Below, one piece after another: positions 1 to 52,413 of a DNA stretch of 52,413 bases (the first letter of the stretch is position 1; the number at the start of each line of letters is the position of its first letter). Source of the stretch: an uncultured Oscillibacter sp. (GTDB lineage: Bacteria; Bacillota; Clostridia; Oscillospirales; Oscillospiraceae); contig CATNDJ010000013.1 of assembly GCA_950097265.1 (NCBI GenBank), forward strand, positions 7,517-59,929, written 5' to 3'. Under the pieces are notes generated by a model. It was not told where the DNA came from. It worked only from the letters and a program-made list of their open reading frames with translations, and did no database searches. The position numbers and the translations under genes are program-made.

Positions 1-1
1 C

Positions 2-82
2 GCCGCTAAGAAAACCACGACGGCCAAGAAACCCGCCGCAAAAAAATCCGCCGCCAAGAAGGCGGAAGCGCCGGAGGGCTAA
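2..82 (+). CDS. topA: C-terminal tail of DNA topoisomerase I (partial)
   Basis: The window opens inside a reading frame that ends at TAA 80-82. The 26 visible residues are almost entirely Ala, Lys, Thr and Pro in AAKK-type repeats and end in AEAPEG. Lys/Ala-rich basic tails of this kind follow the zinc-finger region of topoisomerase I in many Clostridia and are thought to bind DNA nonspecifically. The assignment rests on the tail plus synteny: topA directly precedes trmFO in many Firmicutes, and trmFO lies 550 bases downstream here. No catalytic part is visible, so a histone-like protein is an alternative. Its stop overlaps the stop of the convergent small gene. Confidence 0.6.
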   Translation, partial: AAKKTTTAKKPAAKKSAAKKAEAPEG

Positions 83-327
83 GCGAGCTCCTTAGCGGCG
101 GCAAAGGCGGCCTGGAACATGGCCTCAGACTCCATGCTGTTTAATTCCATTGCCATGTCCAGACAGCACTGAAAGGCTTTTTTGTCCTTCTCCTGGAGGG
201 AGGCTTTGAGCTTTTCCTCCAGCTGGGTCAGGCAGTCCGTGGTATGGGCGTGTTCCTGGGGATCCAAGTAGCCCCGCATACCGTGGGAGCAAACGTATTC
301 GTAAATGACCTGCATCAAAGGTGACAT
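79..327 (-). CDS. small hypothetical protein, 82 aa
   Basis: An 82-residue acidic, helix-rich protein that I cannot assign firmly. It has four Cys residues that do not form a CxxC pair, a Glu/Lys-rich central helix and an Ala-rich C-terminus ending in AAAKELA. Its general shape recalls the small DUF6809-type proteins of gut Clostridia, but that is only an impression. It is divergent from the Xre gene at 416 and shares a promoter-operator region with it (349-405). It is therefore probably repressed by that regulator. It sits in the space between topA and trmFO, which are adjacent in many relatives, so the pair looks inserted. Confidence 0.6.
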   Translation of the reverse strand: MSPLMQVIYEYVCSHGMRGYLDPQEHAHTTDCLTQLEEKLKASLQEKDKKAFQCCLDMAMELNSMESEAMFQAAFAAAKELA

Positions 328-348
328 AGGGTTGCCTCCTTAAAAATT

Positions 349-405
349 TTGAAACATGCCCTAAAAGTTCGTATTTATTCTATACGAACTTTGGAGGCAA
401 GTCAA
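349..405. promoter_or_regulatory. divergent promoters with an 11-bp palindromic operator
   Basis: The inverted repeat AAAGTTCGTAT (364-374) and ATACGAACTTT (382-392) is perfect over 11 bp with a 7-base spacer. A minus-strand promoter TTGACT (400-405) and TAGAAT (377-382) has a 17-base spacer. A plausible plus-strand promoter is TTGAAA (349-354) and TATTTA (372-377), also 17 bases apart. The palindrome covers both -10 regions, as expected for the operator of the adjacent Xre repressor acting on itself and on the divergent 82-aa gene. Confidence 0.7.
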
Positions 406-415
406 GAGGTTTGCC

Positions 416-625
416 ATGAAAATTTTTGCACAGCGGGTAAAGACATTGCGCCGGGAGCGGAAGAAGACGCAAAAAGAAATGGCCGAATATTTGGGAGTCG
501 GCCTCCGGGCCTACCAGTATTATGAGGGAGCAAAGCACTACCCCGATGTACCCGGCTTGATGAAAATGGCAGACCTGTTTGAAGTGTCTACCGATTATCT
601 GTTAGGACGGACAGAGGAGCGATAA
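416..625 (+). CDS. Xre-family HTH transcriptional regulator, 69 aa
   Basis: A single-domain Cro/CI-type DNA-binding protein. The helix-turn-helix spans roughly residues 8-62, with the typical [12 protein letters not shown] recognition region and the family ending STDYLLG. There is no sensor or peptidase domain. It is transcribed away from the 82-aa gene, and the perfect palindrome overlapping both promoters makes it a likely autorepressor of a two-gene module. It ends 5 bases before the trmFO ribosome binding site, so it may be cotranscribed with trmFO. Confidence 0.88.
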
Positions 626-639
626 GGGAGGTGAACCCC

Positions 640-1947
640 ATGCACGTAACCGTCATCGGCGCCGGCCTCGCCGGCAGCGAAGCCGCCTGGCAGCTGGCCA
701 AGAGAGGCGTCGGCGTGACCCTCTGCGAGATGAAGCCGGAGAAAAAGACCCCGGCCCATGAGACGGCGTATTTTGCCGAGCTCTGCTGCTCCAATTCCCT
801 CAGGAGCGACCAGCTGGAAAACGCCGTGGGCCTTTTGAAGGAAGAGCTCCGCCGCCTGGACTCCCTGATTTTGTCCTGCGCCGACGCCACCCGCGTGGAG
901 GCCGGCGGGGCCCTGGCGGTGGACCGCCACGGCTTTGCCGCCCTGGTGACGGAGCGGGTGCGGAATCACCCCAACATCACCGTCGTCCCCGGCGAGGTCA
1001 CCGAGCTTCCCGAGGGCGAGGTCATCGTGGCCTCCGGCCCCCTGACCTCCGACGCCCTGGCGGAGCGCCTCCAGGCCCTGCTGGGGGACCACTCCGCCCT
1101 CCACTTCTACGACGCGGCGGCCCCCCTGGTCTCCGCGGAGAGCATCGACATGGAAAAAGCCTGGATGGGCTCCCGCTATGACCGGGGCACGGCGGACTAT
1201 GTGAACTGCCCCATGGATGAGGCGGAGTACGAGGCCTTCTGGCAGGCCCTGACCACCGCCCGGGAAGCGGAGGTCCACGGCTTCGAGGACCAGAAGGTCT
1301 TCGAGGGCTGCATGCCCGTGGAGGTCATGGCCCGGCGGGGCCGGGAGACGTTGTGCTACGGGCCGCTGAAGCCCCGGGGCCTGGTGGACCCCCGGACGGG
1401 GAAGGAGCCCTATGCGGTGGTCCAGCTCCGGCGGGACAACCGGGAAGGGAGCGTGTATAATCTGGTGGGCTTTCAGACCCACCTCCGCTTCCCGGAGCAG
1501 CGGCGGGTGTTCTCCATGATTCCCGCCCTCCACGACGCGGAGTTCCTCCGCTACGGGGTCATGCACCGGAACACGTTCCTGAACTCCCCCCGGCTGCTGG
1601 ACCGCTATTACCGCCTCAAGGCGGAGCCCCGCATTTCCTTCGCCGGGCAGATGACCGGGGTGGAGGGCTACGTGGAGTCCGCCGCCAGCGGCTTCCTGGC
1701 GGGGGTGGAGACGGCGCGGAGGCTCCGGGGACAGCCCCCGGCGGACTTCCCCCAGGAGACCGCCATTGGGGCCCTGGGGCTGTACGTCTCCAATCAGTCC
1801 GTCACGGCGTTCCAGCCCATGAACATCAACTTCGGCATCATGCCGCCCCTGGGCCGCCGGGTCAAGGGAAAGCGGAACAAAAACGCGGAGCTCAGCCGCC
1901 GGTCCCTGGAGATCATAGAGAAGCTGCGGGAGACCGTGCTGGAATAA
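640..1947 (+). CDS. trmFO: methylenetetrahydrofolate--tRNA-(uracil-5-)-methyltransferase TrmFO
   Basis: A folate- and FAD-dependent enzyme that makes 5-methyluridine-54 in the tRNA T loop. The N-terminus has the Rossmann GAGLAG at residues 7-12. Family hallmarks follow: ELCCSNS around 47-53 with the conserved Cys, FEGCMPVE near 220-228 with the second Cys, and YVESAASG and FQPMNINFG in the C-terminal half. At 435 aa the length is normal. I chose ATG 640 because AAGGGAGG (624-631) ends 8 bases before it; GTG 631 lies inside that site. It follows the Xre module and precedes plsX by 25 bases. Confidence 0.95.
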
Positions 1948-1972
1948 ACAGAGACAAAAGGGAGGGTCAAGC

Positions 1973-3019
1973 ATGAAGATCATCGTGGACGCCATGGGTG
2001 GGGACAACGCCCCGCTGGCCGTGGTCCAGGGGGCCCTGGAGGCCCATAAGGAGCACGGGACCAACATACTCCTGGTGGGCCGGATGGCGGACATCCTGAA
2101 GGCCGTGGAGCAGTGCGGGGAAAAGAACCTCCCCTCCGGGGTGGAAATCCGGGACGCCTCGGAGGTGGTGGAGATTTCCGACGACCCCGCCACCGCCTTC
2201 AAGAGAAAGAAGGACTCCTCCCTGACGGTGGGATTGAACCTGCTGAAAAACGGGGAGGGGGACGCTTTCGTCTCCGCCGGGTCCACGGGGGCCCTGCTGG
2301 CGGGAGCCACCCTGGTGGTCAAGCGCATCCGGGGAATCCGCCGGGCGGCCATGGGACCCGTCCTGCCCACGGCGGAGGGGCGGATGCTCCTGTGCGACTG
2401 CGGGGCCAACGCCGAGTGCACGCCGGAATACCTGCTCCAGTTCGCGTATCTCGGGAACTACTATGCCAGGCGGGTTTTGGGCGTGGAGCGGCCCCGGGTG
2501 GCCCTGCTGAACATCGGCGCGGAGTCCGAGAAGGGCGACCATCTCCGGCAGGAGACCCACGCCCTGCTGACGGCGGCGGCGGAGGCCGGGCGGCTGAACT
2601 TTGTGGGCAACCTGGAGGCGGGCGACGCCATGCTGGGCGGGGCCGACGTACTGGTGGCCGACGGCTTCACCGGGAACGTCATGCTGAAATCCCTGGAGGG
2701 TACCGCCAAGTTCCTGCTGAAGGAATTGAAGAAAGTCTTCCTCTCCAGCGCCAGGACGAAAATCGCCGCGGGACTGGTGAAGGGGGACCTGGCGGAGATG
2801 AAAAAGCTGCTGGACCCTAGCGAGGTGGGGGGGACCCCCTTCCTGGGCATTTCCAAGCCGGTCATCAAGGCCCACGGCTCCTCCGACGCCCGGGCCATCC
2901 GGAACGCCGTCCTGCGGGCGGAGGAATATGCGGCCAGCGGTTTCATCGCCGACGTGCAGGAGAACATCGAATTGATGAAAGTGGGGCCGGATAGGCAAAA
3001 TTTGCCGGATGCCCCTTGA
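1973..3019 (+). CDS. plsX: phosphate acyltransferase PlsX
   Basis: Converts acyl-ACP plus phosphate to acyl-phosphate, the acyl donor for PlsY in phospholipid synthesis. It is a peripheral membrane enzyme. The N-terminus MKIIVDAMGGDNAP is the family signature. Other blocks are FVSAGSTGALLAG near residue 100, NIGAESEKG near 180, DGFTGNVMLKSLEG near 230 and the C-terminal KPVIKAHGSSDARA. At 348 aa it is full length. An AGGGAGG site precedes the ATG. It is followed by acpP, the protein carrying its substrate, and the acpP promoter overlaps the plsX stop codon. Confidence 0.96.
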   Translation: MKIIVDAMGGDNAPLAVVQGALEAHKEHGTNILLVGRMADILKAVEQCGEKNLPSGVEIRDASEVVEISDDPATAFKRKKDSSLTVGLNLLKNGEGDAFVSAGSTGALLAGATLVVKRIRGIRRAAMGPVLPTAEGRMLLCDCGANAECTPEYLLQFAYLGNYYARRVLGVERPRVALLNIGAESEKGDHLRQETHALLTAAAEAGRLNFVGNLEAGDAMLGGADVLVADGFTGNVMLKSLEGTAKFLLKELKKVFLSSARTKIAAGLVKGDLAEMKKLLDPSEVGGTPFLGISKPVIKAHGSSDARAIRNAVLRAEEYAASGFIADVQENIELMKVGPDRQNLPDAP

Positions 3020-3045
3020 CAGAGCGGCGGCGGTTGCCGTATGAT
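3016..3045 (+). promoter_or_regulatory. acpP promoter
   Basis: TTGACA (3016-3021) and TATGAT (3040-3045) are separated by 18 bases. The -35 overlaps the plsX stop codon. This gives acpP its own strong promoter, in keeping with the high demand for acyl carrier protein. Confidence 0.75.
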
Positions 3046-3107
3046 AAGCTTCATGAAAAGCCTGTTGATTCAGGGCGCAGTCAAGTCGATTAAGGAGTGA
3101 AGCGGCA

Positions 3108-3356
3108 ATGTCAAACGAAGAGATTTTAAAGATTCTGCGGGAGCTGGTGGCGGAGCAGTTTGCCAAGGACGCGGATGAAATCACCATGGACACCTCCTTC
3201 GAGGGGGACCTGGGGGCGGACTCCGTGGACCTGGTAGAGCTGGTTATGGCCATGGAGGAAGAGTTCGAGGTCGGCGAGATTGAGGAAGAGGAGCTCTCCA
3301 ACCTCAAGACCGTGGGCGACGCGGTGAACTACCTGGCCGGCAAGCTGAATAAGTAA
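3108..3356 (+). CDS. acpP: acyl carrier protein
   Basis: An 82-residue acidic carrier of fatty-acid intermediates. The phosphopantetheine-attachment Ser is S39 in the motif GADSVDLVEL. The surrounding four-helix pattern and the very acidic stretch EEEFEVGEIEEEEL are typical. An AAGGAG site lies upstream. It sits between plsX and rnc, a common Firmicutes order, and is driven by its own promoter at 3016-3045. Confidence 0.97.
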   Translation: MSNEEILKILRELVAEQFAKDADEITMDTSFEGDLGADSVDLVELVMAMEEEFEVGEIEEEELSNLKTVGDAVNYLAGKLNK

Positions 3357-3392
3357 AAACGCGCCTGCCGGAAGCGGGCGCGGAGGAAGAGC

Positions 3393-3416
3393 CCGCCCCG
3401 TGACGCCACGGGGCGG
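3393..3416 (+). terminator. hairpin between acpP and rnc
   Basis: A perfect 10-bp GC stem CCGCCCCGTG/CACGGGGCGG with a 4-base ACGC loop, followed by CCTTTC rather than a long T run. It probably works as a partial terminator or 3' stabiliser, ending most acpP transcripts while letting some reach rnc. Confidence 0.55.
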
Positions 3417-3438
3417 CCTTTCAGAGAGGACTGCGGTT

Positions 3439-4119
3439 ATGCAGGAACTGGAGCAAAAACTGAATTACGCCTTTCAGAACCACGCGCTGCTGGAGGAGGC
3501 CCTGTGCCACAGCTCCTACGCCAACGAGCACCGGGCGGAGCACCTGTCCAGCAACGAGCGCCTGGAGTTCCTGGGGGATTCGGTGCTGGGCTTCGTGACG
3601 GCGGAGTTTCTGTTCGTCCAGCATCCGGACCTTCCGGAGGGGGATCTGACCCGCATCCGGGCGGCCCTGGTCTGCGAACAAAGCCTCTACGAGGTGGCCA
3701 GGAAGCTGAACCTGGGGGCCTATCTGCGCCTGGGCCGGGGGGAGGAGTCCGGCGGCGGCCGGACCCGGACCTCTATCCTGGCGGACGCCACGGAGGCGGT
3801 CTTCGCCGCGGTCTATCTGGACGGGGGCATCGCCGCCGCCTCGGCGCTGATTCACCGGGTGCTGCTGGACGCGGAACGGGAAGAGGTGGTGGAGGAGCGC
3901 CGCCGGGACTACAAGACGGCCCTCCAGGAGCTGGTCCAGCGCCAGGCGGACCAGGTGCTGACCTACCGCATGGTGGGGGAGCGGGGCCCGGACCACGCCA
4001 AGACCTTTGCGGCGGAGGTGCTGCTGAACGGCGCGCCCATCGGCTCCGGCTCCGGCCACAGCAAGAAGGAGGCCGAACAGGCTGCCGCCCGCAGCGCCTT
4101 AGAGAGCCTTTCTGAATGA
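3439..4119 (+). CDS. rnc: ribonuclease III
   Basis: A double-stranded-RNA endonuclease for rRNA and mRNA processing. The RNase III signature NERLEFLGDSVLG is at residues 39-51, with Glu43 and Asp47 of the metal site. A second acidic cluster ADATEAVFAAVYLDGG follows near 115-130. A C-terminal double-stranded-RNA-binding domain covers about 155-225 and ends in KKEAEQAAARSALE. I chose ATG 3439, giving 226 aa, because AGAGAGGA ends 8 bases upstream. A longer frame from GTG 3400 would run through the hairpin. Confidence 0.95.
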   Translation: MQELEQKLNYAFQNHALLEEALCHSSYANEHRAEHLSSNERLEFLGDSVLGFVTAEFLFVQHPDLPEGDLTRIRAALVCEQSLYEVARKLNLGAYLRLGRGEESGGGRTRTSILADATEAVFAAVYLDGGIAAASALIHRVLLDAEREEVVEERRRDYKTALQELVQRQADQVLTYRMVGERGPDHAKTFAAEVLLNGAPIGSGSGHSKKEAEQAAARSALESLSE

Positions 4120-4128
4120 GAAGAACAT

Positions 4129-4157
4129 CCCCGGCGGAGGTGTCCGCCGGGGTTTTT
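4129..4157 (+). terminator. rnc terminator
   Basis: Perfect 10-bp stem CCCCGGCGGA/TCCGCCGGGG with a GGTG loop, followed by TTTTT at 4153-4157. It separates the convergent rnc and gpr genes. Confidence 0.88.
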
Positions 4158-4165
4158 CCGTTTCG

Positions 4166-5062
4166 TCAGGCCAATAAAGCGTTGATCTCCTCGATCTCCA
4201 GATCCTGTAAGGCCCAATTTACGCTGTAGCCCACCACCTTGCTCAGCTCCCGGACCTGCTGGTCCACGTCCCGGGTGGTCACCGTCAGGGGGGCTTTCCC
4301 GTGGCGGAGACGGGTTTCGTCCAGCTCGGCCACGCCCGCTTCCTCCAGCAGGTCCGCCGCCAGAGTGGCCGCGTCCACCACCGTGGGCACGCCGACGGCG
4401 AACACCGGCACTCCCAGGGTTTCCCGGTTCAGCGCCGCCCGGTGGTTTCCCACGCCGGAGCCGGGGACGATGCCCGTGTCCGAGAGCTGCACGGTGGCGC
4501 ACATCCGGCCTACCCGCCGGGCGGCCAGGGCGTCGATGGCGATGACCAGGGAGGGCTTCACCTGCTCCACCAGTCCCCGGACGGACTCGGCGGACTCCAC
4601 GCCGGTGGTGCCCAGCACCCCCGCCCGGAACACCGCCACGGGGCGGAAGCCGGCGAAGTGCTTGGGGCTGGCGGCGATGAGGTGCCGGGTGACCAGCACG
4701 CTGTCCGCCGCCAGGGGGCCCACGGCGTCCGGGGTCATGGCGGCGTTTCCCAGGCCCACCACCAGGGCGGGGCCCTCGCCGGGGACCATGGCCTTTAGCT
4801 GGCCGCCCACCGCCCGGACGGCCCGCTCGAAAAAGTCCGCCTTCCGCTGCCAGAAGCTGGAGAGGTCGATGGTGAGGTAGGTTCCCTGGGGCTTTCCCAG
4901 GGCCTCCTCTCCCCGGCGGTCCAGGATGTCCACCCGGGTGACGGAGTAGCCCTCCTCCTTGGACTTCGTGGCCTTCACGCCGGGGAGCCGGGTGGTTTTC
5001 TCCGCGGATTCCTGCCAGAGTTCCCGAGCCTCCAGGGCCAGGTCCGTGCGCTTTGCGAACAT
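4166..5062 (-). CDS. gpr: germination protease GPR
   Basis: A spore endoprotease of family A25 that degrades small acid-soluble spore proteins during germination. It is made as a zymogen that loses a short N-terminal propeptide. Recognisable blocks are the N-terminal FAKRTDLALEA, the TYLTIDL segment, VVGLGNAAMTPDAVGPLA and the VIAIDALAARRVGRMCATVQLSDTGI core (given here in pieces: VIAIDALAARR, then TVQLSDTGI). The 298-aa length is slightly below the usual 320-370. I took ATG 5062 because GGGAGG lies 7 bases upstream; an upstream TTG at 5077 is less likely. It implies a spore-forming host. Confidence 0.93.
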   Translation of the reverse strand: MFAKRTDLALEARELWQESAEKTTRLPGVKATKSKEEGYSVTRVDILDRRGEEALGKPQGTYLTIDLSSFWQRKADFFERAVRAVGGQLKAMVPGEGPALVVGLGNAAMTPDAVGPLAADSVLVTRHLIAASPKHFAGFRPVAVFRAGVLGTTGVESAESVRGLVEQVKPSLVIAIDALAARRVGRMCATVQLSDTGIVPGSGVGNHRAALNRETLGVPVFAVGVPTVVDAATLAADLLEEAGVAELDETRLRHGKAPLTVTTRDVDQQVRELSKVVGYSVNWALQDLEIEEINALLA

Positions 5063-5127
5063 AGAGCCGCCTCCCAAACCGAAGATTTCTTGGATTAGGG
5101 TTTGCGGAGGGCGGCGAAATATGCGAA

Positions 5128-5154
5128 AAGCGCCTTGAAAAATTCAAGGCGCTT
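5128..5154 (-). terminator. terminator of the SLOG gene
   Basis: Perfect 12-bp stem AAGCGCCTTGAA/TTCAAGGCGCTT with a 3-base loop, followed on the minus strand by TTTTC. It overlaps the stop codon of the gene at 5144. Confidence 0.75.
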
Positions 5155-5659
5155 CTGTGGTCAAGGACAGGTCCACAATGGAAAGCCCCCGGCCCATGGC
5201 GTACTGCATGGTGTATTGGGTGCCGCCGGGGGTGCCGTCAAAGGCGGCGATGAGCAGGGAGGAATGGTCCACCATGTAGCGGTCCCGCCGCTGCATACAG
5301 TAAGGCGTGTATTTGGCGGAAACCAGGGTCTCAAAGTCGCAGGCCTCCACCAGCCGCCGGTAACGCTCCCGCTGGTCCGGGGCCCAGGCATCCGCCTGGG
5401 TGGGGCAGGGGACGGCGGCTTCCACGGTGACGCCGGGGCGGCGGGCCCGAAGGGCCAGGACCGCCTCACAGAAGTAAAGGTCACAGCCCAGGGCCATGCC
5501 GCAGAGAAAGTGCCGGTAGCCCTCCTCATAGGCGGCCTCCGCCGCGTCGGCGATGCGCCGTTTCAGGGAGAGGCACCGGGGGTCCGCCTCGTCGTAGCGC
5601 CAGGGCAGCTTCCCGGGGCGGTGGCCGGTGAAGCAGCAGCTGATTTGTCTGGACCGCAT
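5144..5659 (-). CDS. SLOG/DUF1273-family protein (YpsA-like)
   Basis: A 171-residue Rossmann-like SLOG protein. The N-terminal CCFTGHRPGKLPW and the central GYRHFLCGMALGCDLYFCEAVL are the classic DUF1273 blocks, and DHSSLLIAAFDGTPGGT is the nucleotide-binding phosphate loop. Family members are thought to bind nucleotides or ADP-ribose-like ligands; YpsA affects cell division in some Firmicutes. The exact role here is unknown. Its promoter TTTACA/TATAAT carries a LexA-like box in the spacer, which would tie it to the SOS response. Confidence 0.85.
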   Translation of the reverse strand: MRSRQISCCFTGHRPGKLPWRYDEADPRCLSLKRRIADAAEAAYEEGYRHFLCGMALGCDLYFCEAVLALRARRPGVTVEAAVPCPTQADAWAPDQRERYRRLVEACDFETLVSAKYTPYCMQRRDRYMVDHSSLLIAAFDGTPGGTQYTMQYAMGRGLSIVDLSLTTEAP

Positions 5660-5693
5660 GGCGGATCTCCTTTCCCGGCGGAGAGATGGAATT

Positions 5694-5754
5694 ATTATAG
5701 AACATTCGTTCTGAAATGTAAAGCCTTTTCTTTTCCGGCCGGGAGGGGTATAAT
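5694..5754. promoter_or_regulatory. divergent promoters with a LexA-like box
   Basis: On the minus strand TTTACA (5717-5722) and TATAAT (5694-5699) are 17 bases apart and serve the SLOG gene. The spacer contains the palindrome AGAACATTCGTTCT (5699-5712), which matches the GAAC-N4-GTTC core of Firmicutes LexA sites. On the plus strand TATAAT (5749-5754) serves the NUDIX gene, with only a weak -35. LexA bound here would block the SLOG promoter directly. Confidence 0.6.
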
Positions 5755-5795
5755 GAAGCTAAGCGGCGCGCCGCCGCGGGAAGGAGAGAGACCGC

Positions 5796-6263
5796 ATGCT
5801 GTATTCCACCCTGTGCTATTTGGAGCGGGGAGACGAATACCTGATGCTCCACCGGGCTAAGAAGGATCACGATGTGAACCAGGGGAAATGGATCGGCGTG
5901 GGAGGCAAATTCCGGGACGGGGAGAGCCCGGAAGAGTGCATCCTGCGGGAGTGCCTTGAGGAGACGGGCCTGACGCTGACGGAGTACCGTTACCGGGGGC
6001 TAGTGACCTTCGTGTCGGACCAGGCCCCCACGGAGTACATGCACCTCTTCACCGCCTCCGCCTGGACGGGGACGGCCCACCCCTGCGACGAGGGGGAGCT
6101 GGCCTGGATCAAAAAGGCGGACCTGCTGTCCCTGCCGCTGTGGGAGGGGGATAAGCTTTTCCTCCGGCTCCTGGACGAGGACGCGCCCTTCTTCTCCCTG
6201 AAGCTCCGCTATGAGGGAGACCGGCTGGCCGGGGCGGCGCTGAACGGGAAGCCCCTGGACTGA
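5796..6263 (+). CDS. NUDIX hydrolase (MutT/8-oxo-dGTP diphosphatase type)
   Basis: A 155-residue NUDIX protein. The full Nudix box runs from G37 to about L59: GGKFRDGESPEE, then the RECLEETGL helix with its metal-binding glutamates. The early LMLHRAKKDHDVNQGKWIG stretch is typical of 8-oxo-dGTP diphosphatases of the YtkD/MutT group. A likely role is cleansing damaged nucleotides or hydrolysing a nucleoside-diphosphate derivative; substrate cannot be fixed from sequence. GGAAGGAGAG precedes the ATG. It diverges from the SLOG gene across the LexA-like box. Confidence 0.9.
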   Translation: MLYSTLCYLERGDEYLMLHRAKKDHDVNQGKWIGVGGKFRDGESPEECILRECLEETGLTLTEYRYRGLVTFVSDQAPTEYMHLFTASAWTGTAHPCDEGELAWIKKADLLSLPLWEGDKLFLRLLDEDAPFFSLKLRYEGDRLAGAALNGKPLD

Positions 6264-6272
6264 AGAAGCCGC

Positions 6273-6878
6273 TCAGGACTCCCGGTGTTCCCGGAGGGCG
6301 GCTTCCCATTTCTCCCGGTCCGCCTCCGTCAGGGGACGGATTACCCGGCAGGGGTTTCCCCCCGCCACCACCCGGGGCGGGATATCCCGGTTGACGACGG
6401 ACCCGGCGGCGATAACCGCCCCTTCTCCGATGGTGACCCCGGGGAGGATGACCACGTTGCCCCCAATCCACACGTTGTCTTCAATGACGACAGGGCGGCC
6501 GTATTCCAGGTCCGTGTTCCGCACCTCCGGCACCATGGGGTGGTTCACCGTGTAGATGCAGACCCGAGGGGCGATGTAAACCCGGCTGCCGATGGAGATG
6601 GGGGCGATGTCCAGGAAGATGCAGTCGTAGTTGGCGAAGAAGTAGTCCCCCACGGAAATCTGAGTCCCGTAGTCGCAGCGGAAATTGGACTCCACCCAGG
6701 CGTCCTTCCCGGCATAGCCGAAGAGCTCCCGGATGGTGCTGTCCCGGCCCTGGAAGTCGTCGGGGGCCAGGGTGTTCAGGCGGTGGCAGAGCCGCTTGGC
6801 CCGCATCCGGGCCTCCGTCAGCTCCGGGTCCGGGGGGTAGTAGAGCTTCCCCGCAAGGCGCTTTTCCTGTTCCGTCAT
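6273..6878 (-). CDS. maa: hexapeptide acetyltransferase, maltose O-acetyltransferase type
   Basis: A 201-residue left-handed beta-helix acetyltransferase (MAA/LacA/NodL group) using acetyl-CoA. The N-terminal mac domain (EKRLAGKLYYPPDPEL, then RAKRLCHRLN) is followed by hexapeptide repeats with the catalytic His in YTVNHPM near residue 113. The repeats continue through EDNVWIGGNVVILPGVTIGEG and the terminal GNPCRVIRPL. The sugar acceptor is uncertain. It converges with the NUDIX gene, with only 9 bases between stops. Confidence 0.9.
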   Translation of the reverse strand: MTEQEKRLAGKLYYPPDPELTEARMRAKRLCHRLNTLAPDDFQGRDSTIRELFGYAGKDAWVESNFRCDYGTQISVGDYFFANYDCIFLDIAPISIGSRVYIAPRVCIYTVNHPMVPEVRNTDLEYGRPVVIEDNVWIGGNVVILPGVTIGEGAVIAAGSVVNRDIPPRVVAGGNPCRVIRPLTEADREKWEAALREHRES

Positions 6879-6982
6879 GGGTATCCCTCCTGTGAAATGG
6901 TTTGGGTCATTATAGCAGGGCCGTGGGGCCCGGTCAAGAAGGGCTTACAATTTTTAGGGAATTTGGTATAGTGGTGGGGGCC

Positions 6983-7010
6983 AAAAAACGAGCGGAACCG
7001 AAGTTCCGCC
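6983..7010 (-). terminator. terminator of the NSS transporter gene
   Basis: Stem GCGGAAC/GTTCCGC closed by a TTCG tetraloop on the minus strand and followed by a run of six T. It lies 40 bases beyond the transporter stop codon. Confidence 0.88.
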
Positions 7011-7050
7011 CGTCTTGAGGACAGGGTAGTTTTCTTTCGGGAAGACCGGC

Positions 7051-8598
7051 TTACAGCGGCTCCTTCCGCTTGGGGGAGTTGATGGCCGCCAGCCAGGAGA
7101 CCAGCAGGATAACGGCGCCGATGCAGTAGCCGATATAGTAAACGCTCTGACCCTGGGCCGCGGCGTCCATGGTGAAGAAATCGCCGATCTGACCGCCCAG
7201 GATGAAGGCCATGGCCACGGGAACGATGACCTTCAGGCAGACATCCATGAACTTGTTCAGCCAGTGGATCTGCTCCGCGCCGTGGTGAATCTCGTCGGTG
7301 ATGGGTTTCGTGCGAAGCTCCCAGCCGATCATGATGCTCATAATCAGCGCGCCGGCGGGCATGGCCAGACCCTCGGACAGAGCGTCCATGAAGTCCAGCC
7401 AGCAGTCGTTCCAGGGACCGATGCCAATCATCTTCTGGAAGGGCACCCACACGCCGTTGCTGCCCAGGCCGTCCACGGCCACCAGGGCCGCCTCGGCCAT
7501 GATGGCCACGCAGACCCAGAACACGACCTTGGAGCGGTTGCCCTGCTTGCCCTTGCTCTCCGCGTGGTCCAGCAGGAAGGTGACGACCACCTCAATCAGG
7601 GCGATGGCGGAGGAGATGGCGGCCACCAGCACGAACAGGTAGAAAATCACGCCGAACAGGGGGCCGATGGCGCCCATGGCCTGGAACACGTCCTGGAGGG
7701 TGATGAACAGCAGCTTGGGTCCGCTGAGGGTGGCGCTGGGGCCGTAGGTCGCCACGGCGGCGGGGATGACGGCAATGCCTGCCATGATGGCCACCAGCGT
7801 GTCCGCGAAGACCACCACTACGGAGTTCTTTACAATGTTCTGGGATTTCTTCATATAGGAGCCGTAGGTGATGGTGATGCCCATGGCCAGGGACAGCGAG
7901 AAGAACATCTGCCCGCCCGCCGTCGCCAGCACGGAGATGAGGCCGGGCGCTTCCTCAATGAAGCCCGCCTGCACCGCGTAGCCGGGGAGGAACATGAACT
8001 TCAGGCCCTCCGCCGCGCCGGGCAGGGTGACGGACCGGATGATGATGATGACCAGCATCACGAAGAGGGCCGGCATGCCGATGTTGTTGAATTTCTCAAT
8101 GCCCCCGGAGATGCCGCCCCGGTTGATGAGGTAGCAGATAATCATGAACAGGAAGGTGAACATGACGCAGCCGAAGGGGTTGGTGAGCATGGCGCCGAAC
8201 AGGTCCGCGCCGGCCTTGACCTCGGCTCCGCCGAAGGCCAGGTTGCTCAGGTTCAGGGACATGTACTCGATGCAGTAGCCGCCCAGAACCGTGTAGAAGC
8301 TCAGGATGACGAAGGGAGAGAACACCGCCAGCCAGCCCACCCACTTGAAGCGGGCGGACAGGGCGTGGTAAGCGCCGATGGTGCCCTTGCCGGTCTTCCG
8401 GCCCATGGCCAGCTCGGCCATCATGATGCTGAAGCCCACGAAGATGGCCAGCAGCACATAGATGACCAGGAAGGCGAAGCCGCCGGACTTGCCCATTTTG
8501 TAGGGGAAGCCCCAGATGTTGCCCAGGCCGACGGCGGAGCCGATAGCGGCCATCAGGAAGCCTAAGTTACTCCCCCAGGAACCTCTCTCATTTTCCAC
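7051..8598 (-). CDS. sodium-dependent transporter, NSS (SNF) family
   Basis: A 515-residue LeuT-fold Na+-coupled amino acid or related solute importer. The first helix carries the family signature GSAVGLGNIWGFPY near residues 16-30, the unwound Na+/substrate site. About 11-12 hydrophobic segments follow, including the amphipathic GGQMFFSLSLAMG segment of TM6. The start is GTG 8598 behind AAAGGAGG, and the promoter is at 8633-8661. Substrate cannot be told from sequence. It is a single-gene unit with its own terminator. Confidence 0.93.
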   Translation of the reverse strand: MENERGSWGSNLGFLMAAIGSAVGLGNIWGFPYKMGKSGGFAFLVIYVLLAIFVGFSIMMAELAMGRKTGKGTIGAYHALSARFKWVGWLAVFSPFVILSFYTVLGGYCIEYMSLNLSNLAFGGAEVKAGADLFGAMLTNPFGCVMFTFLFMIICYLINRGGISGGIEKFNNIGMPALFVMLVIIIIRSVTLPGAAEGLKFMFLPGYAVQAGFIEEAPGLISVLATAGGQMFFSLSLAMGITITYGSYMKKSQNIVKNSVVVVFADTLVAIMAGIAVIPAAVATYGPSATLSGPKLLFITLQDVFQAMGAIGPLFGVIFYLFVLVAAISSAIALIEVVVTFLLDHAESKGKQGNRSKVVFWVCVAIMAEAALVAVDGLGSNGVWVPFQKMIGIGPWNDCWLDFMDALSEGLAMPAGALIMSIMIGWELRTKPITDEIHHGAEQIHWLNKFMDVCLKVIVPVAMAFILGGQIGDFFTMDAAAQGQSVYYIGYCIGAVILLVSWLAAINSPKRKEPL

Positions 8599-8632
8599 AA
8601 AAATGCCTCCTTTAATCGGTGATTATGAACAA

Positions 8633-8661
8633 ACTATACTATACCCAAGGCGATTCGTCAA
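8633..8661 (-). promoter_or_regulatory. promoter of the NSS transporter gene
   Basis: TTGACG (8656-8661) and TATAGT (8633-8638) on the minus strand with a 17-base spacer. A second overlapping TATAGT lies 5 bases upstream. The surrounding A/T-rich segment 8634-8760 stands out against the GC-rich genes. Confidence 0.75.
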
Positions 8662-8782
8662 GAAAAAAAGGGGAAAAAATTTACAAAATGTTTTTACTAG
8701 ATGGAAAATTGTCCATTTCACACTTTGATGCGATGCGGTTTTCTATACAAACCTCACAAAATAAGACGGCATCTGATGCTTG

Positions 8783-8877
8783 TGCAACAGTTTAAACCAC
8801 TGGGGCATGCTATGCTGTTTGATGCTGTCATCACAGAATGAGACTTAAGGATGGGACTTATGCAACAGTTTAAACCA
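8783..8877 (+). repeat. 17-bp direct repeat spanning a start codon
   Basis: TGCAACAGTTTAAACCA occurs exactly at 8783-8799 and 8861-8877, 78 bases apart. The second copy includes the last two bases of the ATG and the first codons of the DUF2156-GNAT gene; the first lies in its upstream region. It looks like a partial 5' duplication of the gene start. No open frame continues from the first copy. Confidence 0.7.
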
Positions 8878-10263
8878 GTGACAAAACAGGACGGCGCGAA
8901 GCTGCGGCGCTATTACAAGGACTGCGATTACGGCCTGTGCGAGTACTCCCTGGGCACCAAGCTCATGTGGAAGAAGGTGCTCCACCCCGCCTGGGCGGAG
9001 ATTGCGGGCTGCCTCGTGGTGCGGAACCGGGACGCCTATGGGTGGAACTTCGACTACCCGGTCCCCGGGCCGGAGGGGGACGTGGACGCGGCCCTGCGGG
9101 CTATTGAGGCCTACTGCCTGGAGGCGGGGCAGCTGCCCGTTATCTCCATGGTGCCGGAGCACCTGGCGGCAAAGGTGCTGAGCCGCTATCCCTACGTCCG
9201 GGTCAGCGACATCCGCACCTGGCGGGATTACGTGTACTATCGGGAGGATCTCCAGTATTTTACCGGGCGGCGTTACTCCGGCCAGCGGAACCATATCAAG
9301 AAATTCCGGGCCCAGTGGCCCGAGGCGGAGGTCCGGCCCCTGACGGCGGAGAGCGCGGGGGCGGTGGAGCAGTTCTGGAGGGACTACGAGGCGGAGTTCC
9401 CCAAGGGGGATAACGCCAAGGCCCTGGACGAGCTGAAGCTGGCCAAGAAGATGCTGAGGCTTGCGGGGAAGCCCTGGTTTGTCGGGGGCGGCATGTTCGA
9501 CGGGGACAAGCTCATCGCCCTGGCCCTGGCGGAGCGCTGCGGGGATACCCTTATTATCCACATTGAGAAGGCGCTGTACTCCTACACCGGGGTTTATCCC
9601 GCGTTTGTCCAGGCCTTTGCCCTGGCCTTCGGGGGAAACTGCCAGTGGATCGACCGGGAGGACGACGCGGCGGACAAGGGGCTGCGGACCTCCAAGCTCC
9701 AGTACGGCCCCGCCAAGCTGGCCCCCAAGTACCGCTTCGAGCCCATGAACGAGCTGATGCGCCACATCACGGAGATTCCCAGGGTGGAGACGGCCCGGCT
9801 GACCCTCTCCGCCCTGACGGAACAGGATATCCCCGCCTATAACGCCCTGGTGCTGGACCGGGAGCGGAACCGCTGGTGGGGCTATGACGACGTGGCGGGC
9901 CTGGGGGGTCCGGTGGAGGAGCGGAGCTTCTATAACGTTGCCAAGCGGGACTTTGAGAACCACCTGGCGGTGAACTTCGCCGTGCGGCTGGAGGGGAAGC
10001 TCATCGGCGAGGCGGTGCTCTACAACTTCGACTGCCGGGGCGGCGCGGAGCTGGGCTGCCGCATCGACAAGGCTTACGCCGGGCACGGCTACGGCGTGGA
10101 GGCGTTCACGGCGGCGGCGGAGTGGGGGCTGTACAAGCTCCACCTGGGCCGTGTGTTCGCCAAGTGCTATAAGGAGAACGAGGCGTCCTACAAGATGCTC
10201 TCCGCCTGTATGCGGAGGCACGGGGAGGACGAGACCTTCTTCTACTTTGAAAAACTGGTATGA
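8860..10263 (+). CDS. DUF2156 (phosphatidylglycerol lysyltransferase-like) / GNAT fusion protein
   Basis: A 467-residue two-domain protein. Residues about 1-300 match the DUF2156 fold of the LPG-synthase C-terminal type, a double GNAT-like module, with blocks such as YFTGRRYSGQRNHIKKF and FVGGGMFDGDKLIALALAE. Residues about 310-467 form a RimJ/RimL-type GNAT acetyltransferase, with GEAVLYNFDCRGGAELGCRI, YGVEAFTAAAEWGL and NEASYKMLSA. I chose ATG 8860, 8 bases after AAGGA; ATG 8851 overlaps that site. Acceptors of both domains are unknown. No N-terminal flippase segments are present. Confidence 0.82.
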   Translation: MQQFKPVTKQDGAKLRRYYKDCDYGLCEYSLGTKLMWKKVLHPAWAEIAGCLVVRNRDAYGWNFDYPVPGPEGDVDAALRAIEAYCLEAGQLPVISMVPEHLAAKVLSRYPYVRVSDIRTWRDYVYYREDLQYFTGRRYSGQRNHIKKFRAQWPEAEVRPLTAESAGAVEQFWRDYEAEFPKGDNAKALDELKLAKKMLRLAGKPWFVGGGMFDGDKLIALALAERCGDTLIIHIEKALYSYTGVYPAFVQAFALAFGGNCQWIDREDDAADKGLRTSKLQYGPAKLAPKYRFEPMNELMRHITEIPRVETARLTLSALTEQDIPAYNALVLDRERNRWWGYDDVAGLGGPVEERSFYNVAKRDFENHLAVNFAVRLEGKLIGEAVLYNFDCRGGAELGCRIDKAYAGHGYGVEAFTAAAEWGLYKLHLGRVFAKCYKENEASYKMLSACMRRHGEDETFFYFEKLV

Positions 10264-10267
10264 AACA

Positions 10268-10293
10268 GGGCCCCCGGCGGAAGCCGGGGGCCC
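10268..10293 (+). terminator. bidirectional terminator
   Basis: Perfect 11-bp stem GGGCCCCCGGC/GCCGGGGGCCC with a GGAA tetraloop, between the convergent fusion gene and the PfkB kinase gene. T-runs are short on both sides. Confidence 0.75.
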
Positions 10294-10308
10294 TTGTTAT
10301 GCACGACC

Positions 10309-11190
10309 TCAATAGAACTCCTTGATGTACGCATCCACGTCCGCCCGGGTGCCCATGTAGGGGCCCGGGGTCTCCATCTTCAGGGAGACCAGCGCTGTGG
10401 CGGTCTGGAGGGCGGTGGGGATGTCCTGGGTCAGCCGCTCGTTGATGTAGCAGGCAAAGGTAGTGTCCCCCCGGCCGGTCCGGCCGCCCAGGCTCCGGGC
10501 CTTGATGGGGCAGGTGTAGACCTCCTTGCCGTCGTAGACCAGGACTTCGGTGTTGTGGGTAATGAGGATTTCTTTCGCGCCCCAGCCGTAAAGGACCTTG
10601 GCGGCCTCCACCCGGTCCGTGAGGCCGGTGAGGATTTCCGCCTCGGCGGCGTCGGTCTTCAGGAAGCGGACATAGGGGAGAAGCTCCTTCTTGGCCTCCC
10701 AGTCCCGGTAGACCATGCCGCCGTTCTCCTCCCAGCGGAGCATGCACTGCACGTCGATGGCCAGCATGGCCTTTTTCGCGGCGAAGGGCAGGAACTCGTC
10801 GGGGATGTCCCCGCCCACAAGACCCGCCAGATGCCAGATCTTCGCATCGATCTCCTCCGGGACCTCCTCGGGCCGGTAGGGGTCGATCTTGCTGTCCACG
10901 GTGGAGGTCCGGCGCTCCCGGTCCGGGGTGTGGTAGACGTTCTTAGTGACGAAGGAGCGGGTGCTGTGGAGGGGGAAAACCGTCGCGTTGGGCGCGGCGG
11001 CGAAGACGGCCTTCAGGTCCACCTGGGCGGTGTCCGCTTTGGGAAGCACAGCGGTCTTGTGCCCCATGTTGGCGGCGGCGAAGCCGGAGTAGTACACCGC
11101 TCCTCCGATGGCCTGGACGGTGGTCCCGTCATAGTCCACATTGGTGTCCTGGGCGATTTCACCGATAATCAAGGTGTTGAACTGGCTCAT
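10309..11190 (-). CDS. PfkB-family carbohydrate kinase
   Basis: A 293-residue ribokinase-like sugar kinase. The N-terminal NTLIIGEIAQDTNVDY and GGAVYYSGFAAANMG (pattern 1 region) and the C-terminal catalytic loop TGRGDTTFACYINERL place it in PfkB. The anion-hole motif reads GRGD instead of the usual GAGD; the catalytic Asp is kept. The substrate is unknown. It overlaps the upstream PHP gene by 4 bases and is presumably cotranscribed with lacI and PHP. The neighbouring transketolase suggests a sugar or sugar-acid pathway. Confidence 0.88.
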   Translation of the reverse strand: MSQFNTLIIGEIAQDTNVDYDGTTVQAIGGAVYYSGFAAANMGHKTAVLPKADTAQVDLKAVFAAAPNATVFPLHSTRSFVTKNVYHTPDRERRTSTVDSKIDPYRPEEVPEEIDAKIWHLAGLVGGDIPDEFLPFAAKKAMLAIDVQCMLRWEENGGMVYRDWEAKKELLPYVRFLKTDAAEAEILTGLTDRVEAAKVLYGWGAKEILITHNTEVLVYDGKEVYTCPIKARSLGGRTGRGDTTFACYINERLTQDIPTALQTATALVSLKMETPGPYMGTRADVDAYIKEFY

Positions 11191-11915
11191 TTTGCTTCCT
11201 CCTTCCGGATGGCCTCGTCGGCCTCCACAAACTCCTGGAACGCAGGGCTCCAGAGATGGAATTTATGACATTCAATCATGCGTTTGTAGGCGAAGGAATC
11301 GTGGACCCGCTCCGGCAGGATGACGGCGGTCCGGGCCTCGTCTCCGTCCCGGTGGGTGTCGGACCCGGCCAGGCGGAAGTACTCGGGATGGCGGCGGCAG
11401 AGGGCCAACGCTTTGTCGTTGTTGTTTTCGTGCCGGGGGTTTCCGTTGATGATTTCCGCCCCGTGGACGGCGGTTTCCTGGACCGGGGCGCTGCCCTTGC
11501 GGAAGGGATGGGCGTGGATGATGAGGACCTGGTCGTGGTACTTGTCGAAGAACTCCTGGGCGCTCATGCAGCAGATGTAGGGGTTGGAGCGGAGCCACTG
11601 TTCGTCGATGCCGTAGACCAGGTAGTCGTTGTCGTTCTCCGGGAAGCGGAGCTCCGCCCCCAGGATGACGTCCAGGCCCACCTCGTCGCCCCGGCGCTTG
11701 GAGGCGTGGTAGCCGCCCAGGTAGTGGTCCATGACCTTGTCCCAGTTGTGCTCCGTGTCGATGCGGGAGAGGTACTCCGGGTGAAGATGGTCCGTGACCA
11801 CCAGGCCGGTGAAGCCGTTGCGGACGTAGCGGTCCACCACGTCGGCGGCGTAGAGGTGGCCGCAGCGGCTGGTTTCGGCGGTGTGGGTGTGGGGGTCGTA
11901 GCGGTAGCCGTTCAT
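11187..11915 (-). CDS. PHP-domain phosphoesterase
   Basis: A 242-residue metal-dependent hydrolase of the PHP superfamily (histidinol-phosphatase-like). Metal ligands are visible in order: DPHTHTAETSRCGH near residues 7-20, VVTDHLHPE near 40-47, GAELRF near 87, IIHAHPF near 135-140 with IINGNPRHE behind it, and AGSDTHRDG near 190. Family members dephosphorylate small metabolites such as histidinol phosphate or ribose bisphosphate. The 4-base overlap with the PfkB kinase couples the two. The intact motifs argue for activity; the substrate is not known. Confidence 0.87.
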   Translation of the reverse strand: MNGYRYDPHTHTAETSRCGHLYAADVVDRYVRNGFTGLVVTDHLHPEYLSRIDTEHNWDKVMDHYLGGYHASKRRGDEVGLDVILGAELRFPENDNDYLVYGIDEQWLRSNPYICCMSAQEFFDKYHDQVLIIHAHPFRKGSAPVQETAVHGAEIINGNPRHENNNDKALALCRRHPEYFRLAGSDTHRDGDEARTAVILPERVHDSFAYKRMIECHKFHLWSPAFQEFVEADEAIRKEEAK

Positions 11916-11983
11916 AGTGAAGATTCCCTCTTTCCTGACGGAGGCGGAAGCCTCCTGTGATTGATAGATCCCTTAATCTTTCT

Positions 11984-12994
11984 TTAAGACGCGTAGAGGT
12001 CCCGGCAGGTGCTGCGCTTGATCAGCGTGGGCATGAGAATCTGATGGACGTAGCCCTGGGTGCCGTTTTCAATTTTGTCCCGGAGCATATCCACCGCCTG
12101 GACGGCCATGTCCCGCTTGGGCTGCTCCATGGTGGTCAGCTCAATCCGGGGCAGGGCGGTGGAGGAGATGTTGTCGAAGCCGATGAGGCTCAGCTGCTCG
12201 GGGATGCTGATGTGGGCGTCGTCCGCCGCCTTGAGCACGCCCAGGGCGTTGGAGTCCGTGGAGGCGAAGATGGCGGAATAATCAATGGGCCTGGCGAAGA
12301 GCTCCTTGGCCAGCTGATAGCCGCCGGTAATGGAGGAGCGGGTGAACTCGCTGTTGAAGAAACGGGGCGTCAGGCCCAGCTCCCGGCAGGCCCGGATGTA
12401 GCCCTCGGCCCGGAACTGGTGGGTGGTGGTGTGGCGGCGGCCGAAGTAGAGGATGTCCCGGTGGCCCAGGTCATAGAGGTACTTCGTGCCGATATAGGTT
12501 CCCCGGCTGTTGTCCACGGCCACATAGCTCTGGGGCTGGTCCCGAAGATTCTCGCTGAGGAAAACCGTGGGTACCTGGTCCGTGTAGGCCCGGATGTTTT
12601 CATAGGTCTTGGGGCTCTGGGGGACGATCAGGATGCCGTCCACCTGCCGGCTGAGGAGGAGCTTTACCACGGTCTTCTCCTGCTTCAGATCCGGTCCGGA
12701 GTTGCAGAGCATGATGTTGTAGCCGTGCCCCCGGGCGCTCATCTCGGCGTAGTAGGCCAGCTCGGACATGAACTGGTTGTCGATGGAGGGGACCACTAAG
12801 CCGATGAGCCCGGTGCGCTTGGTCACCATGGAGCGGGCCACGTAGTTGGTGGTGTAGCCCATCTCGTCGCAGAGCTTGATGATGCGTTCCCGGGTGTCGC
12901 TTCCGATCTGATGGCTGCCGGAGAGGGCGCGGGAAACGGTGGCGTAGGAGACGCCGGCGGCCTTGGCGACGTCTTTTAAGGTTACACTTTTCAT
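11984..12994 (-). CDS. LacI-family transcriptional repressor
   Basis: A 336-residue repressor with the LacI helix-turn-helix at residues 4-24 (VTLKDVAKAAGVSYATVSRAL), a hinge near 45-58 and a periplasmic-binding-protein-like sensor domain. Sensor blocks are RTGLIGLVVPSIDNQF, FLSENL, FASTDSNALG and LIGFDNIS. Two copies of one operator lie in the divergent region, one in its own leader (13023-13036) and one just past the start of the HAD operon (13237-13250). It therefore probably controls both itself and the HAD-transketolase genes. PHP and PfkB follow 68 bases downstream, probably in the same transcript. Confidence 0.95.
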   Translation of the reverse strand: MKSVTLKDVAKAAGVSYATVSRALSGSHQIGSDTRERIIKLCDEMGYTTNYVARSMVTKRTGLIGLVVPSIDNQFMSELAYYAEMSARGHGYNIMLCNSGPDLKQEKTVVKLLLSRQVDGILIVPQSPKTYENIRAYTDQVPTVFLSENLRDQPQSYVAVDNSRGTYIGTKYLYDLGHRDILYFGRRHTTTHQFRAEGYIRACRELGLTPRFFNSEFTRSSITGGYQLAKELFARPIDYSAIFASTDSNALGVLKAADDAHISIPEQLSLIGFDNISSTALPRIELTTMEQPKRDMAVQAVDMLRDKIENGTQGYVHQILMPTLIKRSTCRDLYAS

Positions 12995-13022
12995 GGCTTT
13001 TCATCCTTTCCGCCCCGTTGGA

Positions 13023-13036
13023 AACCGTAAACGTTT
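13023..13036 (+). promoter_or_regulatory. LacI-type operator, lacI leader copy
   Basis: AACCGTAAACGTTT, centred on the palindrome AAACGTTT typical of LacI/CcpA-class sites. It lies 29 bases upstream of the lacI start and about 50 bases past the predicted transcription start. It is an exact 14-bp inverted copy of the site at 13237-13250. Confidence 0.8.
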
Positions 13037-13050
13037 CCGCTCTATTTTTT

Positions 13051-13075
13051 GAACCGGCCGGACTCCGGCCAGTTC
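13051..13075. repeat. 25-bp near-perfect palindrome in the lacI leader
   Basis: Arms GAAC-C-GGCCGGA and TCCGGCC-A-GTTC flank a single central C, with one mismatched pair. It sits between the lacI promoter (13090-13118) and the lacI-side operator. It could be an RNA hairpin in the leader or a binding site for a second factor. Confidence 0.6.
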
Positions 13076-13089
13076 AGGTTGTCAAGTAA

Positions 13090-13118
13090 AGAATATCCGA
13101 TTTTCCCGGCAATGTCAA
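13090..13118 (-). promoter_or_regulatory. lacI promoter
   Basis: Minus-strand TTGACA (13113-13118) and TATTCT (13090-13095) with a 17-base spacer. Transcription would begin near 13083, giving lacI a leader of about 90 bases. Confidence 0.7.
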
Positions 13119-13189
13119 TAACAATCTGGATTTTTCCCATCTTTGGGCAGAAAAACGAAAAATAATCAAAGTCTTCGGCGTTTGGTATA

Positions 13190-13219
13190 TTGACAAAAGG
13201 GCGGTGTTTCATTTAGAAT
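13190..13219 (+). promoter_or_regulatory. promoter of the HAD-transketolase operon
   Basis: TTGACA (13190-13195) and TAGAAT (13214-13219) with an 18-base spacer. The predicted start, near 13226, is immediately before the LacI-type operator at 13237-13250, the expected geometry for repression. Confidence 0.78.
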
Positions 13220-13236
13220 AAGGCTGAAAAGGCCGC

Positions 13237-13250
13237 AAACGTTTACGGTT
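13237..13250 (-). promoter_or_regulatory. LacI-type operator, HAD operon copy
   Basis: The plus strand reads AAACGTTTACGGTT, the exact reverse complement of the operator at 13023-13036. It lies 18 bases past the -10 box of the operon promoter. Confidence 0.8.
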
Positions 13251-13332
13251 GGGCCGGAGACGGCCCGGCCGCCCCCTGGAGCGCCGTTCCAGGGGCCCGC
13301 GACGTCTGAAAACATGAATGGAGGAATTTCTT

Positions 13333-14067
13333 ATGACCCCCGATATCAAAACGATCTTTTTCGACGTTGGCAACACGCTCCGCATCGTGCTGAAGGAGCA
13401 GGACTTCATCGACCGGGCCGAGGCCGGGCTGATGGAGCTCATTCACACCACCGAGACCCATGACGAGCTCTTCGCCAAGCTGGAGGAGCGGTGGAAGAAG
13501 TACCGCAAGATGTCCAAGGACACCCTGCTGGACGCCTCCGAGGGCGAGCTGTGGACCCAGTATATGCTGCCGGAGTATGACACCAATATGATCTTCACCA
13601 ACGCGGCGAAGCTGACCCGCCTGTGGCGGGACCACGACGGCCGCCGGGTGGCCCGGGCCGACGCCGTGGCGACCCTCAAGGAGCTCTGCGCCCGGGGATA
13701 CACCCTGGGTATCATCGCCAACACCGTCACCGAGACGGAGATCCCCGACTGGATGGCCACCGACGGCGTGGCCCAGTGCTTCAAGACCACCATCCTCTCC
13801 TCCAAGGTCCGCCTGCGCAAGCCGGACCCGGAGATCTACCACCTGGCCTGCCGCTGCATCGGCACTCCGGAGGCCAACTGCGCCTACGTGGGCGACAACC
13901 CGGTCCGGGACGTGGAGGGCACCCAGGCCGCGGGCTTCGGCATGATGATCCGCATCGACGAGCCCGACACCCTGAACATGGAGCACGCCACCGGAAAGGA
14001 ATTTACCCCCGACCATGTGATCACCGCGCTCTCTCAGCTTCTCGATATCTTCCCCGCCCGTACTTAA
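13333..14067 (+). CDS. HAD-superfamily hydrolase, paralogue 1 of 3
   Basis: A 244-residue HAD-like hydrolase. Motif I FFDVGNTLR near residues 8-16 keeps the nucleophile Asp but has Gly at the second-Asp position. Motif II is IIAN, motif III the Lys in LRKPDPEIY, and motif IV YVGDNPVRDVEG. A helical cap lies at about 20-95. I chose ATG 13333 because GGAGGA ends 7 bases upstream. First gene after the LacI-controlled promoter and followed by two clear paralogues, all with similar cap helices and ending near LLDIFP or LLDLLP. Substrate unknown; probably a sugar or acid phosphate. Confidence 0.88.
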   Translation: MTPDIKTIFFDVGNTLRIVLKEQDFIDRAEAGLMELIHTTETHDELFAKLEERWKKYRKMSKDTLLDASEGELWTQYMLPEYDTNMIFTNAAKLTRLWRDHDGRRVARADAVATLKELCARGYTLGIIANTVTETEIPDWMATDGVAQCFKTTILSSKVRLRKPDPEIYHLACRCIGTPEANCAYVGDNPVRDVEGTQAAGFGMMIRIDEPDTLNMEHATGKEFTPDHVITALSQLLDIFPART

Positions 14068-14088
14068 CGCATAAGGAGGGAACACGCC

Positions 14089-14826
14089 ATGGATACGACC
14101 AAGCGCTATAAGGCCGTCTTTTTCGACCTGGGAGGCACCCTGCGCATCGCACTGCTGGAGGAGCCCTGGATGAAGCACGCCCGCCGGAAGATGGCGGAGA
14201 TCGCCGGGGCCCCCGTGCCCTACGAGGAGTTTTACCAGATGATCGAAGAGCGCTATGAGCCCTACCGGGACTGGGCGCTGAGCGAGAATAAGGAGTCCAA
14301 TGACGAGGAGCTCTGGTGCAAGTGGCTGCTGCCGGACTACGACCAGGCCCGCATCAAGCAGGTCTGCCACGAGCTGAGCTTCCAGTACCGCCAGTGCAAG
14401 GGCCGCCGGGTGGTGGTCGACGGCGGCGTGGAGGTCATCAAGGGCCTCCATGACCGGGGCTACAAGCTGGGCATCATCTCCAACCTCATCGGGGAAAACG
14501 AGGTTCCCGACTGGCTGGAGGAGGACGGCCTGGCGGAGTACTTCGACACCGTCATCCTCTCCTCCGTCTGCGGGCTGCGGAAGCCCTGCTCTGAGATTTA
14601 CGACGTCGCCTGCAAGGACATCGGCGTGGCGCCGGAGGACTGCGTGTCCGTGGCGGACAATGTGAAACGGGACATCACCGGGGCCAAGGAAGCGGGAATC
14701 GGCTGCAACATCATCTTCCGCTCCCCGGAGAAGAAGCACGCCGTGGAGTTCACCGAGGCCAACCGCCCCGACGCGGTGGTCGGCGACTTCCGGGAAATTC
14801 TGGATTTGCTTCCTCCCTTGAATTAA
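14089..14826 (+). CDS. HAD-superfamily hydrolase, paralogue 2 of 3
   Basis: A 245-residue paralogue of the preceding gene, 21 bases behind it. Motif I is FFDLGGTLR, motif II IISN, motif III GLRKPCSEIYD, and motif IV SVADNVKRDITGAKEAGIG, where the usual VGD has become VAD. Like its neighbours it lacks the general acid/base Asp two residues after the nucleophile. HAD phosphatases generally use that second Asp, so the three may hydrolyse slowly, act on unusual leaving groups, or bind rather than turn over substrate. Confidence 0.87.
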   Translation: MDTTKRYKAVFFDLGGTLRIALLEEPWMKHARRKMAEIAGAPVPYEEFYQMIEERYEPYRDWALSENKESNDEELWCKWLLPDYDQARIKQVCHELSFQYRQCKGRRVVVDGGVEVIKGLHDRGYKLGIISNLIGENEVPDWLEEDGLAEYFDTVILSSVCGLRKPCSEIYDVACKDIGVAPEDCVSVADNVKRDITGAKEAGIGCNIIFRSPEKKHAVEFTEANRPDAVVGDFREILDLLPPLN

Positions 14827-14834
14827 ACCAATTT

Positions 14835-14865
14835 GGGATACGTCCGGGGAGACCCGGACTATCCC
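14835..14865 (+). other. intercistronic hairpin between HAD 2 and HAD 3
   Basis: Stem GGGAT-GTCCGGG/CCCGGAC-ATCCC with a GAGA tetraloop and small internal bulges. No T run follows, so it is more likely an mRNA processing or stability element than a terminator. Confidence 0.55.
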
Positions 14866-14905
14866 GCGTTTCAGAGAAATAGACTGACAAGGAGGCCGAT
14901 AGGGA

Positions 14906-15682
14906 ATGAACACCGATATTCGTTACATCTTCCTGGACCTGGGGGGCACTTTCCGGGTCATCGACGAGGACCCCGCCTACCTCTCCGCCGCCCGGGCGAA
15001 AATCGCTGAGCTCTGCGGCGTGGAGACCGACAACCCGAACCAGTGGTTCAGCGACGTCATCGACAAACGGTATGACAAATACCGGGACTGGGCCCTGAAA
15101 TTCATGTGCGAGGCCCCGGAGGAGGTCCTGTGGACCCGGTGGCTGGCCTATGACATGGACAAAGAGCGTATTTTGAAGAACGCCGCTGAGCTGACCTACC
15201 AGTACCGCCAGACCAAGGGCCGCCGGACGGTGGTCGAGGGCGGCGCGGAGACGGTCAAGGAGCTGTGCGCCCGGGGCTACACGATGGGCATCATCAGCGA
15301 TCTGGTGGGCAAACGGGAGGTGGACGAGTGGCTGGACGCCGACGGCCTCCGGCCTTACTTCAAGACCGTCCAGCAGTCCTCCATCACCTACATCCGCAAG
15401 CCCGGCCCCGCCATCTACTACTATGCCATGGAAGAAGTGGGGGCCCAGCCGGAGAACTGCTGCTATGTGGGCGACAACCTGAACCGGGACATTGTGGGGG
15501 CCAAGGCCGTGGACTTCGGCATGACGGTTACCGTGCAGTACGACCGGAGCAAGCCCCTGAAGCTGACGGAGGAGAACATGCCCGACGGCAAGGTCTACAC
15601 CTTCCCCCAGCTTCTGGACATCTTCCCCCAGCGGGGCAAGGTGGATGTGGATAAGCTCATCGCCCCCAACGACGGACAATAA
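14906..15682 (+). CDS. HAD-superfamily hydrolase, paralogue 3 of 3
   Basis: A 258-residue third paralogue. Motif I is FLDLGGTFR, motif II IISD, motif III TYIRKPGPAIY, and motif IV YVGDNLNRDIVGAK. The Asp nucleophile is kept and the second Asp is Gly, as in the other two. It has a longer cap (DNPNQWFSDVIDKRYDKYR) and a short C-terminal extension. It is 21 bases upstream of the permuted mutase and probably translated from the same message. Triplication with divergence suggests related substrates rather than simple gene dosage. Confidence 0.87.
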   Translation: MNTDIRYIFLDLGGTFRVIDEDPAYLSAARAKIAELCGVETDNPNQWFSDVIDKRYDKYRDWALKFMCEAPEEVLWTRWLAYDMDKERILKNAAELTYQYRQTKGRRTVVEGGAETVKELCARGYTMGIISDLVGKREVDEWLDADGLRPYFKTVQQSSITYIRKPGPAIYYYAMEEVGAQPENCCYVGDNLNRDIVGAKAVDFGMTVTVQYDRSKPLKLTEENMPDGKVYTFPQLLDIFPQRGKVDVDKLIAPNDGQ

Positions 15683-15703
15683 GTTATATAGGAGGTTTTT
15701 TAT

Positions 15704-17272
15704 ATGGCAGACATCAAACGCGGCGGCGCTCAGCTGGCTGAGGCCGTCAAGAAGGCATACGAGCTGGGTCAGGACGACTACCACCTGGAACCCATGGTCC
15801 TGGTGGAGGACGGCAAGCCCGTGGGCAAGATTTCCGACGGCGACGCGGCCATCTTCTGCTGCCGCCGGGGCGAGCGGGAAATCGAGCTTACCGAGATGTT
15901 CACCGAGCCCGATTTTGACAAAGTGGACCGCCAGATGCTCCGGGACCTGGACTTTGTCATTATGACCATGTACCACGACAAGTTCAAGGATTTGCCCATT
16001 GCCTTCGCCCCCGCCAAGGTGGTGAAGCCCCTGGCCCAGGTCCTCAGCGAGGCGGGGAAGACCCAGTTCCACTGCGCCGAAAGCGAGAAGTTCGCCCACG
16101 TGACGTTCTTCTTTAACGGCGGCGAGAACAACCCCTTCCCGGGGGAGGACGACGTGTGCATCCCCTCTCCCAAGGGCATCGACTTCGACCAGCAGCCGGA
16201 GCTGTCCCTGCCCAAGGTGGCGGACACCGTCATGGACGCCCTGGGGAAATATGACTTCGTGGTGACCAACTTCGCCAACGGAGACGTCATTGGACACACC
16301 CAGAACACGGAAGCCAAAATCAAGGCCTGCGGCTATGTGAGCCAGTACCTGGATAAAGTGGTGAACGACGCCCTGGGGAAGGGCTACGTGGTGGCGATTA
16401 CGGCGGACCACGGAAACATCGAAAAGCTCTACACCGCCGCCGGAAAGCCCGACGGGGCCCACACCACCAACCTGGTGCCCTTCATCATGATCGACCCCGC
16501 CGACAAGAGCCCCATCGCCCTCCGGGACGGCTCCCTGGGCGACGTGTCTCCCACGGTGCTGAAGGTCCTGGGCATCCCCCAGCCCACCGAGATGGACGGC
16601 AAGCCCCTCTGTGAGGGCAAGGACTGGGGCGAGGGCCGGAAGATGCTCCTCATCATCTGCGACGGCTGGGGCCTGGGCACCGGGGACGACGGCGACGCCA
16701 TCCACCTGGCGGACACTCCCTATTGGGACTCCCTGCTGGCGAACCAGTCCTGGTCCAAGCTCAACGCCTCCGGCGAGTTCGTGGGCCTGGGCGCGGGGAA
16801 GGCCGGCAACTCCGAGGCGGGCCACTCCAACCTAGGCGCGGGCCGCTGCGTAATGCAGGACGACGTCCGGCTGGACGCCGCCGTGAGGGACGGCAGCTTT
16901 AAACAGAACCCCATCTTCCTCCAGGCCATCGAGCACGCCAAGAAAAACGGCACCTCCCTGCACCTGCTGGCCTATCTGACCTATAAATCCTCCCACGGGT
17001 GCATCGACTACCCGCTGAACATCTGCGAGATGGCCCGGGACAACGGGTTGGACCGGGTGTATCTCCACATCATCTTCGACGGCCGCTCCACCGAGCCCGG
17101 GTCCGCCCCCGCGCTGCTGGCGGAGACCGACGAAAAGCTGAATGCCATCGGCGTGGGCCGCATCGTGGACGGCGTGGGCCGGGGCGTGGCCCTGGACCGG
17201 GACAAGAACTACGACAAGGTCAAACGGGCCTACGACGCCATGGTCGAGGGCGCCGGAACCCAGTACGAATAA
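15704..17272 (+). CDS. circularly permuted cofactor-independent phosphoglycerate mutase-like enzyme
   Basis: A 522-residue protein with the sequence of GpmI in swapped order. Residues about 10-303 match the family's second half: SDGDAAIFCCRRGER (R54/55, R58), AESEKFAHVTFFFNGG (K129), NFANGDVIGHT (D194, H198), ITADHGN (D235, H236), GAHTTN (H253) and GDVSPTVLKVLGIPQP. After a linker near 304-312, residues about 313-522 match the first half: LLIICDGWGLG (D320), GNSEAGHSNLGAGR (nucleophile S370), H431, DGRS (R461), and GRGVALDRDK (R493, R499). The split falls in domain B, giving B2-A2-A1-B1. Both metal sites and most substrate ligands remain; family Asp154 is Ser462. A GGAGG site precedes the ATG. 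Activity may be mutase or altered. Confidence 0.93.
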   Translation: MADIKRGGAQLAEAVKKAYELGQDDYHLEPMVLVEDGKPVGKISDGDAAIFCCRRGEREIELTEMFTEPDFDKVDRQMLRDLDFVIMTMYHDKFKDLPIAFAPAKVVKPLAQVLSEAGKTQFHCAESEKFAHVTFFFNGGENNPFPGEDDVCIPSPKGIDFDQQPELSLPKVADTVMDALGKYDFVVTNFANGDVIGHTQNTEAKIKACGYVSQYLDKVVNDALGKGYVVAITADHGNIEKLYTAAGKPDGAHTTNLVPFIMIDPADKSPIALRDGSLGDVSPTVLKVLGIPQPTEMDGKPLCEGKDWGEGRKMLLIICDGWGLGTGDDGDAIHLADTPYWDSLLANQSWSKLNASGEFVGLGAGKAGNSEAGHSNLGAGRCVMQDDVRLDAAVRDGSFKQNPIFLQAIEHAKKNGTSLHLLAYLTYKSSHGCIDYPLNICEMARDNGLDRVYLHIIFDGRSTEPGSAPALLAETDEKLNAIGVGRIVDGVGRGVALDRDKNYDKVKRAYDAMVEGAGTQYE

Positions 17273-17281
17273 GGCGTTTCA

Positions 17282-17316
17282 CTGGAAGGCCGGGATGACA
17301 CTTCCCGGCCTTCCAG
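17282..17316 (+). terminator. hairpin after the permuted mutase gene
   Basis: Perfect 14-bp stem CTGGAAGGCCGGGA/TCCCGGCCTTCCAG with a 7-base loop, 9 bases after the stop. The following AATTATG is T-poor, so it may be a strong stabilising or partly terminating hairpin. Confidence 0.65.
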
Positions 17317-17327
17317 AATTATGAAAT

Positions 17328-17356
17328 TGCACGCAAAACCGGGGAAAATGCACGCA
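17328..17356 (+). repeat. two TGCACGCA direct repeats 21 bp apart
   Basis: TGCACGCA occurs at 17328-17335 and 17349-17356, start-to-start 21 bases, two helical turns. They lie 28-56 bases upstream of the -35 box for the transketolase genes, a suitable place for an activator binding on one face of the DNA. Confidence 0.5.
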
Positions 17357-17383
17357 GAGAGTTTGTTAAAAATATAATTGTCA

Positions 17384-17413
17384 TTGACGGGAGAGCCGCT
17401 GTTGGGGTAAAAT
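17384..17413 (+). promoter_or_regulatory. promoter of the transketolase genes
   Basis: TTGACG (17384-17389) and TAAAAT (17408-17413) with an 18-base spacer, in an A/T-rich 60-base segment. It implies that transketolase and the alcohol dehydrogenase can be expressed separately from the HAD genes. Confidence 0.6.
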
Positions 17414-17471
17414 ATTCCACGAGGATAGGCTCCACAGCATTCAACAAAAAACAGGAAAGGAAGCGAACCCC

Positions 17472-18305
17472 ATGAATGAGAAAAAGCTAAAAGTCCTGGC
17501 GGCGGAGATCCGGCTGGAGACGCTGAAGGTGATCCACAGCCGGGGCTTCGGCCACGTAGGCGGGTCCATGGACCTGGCGGATCTGATGGCGGTGCTGTAC
17601 GGCGAGGTCATGAAATTTGATCCGAAGAATCCCCGCTGGGAAGACCGCGACTGGCTGGTCCTCAGCAAGGGCCATGCGGGCCCTGTGGCTTACGCCACCT
17701 TCGGCCTGATGGGCTTCTATCCCATGGAAGACGCGTACACCTTGAACCAGCCCGGCACCAAGTTCCCCAGCCACACGGACCGGAAGCTGACCCCCGGCGT
17801 GGACCTGACCACCGGCTCTCTGGGCCAGGGCGTGTCCACGGCCACCGGCGCGGCCCTGGGCAACAAGATCGACGGACGGGACAGCTATGTTTTCTGCGTC
17901 GTCGGCGACGGCGAGGCGGATGAAGGCCAGGTTTGGGAGGGCTTCCATTTTGCCTACGCCCACAAACTGGACAATATCATCTATTTCATTGACAACAACG
18001 GCTACCAGCTGGACGGAAAAACCGACGACATCCTGGCCCACGGGGATATCGCGAAAAAGGTGGAGGGCTTCGGCCTCCATACCCAGGTCATCGACGGACA
18101 TGACGTAAAAGCCATCTATGAGGCCATTGAAGCGGCGAAAGCGGCCAAGGGCGTGCCCTCCTGCATCGTGCTGAACACCAGCAAGGGCAAGGGCGCGACG
18201 TTCGCGGAGCCCAAGCACGACCACTCCTCCCAGCCCAAGGAGGAGCAGTGGCAGGAGGCCATCGCGGCCGCCGAGAAGGCTCTGGAAGACGCCAAGAACG
18301 CATAA
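17472..18305 (+). CDS. transketolase, N-terminal (TPP-binding) subunit
   Basis: The first half of a split transketolase, 277 aa. It holds the thiamine-diphosphate region: GFGHVGGSMDLADLMAVLYG near 25-45, LSKGHAGPVAYA near 65, TGSLGQGVSTATGAALG near 118, and the TPP motif GDGEADEGQVWEG then DNNGYQLDGKTDD. It transfers two-carbon ketol units between sugar phosphates together with the next gene product. The 277-aa size is normal for split bacterial transketolases. GGAAAGGAAG precedes the ATG; the partner gene starts 15 bases after the stop. Confidence 0.95.
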   Translation: MNEKKLKVLAAEIRLETLKVIHSRGFGHVGGSMDLADLMAVLYGEVMKFDPKNPRWEDRDWLVLSKGHAGPVAYATFGLMGFYPMEDAYTLNQPGTKFPSHTDRKLTPGVDLTTGSLGQGVSTATGAALGNKIDGRDSYVFCVVGDGEADEGQVWEGFHFAYAHKLDNIIYFIDNNGYQLDGKTDDILAHGDIAKKVEGFGLHTQVIDGHDVKAIYEAIEAAKAAKGVPSCIVLNTSKGKGATFAEPKHDHSSQPKEEQWQEAIAAAEKALEDAKNA

Positions 18306-18320
18306 AGGAGGGTGAGAGAA

Positions 18321-19292
18321 ATGAATGTGAAACTGATTGGCAAGCATGAAAAGGACTCCCGGGCGTGCCGGGACGGCCTGGCTCTGACCCTGAACGAGCT
18401 GATGGCCCAGGATAAGAGCATCGTGTATGTGGACTGCGACCTGATGGGCTGCATCAACACGAAGCAGCTTCGAGCCAACTACCCTGACCGGGCCTTCGAG
18501 GCGGGCATCGCCGAGGGCAACGCCGCCGGTGTGGCTGCGGGCCTGGCCGCCACGGGAAAGAAGGTCTTCTTCCACTCCTTCGGCACCTTCTCCTCCCGCC
18601 GGTGCTATGACCAGATTTACATGAGCGCGGCGTACGCGGGCCTCAGCGTCCGGGTGCTGGGCTCCGACGCGGGCGTGACGGCGGCTTTCAACGGCGGCAC
18701 CCACATGCCCTTGGAGGATGCGGCCATGTACCTGTCCATCCCCACCGCCACGGTGATCGACCCCGCCGACTACGACCAGCTGGCCAGCGTCACCCGCGGG
18801 CTTCTCAATGTGGAGGGCGTGAGCTTCACCCGCTTTGTCCGCAAGGACGTCATCCGGGTCTATGACGAGGGCTCTGAGTTTGAGATTGGCAAGGGTGTAG
18901 TACTTCACGAAAGTGCCGACGACAAGGCGACCATCATCACCTCCGGCATCATGGTGGACGAGAGCCTGAAAGCCTACGAGGCCCTCCAGGCCGAGGGGAT
19001 CAACGTCCGGGTCATCGACATGTTCACCTGGAAGCCCCTGGATGAGGAGCTGGTGCTGAAAGCGGCCAAGGAGACCGGGGCCATTGTCACCGCCGAGAAC
19101 CACAACACCTGCTGCGGCCTGGGTTCTGTGGTTGCCAACTGCCTGGCGAAGAACTGCCCCACCGTCCAGGAGTTCGTGGGCGTGCAGGACGAGTTCGGCC
19201 AGGTGGGTCCCCAGGCGTTCCTGATGGACACCTACGGCCTCCGTGCGGCCAACATCATCGAGGCCGTCAAAAAGGCGATTTCCCGGAAATAA
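18321..19292 (+). CDS. transketolase, C-terminal subunit
   Basis: The second half of the split transketolase, 323 aa. It has the pyrimidine-binding domain (DLMGCINTKQLRANYPDRAFEAGIAEGNAAGVAAGLA region, with the catalytic Glu in EAGIAEGN) and the C-terminal transketolase domain with TWKPLDEE and TAENHNTCCGLGS. I chose ATG 18321, 6 bases after GGAGGGTG; GTG 18312 lies inside that site. It pairs with the gene just upstream as an alpha2-beta2 enzyme. The two are followed by an alcohol dehydrogenase that could reduce an aldehyde released by the pathway. Confidence 0.94.
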   Translation: MNVKLIGKHEKDSRACRDGLALTLNELMAQDKSIVYVDCDLMGCINTKQLRANYPDRAFEAGIAEGNAAGVAAGLAATGKKVFFHSFGTFSSRRCYDQIYMSAAYAGLSVRVLGSDAGVTAAFNGGTHMPLEDAAMYLSIPTATVIDPADYDQLASVTRGLLNVEGVSFTRFVRKDVIRVYDEGSEFEIGKGVVLHESADDKATIITSGIMVDESLKAYEALQAEGINVRVIDMFTWKPLDEELVLKAAKETGAIVTAENHNTCCGLGSVVANCLAKNCPTVQEFVGVQDEFGQVGPQAFLMDTYGLRAANIIEAVKKAISRK

Positions 19293-19334
19293 ATTTGGGT
19301 ATTCCTACAAAATTATAAAGGAGACTGATTCACT

Positions 19335-20522
19335 ATGGCTCAGAAAATGGACGCTTTTTCCGCCTCTTTGATGGCCGACAAGCGTGAAATCATCTTTGCC
19401 CCCACCGTGTACAAGTTCGACACCTTCGCCGCCATGGCGGAGGAGTTCAAGCTGAATGAGCGGGACGTGGTGCTGACCAACGAGTTCATCTACACCCCCT
19501 TCATGAAGGAGCTGGGCCTCAAGTGCCAGTTCGTGTTCCAGGAGAAGTTCGGCGCCGGCGAACCCTCCGAGGCCATGATCCAGACCATGTACGACGCCAT
19601 CCCCTACGAGAGCTATGACCGGGTCATCGCCGTGGGCGGCGGCGCCATCATGGACCTGTGCAAGCTGCTGGGCTGCAAGCGGCCGGACACCGTGCATAAC
19701 CTGTATTTCAAGCGCTTCCCCGTCCAGCATGAGAAAGACGTCATCGCCATTCCGACGACCTGCGGAACGGGCTCCGAGTGCACGAACATCTCCGTGGCCA
19801 TTGTCAAGGACGAAAAAGACGGCGTGCTGACCGGCGGCGAGACCAAACTGGGCCTGGTGTCCGACGACATCATCCCCAACAAGGTGTGCCTGATCCCGGA
19901 CCTCATCAAGACCCTGCCCTACAAGCCCTTCGCCTGCTCCGCCATCGACGCGCTGGTCCACGCTACCGAGTCCTTCCTGAGCCCCCACCGCAAGACGATG
20001 ACCAGCGAGCTGTTCAGCGAGAAGGCCATGGACATGATCCTGAAGGGCTTCAAGCTCATCGACGAGAAGGGCCAGGACGCCCGGTTCGAGTACCTGGACG
20101 AGTTCGTGACCGCCAGCTTCTACGCGGGCATCGCCTTCCTGAAGGCGGGCTGCGGCCCGGTCCACGGCATGAGCTTCCCCCTGGGCGGCACCTACCACGT
20201 GGCCCACGGCGAAAGCAACTATATGCTGTTCGGAGCCATCATGGATTACTATGATGAGAAGAACCCGGACGGCGAAATCATGCGCTTCAAGGAGCTGGTG
20301 GCCCGGATTCTCGGCTGCGAGGCCAAGAACGCCATCCCCGAGATGAACGCCCTGCTCCAGCGCATCCTGCCCCTGCGGCCCCTCCGCGACTGCGGCTTCA
20401 CGGAGGAGGACTTCAAGAAGTTCCCCCAGAGCGTGGAGGCCAACCAGCAGCGGCTGATGACGAACGCCTACTATCCCTTCGATCTGGAGAGCGAGGAAGC
20501 CATCTACAGAAAGTGCTTCTAA
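19335..20522 (+). CDS. iron-containing alcohol dehydrogenase, 4-hydroxybutyrate dehydrogenase type
   Basis: A 395-residue group III (Fe) alcohol dehydrogenase. The NAD-binding AVGGGAIMD is near residue 97-105, and PTTCGTGSECTNISVA near 139-154. Metal-site residues appear in SAIDALVHATESFLSPH and AGCGPVHGMSFPLGGTYHVAHGE. Throughout it resembles clostridial 4-hydroxybutyrate dehydrogenase (VYKFDT, LTNEFIY, FQEKFGAGEPS). It would reduce succinic semialdehyde or another short aldehyde with NAD(P)H. It follows transketolase by 42 bases and converges with a 4-hydroxybutyrate-type CoA-transferase, which supports the family call; a sugar-derived aldehyde is the alternative substrate. Confidence 0.85.
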   Translation: MAQKMDAFSASLMADKREIIFAPTVYKFDTFAAMAEEFKLNERDVVLTNEFIYTPFMKELGLKCQFVFQEKFGAGEPSEAMIQTMYDAIPYESYDRVIAVGGGAIMDLCKLLGCKRPDTVHNLYFKRFPVQHEKDVIAIPTTCGTGSECTNISVAIVKDEKDGVLTGGETKLGLVSDDIIPNKVCLIPDLIKTLPYKPFACSAIDALVHATESFLSPHRKTMTSELFSEKAMDMILKGFKLIDEKGQDARFEYLDEFVTASFYAGIAFLKAGCGPVHGMSFPLGGTYHVAHGESNYMLFGAIMDYYDEKNPDGEIMRFKELVARILGCEAKNAIPEMNALLQRILPLRPLRDCGFTEEDFKKFPQSVEANQQRLMTNAYYPFDLESEEAIYRKCF

Positions 20523-20538
20523 GCGGTAGTTCACAAGC

Positions 20539-20574
20539 AAAGGCGGGCAGTTCCTTCCGGAACTGCCCGCCTTT
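20539..20574. terminator. bidirectional terminator
   Basis: Perfect 15-bp stem AAAGGCGGGCAGTTC/GAACTGCCCGCCTTT with a 6-base loop. T-rich sequence follows on the plus strand; on the minus strand the stem overlaps the CoA-transferase stop codon. Confidence 0.85.
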
Positions 20575-21878
20575 TAATCTTCCTCTCCGTAGCGGCTGCG
20601 GCAGGCCTCCCGGAGCTGTTCGCGGAATTTAGGGTGCGCGATGGAGATCAGCAGCCTGGCCCGCTCCCGCAGGCTTTTGCCTCGGAGATTGACCGCGCCG
20701 TATTCGGTGACGATGTAGTGTACGTCCGTGCGGGTGGTGGTGACCGTGGTCCCGGCCTCAAATACGGGGACGATGCGGGAGATCTCTCCCTGCCGGGCTG
20801 TGGAGGGCATGGCAAGGATGGCCTTTCCGTCGGGGCACATGGCCGCGCCGCGGACGTAGTCCAGCTGGCCGCCCACGCCGGAGAACTGCTTGACGCCCAT
20901 GGACTCGGAGTTTACCTGGCCGTTGAGGTCCACCTGCAAACAGGAGTTGATGGCCACCACCTTGGGATTTTGGCAGATAACGGCGGGGTTGTTGACATAG
21001 TCCACCGTTTTCACCAGCACGCCGGGGTGGTTGTCCACGAAGTCGTACAGCTTCCTGGTGCCCATCAGGAACGCGGCCACCATCTTGCCCCTGTCCAGGG
21101 TTTTGTTGGCCCCGGTGATGACGCCCTTTTCGTACAGGTCCACCACGCCGTCGGAGAACATCTCGGAGTGGATGCCCAGGTCCTTTTTATCCCCCAGGAA
21201 CTTCAGGACGGCGTCGGGGATAGAGCCGATACCCAGCTGCAAAGTGGACCCGTCCTCCACCAGGGCGGCGATGTTGCGGCCGATGGCCTCCCCCACCTCG
21301 CCGATGGGGCCGGGGCTCAGTTCAGGCAGGGGGGTGGAGGCCTCTACGCAGCAGCTCAGCTGGGAGACGTGCAGGAAGGAGTCGCCCATGGTGCGGGGCA
21401 TTTGGTCGTTGACCTGGGCGATGACGAGCCCGGCGTTTAAGGCGGCGGCCTTGGTGCCGCCCACGCTGACGCCCAGGGAGACATAGCCGTGGGCGTCAGG
21501 CGGCGTCACAGAGACCAGGGCCGCGTCGATGGGAAAGGTCCCGTCCGAGAAAAAGCGGGGGGCCTGGTGGTAGAAGAAGGGGGTGTAGTCCGCCCGGCCC
21601 TCCTGGACGGCGCTGCGGGTGGAGTTTCCCACGAACAGGGCGTTGTGCCGCATGTGGCCCTTCATTTTGGGGTCGCAGTATTCGCTTTTGCCCATGGGGA
21701 CCCAGTGGACGATTTCCAGGTCCCGAAACTGCCGGTAGCCGCGCACCAGGGCGTCTACCAGCACGGGAGGCTGGTTGGCTGCCTGACCGAAAAAGACCCG
21801 GGAACCGTTGGGAATGCGCCGGACGGCCTCGTCTGCCGAGGTCAATTTGGACTCGTAAAGCTGCCGCCAATCCATCAT
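20574..21878 (-). CDS. acetyl-CoA:carboxylate CoA-transferase, 4-hydroxybutyrate (AbfT/Cat2) type
   Basis: A 434-residue family I CoA-transferase that moves CoA from acetyl- or butyryl-CoA to an acid such as 4-hydroxybutyrate. The catalytic Glu lies in LGIHSEMFSDGVVDLYE near residue 238. CoA-binding blocks are STLQLGIGSIPDAVL and KQFSGVGGQLDYVRGA, and the C-terminal half has VTEYGAVNLRGKSL. The N-terminus DWRQLYESKLTSADEAV is as in AbfT. I set the start at ATG 21878 behind AGGAGG 12 bases away; the frame stays open upstream but without family similarity. Butyryl-CoA:acetate transferase is the alternative. It converges with the 4-hydroxybutyrate dehydrogenase-like gene. Confidence 0.87.
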   Translation of the reverse strand: MMDWRQLYESKLTSADEAVRRIPNGSRVFFGQAANQPPVLVDALVRGYRQFRDLEIVHWVPMGKSEYCDPKMKGHMRHNALFVGNSTRSAVQEGRADYTPFFYHQAPRFFSDGTFPIDAALVSVTPPDAHGYVSLGVSVGGTKAAALNAGLVIAQVNDQMPRTMGDSFLHVSQLSCCVEASTPLPELSPGPIGEVGEAIGRNIAALVEDGSTLQLGIGSIPDAVLKFLGDKKDLGIHSEMFSDGVVDLYEKGVITGANKTLDRGKMVAAFLMGTRKLYDFVDNHPGVLVKTVDYVNNPAVICQNPKVVAINSCLQVDLNGQVNSESMGVKQFSGVGGQLDYVRGAAMCPDGKAILAMPSTARQGEISRIVPVFEAGTTVTTTRTDVHYIVTEYGAVNLRGKSLRERARLLISIAHPKFREQLREACRSRYGEED

Positions 21879-22011
21879 AACGCTCTTCTGCCTCCTGAAA
21901 AGTATTGAACGTCCCGCCGATAGGGGAAGAGGACACGAAAGAGAAAAGACCGTAGGGTTTCGGGGCCTTTCACCGGAAAGATCGGAAAATCTGGCAGACG
22001 CCGCATCCTCC

Positions 22012-22046
22012 TCAACCGAGAACCCAGCGAAGCGGTTCTCGGTTGA
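22012..22046. repeat. 13-bp inverted repeat upstream of the CoA-transferase gene
   Basis: Perfect arms TCAACCGAGAACC and GGTTCTCGGTTGA with a 9-base loop, between tRNA-Gln and the CoA-transferase. It may be a leader hairpin, an operator or a remnant repeat. Apart from it and the tRNA terminator, I see nothing else in 21900-22076. Confidence 0.55.
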
Positions 22047-22076
22047 AAGCGAAGAAAAAACCCGTCCGGCGTATGA

Positions 22077-22116
22077 AAAAAGCCCTAAGGCTTTTTTCAT
22101 CGCCTTAGGGCTTTTT
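22077..22116 (-). terminator. tRNA-Gln terminator
   Basis: Stem AAAAAGCCCTAAGGC/GCCTTAGGGCTTTTT (15 bp) with a short loop, 7 bases past the tRNA 3' end on the minus strand and flanked by T runs on both strands. Confidence 0.88.
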
Positions 22117-22122
22117 CTGAGC

Positions 22123-22196
22123 TGGCAGCGGGTGAAGGATTCGAACCCTCACATACAGAGTCAGAGTCTGCTGTGCTACCCTTACACAAACCCGCT
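22123..22196 (-). tRNA. tRNA-Gln (anticodon CTG)
   Basis: A complete 74-base cloverleaf on the minus strand with encoded CCA. Acceptor stem AGCGGGT/ACCCGCT, discriminator G, D stem GTGT/GCAC, anticodon stem GCAGA/TCTGT with loop CTCTGAC, T stem GAGGG/CCTTC with loop TTCGAAT. The anticodon CTG reads CAG, so Gln. It is a single-gene unit with a near-consensus promoter (22219-22246) and its own terminator. Confidence 0.95.
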
Positions 22197-22218
22197 GTAT
22201 CTCTGTGGAACAGCTATC

Positions 22219-22246
22219 ATTATACTAAAAAACGCCGCCTTGTCAA
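22219..22246 (-). promoter_or_regulatory. tRNA-Gln promoter
   Basis: Minus-strand TTGACA (22241-22246) and TATAAT (22219-22224), both perfect consensus, with a 16-base spacer. The predicted start is about 15 bases upstream of the mature tRNA. Confidence 0.88.
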
Positions 22247-22389
22247 GGGGTTTTCTAATTTTTTTCCGAATTTCTTTTTTCAGGAAAAAACCGCGCCTTT
22301 CCCTCTTCCGCCGGGCGGCGGAACTGTGCTATAATAGCCCTAATCGACCCTGATACCTCATTCAGCCGCGCGAAAGGAGGCCTGTTCTC

Positions 22390-24000
22390 ATGATAAAGCT
22401 GGAGGGCGTCCGCATCTCCCCCGGGGGCGGCGGGGCGGAGCTCCGGGCCCGGGCGGCGAAGCTGCTGCGCCTCCGCCCGGCGGAGCTCCGGGATGTTCAG
22501 GTCCTTCGCCGCAGCGTGGACGCCCGGGAGGACGTGGCCCTGACCTACACCCTGGCGGTCTCTGTGGAAGACGAGGCCGCCGTCCTCCGGCGCTGCCGGG
22601 GCCGGAAGGCCGGCCCCTGGGTGCCGGGACCGGCCTATCGTCTGCCGGAACCCCTGCCCCCGCCGGAGATTCCGCCGGTGGTGGCGGGCGCGGGCCCCGC
22701 GGGGCTTTTCGCCGCCCTGGTGCTGGCGGAGGCGGGCCAGAGGCCCATACTCCTGGAGCGGGGCCGCCCCGTGGAGGCCCGCCGGGCGGACGTGGAGCGC
22801 TTCTGGTCCTCCGGGGACCTGGACACGGAGTCCAACGTGCAGTTCGGCGAGGGCGGGGCCGGGGCCTTCTCCGACGGGAAGCTGAACACGGGGACCCGGG
22901 ATCTCCGGCACCGCTTTATCCTGGAGCGGCTGGCCGCCTGCGGCGCGCCCCCGGATATACTCATCGACGCCAAGCCCCACGTGGGCACCGACTACCTCCA
23001 CAAAGTCCTTCAGAACCTCCGCCGGGAGCTGACTGCCCTGGGGGCGGACGTCCGCTTCGAGACCCGGCTGGAGGACCTGCGGACGGAAAACGGCGCGCTG
23101 GCGGCCATAGAGATTTCCGGCCCCGCGGGGCGGGAGGCGATCCCCTGCCGGAGCCTGATCCTCTGCCCCGGCCACTCCGCCCGGGACACCTTCGAGATGC
23201 TGTACAAGCGGGGCGTGCCCATGGAGGCCAAGCCCTTTGCCGTGGGCGTGCGCATCGAGCACCGCCAGGCGGACTGCGACGCGGCCCAGTACCGGCGGTA
23301 CGCCGGGCATCCGGGCCTTCCCGCCTCCACGTATAAGCTCTCCTGCCATCTGCCCAATGGGCGGGGCGTGTTCTCCTTCTGCGTCTGCCCCGGCGGGGAG
23401 GTGGTGGCCGCCGCCTCGGAGGCCGGGCGGGTGGTGACCAACGGCATGAGCGAGTTTGCCCGGGACCGGGAGAACATCAACGGGGCCGTCCTGGTGAACG
23501 TCACACCGGAGGACTTCGGCGGGGGCGGGTCCCCCCTGGCGGGGGTGGCGTTTCAGCGGCGGCTGGAGGAGACGGCCTACGCCCTGGGGGGCGGCGGCTA
23601 CCGGGCCCCCGCCCAGCGGGTGGAGGACTTTCTGGCCCGCCGGCCCTCCGCGGGACCGGGGCGGGTCCTGCCCAGCTACCGCCCCGGCGTGACCTGGACG
23701 GATCTCCACGAGTGTCTGCCCCCCTTTGTCTCGGCGGCGCTGGAGGAGGCCCTGCCGCTTTTGGGCCGGAAGCTCCGGGGCTACGACGCGGCCGACGCGG
23801 TGCTCACCGCCGTGGAAAGCCGCAGCTCCTCTCCCGTCCGCATACTCCGGGGGCCGGACGGCCGGTCGGCCCTCCGGGGACTCTACCCCTGCGGGGAGGG
23901 AGCGGGTTACGCCGGGGGCATCCTCTCCGCCGCCGCCGACGGCATGCGGTGCGCCGAGGCGCTGCTGGAACATTCAAGACAAGGAGACGATCTGTCATGA
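22390..24000 (+). CDS. FAD-dependent oxidoreductase (COG2509-type)
   Basis: A 536-residue flavoprotein of the uncharacterised COG2509 FAD-dependent dehydrogenase family. An N-terminal ~90-residue ferredoxin-like domain (MIKLEGVRISPGG, then AKLLRLRP) precedes the FAD-binding motif VVAGAGPAGLFAALVLAEAG near 100-120. Family blocks GEGGAGAFSDGKLNT, GTDYLHKVLQNLR, LILCPGHSARDT and the C-terminal GLYPCGEGAGYAGGILSAAADG follow. Its substrate is not known in any organism I can recall. A TATAAT lies near 22331. The stop overlaps the next start by 3 bases (ATGA), so the two genes are translationally coupled. Confidence 0.88.
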   Translation: MIKLEGVRISPGGGGAELRARAAKLLRLRPAELRDVQVLRRSVDAREDVALTYTLAVSVEDEAAVLRRCRGRKAGPWVPGPAYRLPEPLPPPEIPPVVAGAGPAGLFAALVLAEAGQRPILLERGRPVEARRADVERFWSSGDLDTESNVQFGEGGAGAFSDGKLNTGTRDLRHRFILERLAACGAPPDILIDAKPHVGTDYLHKVLQNLRRELTALGADVRFETRLEDLRTENGALAAIEISGPAGREAIPCRSLILCPGHSARDTFEMLYKRGVPMEAKPFAVGVRIEHRQADCDAAQYRRYAGHPGLPASTYKLSCHLPNGRGVFSFCVCPGGEVVAAASEAGRVVTNGMSEFARDRENINGAVLVNVTPEDFGGGGSPLAGVAFQRRLEETAYALGGGGYRAPAQRVEDFLARRPSAGPGRVLPSYRPGVTWTDLHECLPPFVSAALEEALPLLGRKLRGYDAADAVLTAVESRSSSPVRILRGPDGRSALRGLYPCGEGAGYAGGILSAAADGMRCAEALLEHSRQGDDLS

Positions 24001-24965
24001 GAAATATCTGCGTCTATCAGGAGTTTTTGACCGAGGCCCACAAGGCCCAAATCCGGCGCACGGCGGAGGCCCTGGGTTTCACGCCCCACTTCTTTGCGCT
24101 GGAGCGGTTCGAGGAGGCGAGGGCCTGCCTCCAGGACTGCGAGGTCCTCTACGCCCACGACCCAGAGCTGCTCAGGGAGGCCCCGGCGTCCCTGAAGTGG
24201 TACTGCTGCTCCTACGCCGGGGTGGACCCCTATTGCAAAGACCCGTCCCTCTTCGCCAACCCGGACTGCATGCTGACCAACTCCAACTGCTACGGCGTCA
24301 CCATTGCCGAGCACGTGGTGATGGTGCTGCTGATGCTCCTCCGGCGGATGCCGGAATATGAGGAGGTGGTTCGGAACCGGGGCTGGAGCAACCAGCTTTC
24401 CATCCGGTCCATCCGGGATAACGACTTTACCATCCTGGGCACGGGGAACATCGGCGTGAACGTGGCGGAGCGGCTCCGGGGAATGGGGGCCGCGAAAATC
24501 ACCGGCCTCAGCCGAAGCGGCAGGGAACAGGAGGGCTTCGACGAGGTCCTGCCCATCTCCCGGCTGGACGAGGTTCTGCCCCGGACGGGGAACCTCATCA
24601 TGGCCCTCCCGGGCACGGCGGAGACCTATCACATTTTGAACCGGGAGCGCATCGCCCTGCTGCCCCGGGGAGCCTATGTGGTGAACGTGGGCCGGGGCAC
24701 GGCCGTGGAACAGGAGCCCCTGGCGGAGGCCCTGAACGCCGGGCATTTGGGCGGCGCGGCTCTGGACGTGATGGACCCGGAGCCCCTGCCGGAGGACCAC
24801 CCCCTGTGGACGGCCAGAAATATGATCCTCACCCCCCACGTCTCGGGGAACATGACCCTGGGCTACACCTGCGACCGGAACGTGGAGCTGTTCTGCCGGG
24901 ATCTGGAGAACTACGCCGCCGGGCGGCCCCTGGAGGGCCTGGTGGACCGGACCCGGGGCTATTGA
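23997..24965 (+). CDS. D-isomer-specific 2-hydroxyacid dehydrogenase
   Basis: A 322-residue NAD(P)-dependent dehydrogenase reducing 2-keto acids or oxidising D-2-hydroxyacids. The nucleotide motif ILGTGNIGVNVAERLRG is near residue 145. The catalytic triad is visible as Arg in NVGRGTAVEQ, Glu in DVMDPEPLPEDHPLW and His in LTPHVSGNM. The start ATG 23997 overlaps the upstream stop and has AAGGAGA 9 bases before it. Substrate unknown; the coupling to the FAD protein suggests a shared redox step. A strong hairpin (24976-25000) ends the pair. Confidence 0.9.
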   Translation: MRNICVYQEFLTEAHKAQIRRTAEALGFTPHFFALERFEEARACLQDCEVLYAHDPELLREAPASLKWYCCSYAGVDPYCKDPSLFANPDCMLTNSNCYGVTIAEHVVMVLLMLLRRMPEYEEVVRNRGWSNQLSIRSIRDNDFTILGTGNIGVNVAERLRGMGAAKITGLSRSGREQEGFDEVLPISRLDEVLPRTGNLIMALPGTAETYHILNRERIALLPRGAYVVNVGRGTAVEQEPLAEALNAGHLGGAALDVMDPEPLPEDHPLWTARNMILTPHVSGNMTLGYTCDRNVELFCRDLENYAAGRPLEGLVDRTRGY

Positions 24966-24975
24966 GACAACGAAA

Positions 24976-25000
24976 AAGCGGCCCCGGTCAGGGGCCGCTT
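24976..25000 (+). terminator. hairpin after the 2-hydroxyacid dehydrogenase
   Basis: Perfect 10-bp stem AAGCGGCCCC/GGGGCCGCTT with a GGTCA loop. On the minus strand it is followed by TTTTCG, so it could equally end the micropeptide transcript. Confidence 0.75.
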
Positions 25001-25019
25001 GGCGGGCAGGTTTCATCGT

Positions 25020-25079
25020 TCAGCGGTTCAGGCAAACGGCACCGCCCAGTACGACGATGGAAAACAGCGTGTACAGCAT
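25020..25079 (-). CDS. hydrophobic micropeptide B, 19 aa
   Basis: A 19-residue frame MLYTLFSIVVLGGAVCLNR ending in TGA. A perfect AAGGAGGTG lies 6 bases upstream of the ATG (25086-25094). One hydrophobic stretch with a C-terminal Arg suits a single membrane-inserting helix. It is a clear paralogue of the peptide encoded 40 bases upstream: both share LYTL, LGGA and a Cys near the end. Function is unknown; similarly built peptides in bacteria include type I toxins, holin-like and regulatory membrane peptides. The very strong ribosome binding site and conserved pair argue that it is translated. Confidence 0.65.
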   Translation of the reverse strand: MLYTLFSIVVLGGAVCLNR

Positions 25080-25118
25080 GTGGGGCACCTCCTTCTTTCA
25101 TAAAATCGTTGTGTGGCG

Positions 25119-25184
25119 TCAGCGCTTGATGCAGGCGGCGCCGCCCAGCAGGACCATGAACAGCAGCGTGTACAGAGTGCTCAT
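25119..25184 (-). CDS. hydrophobic micropeptide A, 21 aa
   Basis: A 21-residue frame starting MSTLYTLLFMVLLGGAAC and ending in a basic IKR tail. An AAGGAGGTG site lies 8 bases upstream (25193-25201). It is predicted to be one membrane helix with a positively charged C-terminus. It matches micropeptide B at most positions, and the non-coding strip GGGGCACCTCCTTCT ahead of each gene is also duplicated. The pair thus looks like a tandem duplication kept under selection. It diverges from the AraC gene at 25351. Confidence 0.65.
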   Translation of the reverse strand: MSTLYTLLFMVLLGGAACIKR

Positions 25185-25350
25185 TTCCGGGGCACCTCCT
25201 TCTCTCTTGAGGTTGTATTGATGATACCACGGCCCAGGGGGAAAGACATTCAATATCTTGCCGGGTTTTCCCGGGGAAGGCCCCGGCCCGGGCGGGGCGG
25301 GGCGGCCGGTTTTATAACATCTTGCGCTCCCGGGAGGAAAGGAGGCCCTC

Positions 25351-26226
25351 GTGGCGGACGAACGGATTTTGTGCTTTGTGAAGCGGGAGGCGCCCCCGCT
25401 CTTCCCGGCGGAGGCCATGCCCCGGCTGGCGTATGTGAGCCGGACCCTGCCCTCGGACCGGGCCTACCACAGCATCCTCCACGCCCATCAGGACCTGGCG
25501 GAGATTCTGCTGATCTGCGGAGGCGAGGGCCGCTTCCTGGTGGGGGAGACCTTTTACGAGGTGAAGGCCGGGGACCTGCTGCTGTACAGCAGCGGCGTGG
25601 TCCACGACGAGTTCTCCCATCCGGAAAACGCCATCTCCGCTTACTGCGCGGCCATCGCCGGGCTGCGCCTGCCGGGGCTGCGGGAAAACGCCTTCGTGGC
25701 TGACGGGGCCCCGGCCCTCTTCCACGCGGGGGAGGAGGCGGAGGACCTGCGGCTGCTGATGGACATGATGTACCGCTACCTGCTGGAGGACCGCCCGGGC
25801 TGCGAGATCCTGTGCCGCCACCTGACTCTGGCCCTGCTGAGCCGCATCCTCCAGCTCACCGGGGAGGCCCGGGAGCGGGCCGACGCGGAGCCCAAGACCC
25901 TGGGCCGCCAGGTCCAGGCGTTCATCGACGGGCACTTCAGCGAACCCCTGACCCTCCAGGACATGGGGAAGGCCCTCCACGTCAGCCCTTACTACCTCTC
26001 CCACGTCTTCAAGGAGACCAGCGGCTACTCCCCCACCCAGTACCTCCTCCGCCGCCGGATCGGCGAGGCCCAGAACCTGTTGATTTCCACGGACCTGCCC
26101 ATGGCGAAGATCGCGGAGCAGGTGGGCTTCGAAACGCAGAACTATTTCAACCTCCAGTTTTCCAAGCATGTGGGGATGCCCCCGAAAAAATACCGAGAGT
26201 CCTTCGTGGGAAAGAAAAAGACATAA
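25351..26226 (+). CDS. AraC-family transcriptional regulator
   Basis: A 291-residue regulator. The N-terminal cupin sensor covers about 40-110 (HAHQDLAEILLICGGEGRF, then GDLLLYSSGVVHDEF). Two helix-turn-helix motifs cover about 190-290, with PLTLQDMGKALHVSPYYLSHVFKE and AKIAEQVGFETQNYFNLQFSKHVGMPPKKYRE-type blocks (seen as AEQVGFETQNYFN and GMPPKKYR). The start is GTG 25351 behind AAAGGAGG. It is divergent from the micropeptides and ends at a terminator, so its target could be those or a distant gene. Confidence 0.92.
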   Translation: MADERILCFVKREAPPLFPAEAMPRLAYVSRTLPSDRAYHSILHAHQDLAEILLICGGEGRFLVGETFYEVKAGDLLLYSSGVVHDEFSHPENAISAYCAAIAGLRLPGLRENAFVADGAPALFHAGEEAEDLRLLMDMMYRYLLEDRPGCEILCRHLTLALLSRILQLTGEARERADAEPKTLGRQVQAFIDGHFSEPLTLQDMGKALHVSPYYLSHVFKETSGYSPTQYLLRRRIGEAQNLLISTDLPMAKIAEQVGFETQNYFNLQFSKHVGMPPKKYRESFVGKKKT

Positions 26227-26230
26227 AGAG

Positions 26231-26255
26231 GGCCGGGCGGAATATCCGCCCGGCC
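26231..26255. terminator. bidirectional terminator
   Basis: Perfect 11-bp stem GGCCGGGCGGA/TCCGCCCGGCC with a 3-base loop, between the convergent AraC and MATE genes, followed by TTCTT. Confidence 0.82.
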
Positions 26256-26271
26256 TTCTTCACCATGGATC

Positions 26272-27615
26272 TTATAGGGCCATCGTCTCCCACTTGTGCC
26301 CGTGGAACCGGGGGAGGAAGAAGGCGATGCGCAGAAACCAGTCCGCAAACATGGCCATCCAGATGCCCACCACGCCGAAGCCCAGGAAGCGCCCCAGCAG
26401 CACGCCGAAGCCCACCCGCATGGTCCACATGGAGACGGAGGAGACCACCATGGTAAACCTGGTGTCCCCCGCGGCCCGGAGGGCCTGGGGCAGGGTGAAG
26501 GCCGGGGGCCAGAACAGCATGCCCATAAAGCCGTGCATCCAGACGATTTGACGGGCGTAGTTCTCCGCCTCCGGTGAGACGTTGTAGAGCCGGAGGATCG
26601 TGGGCAGGGCCAGATGCACCAGCAGGATGCAAAGGCCCATGCAGACGTAGGCCGCCTTCATCAGCTTCCTCGTATAGAACCTGGCCTTTTCATAGTCCCC
26701 GGCGCCCACGCACTGGGATACCACCGTCACAATGCCAAGGCCCATGGCGTTGCCGGACACACAGTGGAAGGTGGCCATGGAATTTCCGATGGCGTTGGCG
26801 GCCACGGAGGCGGTGCCCAGGACGGAGACCGTGGAGAGGAGCAGGATTTTGCCAAGCTGAAACATGCTGCTCTCCAGGCCGTTGGTCACGCCGAAGCGGA
26901 GGATGTTCCGCACGATATAGCGGTCGTGCCGGAGGGTCAGCTTTTCCACCTGGAGGGCCAGGCCGGGTCTCCGGAGCAGAATCAGCATGGCCCCCGCTGC
27001 GAAGACCCGGGATACCACCGTGGGGATGGCCACGCCCTCCACCCCCATGCGGAGGCCGAAGATCAAGAGGGCGTTTCCCGCGGCGTTGATGACGTTCATT
27101 ACCAGGGAGACCCACATGGAGATCTTCGAGTTTCCCATGACCCGGAAGAGGGCCGCCCCGGCGCTGTAAACCGCCAGGAAGGGGATGGAGGACTCGACAA
27201 TGAGGTAGTAGGTGCCGGCGTAAGCCGCCACATCCGGCTCCACCTGGCCGAAGACCACGTTCAGCACAAAGCCCTTCCCCAGGTAGAACAGGGCCATAAT
27301 CGCCAGGGACGCCTCCAGCATGAAGAGCAAAAGCTGTTCCCCGGCGTGGCCGGCCTTGTCCCGCTCCCGGCGGCCCAGAAACTGCCCGGCGATGGCCGCG
27401 CCGCCGGTGGCCAGGGCGGCGAAAGCGCCCACCAGCAGCACGTTCACCGTGTCCACCAGGGAGACGGCGGAGATGGCCGCCTCGCCCACCTGGGAGACCA
27501 TGATGGAGTCCAGCAGGCCCACGGTGATGGCCAGAAGCTGCTCGATGACCAGGGGAACAACCAGCCGCCGGAGGTCCCGGTTTGAAAAGTCGATTTGGAT
27601 GGGTTTGGTTTCCAT
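26272..27615 (-). CDS. MATE-family efflux transporter
   Basis: A 447-residue multidrug/toxin extrusion antiporter with about 12 hydrophobic segments in two six-helix halves. The N-terminal PLVIEQLLAITVGLLDSIMVSQVGEAAISAVSL is a typical TM1-loop region (core: GLLDSIMVSQVGEAA). The half-repeat appears again around NGLESSMFQLGKILL, and ALATGGAAIAGQFLG forms the TM2-3 turn. It would export cationic drugs or metabolites using Na+ or H+. It lies 18 bases downstream of an AraC gene on the same strand, its probable regulator. Confidence 0.93.
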   Translation of the reverse strand: METKPIQIDFSNRDLRRLVVPLVIEQLLAITVGLLDSIMVSQVGEAAISAVSLVDTVNVLLVGAFAALATGGAAIAGQFLGRRERDKAGHAGEQLLLFMLEASLAIMALFYLGKGFVLNVVFGQVEPDVAAYAGTYYLIVESSIPFLAVYSAGAALFRVMGNSKISMWVSLVMNVINAAGNALLIFGLRMGVEGVAIPTVVSRVFAAGAMLILLRRPGLALQVEKLTLRHDRYIVRNILRFGVTNGLESSMFQLGKILLLSTVSVLGTASVAANAIGNSMATFHCVSGNAMGLGIVTVVSQCVGAGDYEKARFYTRKLMKAAYVCMGLCILLVHLALPTILRLYNVSPEAENYARQIVWMHGFMGMLFWPPAFTLPQALRAAGDTRFTMVVSSVSMWTMRVGFGVLLGRFLGFGVVGIWMAMFADWFLRIAFFLPRFHGHKWETMAL

Positions 27616-27633
27616 GGGTACTCCTTATCTATT

Positions 27634-28482
27634 CTATCTGAACTCCCGGGGGTTCATGTGGAAGGTGTTTCGGAAGGCCCGGAGGAAGGTGGAGTACTCG
27701 GAAAAGCCCACCTGCTCCGCCGCCTTCATCACCGGCGTCCCCGCCCGGATGAGCTCCCCCGCCCGGAGGAGCCGCTTTTGGCTGATATACTGGTGAATGG
27801 TGTAGCCGGTGACGGCCTTAAATCGGTGCATCAGATAGTAGCGGCTCAGGTAGAACCGCCCTGCCAGGGCGCTGACCGTCAGGTCGGCGTCAAGGTTCCC
27901 GGCGATGTAGCGGAGGATCTCTTCAATCTTGGGGTCCACCCGGTAGCTGTCCGTCTCCTCCTGGGCGGTGCGGTCCCGGAGAATGTCCCGGTTTACGCCG
28001 ATCAAAAGCTGCTGGCAGAGGGTGTCCGCCAGGCGCCCCGCGCCGAATTCCGCGGAGTGCAGGGCCCCCTCCAGCCGCTGGATGGCCCCCATGTACTGGA
28101 GCCGCCGTTCCGCATCCGTCCGCAGCAGGTGGAAGCCCCGGCGGCGGGCGGCGTCAAAGCAGGCGTCCAGGGCCTCGCCGGGGTCGCTCCGGGCGGCCAG
28201 CCAGTCCCGGCCCAGCCAAATCACCACCCGCTCATAGGGCTCCGAGGGGTCGATGACAGGCCGGTGAATCAGGTTGTGCTGGACCAGCAGGATGTCCCAG
28301 GGCTGGAGGAAGTAGGTGACGCCCTCCACCAGGTAGGCCACCTTTCCCCCCAGGAGGAGGATGAGCTTATCGAACTCGTGGTAGTGGTAGTCCACCTTCT
28401 GAGCCCGGCTGTCCTTTAGGTGGAAGAGGCGGAAGTCCTCATTGAGATAGCCCCGCTTGTGGGCGGCCTCCCCGATATTCAC
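27634..28482 (-). CDS. AraC-family transcriptional regulator
   Basis: A 282-residue AraC regulator. The N-terminal cupin covers about 30-100 (YHYHEFDKLILLLGGKVAYL, PWDILLVQHNLIHRP). Two C-terminal helix-turn-helix motifs cover about 185-280, with LTVSALAGRFYLSRYYLMHRFK and the AAEQVGFSEYSTFLRAFR segment. It is directly upstream of, and probably cotranscribed with, the MATE pump, so it likely senses a pump substrate. Its promoter is at 28516-28544. Confidence 0.93.
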   Translation of the reverse strand: MNIGEAAHKRGYLNEDFRLFHLKDSRAQKVDYHYHEFDKLILLLGGKVAYLVEGVTYFLQPWDILLVQHNLIHRPVIDPSEPYERVVIWLGRDWLAARSDPGEALDACFDAARRRGFHLLRTDAERRLQYMGAIQRLEGALHSAEFGAGRLADTLCQQLLIGVNRDILRDRTAQEETDSYRVDPKIEEILRYIAGNLDADLTVSALAGRFYLSRYYLMHRFKAVTGYTIHQYISQKRLLRAGELIRAGTPVMKAAEQVGFSEYSTFLRAFRNTFHMNPREFR

Positions 28483-28515
28483 GGCGTCTTCCCCCTTTCC
28501 CCGTTTGTGACCTCT

Positions 28516-28544
28516 ATCCTAGCGCACTTTTTGCCCCCTCGCAA
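28516..28544 (-). promoter_or_regulatory. promoter of the AraC-MATE operon
   Basis: Minus-strand TTGCGA (28539-28544) and TAGGAT (28516-28521) with a 17-base spacer, 34 bases upstream of the AraC start. The rest of the interval to 28650 holds nothing I recognise. Confidence 0.5.
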
Positions 28545-28652
28545 TCCGAATAACCAACAAACCTGGAAAAAGATTTCCCGTATCTTTGGCGGAAGCGGCA
28601 AAAACCCGGGCCCTGAAAGCAGAAAATTTGGGCAAACGGGTTTCTTGAAATC

Positions 28653-28661
28653 TGCTATAGT
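28653..28661 (+). promoter_or_regulatory. extended -10 promoter for folA
   Basis: TGCTATAGT, an extended -10 element (TG-n-TATAGT), about 87 bases upstream of the folA start. No good -35 box is seen at 16-18 bases. Confidence 0.4.
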
Positions 28662-28747
28662 AATGTGTAAGATATTCCCGCATATGAATAGAACCAAGAC
28701 CCGCCCTTTCGAGAAACGGGTTCCCGAGACTGTACGAGGTGAATATT

Positions 28748-29251
28748 ATGAACGCTTATGTAGTCGCAGACCAGCGCTGGGCCTTTGGGCGGAACGGCGG
28801 CCTGCTGTTCTCCCTGCCCGCGGACCTGAAGCGCTTTCACTCCCTGACCCGGAACGGCACGGTGATCATGGGTCCGGAACGGCTGGAGTTTTTTACGGGC
28901 GGCTCTCCCCTGCCTGAGAGGCGGAACATCATCGTGACCCGGAATCCCGGCGCCCTGCCGGAGGGCGCGGAGGGGGTCGCCTCCCCGGAGAAGGCCCTGG
29001 CCCTCGCCGGCGGGCCGGAGGCCGAGAACCTGTGGATTATCGGCGGCGGCAGCATTTACGCCGCCCTGCTCTCCCGGTGCCGCCGGGTGTACCTTACCCG
29101 GGTGGAGACCCGGGTGGAGGAGTCGGACACCTTCTTCCCCAATCTGGACAAGCTCCCCAACTGGGAGGTCGCCAAGCAGGGGGAGCCCATGGAGGAGGAC
29201 GGCTTGAAGTTCCGCTTCTTCGAGTACGTGAACACGAAGCTGAACGGCTGA
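28748..29251 (+). CDS. folA: dihydrofolate reductase
   Basis: A 167-residue DHFR that regenerates tetrahydrofolate with NADPH. The N-terminal AYVVADQRWAFGRNGGLLFSLPADLKRF has the substrate loop and the acidic residue in LPADLKRFH. VIMGPERLEF replaces the more usual MGRKTWESI. IIVTRNP and WIIGGGSIYAALL are the cofactor-binding segments. I chose ATG 28748, 6 bases after GAGGTG; GTG 28739 lies inside that site. No thymidylate synthase gene is in this window. It is followed by a terminator and then recG. Confidence 0.93.
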   Translation: MNAYVVADQRWAFGRNGGLLFSLPADLKRFHSLTRNGTVIMGPERLEFFTGGSPLPERRNIIVTRNPGALPEGAEGVASPEKALALAGGPEAENLWIIGGGSIYAALLSRCRRVYLTRVETRVEESDTFFPNLDKLPNWEVAKQGEPMEEDGLKFRFFEYVNTKLNG

Positions 29252-29256
29252 ACCCG

Positions 29257-29300
29257 CAAGGGACTTTTGAGAACGCCTGTTCCCGAAAGTCCCTTGTTTT
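29257..29300 (+). terminator. folA terminator
   Basis: Outer stem CAAGGGACTTT/AAAGTCCCTTG with a nested GAAC-gcct-GTTC stem inside, followed by TTTT. The recG -35 box overlaps its 3' arm. Confidence 0.8.
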
Positions 29301-29322
29301 CTGCCCTGCTTCACGGTATAAT
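29294..29322 (+). promoter_or_regulatory. recG promoter
   Basis: TTGTTT (29294-29299) and TATAAT (29317-29322) with a 17-base spacer, 34 bases before the recG start and overlapping the folA terminator. Confidence 0.7.
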
Positions 29323-29355
29323 CAGACGAGAAAAACGGAGGGGAGGGGACGTCCC

Positions 29356-31401
29356 ATGGCGGACCTGAAAACGGACGTGCGCTTTATCAAGGGCGTCGGC
29401 GAGCAACGGGCCAAGGTGCTGGCTAAGCTGAACATCCGCACCCTCCGGGACCTGATTTCCTGGTTTCCCCGGCGCTACGAGGACCGGACCGAGACCCGGC
29501 GCATCGCGGAGCTGGTCCCAGGGGAGACGGCCTGCGTCCTCGCCTGTGTCGCCGCCCCTCCCGCGGTCTCCCGCGTCCGCAAGGGCCTGGACCTGGTGAA
29601 GGTCCGGGCAGTGGACGAGACCGGGGCCCTGGACGTGACCTTCTTCAACCAGGCGTGGCTGAAAAACAGCCTCCGGACAGGAGAGACCTACGTTTTCTGC
29701 GGCAGGGCGGAGGGGAACCTGCTCCGCCGCCGGATGACGAATCCCGTGGTGGAGCCCGAGGGACGGCGGGAGGCCACGGGGCGCATCGTCCCCGTCTATC
29801 CCCTTACCGCCGGGGTCAGCCAGCTCGTGCTCTCCCGATCCGTCCGCCAGGGGCTGGACGCCTGCGCGGACATCCTGCCCGACGTGCTGCCGGACGAAAT
29901 CCGGAGGGATCACCAGCTCTGCCGCATCGGCTACGCCTATGAGAACATCCACTTTCCCGAGAGCGGCGAAGCCCTGGACCTTGCCCGGCGGCGGCTGGCC
30001 TTTGAGGAGCTGTTTCTCTTCACCCTGGGCCTCCGGCGGCTGCGGCGGAGGCGGGAGACCGTGGAGGTGGAGCCCTTTCGCCCCGTGGACATGGGGGCGT
30101 TTTATGCCGCCCTGCCCTTCACCCTGACGGAGGCCCAGCGCCGCTGTATCGACGAGGCCCTGGCGGACATGGCGTCCGGGAAGCCCATGAACCGCCTCTG
30201 CCAGGGGGACGTGGGCAGCGGCAAGACCATGGTGGCCGCCGCCTGCGTCTATTTCGCGGTGAAAAACGGCCGTCAGGCGGCGCTGATGGCCCCCACGGAG
30301 ATTCTGGCCCGCCAGCACTGGGAGGGGCTCCGGCCCCTGATGGAGCCCCTGGGGGTCCGGTGCGCCCTGCTCACCGGGTCCAGCACCGCCAAGGAAAAGA
30401 AGGTCTTGGCCGCAAGTCTGGCGGCGGGGGAGACCGACTTCATCGTGGGCACCCACGCCCTCATCACCGGCGGGCTGGAGTACCGCCGCCTGGGGCTGGT
30501 GGTGACGGACGAGCAGCACCGCTTCGGCGTGGGGCAGCGGGCGGCCCTGGCGGGGAAGGGGGACCACCCCCACACCCTGGTCATGTCCGCCACGCCCATC
30601 CCCCGGACCCTGGCCCTGATTCTCTACGGCGATTTGGACGTGTCCGTGATCGACCGGCTGCCCCCGGGGCGGAGGCCCGTCCAGACCTCCTTCGTGGACG
30701 GCAGCTACCATCCCCGGATTTACAAATTTCTGCGGAAGCTGGTAGGGGAGGGCCGGCAGGCTTACGTCGTCTGCTCCGCGGTCTCCGAGAGCGAAGAGGG
30801 GGACGACCGGAAGGCCGTGACGGAGTACGCCGCCAAGCTCCAACAGGAGGTGTTCCCGGACCTCCGGGTGGCTTATGTCCACGGGAAAATGCGGCCCAAG
30901 GAGAAGGACGCGGTGATGGCCGCCTTTGCCGCCCGGGAAACGGACATTCTGGTGTCCACCACCGTCATCGAGGTGGGGGTGGACGTGCCCAACGCCGCGG
31001 TCATGGTGGTGGAGAACGCGGAGCGCTTCGGCCTCAGCCAGCTCCACCAGCTCCGGGGCCGGGTGGGCCGGGGCCCGTGGCAGTCCTACTGCGTGCTGAT
31101 TTCCGACAGCCGGAACGAGGAGACCCGGCAGAGACTGAAAATTATGACGAAGACCGCCGACGGCTTCAAAATCGCCGAGGAGGATCTGCGCATTCGGGGG
31201 CCGGGGGACTTCTTCGGCCAGCGGCAGCACGGGCTGCCGGGACTGCGGGTGGCGGACATTGGCTGCGACGCCCAGCTTTTGCGGGAGGCCCAAGGGGCGG
31301 CGGACGCCCTGCTGGAGCGGGACCCGGAATTGAAAAGCTGCCCCGCCACGGCGGAGCGGATGGTGGAGCTGTTCACGGAGGCGGGGGATACGCTGAATTG
31401 A
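29356..31401 (+). CDS. recG: ATP-dependent DNA helicase RecG
   Basis: A 681-residue branched-DNA helicase that remodels stalled forks and Holliday junctions. The N-terminal wedge domain starts at DVRFIKGVGEQRAKVLAKL. Helicase motifs follow: QGDVGSGKTMVA (Walker A, near 283-295), DEQHRFGV (motif II, near 383), SATPIPRTLAL (III), STTVIEVGVDVPNA (V) and HQLRGRVGRG (VI). ATG 29356 follows GGGAGGGG and gives the family's usual length; the frame is open further upstream across folA but without RecG similarity. Confidence 0.96.
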   Translation: MADLKTDVRFIKGVGEQRAKVLAKLNIRTLRDLISWFPRRYEDRTETRRIAELVPGETACVLACVAAPPAVSRVRKGLDLVKVRAVDETGALDVTFFNQAWLKNSLRTGETYVFCGRAEGNLLRRRMTNPVVEPEGRREATGRIVPVYPLTAGVSQLVLSRSVRQGLDACADILPDVLPDEIRRDHQLCRIGYAYENIHFPESGEALDLARRRLAFEELFLFTLGLRRLRRRRETVEVEPFRPVDMGAFYAALPFTLTEAQRRCIDEALADMASGKPMNRLCQGDVGSGKTMVAAACVYFAVKNGRQAALMAPTEILARQHWEGLRPLMEPLGVRCALLTGSSTAKEKKVLAASLAAGETDFIVGTHALITGGLEYRRLGLVVTDEQHRFGVGQRAALAGKGDHPHTLVMSATPIPRTLALILYGDLDVSVIDRLPPGRRPVQTSFVDGSYHPRIYKFLRKLVGEGRQAYVVCSAVSESEEGDDRKAVTEYAAKLQQEVFPDLRVAYVHGKMRPKEKDAVMAAFAARETDILVSTTVIEVGVDVPNAAVMVVENAERFGLSQLHQLRGRVGRGPWQSYCVLISDSRNEETRQRLKIMTKTADGFKIAEEDLRIRGPGDFFGQRQHGLPGLRVADIGCDAQLLREAQGAADALLERDPELKSCPATAERMVELFTEAGDTLN

Positions 31402-31405
31402 ATTT

Positions 31406-31436
31406 GTAGGGGCGGGCCTCTGTGCCCGCCCGTTTT
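31406..31436 (+). repeat. short palindromic repeat, copy 1, serving as recG terminator
   Basis: GTAGGGGCGGGCCTCTG then TGCCCGCCCGTTTT: a GGGCGGGC/GCCCGCCC hairpin followed by TTTT, just past the recG stop. It matches copy 2 (31457-31487) on the other strand over most of its length, so it looks like a dispersed element reused as a terminator. Confidence 0.75.
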
Positions 31437-31456
31437 GTGTCTTTGCCCGGAAAAAG

Positions 31457-31487
31457 AAAACGGGCCGGGACAGAGCCCGGCCCCTAC
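31457..31487 (-). repeat. short palindromic repeat, copy 2, serving as ftsK terminator
   Basis: On the minus strand GTAGGGGCCGGGCTCTG then TCCCGGCCCGTTTTC: stem GGGCCGGG/CCCGGCCC plus a T run, 8 bases after the ftsK stop. Inverted relative to copy 1, with compensating changes that keep the stem. Confidence 0.75.
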
Positions 31488-31495
31488 GCGGATAT

Positions 31496-34096
31496 TTACA
31501 AATCTTCTCCGCTGTCGTCCTCTTGTATTTCCGGCGGATTTCCGCCCATCTTCATCTCCTGCCACTTCTCCTTGGTAATGAGGAGCTGCCGGGGCTTGGA
31601 TCCCTCGAAAGGCCCCACGTAGCCCCGCTCCTCCAGCTGGTCCACAAGGCGCGCGGCCCGGGAGTAGCCCAGCTTCAAGCGCCGCTGGAGCATGGAGGTG
31701 GAGGCTTGCCCCGTCTCCAGAATGACCTCCACGGCGGCGGGCAGCAGTTCGTCCTCCTCGCTCTCCTGGGGCTCGGGGGCGGGCTTTCCGGCCTTGTTCC
31801 CCTTTTCCTGGACGGACTCTTCGATTTTGGCGATGACGTCGTCGTCGTACTGGGCCTCTCCGGTCTGCTTGACGAAGCTCACCACCCGGTCGATTTCCTC
31901 CGGGGTGATGAAGCAGCCCTGGACCCGGGTGGGCTTCCCGGCCCCCAGGGGAGCGTAAAGCATGTCGCCCCGGCCCACCAGCTTTTCCGCGCCGCCGTTG
32001 TCCAGGATGATGCGGGATTCCATGGAGGAGGCCACGGCGAAGGCGATGCGGCTGGGAATGTTGGCCTTCATCAATCCGGTGATGACGTCGGCGGAGGGCC
32101 GCTGGGTGGCGATGACCAGGTGCATCCCGGCGGCGCGGCCCATCTGGGCCACCCGGCAGATGGACTCTTCCACCTCCTTGGCGGCCACCAGCATCAAATC
32201 CGCCAGCTCGTCGATGACCACCACCACGCTGGGCAGGGGCTCCAGGTCCTCCTTTGTCTTCGCCAGGTGGTTGAACTCCTCCAGCTTTTTCACCCCGTGC
32301 TCGGAGAAGGTCTTGTAGCGTTTCATCATCTCGAACACCGCCCACTGGAGGGCCCCGGCGGCTTTCTTCGGGTCCGTCACCACGGGGATCAGCAGGTGGG
32401 GGATGCCGTTGTAGGGGGCCAGCTCCACCATCTTGGGGTCCACCATGATGAAGCGGACATCCTCCGGCGTGGACTTGTAGAGGAGGCTGATGATCAGGGA
32501 GTTGGTGCACACGGACTTGCCGGAGCCGGTGGTGCCCGCGATGAGCACATGGGGCAGGGTGCCGATGTCCCCGATGACGTTCCGCCCGCCGATGTCCCGG
32601 CCCAGGGCGAAGGCCACGTTGGATTTATGCCCCGCGAACTCCCGGGACTCGATGACGTCCCGGATGAGCACCGGGGTTACCTGCTTGTTGGGCACCTCAA
32701 TGCCCACCACGGAGATCTTGTCGGGAATGGGGGCGATGCGCACCCCCGTGGCCCCCAGGGCCAGGGCGATGTCGTCCGCGAGATTCGTGATCTTGGAGAG
32801 CTTCACGCCCTGCTCCAGGATGAACTCGTACCGGGTGACGGAGGGACCGTGGATCACGTCGCCGGGGGCGGCGTCCACGCCGAAGCTGGTGAGGGTCTCC
32901 GCCAGGCGGCGGGAGTTGTTCCGAAGTTCCGCCCCGGCCTCCACGTGGTTCTCCCCCTGGTTCATCCGCAGCAGGTCCACCGGGGGATACTGGTAGGCCC
33001 CGTCCTCCGCCGCCAGCTTCTCCTCGATTTCCGCGGCCACGGCGGCGGTCTGGGCCGCCACCTCCTTGGCCGTCTCGGCCTTGCCGCTGCGGGTGAAGGT
33101 CTCCGCCGTGGGCAGGGGGGCTTTTTCCGGCTCCGGGGCGCGGGGTGGTTCCACTTCCGCCGGAGCGGGGACGGCGGGGAAAATGGGCTCGGATACCGGC
33201 TCGGGCACCGGCACGGGGGGCGGCACGGGGATGGCCGCCCGGGGCCGTTCCGGCGCGGGGGCGGGTTCGGGCGCTGGCGCAGGGACAGGTTCGGGCTTTG
33301 GCTCAGGGGCCGCCTGAGATCGAAGAACCTGATCCGGCGTGGGCTGGGCGTCGGCCTTGTGGCGGAAGAAGCCGGTGAACTTCCCGGATTTCGCCGGTTT
33401 AGCGGGCCGCTCCTCGCCGTCCAGGGGGATGTCGATCTGGGGCTTGGGCCCGGTGGGGGCCCGGCGCTTGGGCGGGTCCAGGGGGGTTACCCGGATGGCG
33501 GGCTGCTCCTCATAGGGGGGTCTTGCCCGCCGCCAGTCCGCGAAGGCCGCCAGGGTCAGCCGCAGGGACACGAAGAGCAGGGCCACGAACAAAACGGTAA
33601 ACAGAATCACCGAGGCCAGGGAGGAGAACACGGCGGCGGACCCGTTGGCCAGCACGCCGGAGAAGGCCCCGCCGGACTCCAGGGCCACGCCGTCCGCCCA
33701 AATGGCCCCCAGCATCTTGAAGAAAGAGGGCTCGTACTCCTTTTTGCAGAGGACCAGGTGGGCCAGGGTGCCGAACAGGGGCGGCAGCAGCAGGGCGCAG
33801 GCGGTCCGGAGCTGGACGGGGCGGCCCCGGTGGAAAATCAGGATAAGCCCCGCCAGCACCAGGGCGGGCCCCGCCAGCCAGTAGCCGTAGCCGAAGAGGC
33901 CCTTCAGGACCTTGGCGAAGAAGTCCAGAAACAGGGCGTTGACGCCGAAGTAGCCCACGAAGACGCACAGGGCCAGGGCCAGCAGCACGCCGCCGGTGAC
34001 CTCCCGGCGGACAGGCTGTTTCTGAGGGAGCTTTTTCGCGGTGGATTTGCCGCCGGACTTCTTGGCGGCGGGTTTCTTCTGTGATGAGGAAGCCAC
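31496..34096 (-). CDS. ftsK: DNA translocase FtsK/SpoIIIE
   Basis: An 866-residue membrane-anchored DNA pump for chromosome segregation at division or sporulation septa. A Lys/Ala-rich N-terminus is followed by four membrane segments within about 30-210, then a Pro/Glu/Ala-rich linker at about 270-340 with PAPAPEPAP repeats. The motor domain has Walker A AGTTGSGKS near 522 and Walker B VVVVIDELADLM near 620. The C-terminal gamma winged helix has YSRAARLVDQLEERG (about 815-830). Length and domain order are complete. It follows uppP by 29 bases, so the two are probably cotranscribed. Confidence 0.96.
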   Translation of the reverse strand: MASSSQKKPAAKKSGGKSTAKKLPQKQPVRREVTGGVLLALALCVFVGYFGVNALFLDFFAKVLKGLFGYGYWLAGPALVLAGLILIFHRGRPVQLRTACALLLPPLFGTLAHLVLCKKEYEPSFFKMLGAIWADGVALESGGAFSGVLANGSAAVFSSLASVILFTVLFVALLFVSLRLTLAAFADWRRARPPYEEQPAIRVTPLDPPKRRAPTGPKPQIDIPLDGEERPAKPAKSGKFTGFFRHKADAQPTPDQVLRSQAAPEPKPEPVPAPAPEPAPAPERPRAAIPVPPPVPVPEPVSEPIFPAVPAPAEVEPPRAPEPEKAPLPTAETFTRSGKAETAKEVAAQTAAVAAEIEEKLAAEDGAYQYPPVDLLRMNQGENHVEAGAELRNNSRRLAETLTSFGVDAAPGDVIHGPSVTRYEFILEQGVKLSKITNLADDIALALGATGVRIAPIPDKISVVGIEVPNKQVTPVLIRDVIESREFAGHKSNVAFALGRDIGGRNVIGDIGTLPHVLIAGTTGSGKSVCTNSLIISLLYKSTPEDVRFIMVDPKMVELAPYNGIPHLLIPVVTDPKKAAGALQWAVFEMMKRYKTFSEHGVKKLEEFNHLAKTKEDLEPLPSVVVVIDELADLMLVAAKEVEESICRVAQMGRAAGMHLVIATQRPSADVITGLMKANIPSRIAFAVASSMESRIILDNGGAEKLVGRGDMLYAPLGAGKPTRVQGCFITPEEIDRVVSFVKQTGEAQYDDDVIAKIEESVQEKGNKAGKPAPEPQESEEDELLPAAVEVILETGQASTSMLQRRLKLGYSRAARLVDQLEERGYVGPFEGSKPRQLLITKEKWQEMKMGGNPPEIQEDDSGEDL

Positions 34097-34125
34097 GGTA
34101 TGTACCTCCGAGAGTCAGGAATTTG

Positions 34126-34971
34126 TCACTTCTGCGTGAAGATCAGGGCCAGGGTGACGATGCCCGCCAGCCAGCAGTAATAGGCGAAGAAGCCGAACTT
34201 CCCCTTGTCCGCCACCAGTTTGATGAGCCGGATGCAGAGGTAGCCCACCAGGGCGGAGACCGCCACGCCCACGAGATAAATGGGCACCTCCTCCCAGAGG
34301 ACCTGGGTTTCCAGCGCGTCCTTTAGGCTGAGAATATTGGCCCCCAGGATGGCGGGGATGGACATGAGGAAGGAGTACCGCACGGCGAACTTCCGGTCGA
34401 AGCCCACAAAGCATCCGGCGGTGATGGTGGTGCCGGACCGGGAGATGCCGGGGCAGGTGGCCAGGGCCTGGCCCACGCCCACCAGCAGAGCGTCCAGCAT
34501 CGTGGCGGTCTTCTCCGTCTTCCGCCCCCGGCGGACGTGGTCGCTGGCGAAGAGGAGGCAGCCCGTCCCCAGCAGGGCGAAGGCCACGAAGTACATGTTA
34601 TCCCCCAGGGCCTCGATGGCGTCCTTGACGGGCAGCACGGCGAAGAGGGGCAGGGTACCCACGATGATGAGCAGGATCATCCGCCGGGCAGGGGGGACGC
34701 GGCTGGGGGTTGTGCCGCGGACCAGGTCGCTCACGCCGCAGAAGAACTCCAGCACCATGTCCCGGATGTCCTCCCAGTAGGCGATGAAGACGGCGAACAG
34801 CGTGCCCAGGTGCAGGAGCACATCGAAGAAGGGCGGGACCTCCGCCGCGCCGGAGACGTTCAGCAGGTGCTCCGCGATGGCCAGATGGCCGGAGCTGGAC
34901 ACCGGCAGGAACTCGGTCACCCCCTGGACAACGCCCAGGAGGATGGAGGAAAGCAGGGTCAAAAAATTCAC
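34126..34971 (-). CDS. uppP: undecaprenyl-diphosphatase UppP (BacA)
   Basis: A 281-residue integral membrane phosphatase that recycles undecaprenyl pyrophosphate for cell-wall synthesis; extra copies give bacitracin resistance. The signature VQGVTEFLPVSSSGHL is near residues 15-30 and the second motif PGISRSGTTITAGCFVGF near 185. About eight hydrophobic helices are present. The start is uncertain: GTG 34971 has AGGAG only one base away, whereas TTG 34962 has a normal 10-base spacing. A TATACT with an upstream TG is seen near 35010 as a likely promoter. Confidence 0.94.
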   Translation of the reverse strand: MNFLTLLSSILLGVVQGVTEFLPVSSSGHLAIAEHLLNVSGAAEVPPFFDVLLHLGTLFAVFIAYWEDIRDMVLEFFCGVSDLVRGTTPSRVPPARRMILLIIVGTLPLFAVLPVKDAIEALGDNMYFVAFALLGTGCLLFASDHVRRGRKTEKTATMLDALLVGVGQALATCPGISRSGTTITAGCFVGFDRKFAVRYSFLMSIPAILGANILSLKDALETQVLWEEVPIYLVGVAVSALVGYLCIRLIKLVADKGKFGFFAYYCWLAGIVTLALIFTQK

Positions 34972-35059
34972 GCTCCTAACTTGGGGATTTTCTCACGTAG
35001 AACAGTATACCACGGACAGGCTGTAAATTCCAGTCATATTTCCAGAAGGCGCAAAAAGG

Positions 35060-35087
35060 CGGAGGCCGGGATTTTTCCCGGCCTCCG
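35060..35087 (-). terminator. ssnA-ygfK operon terminator
   Basis: Perfect 11-bp stem CGGAGGCCGGG/CCCGGCCTCCG, followed on the minus strand by CCTTTTT. It lies 13 bases past the ygfK stop. Confidence 0.87.
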
Positions 35088-35100
35088 TTTGAGCTGCCGC

Positions 35101-38049
35101 TTACAGCAGGTAGGTATACTTATTCAGCACTGTGAGGATGAACACTTCGATATCGGCGGGCAGATCGTTCTTGCCGTTCAAATCCGCCTCGAAGACTTTC
35201 CCGTCCAGCCGGACCAGGACCCGGCTTCCGCCCAGGGGCAGGAAGCCCTGATTGTTCACACTCTCGTCGAAGCCCTCCCGGGTCTTGAACAGGGTGAACT
35301 TATCCCGGTAGGGGGCGGAGTCGTAGGGGCAGAAGATGGCGCAGTTGCCGCACTCGTTGCACATCCGGTCCACATGGAGAATCTCGTGCCGCCCGTCGGG
35401 GAGCTCCACCACCACGTTAGCCCGGTTGGGGCACACGTCGGCGCAGACCTGGCAGACTACGTTGCAGGTCAGGCAGCGGTCGCCCTCGCACTTGGCGGAC
35501 GCGCAGAGGATACCCTTCTTGGCGATGGCGTCCGCCCGGGAGGCTTTGGCCTTGGCGGGGATTTCAAACTTGTAGGACTCCCCGATGACGGCGTTTGCGA
35601 ACCACTGGGCGTCGGCGATGCCCTCTACCACCGTGGCGGGGCCCCGCATGGCGTCGCCTCCGGCGTAGACGCCCTCCACGTTGGTGCGGAAGTCCGGCAG
35701 GCCCTTGGCGTCCACCTCCACGCCGCTGGCGGTGAAGAGCTCGCTTTCCACCTTTTCGCCCACGGCGGAGACCACGGTGTCGCAGTCGATTTCCACAAAC
35801 TCCCCGGTGGGCTCCGGCTTCCGGCGGCCCTTCTCGTCGGGCTCGCCCAGGCGCATCTTCTCACAGCGCAGCTTCCCGTCCTTCTGCTCCACGGGGGCCA
35901 CCAGCTCCAGGAAGTTGACGCCGTCGGCAACGGCAAGCTCCAGTTCTTCAGAATCGGCGGGCATGTATTTCTTCGTCCGGCGGTATACCAGGGTAGAGGA
36001 CTCCGCCCCTGCCCGGAGGGCCGCTCGGGCGGCGTCCATGGCGGTGTTGCCGCCGCCCACCACGGCAACATTCCCCAGAGAGACGTCCTTCCCGGCCTTC
36101 ATGTCCTTCAGCCAGCCGATGACGGGCACCACGTTGCCGGGGATGTCCAGCCACCCGGCCTTCCACGCGCCTACGGCGAAGAAGATGTGGGTGTACCCCT
36201 GGGCCTTCAGCTCGGCAACAGACGGCGCGGGGGTGTTCAGCCGGATATCCGCGCCCATTTTGGCGACGAGGGCCGCGTCCTTGTCGATGGCTTCATCAGA
36301 AATGCGGAAGCCGGGGATGACCTGCCGGACGATGCCGCCCAGCTTATCGGCTTTCTCGAAGATGGTGACGGGGATGCCCGCCCGGCCCACAAAGTAGGCC
36401 GCCGCCATGCCCGTGGGGCCGCCGCCGATGACGGCCACCTTTTTGCCGCTGTTCGCCGGGGCGGGGGCCTTGATTTTGGACATATACTCGTCATAGCCCC
36501 GCTCCGCGGCCACCAGCTTGGTGGCCCGGATCTGGACGGAGTCCTCGTAGAAGTTCCGGGTGCACTTGGTCTGGCAGCGATGGGCGCAGATGGTGCCCGT
36601 GATGAAGGGCAGGGGATTCTTCTCGCAGATGAGCCGCAGGGCGGAGGCGTACTCTCCCTTCCGGCAGAGCTCAATGTACTCCGGAATGTCCTGGCCAATG
36701 GGGCAGCCGCCCTTGCAGGGGGCGGTAAAGCAGTCCATCAGGGGGACCTTTTCGGCCAGCTTCCGCCTGGGCAGGGGCTTCACGGCCTTGACGTGGTACT
36801 TGTCGGACCGGGCCGCCAGGGCCAGGGCCTCGATGCCCGCCACGTCTACGCCGGTGAAGGGCTTGAACTCCATAGTATCCAGCTTGTCGCCAATCTGAAC
36901 GAAGCGCTGGTAGCCGCCGGGCTTGAGTTCCGTCGTCGCCATGGTGATGGGCCAAATCCCTAAGGCAAAGAGCTTGTCGATGTTCAGCGCGTCCGCGCCT
37001 CCGGCGTAGCTGATGCGCATCCGGCCGCCGAACTCCTTGGAAATCCGGGCCGCCATGGTGGTGGTCAGGGGGAAGAGGGACTTGCCCGCCATGTACATCT
37101 CCTCGCTGGGGAGCTCCCCGCCCTTCACGTCCACGGGGAAGGTGTTGGAGAGTTTCAGGCCGAACTCCACGCCGGTCCTGTCCGCCAGGGCCTGGAGGCG
37201 GCGGAACATGGGGATGGCGTCCTCGTACTGGAGGTCCTCTTTGAAGTGATGGTCGTCAAAGGCGATGTAGTCGTAGCCCATGCCGTCCAGGATGGACCGG
37301 GCGGTTTCATAGCCCAGGATGGTGGGGTTACACTTGACGAAGGTGTGGAGACGCTTCTTCTCAATCAGGTAGCTGGCGATCCGTTCGATCTCGTCCGGCG
37401 GGCAGCCGTGGAGGGTGGAGACGGTGACGCTGCCGGAGACCCGGGGGGAGATGCCGTCGATGAAGGCGGATTCCCCGGGGAAGAACTCCTTGAGGACCTT
37501 GACGCACTCCTGGAAAATCGGGGTCTTCGAGGCGTCCGTCATGCCGTTCAGGAAGCCGTCCACTTTTTCGCCCTGAATGCCCGCCAGGTCATAGCCTACG
37601 GACATGTTGAAGACGAACGCGTCCGGGTCCCCCAGGCCGTACACCTTGGCCATGATTTTGCAGGCGCACCAGGCCTTTACATACTCCTCAAAGGCCTGCT
37701 GAACGTAGAGTTCCGTGGACCACTCGCAGTTGTAGCACTCGTCCTCCGCCAGGATGCAGGGCCGGTTCACGCAGGCGGAGAGCTCCGCGCCGTCCATCTT
37801 CTGGACGGTCTTCAGCTCGAAGAACCGGGCCCCGGCGAAGTAAGAGGCGATGATGTTCTGGGCCAGCTGGGTGTTGGGCCCGGCGGCGGGGCCGAAGGGG
37901 GTCTCAATTTTCTCCCCGAAAATGGGCAGGGTCTTGACGCCCGCTTTGTAGGGCTTGTGAACGCCGAAGACGGTGCCTTCCTTTTGGTACTCGGCGGTCA
38001 CCCAGGTCATCAGTTCCCGAAAGGGAATGGGGGTCATCAGTTCGGACAT
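35101..38049 (-). CDS. ygfK: YgfK-type FMN/FAD/Fe-S oxidoreductase (putative selenate reductase subunit)
   Basis: A 982-residue multidomain flavoprotein. Residues about 1-430 are a dihydroorotate/dihydropyrimidine dehydrogenase-like FMN domain (IETPFGPAAGPNTQLAQNI, SGSVTVSTLHGCPPDEIERI core STLHGCPPDE). At about 440-850 comes a glutamate-synthase-small-subunit-like part with Cys motifs PCKGGCPIGQDIPEY and CAHRCQTKC and Rossmann motifs VAVIGGGPTG (near 540) and VAVVGGGNTAMDAA. The C-terminus has Fe-S clusters CLTCNVVCQVCADVCP and CNECGNCAIFCPYD. YgfK proteins belong to clusters for anaerobic purine and uric acid breakdown. It lies 27 bases after ssnA, whose product is its usual partner. Confidence 0.92.
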   Translation of the reverse strand: MSELMTPIPFRELMTWVTAEYQKEGTVFGVHKPYKAGVKTLPIFGEKIETPFGPAAGPNTQLAQNIIASYFAGARFFELKTVQKMDGAELSACVNRPCILAEDECYNCEWSTELYVQQAFEEYVKAWCACKIMAKVYGLGDPDAFVFNMSVGYDLAGIQGEKVDGFLNGMTDASKTPIFQECVKVLKEFFPGESAFIDGISPRVSGSVTVSTLHGCPPDEIERIASYLIEKKRLHTFVKCNPTILGYETARSILDGMGYDYIAFDDHHFKEDLQYEDAIPMFRRLQALADRTGVEFGLKLSNTFPVDVKGGELPSEEMYMAGKSLFPLTTTMAARISKEFGGRMRISYAGGADALNIDKLFALGIWPITMATTELKPGGYQRFVQIGDKLDTMEFKPFTGVDVAGIEALALAARSDKYHVKAVKPLPRRKLAEKVPLMDCFTAPCKGGCPIGQDIPEYIELCRKGEYASALRLICEKNPLPFITGTICAHRCQTKCTRNFYEDSVQIRATKLVAAERGYDEYMSKIKAPAPANSGKKVAVIGGGPTGMAAAYFVGRAGIPVTIFEKADKLGGIVRQVIPGFRISDEAIDKDAALVAKMGADIRLNTPAPSVAELKAQGYTHIFFAVGAWKAGWLDIPGNVVPVIGWLKDMKAGKDVSLGNVAVVGGGNTAMDAARAALRAGAESSTLVYRRTKKYMPADSEELELAVADGVNFLELVAPVEQKDGKLRCEKMRLGEPDEKGRRKPEPTGEFVEIDCDTVVSAVGEKVESELFTASGVEVDAKGLPDFRTNVEGVYAGGDAMRGPATVVEGIADAQWFANAVIGESYKFEIPAKAKASRADAIAKKGILCASAKCEGDRCLTCNVVCQVCADVCPNRANVVVELPDGRHEILHVDRMCNECGNCAIFCPYDSAPYRDKFTLFKTREGFDESVNNQGFLPLGGSRVLVRLDGKVFEADLNGKNDLPADIEVFILTVLNKYTYLL

Positions 38050-38076
38050 GGTTTCGTTCCTCCTGTATATTTAAAA

Positions 38077-39420
38077 TCAGTATTCGCAATGGTTCAGGGT
38101 TCCCCAGAGCTTCTTGGAAACCTGGAGAATCTCCGCGTTGACGGCCTCCTCGTCAATCTCCGTGAGCCGGCGGTCGCGCATCAGAATTTTTCCGTTGACC
38201 ATGGTGGTCTGGCACTGGCGGCCCGTCATGCCGAAGAGCATGTGCCCGTCGATGTTGGCGTCGGAGAAGGGGGTGAAGGGCTTGTAGTCCATAACGATGA
38301 CGTCCGCCGCCGCTCCGGCCTTCAGCACGCCCATCTCGGGGAAGCCGCAGCGGGCCGCCATTTTGGCGTTGTTCTTGAAGAGCATATCCGTCACCTCGCA
38401 CCAGCCCACGCCGGGGAGGCAGGCGTTGTGCCGCTGGATGGTCAGGGCTACTTTGATGCTCTCCAGCATGTCGTTGGTGTAGGCGTCGGTGCCCAGGCCC
38501 ACCAGAATGCCCTTCTTGTAAAGCTGGAGCACCGGAGAGCAGCCCACGGCGTTGCCCATGTTGCTTTCCGGGTTGTTGACGCACATGGTGTCCGTTTCTT
38601 TGATGATGTCCATTTCCGCCGTGTTCACGTGGATGCAGTGGCCCAGGATGGTCTTGGGGCCCAGGATGCCGTGGTCCTGGAGCCGCTGGACCGGGCGGCG
38701 GCCGTAGTTCTGGAGGGAGTCGTAGACGTCGTTCATGCCCTCGGAGACGTGGATGTGGTAGCCCACCCGTCCCCCGTTGGCCTCCGCCATCCGGTCGAAG
38801 GTCTTGTCGGAGATGGTAAACAGGGCGTGGCCGCCGAACATGGCCTTCAGCATGTCCGAGGGGTGCGCCTCACAGTAGTCGATGAAGTCCTTGTTCTCCC
38901 GGACGGACTGGAGGGATTTTTCCTCCCCGTCCCGGTCGCTGACCTCGTAGCACAGGCAGGCCCGGAGGCCCATGGATTCCGTGACCTTGGCGATCTCCAT
39001 CAGGGAGCCGGGGATTTCGCAGAAGGAGGCGTGGTGGTCGAAGATGGTGGTGACGCCCTGCTTGATGGAGTCGATGACCAGGGCCTGTGCGCTGGCCTTC
39101 GTGGCCGCCAGGTCCAGGTGGCGGTCGATGTACCACCACTGGCCGTCCAGCACCTCGTAAAAATTGGTGGGGGCGTAGCCGTTGATGCTGAGGCCCCGGG
39201 CCAGGGCGGAGTAGATGTGGGTGTGGGCGTTGATGAGGCCGGGCATGATGACTCCGCCTTTCGCGTCCACGAACTCCGCCTGGGGGTATTTGGCTTTCAG
39301 GGCGGCGGTCTCGCCAACCTCCACGATCTTTCCGCCCTCGGTGACCACGCCGCCGTCGGGCAGGTAGCCCGCGCCGTCGGGGTCCCGGGTGATGAGCTTG
39401 CCGTTTGCCAGTAGGATCAT
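38077..39420 (-). CDS. ssnA: putative aminohydrolase SsnA
   Basis: A 447-residue metal-dependent amidohydrolase of the TRZ/ATZ/SsnA group. Metal ligands are visible: HTH in INAHTHIYSALARG near 65, His in YHIHVSEG near 220, His in LGHCIHVN, and Asp in GLGTDAYTN near 315. SsnA is grouped with ygfK, ygeX and xdh in gut bacteria that degrade purines; the exact amide substrate is not settled. ATG 39420 has AAGGAGGAG upstream; the frame is open to 39492 but lacks similarity there. It is first in the ssnA-ygfK operon, driven by the promoter at 39576-39604. Confidence 0.93.
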   Translation of the reverse strand: MILLANGKLITRDPDGAGYLPDGGVVTEGGKIVEVGETAALKAKYPQAEFVDAKGGVIMPGLINAHTHIYSALARGLSINGYAPTNFYEVLDGQWWYIDRHLDLAATKASAQALVIDSIKQGVTTIFDHHASFCEIPGSLMEIAKVTESMGLRACLCYEVSDRDGEEKSLQSVRENKDFIDYCEAHPSDMLKAMFGGHALFTISDKTFDRMAEANGGRVGYHIHVSEGMNDVYDSLQNYGRRPVQRLQDHGILGPKTILGHCIHVNTAEMDIIKETDTMCVNNPESNMGNAVGCSPVLQLYKKGILVGLGTDAYTNDMLESIKVALTIQRHNACLPGVGWCEVTDMLFKNNAKMAARCGFPEMGVLKAGAAADVIVMDYKPFTPFSDANIDGHMLFGMTGRQCQTTMVNGKILMRDRRLTEIDEEAVNAEILQVSKKLWGTLNHCEY

Positions 39421-39502
39421 AGTAAAACTCCTCCTTGAATTGAATTTGGGTAAAAAAGAAAGGCGCCCCAAATCCACTCGGACTTGAAACACCTATCGGC
39501 TC

Positions 39503-39547
39503 GCACGGAGAGACAGGTGCGGGCCCGTGCGCGCGGCACTCCGTTGC
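39503..39547 (-). other. structured leader hairpin upstream of ssnA
   Basis: Outer arms GCACGGAG and CTCCGTTGC (one bulge) enclose a GC-rich internal region, about 80-130 bases upstream of the ssnA start and inside the predicted 150-base leader. It does not match a riboswitch class I can name. No protein gene is seen in 39421-39696. Confidence 0.4.
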
Positions 39548-39575
39548 AGCCATCTATCCTTGCTTTATCGTTTTT

Positions 39576-39604
39576 ATTGTACCGAAGAGCCCGCGAAAAT
39601 GCAA
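39576..39604 (-). promoter_or_regulatory. ssnA-ygfK promoter
   Basis: Minus-strand TTGCAT (39599-39604) and TACAAT (39576-39581) with a 17-base spacer. Confidence 0.65.
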
Positions 39605-39696
39605 GCTCTCAAACAGAGAACTTCCCAGCCTCTTTTTAGACAAAACGCCGGAATCTTCCTCCCCGTCCAGGGGCTGCTTGCGGAGCCGGGCCGCAG

Positions 39697-40068
39697 TCAC
39701 TGAGGCGGGGCTTCCACATAGGCGCAGATGCGCGCGAAGGTCTCCTCACTGAGGTCGTGCTCGACCTTGCAGGCGTCCGCCGCGGCCTGTTCCGGAGAGA
39801 CGCCCATCAGCTCGAAGAGCCGGGTGATGGTCTTGTGGCGGCGGTAGATGCGGCTTGCGATTTCCATGCCGCTGGCGGTCAGGGTGATATTCCCATCCCC
39901 GGCCATGACAATGTAGCCGCTCTCCCGCAGCTTTTTCATAGCGATACTGACGCTGGGCTTGGAGAATCCCAATTTATTCACTACGTCGATGGACCGTACC
40001 TGTCCGGACTGCTCCTGGATGATCAGAATGGATTCCAGGTAATCCTCCGCAGATTCATGTATGACCAA
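39697..40068 (-). CDS. DtxR/MntR-family metal-dependent repressor
   Basis: A 123-residue regulator with an N-terminal winged helix-turn-helix (DVVNKLGFSKPSVSIAMKKLRESGYI, about 27-53; core LGFSKPSVSIAMKKL) and a dimerisation/metal domain ending with ACKVEHDLSEET near 98-109, where the Glu-His pair is part of the metal site. It has no SH3-like third domain, as in MntR. It probably senses Mn2+ or Fe2+. The start is TTG 40068, 9 bases after GGGAGG. It stands alone between ssnA and ribU; its targets are not obvious here. Confidence 0.9.
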   Translation of the reverse strand: MVIHESAEDYLESILIIQEQSGQVRSIDVVNKLGFSKPSVSIAMKKLRESGYIVMAGDGNITLTASGMEIASRIYRRHKTITRLFELMGVSPEQAAADACKVEHDLSEETFARICAYVEAPPQ

Positions 40069-40255
40069 GACGATGCGCCTCCCTTCTGCTTAATTTACCC
40101 ATGATAACAAAGTTTTCCAAAAAATGCAAGTAGCTTTTGTCACAAAGACCGGAAATTTTTGGAAATTTTTCCAATTTGCCGCGCTGCTCCGGGGAAAAAT
40201 GGAGCGGAGCCGTCAGGCTCCGCCCCGGATTTTGAAATTGCAGGGGTTTTCCGGC

Positions 40256-41002
40256 TCAGATTTTACCCGCCAGGACCAGGACCAGCAGGACGAAGGTGGC
40301 AAGCAGGGCCAGGGAGAACAGCAGGAAGCCCGCGTCGAAGCGGTCCCCGCTCTGGGCGGCGGCGTCCCGCTCGGGGGCCAGCCGGGCCTTCCGCAGGGCG
40401 GTGACCACGGGCTTATAGAGGACCAGGATCAGGGCCGTGTTCAGCCCGCCCTTCACCAGGTTGAAGGGGAGGAAGACCGTGGGCAGCATGGCGGCCACCA
40501 CGGAGCGGTCCATGTGCATGTAGATGGGGGTAATCAGGTAGTTCCACAGGACCATGACCACCGTCAGGACCAGGGTGCCCAGGAGCAGGCCCAGGACCGC
40601 GCCCTTCCGGGTGCGCATTTTCTTGTAGACGAAGGAGGCGGTGCAGCAGAAGGCGCAGGTGGCCAGCACGTTCATAATGAGGCCGATGATCCCTGTGTCG
40701 CTGACCGTGAACATCTCCACCAGGGCTACCACGATGGAGATGATGGCGGCGGAGAGAGGCCCGAAGAGGAAGCCGCCGATGCAGACCACGGTGTCCTTCA
40801 CATCCATCTGGAGGAAGCCGGAAATCTGGGGCAGCATCTTGCTGAGAAGCATGGCCACATAGGTCAGGGCCGTCAGCATGGCGAGAGACGTGACGGTCTT
40901 GACGGCGTTTTGGGATTCCCGGTGCATCCGGAGCTCGGCGGCGGCTCCGGCGGCGTAATCGTCGGCGGGGGCGGTGGTGACGTTGGATTCGTAGTTGGAC
41001 AT
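40256..41002 (-). CDS. ribU: riboflavin ECF transporter substrate-binding subunit RibU
   Basis: A 248-residue integral membrane S component that binds riboflavin and works with the shared EcfAAT energising module. A ~35-residue polar N-terminus precedes about six hydrophobic helices, with LTALTYVAMLLSKMLPQI and VDTVVCIGGFLFGPL-like core (seen as KDTVVCIGGFLFGPL) typical of RibU. I took ATG 41002 because GGAGTG lies upstream; the frame continues into the riboswitch without meaning. Regulation is clear: a complete FMN riboswitch lies in its leader (41106-41240). Confidence 0.93.
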   Translation of the reverse strand: MSNYESNVTTAPADDYAAGAAAELRMHRESQNAVKTVTSLAMLTALTYVAMLLSKMLPQISGFLQMDVKDTVVCIGGFLFGPLSAAIISIVVALVEMFTVSDTGIIGLIMNVLATCAFCCTASFVYKKMRTRKGAVLGLLLGTLVLTVVMVLWNYLITPIYMHMDRSVVAAMLPTVFLPFNLVKGGLNTALILVLYKPVVTALRKARLAPERDAAAQSGDRFDAGFLLFSLALLATFVLLVLVLAGKI

Positions 41003-41078
41003 AAGAAAACACTCCTTTACAAACTTGAAAACACCCTGGATGCTTTGGCTTCTCCAAGGTGAACAAGCAGCAAAGAAG

Positions 41079-41105
41079 CGCGCCGAAAGGCGCGGCTCAA
41101 GCCGC
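41079..41105 (-). terminator. expression platform of the FMN riboswitch
   Basis: Two mutually exclusive hairpins share bases on the minus strand: CGCGCC/GGCGCG with a TTTC loop (41079-41094) and GCGGCT/AGCCGC with a 2-base loop (41092-41105). The first is followed by CTTCTTTGCTG and can act as a terminator; the second would prevent it. Confidence 0.55.
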
Positions 41106-41240
41106 ACTCATCTTCTTCCATCCAGACTATAACTGTTGGTCCCGGAGTTTCACCGGGTCGGCGGGGGCCGTACTTGGGGAATCGGCCTCCGGTCGCGGAC
41201 TGTACCGCCAGTGGGGAATTTCACCCCGCCCTGAAGACAA
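41106..41240 (-). ncRNA. FMN riboswitch (RFN element)
   Basis: The minus strand carries the conserved RFN segments in order: AGGGCGGGGTGAAATTCCC, CACTGGCGGTAC, the GCGAC-containing arm, CCGGTGAAACTCCGGGACC, AACAGTTATAGTCTGGATGG and AAGAAG. This is the six-helix FMN aptamer. In the FMN-bound state it should shut down ribU expression, giving feedback by flavin on riboflavin import. Its promoter is at 41267-41295. Confidence 0.96.
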
Positions 41241-41266
41241 AGTATTCAGTTCGGTTTTCTGCTGTC

Positions 41267-41295
41267 AGTATACGACAGCGGGACGGAAAATGCAA
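41267..41295 (-). promoter_or_regulatory. promoter of the FMN riboswitch-ribU unit
   Basis: Minus-strand TTGCAT (41290-41295) and TATACT (41267-41272) with a 17-base spacer, about 30 bases before the aptamer. Confidence 0.75.
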
Positions 41296-41334
41296 GCCCC
41301 AATTTTTAATTTTTTCCGCGCTGTTCCGGCCGCC

Positions 41335-41363
41335 TTGCGCCGGACCGCGGGCTGCGCTAAAAT
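41335..41363 (+). promoter_or_regulatory. promoter of the cytidine deaminase-like gene
   Basis: TTGCGC (41335-41340) and TAAAAT (41358-41363) with a 17-base spacer, 31 bases before the start. Confidence 0.55.
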
Positions 41364-41394
41364 CGTCCCATAACGCCGTTTCAGGAGGTTTTTT

Positions 41395-41829
41395 ATGGAC
41401 ATTTGGGAGACGCTGTATGAGCGGGCGAAGCCCCTGTACCACCCGGAGGAGCCCACGCCGTTTCTGATCACCCACCATGTGGTCTGCGCCCTGGAGAGCG
41501 AAAACGGGGAGATCTACACCGGCTTCTGCGTCGAGAGCTGCTGCGGGGTGATGGACCTCTGCGCGGAGCGCACCGCCGCCCTGAACATGTACATGAGCAG
41601 CGGGCAGAGGGTGGTAAAGCGCATCCTCACCTTCCGGGACCTGCCCCCTTACGGCGGGGGCAGCGGGATGCCCTGCGGAGCCTGCCGGGAGTTTTTGATG
41701 CAGCTGTCACCGAAAAACCGGGACGCGGAAATTTTAACGGACTATGAGACCCGGGAGACCGTGACCCTGGGGGAGCTGACCCCGGGCTGGTGGGGAGCGG
41801 AGCGGTACGAACGGGCGGCGAAAGAGTAA
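41395..41829 (+). CDS. cytidine deaminase-like zinc enzyme
   Basis: A 144-residue member of the cytidine/deoxycytidylate deaminase superfamily. Zinc and catalytic residues are visible: C56-A-E58 in DLCAERTAALNMY, and C94/C97 in MPCGACREF. The first zinc ligand is Cys rather than His, as in CDA and blasticidin-S deaminase. A deaminase of nucleosides or a nucleoside-like antibiotic is likely. The C-terminus GELTPGWWG differs from standard CDA, so substrate is uncertain. AGGAGG precedes the ATG. Confidence 0.87.
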   Translation: MDIWETLYERAKPLYHPEEPTPFLITHHVVCALESENGEIYTGFCVESCCGVMDLCAERTAALNMYMSSGQRVVKRILTFRDLPPYGGGSGMPCGACREFLMQLSPKNRDAEILTDYETRETVTLGELTPGWWGAERYERAAKE

Positions 41830-41904
41830 ATCCGGATTTTTCCCCTTTTCAAACCAGAACAAACGCGCTATAATGGGGCCATTAAAACGAGAGGGGGGAC
41901 CTTG

Positions 41905-43134
41905 ATGGACCGGGTAATCCTCCACTGCGACCTGAACAGCTTCTACGCCTCGGTGGAGCTGCTGGGCCGCCCGGAATTGAAGAAGCTCCCCGTGGCCGTC
42001 TGCGGGGATCCCTCCTCCCGCCACGGCATCATCCTGGCGAAGAACGAGCCCGCCAAGCGCTTCGGCGTGCGGACGGCGGAGACCATCTGGCAGGCGAAGA
42101 GGAAGTGCCCGGAGCTGATTCTGCTGCCGCCACATCACCGGCTCTACCGGGAATACTCCCAAAAGGTCAACGCCCTTTACGATGAATACACCGACCTGGT
42201 GGAGCCCTTCGGCATCGACGAGAGCTGGCTGGACGTGACGAACACCCTCCACCTCTTCGGCGGGGACGGCGGGGCCCTGGCGGACGCCCTGCGGCGGAGG
42301 GTGAAAAAAGAGCTGGGGCTGACCCTCTCCGTGGGTGTTTCCTTCAACAAGGTCTTCGCCAAGCTGGGCAGCGACTATAAGAAGCCCGACGCCACCACGG
42401 TGATCTCCCGGGAGAACTGGCAGGAGATCGTCTGGCCCCTGCGGGCGGGGGACATGCTCTACGTGGGGGGCGTGGCGCAGAAGCTGCTGGGGCAGTATGG
42501 AGTCTCCACTATCGGGGAGCTGGCGGCCTTCCCCCGGGAGACGCTGGAGGAACTGATGGGCAAGCTGGGGGGCCAGCTCCACGACTATGCCAATGGCCTG
42601 GACCGGGACCCGGTGCGCTCCCGCCGCGCCCCGGAGCCGGTGAAGTCCGTGGGCAACGGCACCACCTTTCCCAAGAACCTCACTACCCGGGACCAGGTGG
42701 CGGCGGGAATCCGCCTGCTGTCGGACAGCGTGGCGGGACGGCTCCGCCGGGCGGGGCTCTACGCCGGCGGGATCCACGTGACGGTCCGGGATCCGGCCTT
42801 TCGCGACCGCTCCCGCCAGCGGCAGCTCCCGGCCCCCACCCACTTGATTCGGGACATCTCCGCCGTCGCCCTGGAGCTGGCGGGGGAGCTGTGGAAGCCC
42901 CCGAACCCCGTCCGGGCCCTGACGGTGACGGCCATCTACCTGACGCCGGAGGAGGAGACCTATGAGCAGGCGGATTTGTTCACCGCCGGCAGCGCCCCGG
43001 ACCGGCGGCGCCAGGAGCGGCTGGAGGCCGCCATGGACGGCATCCGGCGGAAGTACGGCAGCGGGTCCATCGCCTTCGGCGGAGCGAAGCCGGAGGAGCC
43101 GGAGGACGGGGGGAGCTTCCGGAAGGGCGGCTGA
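41905..43134 (+). CDS. dinB: DNA polymerase IV (Y family)
   Basis: A 409-residue translesion polymerase. The palm acidic residues are D9 in HCDLNSFYASVE and the D-E pair in GIDESWLDVT near 104-110. The helix-hairpin-helix region (YVGGVAQKLLGQYGVSTIGELA) and little-finger domain follow. A beta-clamp-binding motif QADLF is at about 354-358, unusually followed by a further ~50 residues ending in a Gly/Glu/Pro-rich tail. ATG 41905 follows GAGAGGGGGG. TATAAT lies at 41869-41874. No clear LexA box is seen. Confidence 0.94.
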   Translation: MDRVILHCDLNSFYASVELLGRPELKKLPVAVCGDPSSRHGIILAKNEPAKRFGVRTAETIWQAKRKCPELILLPPHHRLYREYSQKVNALYDEYTDLVEPFGIDESWLDVTNTLHLFGGDGGALADALRRRVKKELGLTLSVGVSFNKVFAKLGSDYKKPDATTVISRENWQEIVWPLRAGDMLYVGGVAQKLLGQYGVSTIGELAAFPRETLEELMGKLGGQLHDYANGLDRDPVRSRRAPEPVKSVGNGTTFPKNLTTRDQVAAGIRLLSDSVAGRLRRAGLYAGGIHVTVRDPAFRDRSRQRQLPAPTHLIRDISAVALELAGELWKPPNPVRALTVTAIYLTPEEETYEQADLFTAGSAPDRRRQERLEAAMDGIRRKYGSGSIAFGGAKPEEPEDGGSFRKGG

Positions 43135-43167
43135 GGGCCGCGTGGAGAGGATAGAGGCATGGAAAAG

Positions 43168-43195
43168 GGGAGCGGCTGTAAGCCGCTCCCTTTTT
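43168..43195. terminator. bidirectional terminator of dinB and udk
   Basis: Perfect 10-bp stem GGGAGCGGCT/AGCCGCTCCC with a GTA loop; TTTTT follows on the plus strand, and the A run 43163-43166 gives TTTT on the minus strand. Confidence 0.88.
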
Positions 43196-43811
43196 ACTCC
43201 TTATCAATGTGGTTCTGAATCCTCTGCATGATCATCTCCAGGGCCACCAGGTTGTGACCGCCCTCCAAGACGATGATGTCCGCATACTTCCGGGAGGGCT
43301 CCACGTACTGCTCATGCATGGGCTTCACCGTGGTCAGGTACTGGGTCACCACGGAACGCAGGGTCCGCCCCCGCTCCTCCACGTCCCGGAGTGCCCGGCG
43401 GAGGATGCGTTCGTCCGCATCGGTCTCCACGAAAATCTTGATGTCGAACAGCTCCCTGAGCACCGGATCCTGAAAAATCAGGATGCCCTCCACGATCAGA
43501 ACCTTGGTGGGGAAGATCTCCACCGTCTGGTCCGTCCGGTTGTGGTCCACGTAGGAGTAGACGGGGCACTGAATGGACCGGCCCTCCTTCAGTTCCCCCA
43601 AGTGCCGGATGAGCAGGTCCGTGTCGAAGGCGTCCGGGTGGTCGTAGTTCTGGAGGGCCCGCTCCTCGTAGGTCTTGCCCTCCTGCCGCTTGTAGTAGCT
43701 GTCGTGTCCCACAACGGTGACGTCGGGACCGAAGTGGTCCTTTAAATGCCGGGTCAGGGTGGTCTTGCCGGAGCCCGTGCCCCCGGCGATGCCGATGATG
43801 ATGGCGCTCAT
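43194..43811 (-). CDS. udk: uridine kinase
   Basis: A 205-residue nucleoside kinase of pyrimidine salvage. The Walker A motif GIAGGTGSGKTTL is at residues 7-19. Further blocks are VVGHDSYYK, NYDHPDAFDTDLL and the LIVEGILIF strand with the catalytic region. Start ATG 43811 has GGGAGG 8 bases upstream; the frame is open beyond it without family similarity. It converges with dinB over a shared terminator. Confidence 0.95.
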   Translation of the reverse strand: MSAIIIGIAGGTGSGKTTLTRHLKDHFGPDVTVVGHDSYYKRQEGKTYEERALQNYDHPDAFDTDLLIRHLGELKEGRSIQCPVYSYVDHNRTDQTVEIFPTKVLIVEGILIFQDPVLRELFDIKIFVETDADERILRRALRDVEERGRTLRSVVTQYLTTVKPMHEQYVEPSRKYADIIVLEGGHNLVALEMIMQRIQNHIDKE

Positions 43812-43921
43812 GCCGCATACCTCCCGTCGGTTCGATTCAATTCTGCAAGTTCCATTATATGGATTCGGGGCGAAAAAGCAAGGAGAACCTGAAAAGTTCA
43901 CAAATTTTGACGAACTCGCAC

Positions 43922-43950
43922 TTGACGGCGGCCTGGAAAATGGATATGAT
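43922..43950 (+). promoter_or_regulatory. promoter of the SH3b-domain protein gene
   Basis: TTGACG (43922-43927) and TATGAT (43945-43950) with a 17-base spacer, 42 bases upstream of the start. Confidence 0.75.
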
Positions 43951-43992
43951 ATAAAATGCGAATGTAATGAAACGACACGCGGGAGGACCGAC

Positions 43993-45051
43993 ATGGCAAT
44001 GAAACGCTGCCCCGTCTGCGGGGAGAGATATTCCGATACTTATAAAGAGTGCCCGTTCTGCGAGGAGGAGGAGTACTGGGAGGAGGAGCAGGAGCCTGCC
44101 CGCCGCCCCATTCTCCGGGAGGGCGTCCGGAGCTCCGGCGGCCGGGGCGAACGGAGCGCCTACAGCATCGTCACGCCCATTTTGATTGTCCTGATTGTGC
44201 TGATGGCCCTGCTGCTGGTGTATCTTCTCTATGGGGACAAGTTCTTCGGCAAGGACAAGGACCCGGAGGACGGCAAACCCGGCATTACAGAACCCCAGAA
44301 GCCCGGCATTTCCGGCACGGCGCCGGGGAACACCCCCGCCCAGGACCCCGCCGGGACGGAGGATCCCGAGGGCTCCGGCGAGCCCGGAGGCCCGGATACG
44401 CCGGATACTCCCAACGGCGGTTCCATGCCGGAAGGGAGCGATAATACCGGAAGCTCCGGCGAGCCCTCCGGCGGCATGAGCTACGCTTCCGCCGCGGCCC
44501 TGCCCGGCGGCCTGACCCTGAGCAGCACGGACTTCACCCGGCCGGTCTCCGCGGGAGCCCACCAGCTGAAGGTCTCCGGCGGCACGGGAACCTATACCTG
44601 GATCAGCGAGGACCCCTCCATCGCCACGGTCTCCGGCGACGGCACCGTCACCCCCGTGGCCTCCGGCACCACCCACGTGGTGGTCACCGACGGGTCCAAG
44701 CGGGCCATCTGCATCGTCCGGGTCACCGGCGGCAGTTCCGCGCCGTCCTCCGGCGGAGGAACGACCACCACTACCCCGCCCCCAACGACTACGACGCCCG
44801 GCACGACCGCGCCGTCCGGCGGCGGGTCCCTGAAGGCGGGGAAGGCCGTGGTGGTCAACGGCGGCAACGGCGTCCGGGTCCGCTCCGGCCCCGGCACCAC
44901 CTACGACATCCTGGCCACGGTGCCCAACGGCGGCTCCGTCCAGATTGTCCGCGCCACGGGAACCGGCGACTGGTATGAAATCACCTTCAGCAACGTGGGC
45001 GGCGTGACCACCACCGGCTATATGAAGGGCGAGTTCCTGGCAAATTCCTGA
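43993..45051 (+). CDS. membrane-anchored protein with zinc ribbon, Ig-like and SH3b domains
   Basis: A 352-residue protein. An N-terminal zinc ribbon has CPVCG and CPFCEEEE (residues 5-28). One membrane helix, rich in I/L/V, lies at about 62-82. A Pro/Gly/Asp/Glu linker follows (about 90-165). Then come a bacterial Ig-like (Big_2) domain at about 175-250 (YTWISEDPSIATVSGDGTVTP region), a Thr/Pro spacer and a C-terminal SH3b domain at about 290-350 (VRVRSGPGTTYDILATVPNG). The ribbon should be cytosolic and the rest outside, binding cell wall. Function unknown. It is a single-gene unit. Confidence 0.85.
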   Translation: MAMKRCPVCGERYSDTYKECPFCEEEEYWEEEQEPARRPILREGVRSSGGRGERSAYSIVTPILIVLIVLMALLLVYLLYGDKFFGKDKDPEDGKPGITEPQKPGISGTAPGNTPAQDPAGTEDPEGSGEPGGPDTPDTPNGGSMPEGSDNTGSSGEPSGGMSYASAAALPGGLTLSSTDFTRPVSAGAHQLKVSGGTGTYTWISEDPSIATVSGDGTVTPVASGTTHVVVTDGSKRAICIVRVTGGSSAPSSGGGTTTTTPPPTTTTPGTTAPSGGGSLKAGKAVVVNGGNGVRVRSGPGTTYDILATVPNGGSVQIVRATGTGDWYEITFSNVGGVTTTGYMKGEFLANS

Positions 45052-45084
45052 GCGTATTCTCCTGGGCCCAGTAGAAGATAAGGG

Positions 45085-45120
45085 CAACCCCGAACGCGAA
45101 AGCGTCCGGGGTTGTTTCTT
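45085..45120 (+). terminator. terminator of the SH3b-protein gene
   Basis: Stem CAACCCCGAACGC/GCGTCCGGGGTTG (13 bp, one mismatch) with a GAAA tetraloop region, followed by TTTCTT. Confidence 0.8.
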
Positions 45121-45147
45121 GCATCTGCGGGAGAGTTATGCTATAAT
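45119..45147 (+). promoter_or_regulatory. promoter of the ABC exporter operon
   Basis: TTGCAT (45119-45124) and TATAAT (45142-45147) with a 17-base spacer and an extended TG-n element before the -10. It directly follows the upstream terminator. Confidence 0.75.
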
Positions 45148-45189
45148 CCTAAACTGTAAAATTATGTGTTGACCATGGAGGACGCTTTT

Positions 45190-46941
45190 ATGACCACCCG
45201 GGACTTCCAGCAAAAATCCGCCCTGCAAATTTTCCTCTCCTACTTCCGGCCCCACCGGAGGCTGTTCGTCATGGATTTGGCCTGCGCCCTGCTGATCTCC
45301 ATGATCGACCTGGCCTTCCCCGCCGTGTCCCGGTGGTGCATGTACGAGCTGCTGCCCGAGAGCGCCTACAAGACCTTTTTCGCCGTCATGGCGGTGGTCT
45401 TCATCGCTTTTGTGCTCCGGGCCCTGCTGACCTACGTCATCTGCTACTGGGGCCACACCTTCGGCATCCTGGTAGAGGCGGACATCCGCCACGACCTCTT
45501 CCGCCACATGCAGGAGCTGAGCTTCAACTACTACGACAAGAACCGCACGGGCCAGCTCATGAGCCGCCTGACGGCGGACCTTTTCGACATCACGGAGCTG
45601 GCCCACCACGGGCCGGAGGACATCTTCATCTCCGGGGCCACCATACTGGGCTCCCTCATCATCATGTTCACCATCCAGTGGCGGCTGGCCTTGGTGATCG
45701 CCTGCATCGTCCCGGTGTTCTTTGCCGTGGTCTGGTCCTGCCGCCGGTCCATGAGCGAGGCTTCCGCCGCGGTCAAGCAGAAAACCGCCGTCATCAACTC
45801 CGACATCGAGTCCGGCCTCTCCGGCATCCGGACGGCGAAGGCCTTCGCCAACGAGGGGGCGGAGCTCCGGAAGTTCGACAGCTCCAACGCCACCTTCAAG
45901 ACCTCCAAGCGGGCCTTCCACAAGGCCATGGGCCGCTTCAACGCCACCATGGAGTTCTTTCTGTGCATCCTCTCCGCCGCCGTCATCGCCGCCGGGGGCC
46001 TATTCATCATGCGGGGAGAGCTGAACGTCATCGACCTGACCACCTTCAGCCTCTACATCACCACCTTCGTCACCCCGGTGCGGAAGCTCTCCAATTTCGC
46101 CGAGCTCTTCGCCAACGGCACGGCGGGCCTGGGCCGCTTCATCGAGCTGATGCGGGAGGAGCCCGCCCTGAAGGACGCGCCGGACGCGAAGACGCTGGAC
46201 CGGGTAGAGGGCAGAATCGACGTGGACCACGTGAGCTTCGCCTACCAGAAAGACGCGGCGGTGCTCCACGACGTGGACCTGCACATCCGCCCCGGGGAGA
46301 CCCTGGCGGTGGTGGGCCCCTCCGGCGGGGGAAAGTCCACCCTCTGCCAGCTCATTCCCCGGTTTTACGACGTGACGCAGGGAGCCGTCCTCCTGGACGG
46401 CACGGACGTGCGGCAGGTGACCCAGGAATCCCTCCGGCGGAACGTGGGCGTAGTTCAGCAGGACGTGTTCCTCTTTGCCGCCAGCATCCTGGAGAACATC
46501 CGCTACGGCCGCCCCGGGGCTACGGAAGAAGAAGTTGCGCGGGCCGCGCGCCTGGCGGAGATCTATGACGACATCTGCGCCATGCCCGACGGGTTCAACA
46601 CCTATGTAGGGGAGCGGGGCGTGCTCCTCTCCGGCGGGCAGAAGCAGCGCATTTCCATCGCCCGCATCTTTTTGAAGGATCCCCCGGTGCTGATTCTGGA
46701 CGAGGCCACCTCGGCCCTGGACAGCGTGACGGAGGCCAAGCTCCAGGAGGCCTTTGACAAGCTCTCCCAGGGCCGGACCACCATCATCATCGCCCACCGG
46801 CTCTCCACCGTCCGGAACGCGGACCGTATCGCCGTCATTGAGGACGGGCGCATGGTGGAGCTGGGGAGCCACGAGGAGCTGATGGCCAGGGACGGGGCCT
46901 ACGCCGCCCTGGTCCGCACCCAGGAGCTGCGCCATGGATAA
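45190..46941 (+). CDS. ABC exporter, fused membrane and ATPase domains
   Basis: A 583-residue half transporter of the MsbA/BmrA lipid and drug exporter type, acting as a dimer. Six membrane helices occupy about 20-310. The nucleotide-binding domain has Walker A VGPSGGGKSTL (near 374-384), the Q-loop VVQQDVFLF, the signature LSGGQKQRISIARI (near 480), Walker B VLILDEATSALD (near 500) and the H-loop IIIAHRLSTV. Start ATG 45190 has TGGAGGA 7 bases upstream; ATG 45175 lies within that site. It overlaps ylmH by 8 bases. Substrate unknown. Confidence 0.92.
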   Translation: MTTRDFQQKSALQIFLSYFRPHRRLFVMDLACALLISMIDLAFPAVSRWCMYELLPESAYKTFFAVMAVVFIAFVLRALLTYVICYWGHTFGILVEADIRHDLFRHMQELSFNYYDKNRTGQLMSRLTADLFDITELAHHGPEDIFISGATILGSLIIMFTIQWRLALVIACIVPVFFAVVWSCRRSMSEASAAVKQKTAVINSDIESGLSGIRTAKAFANEGAELRKFDSSNATFKTSKRAFHKAMGRFNATMEFFLCILSAAVIAAGGLFIMRGELNVIDLTTFSLYITTFVTPVRKLSNFAELFANGTAGLGRFIELMREEPALKDAPDAKTLDRVEGRIDVDHVSFAYQKDAAVLHDVDLHIRPGETLAVVGPSGGGKSTLCQLIPRFYDVTQGAVLLDGTDVRQVTQESLRRNVGVVQQDVFLFAASILENIRYGRPGATEEEVARAARLAEIYDDICAMPDGFNTYVGERGVLLSGGQKQRISIARIFLKDPPVLILDEATSALDSVTEAKLQEAFDKLSQGRTTIIIAHRLSTVRNADRIAVIEDGRMVELGSHEELMARDGAYAALVRTQELRHG

Positions 46942-47725
46942 GGGCGCGCTGCTGGACCGCCTGGGCCTCGCCGGGGAGGACCGGCTGGCCCTGGCCAAGG
47001 TCCTGGACAGAGCCGGGCAGGCTGTAAACCGGAACATCCCCGCCGCCACGGATTTCCTCAGCCCCCAGCAGCGCTCCCAGGCACAGGACTGTCTGCGCCT
47101 GGCGGGGATTCCCGAGACCGCTTATGTCCTCCAGGGGGGCTACGAGGGGGCGGAGCGGCAGGTGCTGCTGTTCCTCCCCGACTGGATGGAGCGGTCGAAC
47201 GCCGAGAGCCCCATCCGCTGCCTCCGGGCCTCTTTCCGGGAGGAGGAGAAGCTGACCCACCGGGACTTTTTGGGGAGCCTGATGGGCATGGGCGTGGCCC
47301 GGGAGAAGATCGGGGACATTTTGGTGGCCCCGGACAGCGCGGACCTGCTGGTGCTGGACAGTGTGGCGGATTTCCTCCTGCAAAGCTGGGACTCCGCCGG
47401 GCGGGCCAAGCTGCGGGTGACGGCCATTGAACCAGGAAACCTCCACATTCCCACGGTCCAGCGCAGGGAGGTCCGGGACACGGTCAGCTCCCTCCGGCTG
47501 GACGCCGTGGCGTCCTCGGGCTTCCGATTGGCCCGGGGCAAGGCCGCCGCCCTCATCGAGAGCGGGAAGGTCCAGCTGAACTGGCGGGAGTGCGTGAAGC
47601 CGGACAAGCTGCTGGAGGCGGGGGACGTGGTCTCCGCCTGGGGCTTTGGGAAATTCGAGCTCAGCGAGGCGGGGGGCCTGACCCGAAAGGGGAGGATCTC
47701 CATCGTCTTGCAGGTTTACGTTTGA
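46934..47725 (+). CDS. ylmH: S4-domain RNA-binding protein YlmH
   Basis: A 263-residue protein with an N-terminal YlmH domain (FLSPQQRSQAQDCL, RASFREEEKLTHRDFLGSLMGMGVAREKIGDI core THRDFLGSLMGMG) and a C-terminal S4 RNA-binding domain at about 180-250 (LRLDAVASSGFRLARGKAAALIESGKVQLN core SGFRLARGKAAALIE). YlmH is linked to division and, in Bacillus, to rescue of stalled 50S subunits in ribosome quality control. In many Firmicutes it sits in the dcw region; here it is coupled by an 8-base overlap to an ABC exporter. Confidence 0.92.
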   Translation: MDKGALLDRLGLAGEDRLALAKVLDRAGQAVNRNIPAATDFLSPQQRSQAQDCLRLAGIPETAYVLQGGYEGAERQVLLFLPDWMERSNAESPIRCLRASFREEEKLTHRDFLGSLMGMGVAREKIGDILVAPDSADLLVLDSVADFLLQSWDSAGRAKLRVTAIEPGNLHIPTVQRREVRDTVSSLRLDAVASSGFRLARGKAAALIESGKVQLNWRECVKPDKLLEAGDVVSAWGFGKFELSEAGGLTRKGRISIVLQVYV

Positions 47726-47737
47726 GGAGGGACAAGC

Positions 47738-47950
47738 ATGAAGCAGGAGCAGATCGACCGCATCAACGAGCTGGCCCGGAAGGCCCGGTTCGTGGGCCTG
47801 ACGGCGGACGAGGAGAAGGAGCGGGCCGCCCTCCGCCGGGCCTATATCGACTCGGTGCTGGGGAATTTACAGGCCCAGCTGGACAACACCTATATCGTGG
47901 ACGGTCAGGGGAACAAGCGGAAGCTGGAGAAGAAAGAAACGGAGGAATGA
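47738..47950 (+). CDS. DUF896 family protein
   Basis: A 70-residue protein of the YnzC/DUF896 family: an N-terminal helical hairpin QIDRINELARKARFVGLTADEEKER with a following YIDSVLGNLQAQLDN segment. YnzC-like proteins are small and partly disordered; one Bacillus member is LexA-controlled, but the function is not established. It is 12 bases after ylmH and 3 bases before the next gene, with GGAGGG upstream, in a four-gene operon. Confidence 0.9.
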   Translation: MKQEQIDRINELARKARFVGLTADEEKERAALRRAYIDSVLGNLQAQLDNTYIVDGQGNKRKLEKKETEE

Positions 47951-47953
47951 GCT

Positions 47954-49141
47954 ATGGCGGACAACAAGAAAAAATCCTCCGGCGGCGGGGACTGGGGCTG
48001 GCCGCTCATCATTCTTTCCTTCTGCCTGGGCGTCTGGCCCATCGGCCTGGTGCTGCTGTTCGGCAAGCTCTTTGCCGAGGACGAGAAGAAGCCCGCCCAG
48101 CAGGCCCCGCCCCTTCAGGGCATGGCGGGACAGGCCGGGACCTCCGCCGCGCCCCGGAAGCAGACCAAGGCGACCAAGGCGGTGAAGAAGGTCACCAAGT
48201 CCCCTCAGACGAAAAAGTCCACCGCCCGGTGGCTGAAGCTGCTGGGGGCGATTCTGGCCGTCATCGGCTGCCTTGCCATGATCGACGCGATCAGCGCCAT
48301 CTTCTACGCTACCAGCTACTGGTGGGTAGAGGATCTGCTGAGCGGGCTGGCCTTCGCTGTGGGCGGCGGGGCAATGCTCTTTAAAGGCTTCTCCATGGAC
48401 CGCCAGCTGAAGCGCTTCTCCAAGTATCTCTTGGTCATGGGCGACCGGGAGGCCATGCCCATCGACGAGCTGGCCCGGACCCTGGGCTACTCCGAGCGCC
48501 GGGTGGAAAAGGACCTGGAAAAGATGATTGACAAGGGCTACTTCGGCGGGAAGGCCTACCTGAACATGGAGCTGGGCTACCTGTTCCGCTCCAGCGGCGC
48601 AGGGGCGGAGTTCCGCCAGCGTTTCGAGGAGGCCGTCCAGGAAGAGGCGGCGAGAACCGCGGGGGAATCCAAAGCGCCCCCCAAGGAGGCGGAGGAGGGC
48701 TATTCCGGCATCCTGCGGAACATCCGCCGGGCCAACGACCGGATCGCAGACCCGGCGCTGTCCGCGCAGATCTCCCGGCTGGAGGAAATCACCGCCAAGA
48801 TCTTCAAGGCCGTGGAGGAGGACCCCAGGAAAAAGGACCGCATCGGCACCTTCCTGAACTACTACCTGCCCACCACCCAGAAGCTGCTGGACTCCTACGC
48901 GGAGTTCGAGGCCGCCGGGGTAGAGGGGGAGAACCTCCGTCAGGCCAAGGAGCGCATCGAAAACACCATGGATTCCATTGTCAAGGGATTCGAGCACCAG
49001 CTGGACGAGCTCTACAAGGCGGACGCTATGGACGTGGACTCGGATATCCGGGTGATGGAGCACATGCTCCGCCGGGACACCGGCAGCGCGGAACAGGACT
49101 TCGGCCTGGGGGGTTCCGCCGTCCAGTCGGAGGACGAGTAA
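47954..49141 (+). CDS. XpaC-like membrane protein
   Basis: A 395-residue protein of the 5-bromo-4-chloroindolyl phosphate hydrolysis (XpaC) family. Two N-terminal membrane regions lie at about 15-42 and 90-135, separated by a Lys/Thr/Ala-rich loop. A winged-helix-like stretch at about 165-205 (IDELARTLGYSERRVEKDLEKMIDKGYF; core LGYSERRVEKDLEKM) follows. The C-terminal XpaC domain at about 235-370 is helical, with FLNYYLPTTQKLLDSYAEF. XpaC proteins often accompany TelA-type toxic-anion proteins; no telA follows here. Role unclear. GAGGAATGAGCTATG gives the start. Confidence 0.83.
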   Translation: MADNKKKSSGGGDWGWPLIILSFCLGVWPIGLVLLFGKLFAEDEKKPAQQAPPLQGMAGQAGTSAAPRKQTKATKAVKKVTKSPQTKKSTARWLKLLGAILAVIGCLAMIDAISAIFYATSYWWVEDLLSGLAFAVGGGAMLFKGFSMDRQLKRFSKYLLVMGDREAMPIDELARTLGYSERRVEKDLEKMIDKGYFGGKAYLNMELGYLFRSSGAGAEFRQRFEEAVQEEAARTAGESKAPPKEAEEGYSGILRNIRRANDRIADPALSAQISRLEEITAKIFKAVEEDPRKKDRIGTFLNYYLPTTQKLLDSYAEFEAAGVEGENLRQAKERIENTMDSIVKGFEHQLDELYKADAMDVDSDIRVMEHMLRRDTGSAEQDFGLGGSAVQSEDE

Positions 49142-49157
49142 GAAGCGGCGCATGAAT

Positions 49158-49191
49158 AGAGAAAGGGACTGCGGAAGCAGTCCCTTTCTCT
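49158..49191. terminator. bidirectional terminator
   Basis: Perfect 15-bp stem AGAGAAAGGGACTGC/GCAGTCCCTTTCTCT with a GGAA tetraloop, between the convergent xpaC-like and guanine deaminase genes. Confidence 0.82.
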
Positions 49192-49195
49192 GTGT

Positions 49196-50464
49196 TCAGT
49201 CGGCGGAGTAGACCTTCCTGCCGTCGCTCCAGACTGCCCGGATCGCGTCCCTCTGCCGGCGGTAGACACAGCGTTCCAGCCGTTCCGCCGCCGTCATGGG
49301 ATGGGGCCGGGACAGGTCCCCGTCGTCCAGCACCACGGCGTGGAGGCGGTTCCCCGGGGCGAAGCCCGGCTGTTCCCCGAAGAACGCCGCCCCGGCGGAA
49401 GTCCCTAAGTACCAGCCCTCCGCCACGGTGAGAAAGTCCGTGCCCCATTCGTCCAGAATCCGCCGGGCCTTGGAGGCCCGGATGGAGGCCGCCACCACGT
49501 CGAACATGTTCAGGCGGTCCCCTCCGGCGATGTCGCTGCCCAGGGCCACCTTCAGCCCCTCGTTCAGCATTACCCGCACCGGGGCCGTGCCGGAGCAGAT
49601 GTTCTGGTTGGAGTCCGCGCAGTGGACCACGGTGACCCCGGCGGTGCGCATGGCCGCCCGCTCCCGCCCGTCGGACCAGACGCAGTGGGCCATGAGGGTC
49701 TTGTCGTTCCAGAGGCCGTATTTCGCGTAGGTTTCCCAGTACTGGCCGCAGTCCGGGTGCAGCTCCTTTACCCAGGCGATCTCCCCGGTGTTCTCCGACA
49801 GGTGGGACTGAACGGGGAGCCCCCGTTCCGCCGCCAGCTTTCCCAGGAACTCCATCAGATTGTCGGTGCAGGAGGGAGTGAACCGGGGGGTGAGAATGGG
49901 CTTGACGTGCCGGAAGTCCCCGCACTCCTCCAGCCAGCGGAGGGTCTCCCGCTTGGATTCCTCCGTGTCCTCCTGAAGGGCGGGAATGCCGTTGCGGTCC
50001 ATGTTTACCTTGCCCACGTACCCGGTAACCCCGGCCTTTTCCAGCTCCTCCATCAAAATCAGCGTGGCCCGGCGGTGGAGGGAGGAGAACATGCACACCC
50101 GGGTAGTCCCGTTCTCAATGAGCTCCCGGGCCAGCGCCCGGTAGACCTCCCGGGCGTAATCCGGGTCGGCGAAGCGGGCCTCGGTGGGGAAGGTATAGGC
50201 GTTCAGCCAGTCCAGCAGCGGCAGGTCCATGCCCATGCCCAGCATGGGATACTGGGGCGCGTGCAGGTGCAGGTCCGCGAGGGCCTGCAAAATCAGCGCG
50301 TCCCCATAGTCCTCCACCGCCGCCCCGGCGTATTGCTCCGGCAGGGCGGGGAAGACCCCGGTGATTTTTCCATCCTCCGCCACAAGACAGCCGTTTTCCG
50401 TGACGTCCAGTTTCCCCGGGGCCGGGGCGGAAACGACGGTCCCCTTTAAAATGGTAATCGACAT
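49196..50464 (-). CDS. guaD: guanine deaminase
   Basis: A 422-residue amidohydrolase converting guanine to xanthine. Metal ligands are HLH in ALADLHLHAPQYPMLG near 62-65, His in QSHLSENTGE near 215, His in MAHCVWSDG, and Asp in LGSDIAGGDRLNMF near 312. The segment GMDLPLLDWLNAYTFPTEARF (core LPLLDWLNAYTFPTEA) is diagnostic for guanine deaminase, and HCADSNQNICSG matches the family's HCPxSNxxLxSG. Its leader carries a guanine-class riboswitch (50550-50617) with a terminator that ligand binding should disrupt, so guanine itself should switch the gene on. Confidence 0.93.
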   Translation of the reverse strand: MSITILKGTVVSAPAPGKLDVTENGCLVAEDGKITGVFPALPEQYAGAAVEDYGDALILQALADLHLHAPQYPMLGMGMDLPLLDWLNAYTFPTEARFADPDYAREVYRALARELIENGTTRVCMFSSLHRRATLILMEELEKAGVTGYVGKVNMDRNGIPALQEDTEESKRETLRWLEECGDFRHVKPILTPRFTPSCTDNLMEFLGKLAAERGLPVQSHLSENTGEIAWVKELHPDCGQYWETYAKYGLWNDKTLMAHCVWSDGRERAAMRTAGVTVVHCADSNQNICSGTAPVRVMLNEGLKVALGSDIAGGDRLNMFDVVAASIRASKARRILDEWGTDFLTVAEGWYLGTSAGAAFFGEQPGFAPGNRLHAVVLDDGDLSRPHPMTAAERLERCVYRRQRDAIRAVWSDGRKVYSAD

Positions 50465-50495
50465 GCCAACAACCCCTTTTCATATTTGCCAATAC

Positions 50496-50554
50496 AAAAA
50501 CAAAAAGGACGCCTGCGCGGACAGGGGGAATCCTCCCCTTCCGTACAGACACCC
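50496..50554 (-). terminator. riboswitch-controlled terminator of guaD
   Basis: On the minus strand GGGTGTCTGTACGGA (50540-50554) pairs with TCCGCGCAGGCGTCC (50507-50521) in 14 of 15 positions, counting G-U pairs. A nested GGGGA/TCCCC hairpin is inside, and TTTTTGTTTTT follows at 50496-50506. The 5' arm is the P1 3' strand of the aptamer, so aptamer and terminator cannot form together. Confidence 0.8.
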
Positions 50555-50617
50555 ATAGAGAAGCCTTCGGCGGCTTCGTAGAAACGCCCGCGCCATACAG
50601 CGGGCTTATATGAGGCC
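50550..50617 (-). ncRNA. purine riboswitch, guanine class
   Basis: The minus strand reads CTCATATAA, then P2 GCCCGC/GCGGGC with a TGTATGGC loop, then GTTTCTAC, P3 GAAGCC/GGCTTC with a GCCGAA loop, then TCTATGGGTG. The conserved core, the GG and CC loop-loop partners and P1 CTCATA/TATGGG are all present. The discriminating base before TATG is C, which specifies guanine. Deviations from the classic aptamer are U instead of A next to that C, an 8-base P2 loop and a 6-base P3 loop. Confidence 0.88.
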
Positions 50618-50641
50618 CTTTGCTTGTATCGAACTGCTTAC

Positions 50642-50670
50642 AGTGTACCACGTCCGGCGGCGGAAAGCAA
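50642..50670 (-). promoter_or_regulatory. guaD promoter
   Basis: Minus-strand TTGCTT (50665-50670) and TACACT (50642-50647) with a 17-base spacer, starting transcription about 20 bases before the aptamer. Confidence 0.65.
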
Positions 50671-50742
50671 GCACCAGTTCTGACCTTCGCGCTTATACTG
50701 TCATACGGGCGGTCCGCCGCCCGAATTGAGAATAAGGCGTTG

Positions 50743-51510
50743 ATGTGTATGCTGCGGTCTCTTGGCTGGGCCGCCCTGGGCACGGGTTTCACCTTCCTGA
50801 TGACCACCCTGGGCGCCGCCATGGTGTTTTTTCTCTCCGGGGAGCCCAAGCCCCGGTTTCAAAAGGCAATGCTAGGCTTTGCCGCCGGGGTGATGACGGC
50901 GGCTTCCGTGTGGAGTTTGCTTCTTCCCGCCATCGGCCAGGCGTCGGAGGAAGGGCGGGTCCCCAGCTGGCTTCCCGCAGCGGCGGGGATGCTGCTGGGG
51001 GTGGTATTCCTGGCGGCGCTGGACGCGCTGCTGCCCCGCCTCCGGCGGGCGAAGGAGGTCAGCGACGCCTGGCGGCAGAACACGCTGCTGATGACGGCCA
51101 TCACCCTACATAATGTGCCGGAGGGCATGGCGGTGGGCCTGGCCTTCGCCCTGGCGGCAAATGGGGAGGGGGCTGCCGGGGCCATGGCCCTGGCGCTTGG
51201 CATCGGCATCCAGAACTTTCCCGAGGGGGCGGCGGTGGCTCTGCCCCTGCGGCAGGAGGGCCGGGGGCGGCTCGGCGCCTTTACCGGCGGCATGCTGTCC
51301 GGGGCGGTGGAGCCGGTATTCGGCATCCTGGTGGTGCTGATCGCCGCCTGGGCTCACCCCATGATGCCCTGGCTTCTGAGCTTCGCCGCCGGGGCCATGC
51401 TGTACGTGGTGGTGGAGGAGCTGGTGCCCCAGGCCCACAGCCGGGCGGGGACCTGCGGCTTTGTGGGGGGCTTCCTCATCATGATGGTGCTGGATGTGGC
51501 CCTGGGGTGA
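50743..51510 (+). CDS. ZIP-family divalent metal transporter
   Basis: A 255-residue ZIP (ZupT/GufA-like) transporter importing Zn2+ or another divalent cation. Eight hydrophobic helices are present. The two metal-binding helices carry LHNVPEGMAVG and IQNFPEGAAVA, the classic ZIP pair. EELVPQAHSRAG lies near the C-terminus. The start is uncertain: ATG 50743 (AAGG 5 bases upstream) or ATG 50749. It diverges from guanine deaminase and converges with the small zinc-ribbon gene. Confidence 0.9.
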   Translation: MCMLRSLGWAALGTGFTFLMTTLGAAMVFFLSGEPKPRFQKAMLGFAAGVMTAASVWSLLLPAIGQASEEGRVPSWLPAAAGMLLGVVFLAALDALLPRLRRAKEVSDAWRQNTLLMTAITLHNVPEGMAVGLAFALAANGEGAAGAMALALGIGIQNFPEGAAVALPLRQEGRGRLGAFTGGMLSGAVEPVFGILVVLIAAWAHPMMPWLLSFAAGAMLYVVVEELVPQAHSRAGTCGFVGGFLIMMVLDVALG

Positions 51511-51511
51511 G

Positions 51512-51541
51512 AAAACGCGGCGGTATCAACCGCCGTGTTTT
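51512..51541. terminator. bidirectional terminator
   Basis: Stem AAAACGCGGCGGT/ACCGCCGTGTTTT with an ATCA loop (one G-T pair), directly after the ZIP stop and overlapping the stop of the convergent small gene. Confidence 0.85.
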
Positions 51542-51719
51542 ACTGTTTCTTCCTGTGCCGCAGGTCATAGAGAAACTTGAGGGTCCGCTCTCCTTCCACC
51601 ACCCGGCAGAACCGCCCGCAGCCCTCGCAGAGCTCTCGTCCGTTGGACAGAATATAGTCCCGCTCGGTGCCGTGGGTGCGGTGCATCCGGTTCCAGCACG
51701 TCATGCAAAATTCGGCCAT
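51540..51719 (-). CDS. small zinc-ribbon-like protein, 59 aa
   Basis: A 59-residue protein with two CxxC pairs, FCMTCW and LCEGCGRFCR, expected to bind one zinc, and a basic C-terminus (DLRHRKKQ). I do not recognise a named family. I chose ATG 51719 because AGGAGG lies 7 bases upstream. Its strong promoter (TTGACA/TATAAT) is covered by operator half-sites next to a divergent Xre gene. The arrangement mirrors the 82-aa gene and Xre pair at the start of the window. Confidence 0.75.
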   Translation of the reverse strand: MAEFCMTCWNRMHRTHGTERDYILSNGRELCEGCGRFCRVVEGERTLKFLYDLRHRKKQ

Positions 51720-51738
51720 TGTATCGCCTCCTGAACAT

Positions 51739-51774
51739 ATTATAGAGTTTATAACTCTATATGTCAATAGAGTT
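51739..51774. promoter_or_regulatory. promoter and triple half-site operator of the second Xre module
   Basis: Minus-strand TTGACA (51762-51767) and TATAAT (51739-51744) with a 17-base spacer drive the zinc-ribbon gene. Three ATAGAGTT half-sites overlap them: 51742-51749 (plus), 51753-51760 (minus) and 51767-51774 (plus), forming two overlapping palindromes with 3- and 6-base spacers. Confidence 0.72.
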
Positions 51775-51810
51775 ATTTCCTCTTGGATATGCTGTATTCG
51801 AGGTGAGAGG

Positions 51811-52035
51811 ATGCGGTGTGCTGAACGAATACGCGCTTTGCGGGAGGACCGGGATTTGACCCAGGCGTTTATCGCGGGGCTGCTGCATGTGGGTCAAAAG
51901 ACGTATTCGGACTATGAACTCGGCAGGACCCGCATCCCTCTGGACAGTGTGATTATCCTGGCGAAGTACTACAATGTTAGCATGGATTACATCTGCGGCG
52001 TCTCAGACGAGTACCGCCGGTTTCCGAAAAAATGA
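51811..52035 (+). CDS. Xre-family HTH transcriptional regulator, 74 aa
   Basis: A single-domain Cro/CI-type repressor. The helix-turn-helix covers about residues 5-65, with LTQAFIAGLLHVGQKTYSDYELG and the family ending SMDYICGVSDEY. ATG 51811 follows GAGGTGAGAGG. It is divergent from the small zinc-ribbon gene, and the ATAGAGTT array between them is its probable operator. A terminator follows at 52038-52067. Confidence 0.88.
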   Translation: MRCAERIRALREDRDLTQAFIAGLLHVGQKTYSDYELGRTRIPLDSVIILAKYYNVSMDYICGVSDEYRRFPKK

Positions 52036-52037
52036 AG

Positions 52038-52067
52038 GACCGAAGGACGATTGTCCTCCGGTCTTTT
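52038..52067 (+). terminator. terminator of the second Xre gene
   Basis: Stem GACCGAAGGAC/GTCCTCCGGTC (11 bp, one mismatch) with a GATT loop, followed by TTTT, immediately before the convergent 46-aa gene. Confidence 0.82.
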
Positions 52068-52068
52068 G

Positions 52069-52209
52069 TCACTCTTCTTCTTCGTCTTTGCCCGGTTTGT
52101 ATTGCTCCTCGCCGCTTTCAATGAAAAGGATGAAGTCATTGATTTTCTTTTCACTCCATCCGGCGGCACGAAGCCCGAGAATCAGCCTTGCGCTCTCCTG
52201 CATGTTCAT
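52069..52209 (-). CDS. small acidic protein, 46 aa
   Basis: A 46-residue frame with AAGGAGG 9 bases upstream of ATG 52209. It begins MNMQESARLILGLRAAGWSE and continues with a KKINDFILFIESGEEQY helix and an acidic KPGKDEEEE tail. It looks like a two-helix HTH-like or adaptor protein; short proteins of this AAGWSEKKINDF type recur in Firmicutes, but I know no function. The good ribosome site and adjacent Xre gene support that it is real. Confidence 0.65.
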   Translation of the reverse strand: MNMQESARLILGLRAAGWSEKKINDFILFIESGEEQYKPGKDEEEE

Positions 52210-52269
52210 TTCTTTGCGCCTCCTTCCCTGTTCATAACGGTTTTGACTGCCTCAGTGAGCCGCGGGAAA

Positions 52270-52413
52270 TCAGGTCTTCGCGTGAATCTCCGCCCCGCAC
52301 TTGGGGCAGGTGATGACGATTTTCCCCTTGCCCGCGGGGACCCGGCAGATGGTCTTGCAGCTCTTGCAGGTGAAATACTTGTGCTCCTTGTCGGCGTGGC
52401 GGGGCCGGGCCCC
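52270..52413 (-). CDS. C-terminal zinc ribbon of a larger protein (partial)
   Basis: The last 47 codons of a gene whose 5' part lies beyond the window. The visible sequence has a basic ARPRHADKEHKYF stretch and a four-Cys zinc ribbon, TCKSCK and TCPKCGAEI, linked by a CRVPAGKGKIV segment. Ribbons of this form close small membrane proteins in many Clostridia, but the main domain is not visible. It is read in the same direction as the 46-aa gene, 60 bases upstream of it. Confidence 0.7.
   Translation of the reverse strand, partial: GARPRHADKEHKYFTCKSCKTICRVPAGKGKIVITCPKCGAEIHAKT

Follow-up and report, generated by a model that had tools for sequence, protein, structure and literature searches.

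Judged by its sequence, the open reading frame at 15704-17272 of the DNA analysed here is a natural circular permutant of the cofactor-independent phosphoglycerate mutase GpmI, in which the second half of the enzyme comes first and is connected by a linker to the first half. We consider it rather probable that this permuted paralogue, which we term cpPGM, acts on an imported and probably multiply phosphorylated metabolite. The window, i.e., the whole analysed stretch of 52,413 nt, comes from an uncultured Oscillibacter sp. (GCA_950097265.1, contig CATNDJ010000013.1, positions 7,517-59,929, forward strand), and an AGGAGG at 15690-15695 lies ahead of the cpPGM frame. Positions 214-503 of the GpmI model TIGR01307 match residues 12-302 of cpPGM, and the same arrangement is seen with the GpmI of B. 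stearothermophilus (1ejj), whose residues 218-508 align with cpPGM residues 13-302 (219.0 bits) and whose residues 6-213 align with residues 314-521 (154.6 bits). Pfam recognizes PF01676 (8.2e-58) and PF06415 (1.7e-48), each in two stretches, and the PDB matches, 11 distinct sequences, are all phosphoglycerate mutases, again aligned in two stretches each. Both halves are significantly related to GpmI, the GpmI order with the N-terminal part before the C-terminal part was not encountered, and searches with the separate segments of TIGR01307 placed positions 213-503 ahead of positions 2-213 in the permuted proteins. A single frame with swapped GpmI halves, cut in domain B and joined by a short linker near residues 304-312, had already been proposed in the initial annotation. 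The separate alignment of the halves to GpmI profiles and to 1ejj bore this out: the family sequence is opened inside the transferase domain, between residues 213 and 218, and residues 303-313 of cpPGM form the linker. Since two hinge peptides link the phosphatase and transferase domains of GpmI (PMC5382265), the new ends are located inside the transferase domain. The whole-protein TIGR01307 score of cpPGM, 464.9 bits, exceeds the cut-off of 330.65 because the scores of the two segments are summed, and annotation pipelines are therefore expected to name the protein GpmI. The coordinates are collected in Table 1.

Table 1. Coordinates of the features discussed in the text, in positions of the window
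Feature	Position	Strand	Basis
PfkB kinase, TM0415 relative; K171, R229, R232, M266 kept, Ile at F221	10309..11190	-	sequence match, signature residues
PHP-domain protein	11187..11915	-	weak Pfam match, below cut-off
LacI-family regulator, divergent from HAD/cpPGM genes	11984..12994	-	profile match
Operator-like AAACGTTT, LacI side of divergent intergenic region	13029..13036		shared word
Promoter-like TTGACA-18-TAGAAT upstream of HAD/cpPGM genes	13190..13219	+	consensus match only
Operator-like AAACGTTT, HAD side, right behind -10-like hexamer	13237..13244		shared word
HAD hydrolase 1, motif I DVGNT	13318..14067	+	profile match, motif
HAD hydrolase 2, motif I DLGGT	14089..14826	+	profile match, motif
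HAD hydrolase 3, motif I DLGGT	14906..15682	+	profile match, motif
cpPGM, circularly permuted GpmI paralogue, 522 aa	15704..17272	+	Pfam, TIGR01307, PDB-sequence matches
cpPGM residues 12-302 = family 214-503: last stretch of transferase domain B followed by the phosphatase domain A part with the metal ligands	15737..16609	+	TIGR01307; nt range computed from residues
Arg54 codon, family Phe260; Arg in 59/59 permuted proteins	15863..15865	+	family alignment
cpPGM residues 303-313, ~11-residue linker between old C and N termini	16610..16642	+	TIGR01307 and pairwise matches
cpPGM residues 314-521 = family 6-213: domain A part with the nucleophile, followed by the beginning of domain B	16643..17266	+	pairwise match
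Ser370 codon, nucleophile, family Ser62	16811..16813	+	family alignment
Ser462 codon, family Asp154; Ser in 59/59 permuted proteins	17087..17089	+	family alignment
Transketolase N-terminal subunit	17472..18305	+	profile match
Transketolase C-terminal subunit	18312..19292	+	profile match
Iron-containing alcohol dehydrogenase	19335..20522	+	profile match

The permuted order is widespread. An alignment-based scan of genome contigs found 225 relatives, the best 80 of which were kept and analysed, and these best 80 of 225 match end to end at 63-97% identity and all show the one permuted order that the initial annotation had suggested looking for in other genomes. In all 81 loci (these 80 and the window), the permuted gene is a single frame, and one of the best 80 of 225 is located on a complete chromosome (CP102272.1, [Clostridium] asparagiforme DSM 15981). 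The record names among the best 80 of 225 comprise Oscillospiraceae, Oscillibacter, Dysosmobacter, Lachnospiraceae, Erysipelotrichaceae, Christensenella, Chloroflexi, Flexilinea, and [Clostridium] asparagiforme, and according to the record titles their sources are largely gut and rumen samples. A search of 60 relatives included 13 genomes of the same genus, besides the window's own, with a full-length permuted frame and one with a contig-edge fragment; 14 of 37 own-genus genomes, own included, thus have the full-length frame, and the fragment represents a 15th carrier. At a threshold of 1e-120, the window protein found its own genome alone in a draw of 398 genomes of the phylum (1/398) and 2 of 394 genomes in a draw of the order, numbers that are low because this threshold is too strict for deep members of the family. 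With a profile that includes a deeper member, at 1e-95, 13 of the 398 phylum genomes were matched. Twelve of these have permuted proteins, counting the own genome and one protein truncated at a contig end, whereas the match in G191 is canonical. The distribution is patchy. The initial annotation knew of no described permuted member, and we likewise found no description of a permuted GpmI in the open-access literature, a search that leaves subscription papers mostly outside. The permuted GpmI family is old and conserved, and it is apparently undescribed.

To relate the permuted proteins to canonical GpmI, a quick tree without bootstrap was calculated from 66 rows, namely 36 canonical, 20 of 49 gut-type, and 10 deep permuted sequences, with the permuted sequences rotated to the family order. 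The two kinds were split at an SH-aLRT of 100, and the permuted proteins formed one clan, with two long end branches in the tree. In this unrooted tree, the permutation is most simply explained by a single origin, which is a reading and not a proof. A recent local rearrangement is ruled out by the separate clan of the permuted proteins. A canonical-order protein with Ser154 was not seen among the 36 aligned canonical sequences, and therefore no ancestor or intermediate was found. As to whether the host also has a normal gpm gene, a point raised in the initial annotation, the answer is divided: no canonical GpmI was found in the window's own genome (91.5% complete), where one ORF matched PF00300 in a comparison with this model alone, but a full canonical gpmI is present in 11 of the 15 own-genus carriers. 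Among the other four, G004 has a canonical-like fragment, and canonical gpmI was not found in three, which are the own genome, G005 (80% complete), and G012 (71%). When 14 genomes from several groups were checked with TIGR01307, ten had a full-length canonical match (own genus 3/4, f85 4/4, f91 2/2, f66 1/1), and it was absent from the own genome and from all three f79 genomes (G108, G182, and G441; 97-98% complete). The permuted gene is, in summary, usually a second copy beside canonical gpmI.

A comparison of 59 permuted with 36 canonical aligned proteins indicated what has been kept and what has been changed in the active site. The nucleophile and metal ligands S62, D12, D403, H407, D444, H445, and H462 are invariant in both sets, and so are H123, R153, R185, R191, R261, R264, and K336, which, like Asp154, we take to have phosphoglycerate-binding roles in GpmI; a published statement of such roles was not found in the open-access literature. 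The ligands assigned from the window sequence alone, D194/H198, D235/H236, H253, D320, and S370, align as claimed with family D403/H407, D444/H445, H462, D12, and S62. The two deviations noted at that time also proved to be features of the whole permuted family, as family Asp154, which is Ser462 in cpPGM, is Ser in 59/59, and the loop before His431 (family His123) is changed, with S429, S430, and G432 in 59/59. In addition to Ser for D154, all 59 permuted proteins have Arg for F260, Cys for N259, Glu for A265, Tyr for E231, Ser for G121, Ser for V122, Gly for S124, and Ser for T333, as compared to the canonical set with Asp154 in 36/36 and F260 in 35/36. In the gut group, His replaces R329 and Lys replaces G120 in about 98% each, exchanges that are not common to all deep members. 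Because Asp154 is lost and Phe260 is now an arginine, the substrate is probably not the glycolytic 2- or 3-phosphoglycerate. Phosphoglycerate may still bind, as all ten residues checked besides Asp154 and the metal ligands are kept, including R153, R185, R191, R261, R264, and K336. The pocket also does not simply gain positive charge, since R329 is changed to His in the gut group and A265 to Glu in 59/59.

These residues bear on the question of whether cpPGM could be an ordinary phosphoglycerate mutase isoenzyme that is merely permuted, still interconverts 2- and 3-phosphoglycerate, and acts in glycolysis as a back-up or under particular conditions. The retention of the metal ligands, Ser62, His123, and the substrate arginines and lysine in all 59 proteins would agree with this, as would the TIGR01307 score above the cut-off and the transketolase that adjoins cpPGM in the window, and as the three f79 genomes have no canonical GpmI match, cpPGM could be the glycolytic enzyme there. 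However, the aspartate at position 154 that every canonical sequence keeps is replaced in every permuted one, most carriers also have canonical gpmI, and cpPGM belongs to a regulon with an importer and HAD hydrolases, so that we regard a plain mutase as unlikely. An altered reaction, as suspected in the initial annotation, would be indirectly supported by the second copy, the family-wide changes of the pocket, and the regulated gene set of an organophosphate type.

This gene set was defined by clustering the ORFs of the 80 loci and the window into neighbour families, among which the ABC ATPase family is broad because of the single-linkage clustering. Among the 78 loci that extend far enough upstream of cpPGM, 69 have a HAD hydrolase gene directly before it. 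In the full set of 81 loci, many of which are cut by contig ends, HAD hydrolases were found in 76, LacI regulators in 63, PfkB kinases in 52, the binding protein in 29, a membrane pyrophosphatase in 26, MgtC in 24, PHP proteins in 22, as well as transketolase and alcohol dehydrogenase in 17. When only the 44 loci that reach at least 8 kb upstream and at least 3 kb downstream are counted, the numbers are 40 for HAD, 37 for LacI, 31 for PfkB, and 26 for the importer binding protein or permease, and importer genes are absent nearby in 18 of the 44. The fuller layout consists of the importer genes (permease, ATPase, binding protein, small membrane protein), a HAD gene, the reversed LacI gene, three or four HAD genes, cpPGM, and then MgtC, membrane pyrophosphatase, and PfkB genes. 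The window has PfkB, PHP, and LacI genes in reverse orientation, followed by three HAD genes, cpPGM, the split transketolase, and the alcohol dehydrogenase. Elsewhere in the window, an ORF at 8851-10263 fuses an LPG_synthase_C domain with a GNAT acetyltransferase domain, a CoA-transferase is encoded at 20574-22100 (-), with butyryl-CoA:acetate CoA-transferases as nearest models, all below cut-offs, and a flavin/iron-sulfur oxidoreductase-like ORF and two amidohydrolase-family ORFs lie at 35101-38049 (-), 38077-39492 (-), and 49196-50464 (-).

The HAD hydrolases have an unusual motif I. The three tandem HADs of the window have D-x-G-[GN]-T at this site. The second aspartate of the motif is the usual acid/base, and Gly takes its place in 273 of the 275 ORFs in which the motif pattern could be located (295 ORFs in the cluster). 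Because of this replacement, the D-x-G-type hydrolases may act on substrates with better leaving groups, say anhydrides or glycosyl phosphates. Among its many HAD matches, HAD 2 shows weak similarity to YihX, a glucose-1-phosphate phosphatase.

A shared operator-like word connects the regulator with the importer. In 58 of 60 loci, AAACGTTT is present in the region from -60 to +420 relative to the LacI start, with 79 sites versus 0.59 expected from the rest of those loci. In the own-genus genomes, the importer operon is located apart from the cpPGM locus; of 12 importer loci analysed, two end before the permease start. In all ten that include it (L187-L194, L196, and L198), the word lies at the permease start, in eight at most about 135 bases before the ORF and in two (L188 and L198) inside the longest reading of the ORF, among its first 26 bases. 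A further copy was noted near the start of an ABC protein pair of about 570-600 aa in 8 of the 10 importer loci. Of the 15 carriers, 12 have the importer binding protein at an identity of 70% or more, in one case as a fragment, versus 2 of 22 non-carriers, neither of which is more than 65% complete (Fisher 1.8e-5, kinship ignored), and in genomes of at least 90% completeness and at most 5% contamination, the ratio is 6/7 carriers versus 0/10 non-carriers (Fisher 5.7e-4, kinship likewise ignored). The binding protein was not found in the window's own genome (91.5% complete). We infer from the shared word that the HAD/cpPGM genes of the gut/rumen group and the importer belong to one LacI-controlled regulon.

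The deep group has a different gene set, which brings cyclic 2,3-diphosphoglycerate (cDPG) into view. When 14 genomes were checked for cDPG synthetase, five were found to have it, all of them deep-group carriers with the gene in the same operon as cpPGM (G095, G108, G182, G308, and G441). In the first four of these, the operon is complete with the order GntR, cDPG synthetase, binding protein, permease, ATPase, and cpPGM in last position; the contig of G441 begins at the synthetase, so that its operon lacks only the part beyond the contig end, and the operons of G284 and G331 are cut by contig ends. Bacterial cDPG synthetases in an operon with the importer and the permuted enzyme lie at L157:4915-6255 and in L172, L173, L174, and L176. 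cDPG is made from 2,3-diphosphoglycerate via a phosphoanhydride bond (PMC10690619, PMC12136491), and PMC10690619 describes it from archaeal methanogens only. This cyclic pyrophosphate accumulates in Methanobrevibacter smithii, and the synthetase of M. fervidus is reversible (PMC1224877). Imported cDPG could hence be opened by the synthetase running in reverse in the deep group, or by the D-x-G HADs in the gut group, and cpPGM would then remove a phosphate to yield phosphoglycerate. We judge this route to be improbable, as the synthetase was not found in the four own-genus and four f85 genomes of the 14 checked, nor in G284. Furthermore, we know of no cDPG transporter, and the TM0415-like kinase and LacI regulator of the gut-type set point to polyols or sugars instead.

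This kinase, encoded at 10309-11190, is a candidate PPi-dependent enzyme, and its relationship to TM0415, a PPi-dependent kinase that accepts myo-inositol (PMC5931981), raises the possibility that inositol (poly)phosphates, e.g., derivatives of dietary phytate, are used. Five HADs and cpPGM would then act on the phosphates, and the PfkB kinase would link inositol phosphate and PPi. The PPi-binding residues K171, R229, and R232 are conserved in 52/52 locus kinases, a membrane pyrophosphatase is found in 26 of the 81 loci, and the gut and rumen origin of most of the best 80 of 225 loci would also fit. On the other hand, no inositol catabolic gene was recognized among the annotated shared neighbourhood families, and PMC5931981 itself cautions that the true acceptor of TM0415 may be another compound than myo-inositol. 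A search for phytate together with the mutase gave nothing relevant in the open-access literature. GpmI enzymes bind a carboxylate, and inositol phosphates have none. We consider inositol phosphates doubtful as substrates.

Far less probable is a non-catalytic or decaying relic, hinted at solely by the Asp154 change, as the catalytic residues are invariant in 59/59 proteins whose divergence matches that of canonical GpmI in depth. That a normal gpmI gene was rearranged during assembly, conceivable for a window from a 139-contig draft assembly, is already refuted, since 80 other loci, one of them on a complete chromosome, show the same order and most carriers have canonical genes elsewhere.

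We thus return to a permuted paralogue that acts on an imported metabolite. Going by its residues, cpPGM would be an active two-metal enzyme that forms a phosphoserine: at the metal site, Ser370 would be phosphorylated by the substrate and would hand the phosphoryl group on, either to water or to a different hydroxyl on the molecule bound there. The substrate is probably an imported, multiply phosphorylated small molecule, such as a polyol or glycerate with neighbouring phosphates. In the gut/rumen group, the LacI-controlled importer would take up the compound, the D-x-G-type HADs and cpPGM would handle its phosphates, and the PPi-type PfkB kinase and sugar-phosphate enzymes would feed the remainder into central metabolism. 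Against this reading, cpPGM lies among other genes in the four f85 genomes, without an adjoining importer or HADs, 18 of the 44 loci with long flanks have no importer genes nearby, and the own genome showed no importer binding protein. The common thread of both groups is the combination of enzymes for neighbouring phosphates or phosphoanhydrides with an importer from a class that includes organophosphate transporters, i.e., AfuABC and transporters of pyridoxal phosphate (PMC4546632, PMC8427247). A more specific version, which we put forward only tentatively, is an as yet undescribed organophosphate-catabolic regulon of gut, rumen, and other anaerobes in which the ancient GpmI permutant acts on an imported polyphosphate, either methanogen-derived cDPG or an inositol polyphosphate, and in which PPi serves as energy currency via the TM0415-like kinase and the membrane pyrophosphatase. 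It is unusual for natural circular permutants of a central-metabolism enzyme to be old and widespread and to persist beside the normal copy, and current annotation models hide this permutation behind the name gpmI. If the gene set functions in the proposed way, it represents a new route for organic phosphates in animal guts, and it offers a test of how a phosphoryl-transfer pocket can be re-tuned after a permutation.

In comparison with known systems, cpPGM is closest to GpmI itself (TIGR01307; PF06415 and PF01676; 1ejj, 1o98), as each half has about 40-45% identity to canonical relatives and as the serine nucleophile, the metal ligands, and the substrate Arg, His, and Lys residues are common to both; it differs in the swapped halves, the separate clan, and the exchanges Asp154Ser, Phe260Arg, Asn259Cys, and Ala265Glu with a rewritten loop 119-124 in 59/59 permuted proteins. 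The PfkB kinases resemble the TM0415-type PPi-dependent ribokinase family, to which the window kinase is related with an E of 1.7e-39: of the signature K171, R229, R232, F221, and M266 described for TM0415 (PMC5931981), the three basic residues are kept in 52/52 and M266 in 51/52, whereas F221 is replaced in 52/52, by Ile in 21 and by Val in 31. The importers are similar to AfuABC/PhnSTUV-like systems in that the permease and ATPase give matches with PhnU2/PhnT2, as in the deep group the binding protein does with PhnS2, AfuA (4r72), and the pyridoxal-phosphate-binding protein P5PA (6wce), but the PhnT2 and PhnU2 scores, like those of the binding-protein model PhnS2, are all below the curated cut-offs, and the gut-type binding protein has no sequence match in the PDB. 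Finally, the deep-group neighbour protein matches the known cDPG synthetases (8ork, 9sxb) over nearly the whole length, at 1e-127 to 1e-128 for G095 (9.7e-128), and it differs from them in being bacterial and in being encoded in an importer operon. As a neighbour of cpPGM it occurs in the deep group only, in contrast to the kinase of the gut-type gene set.
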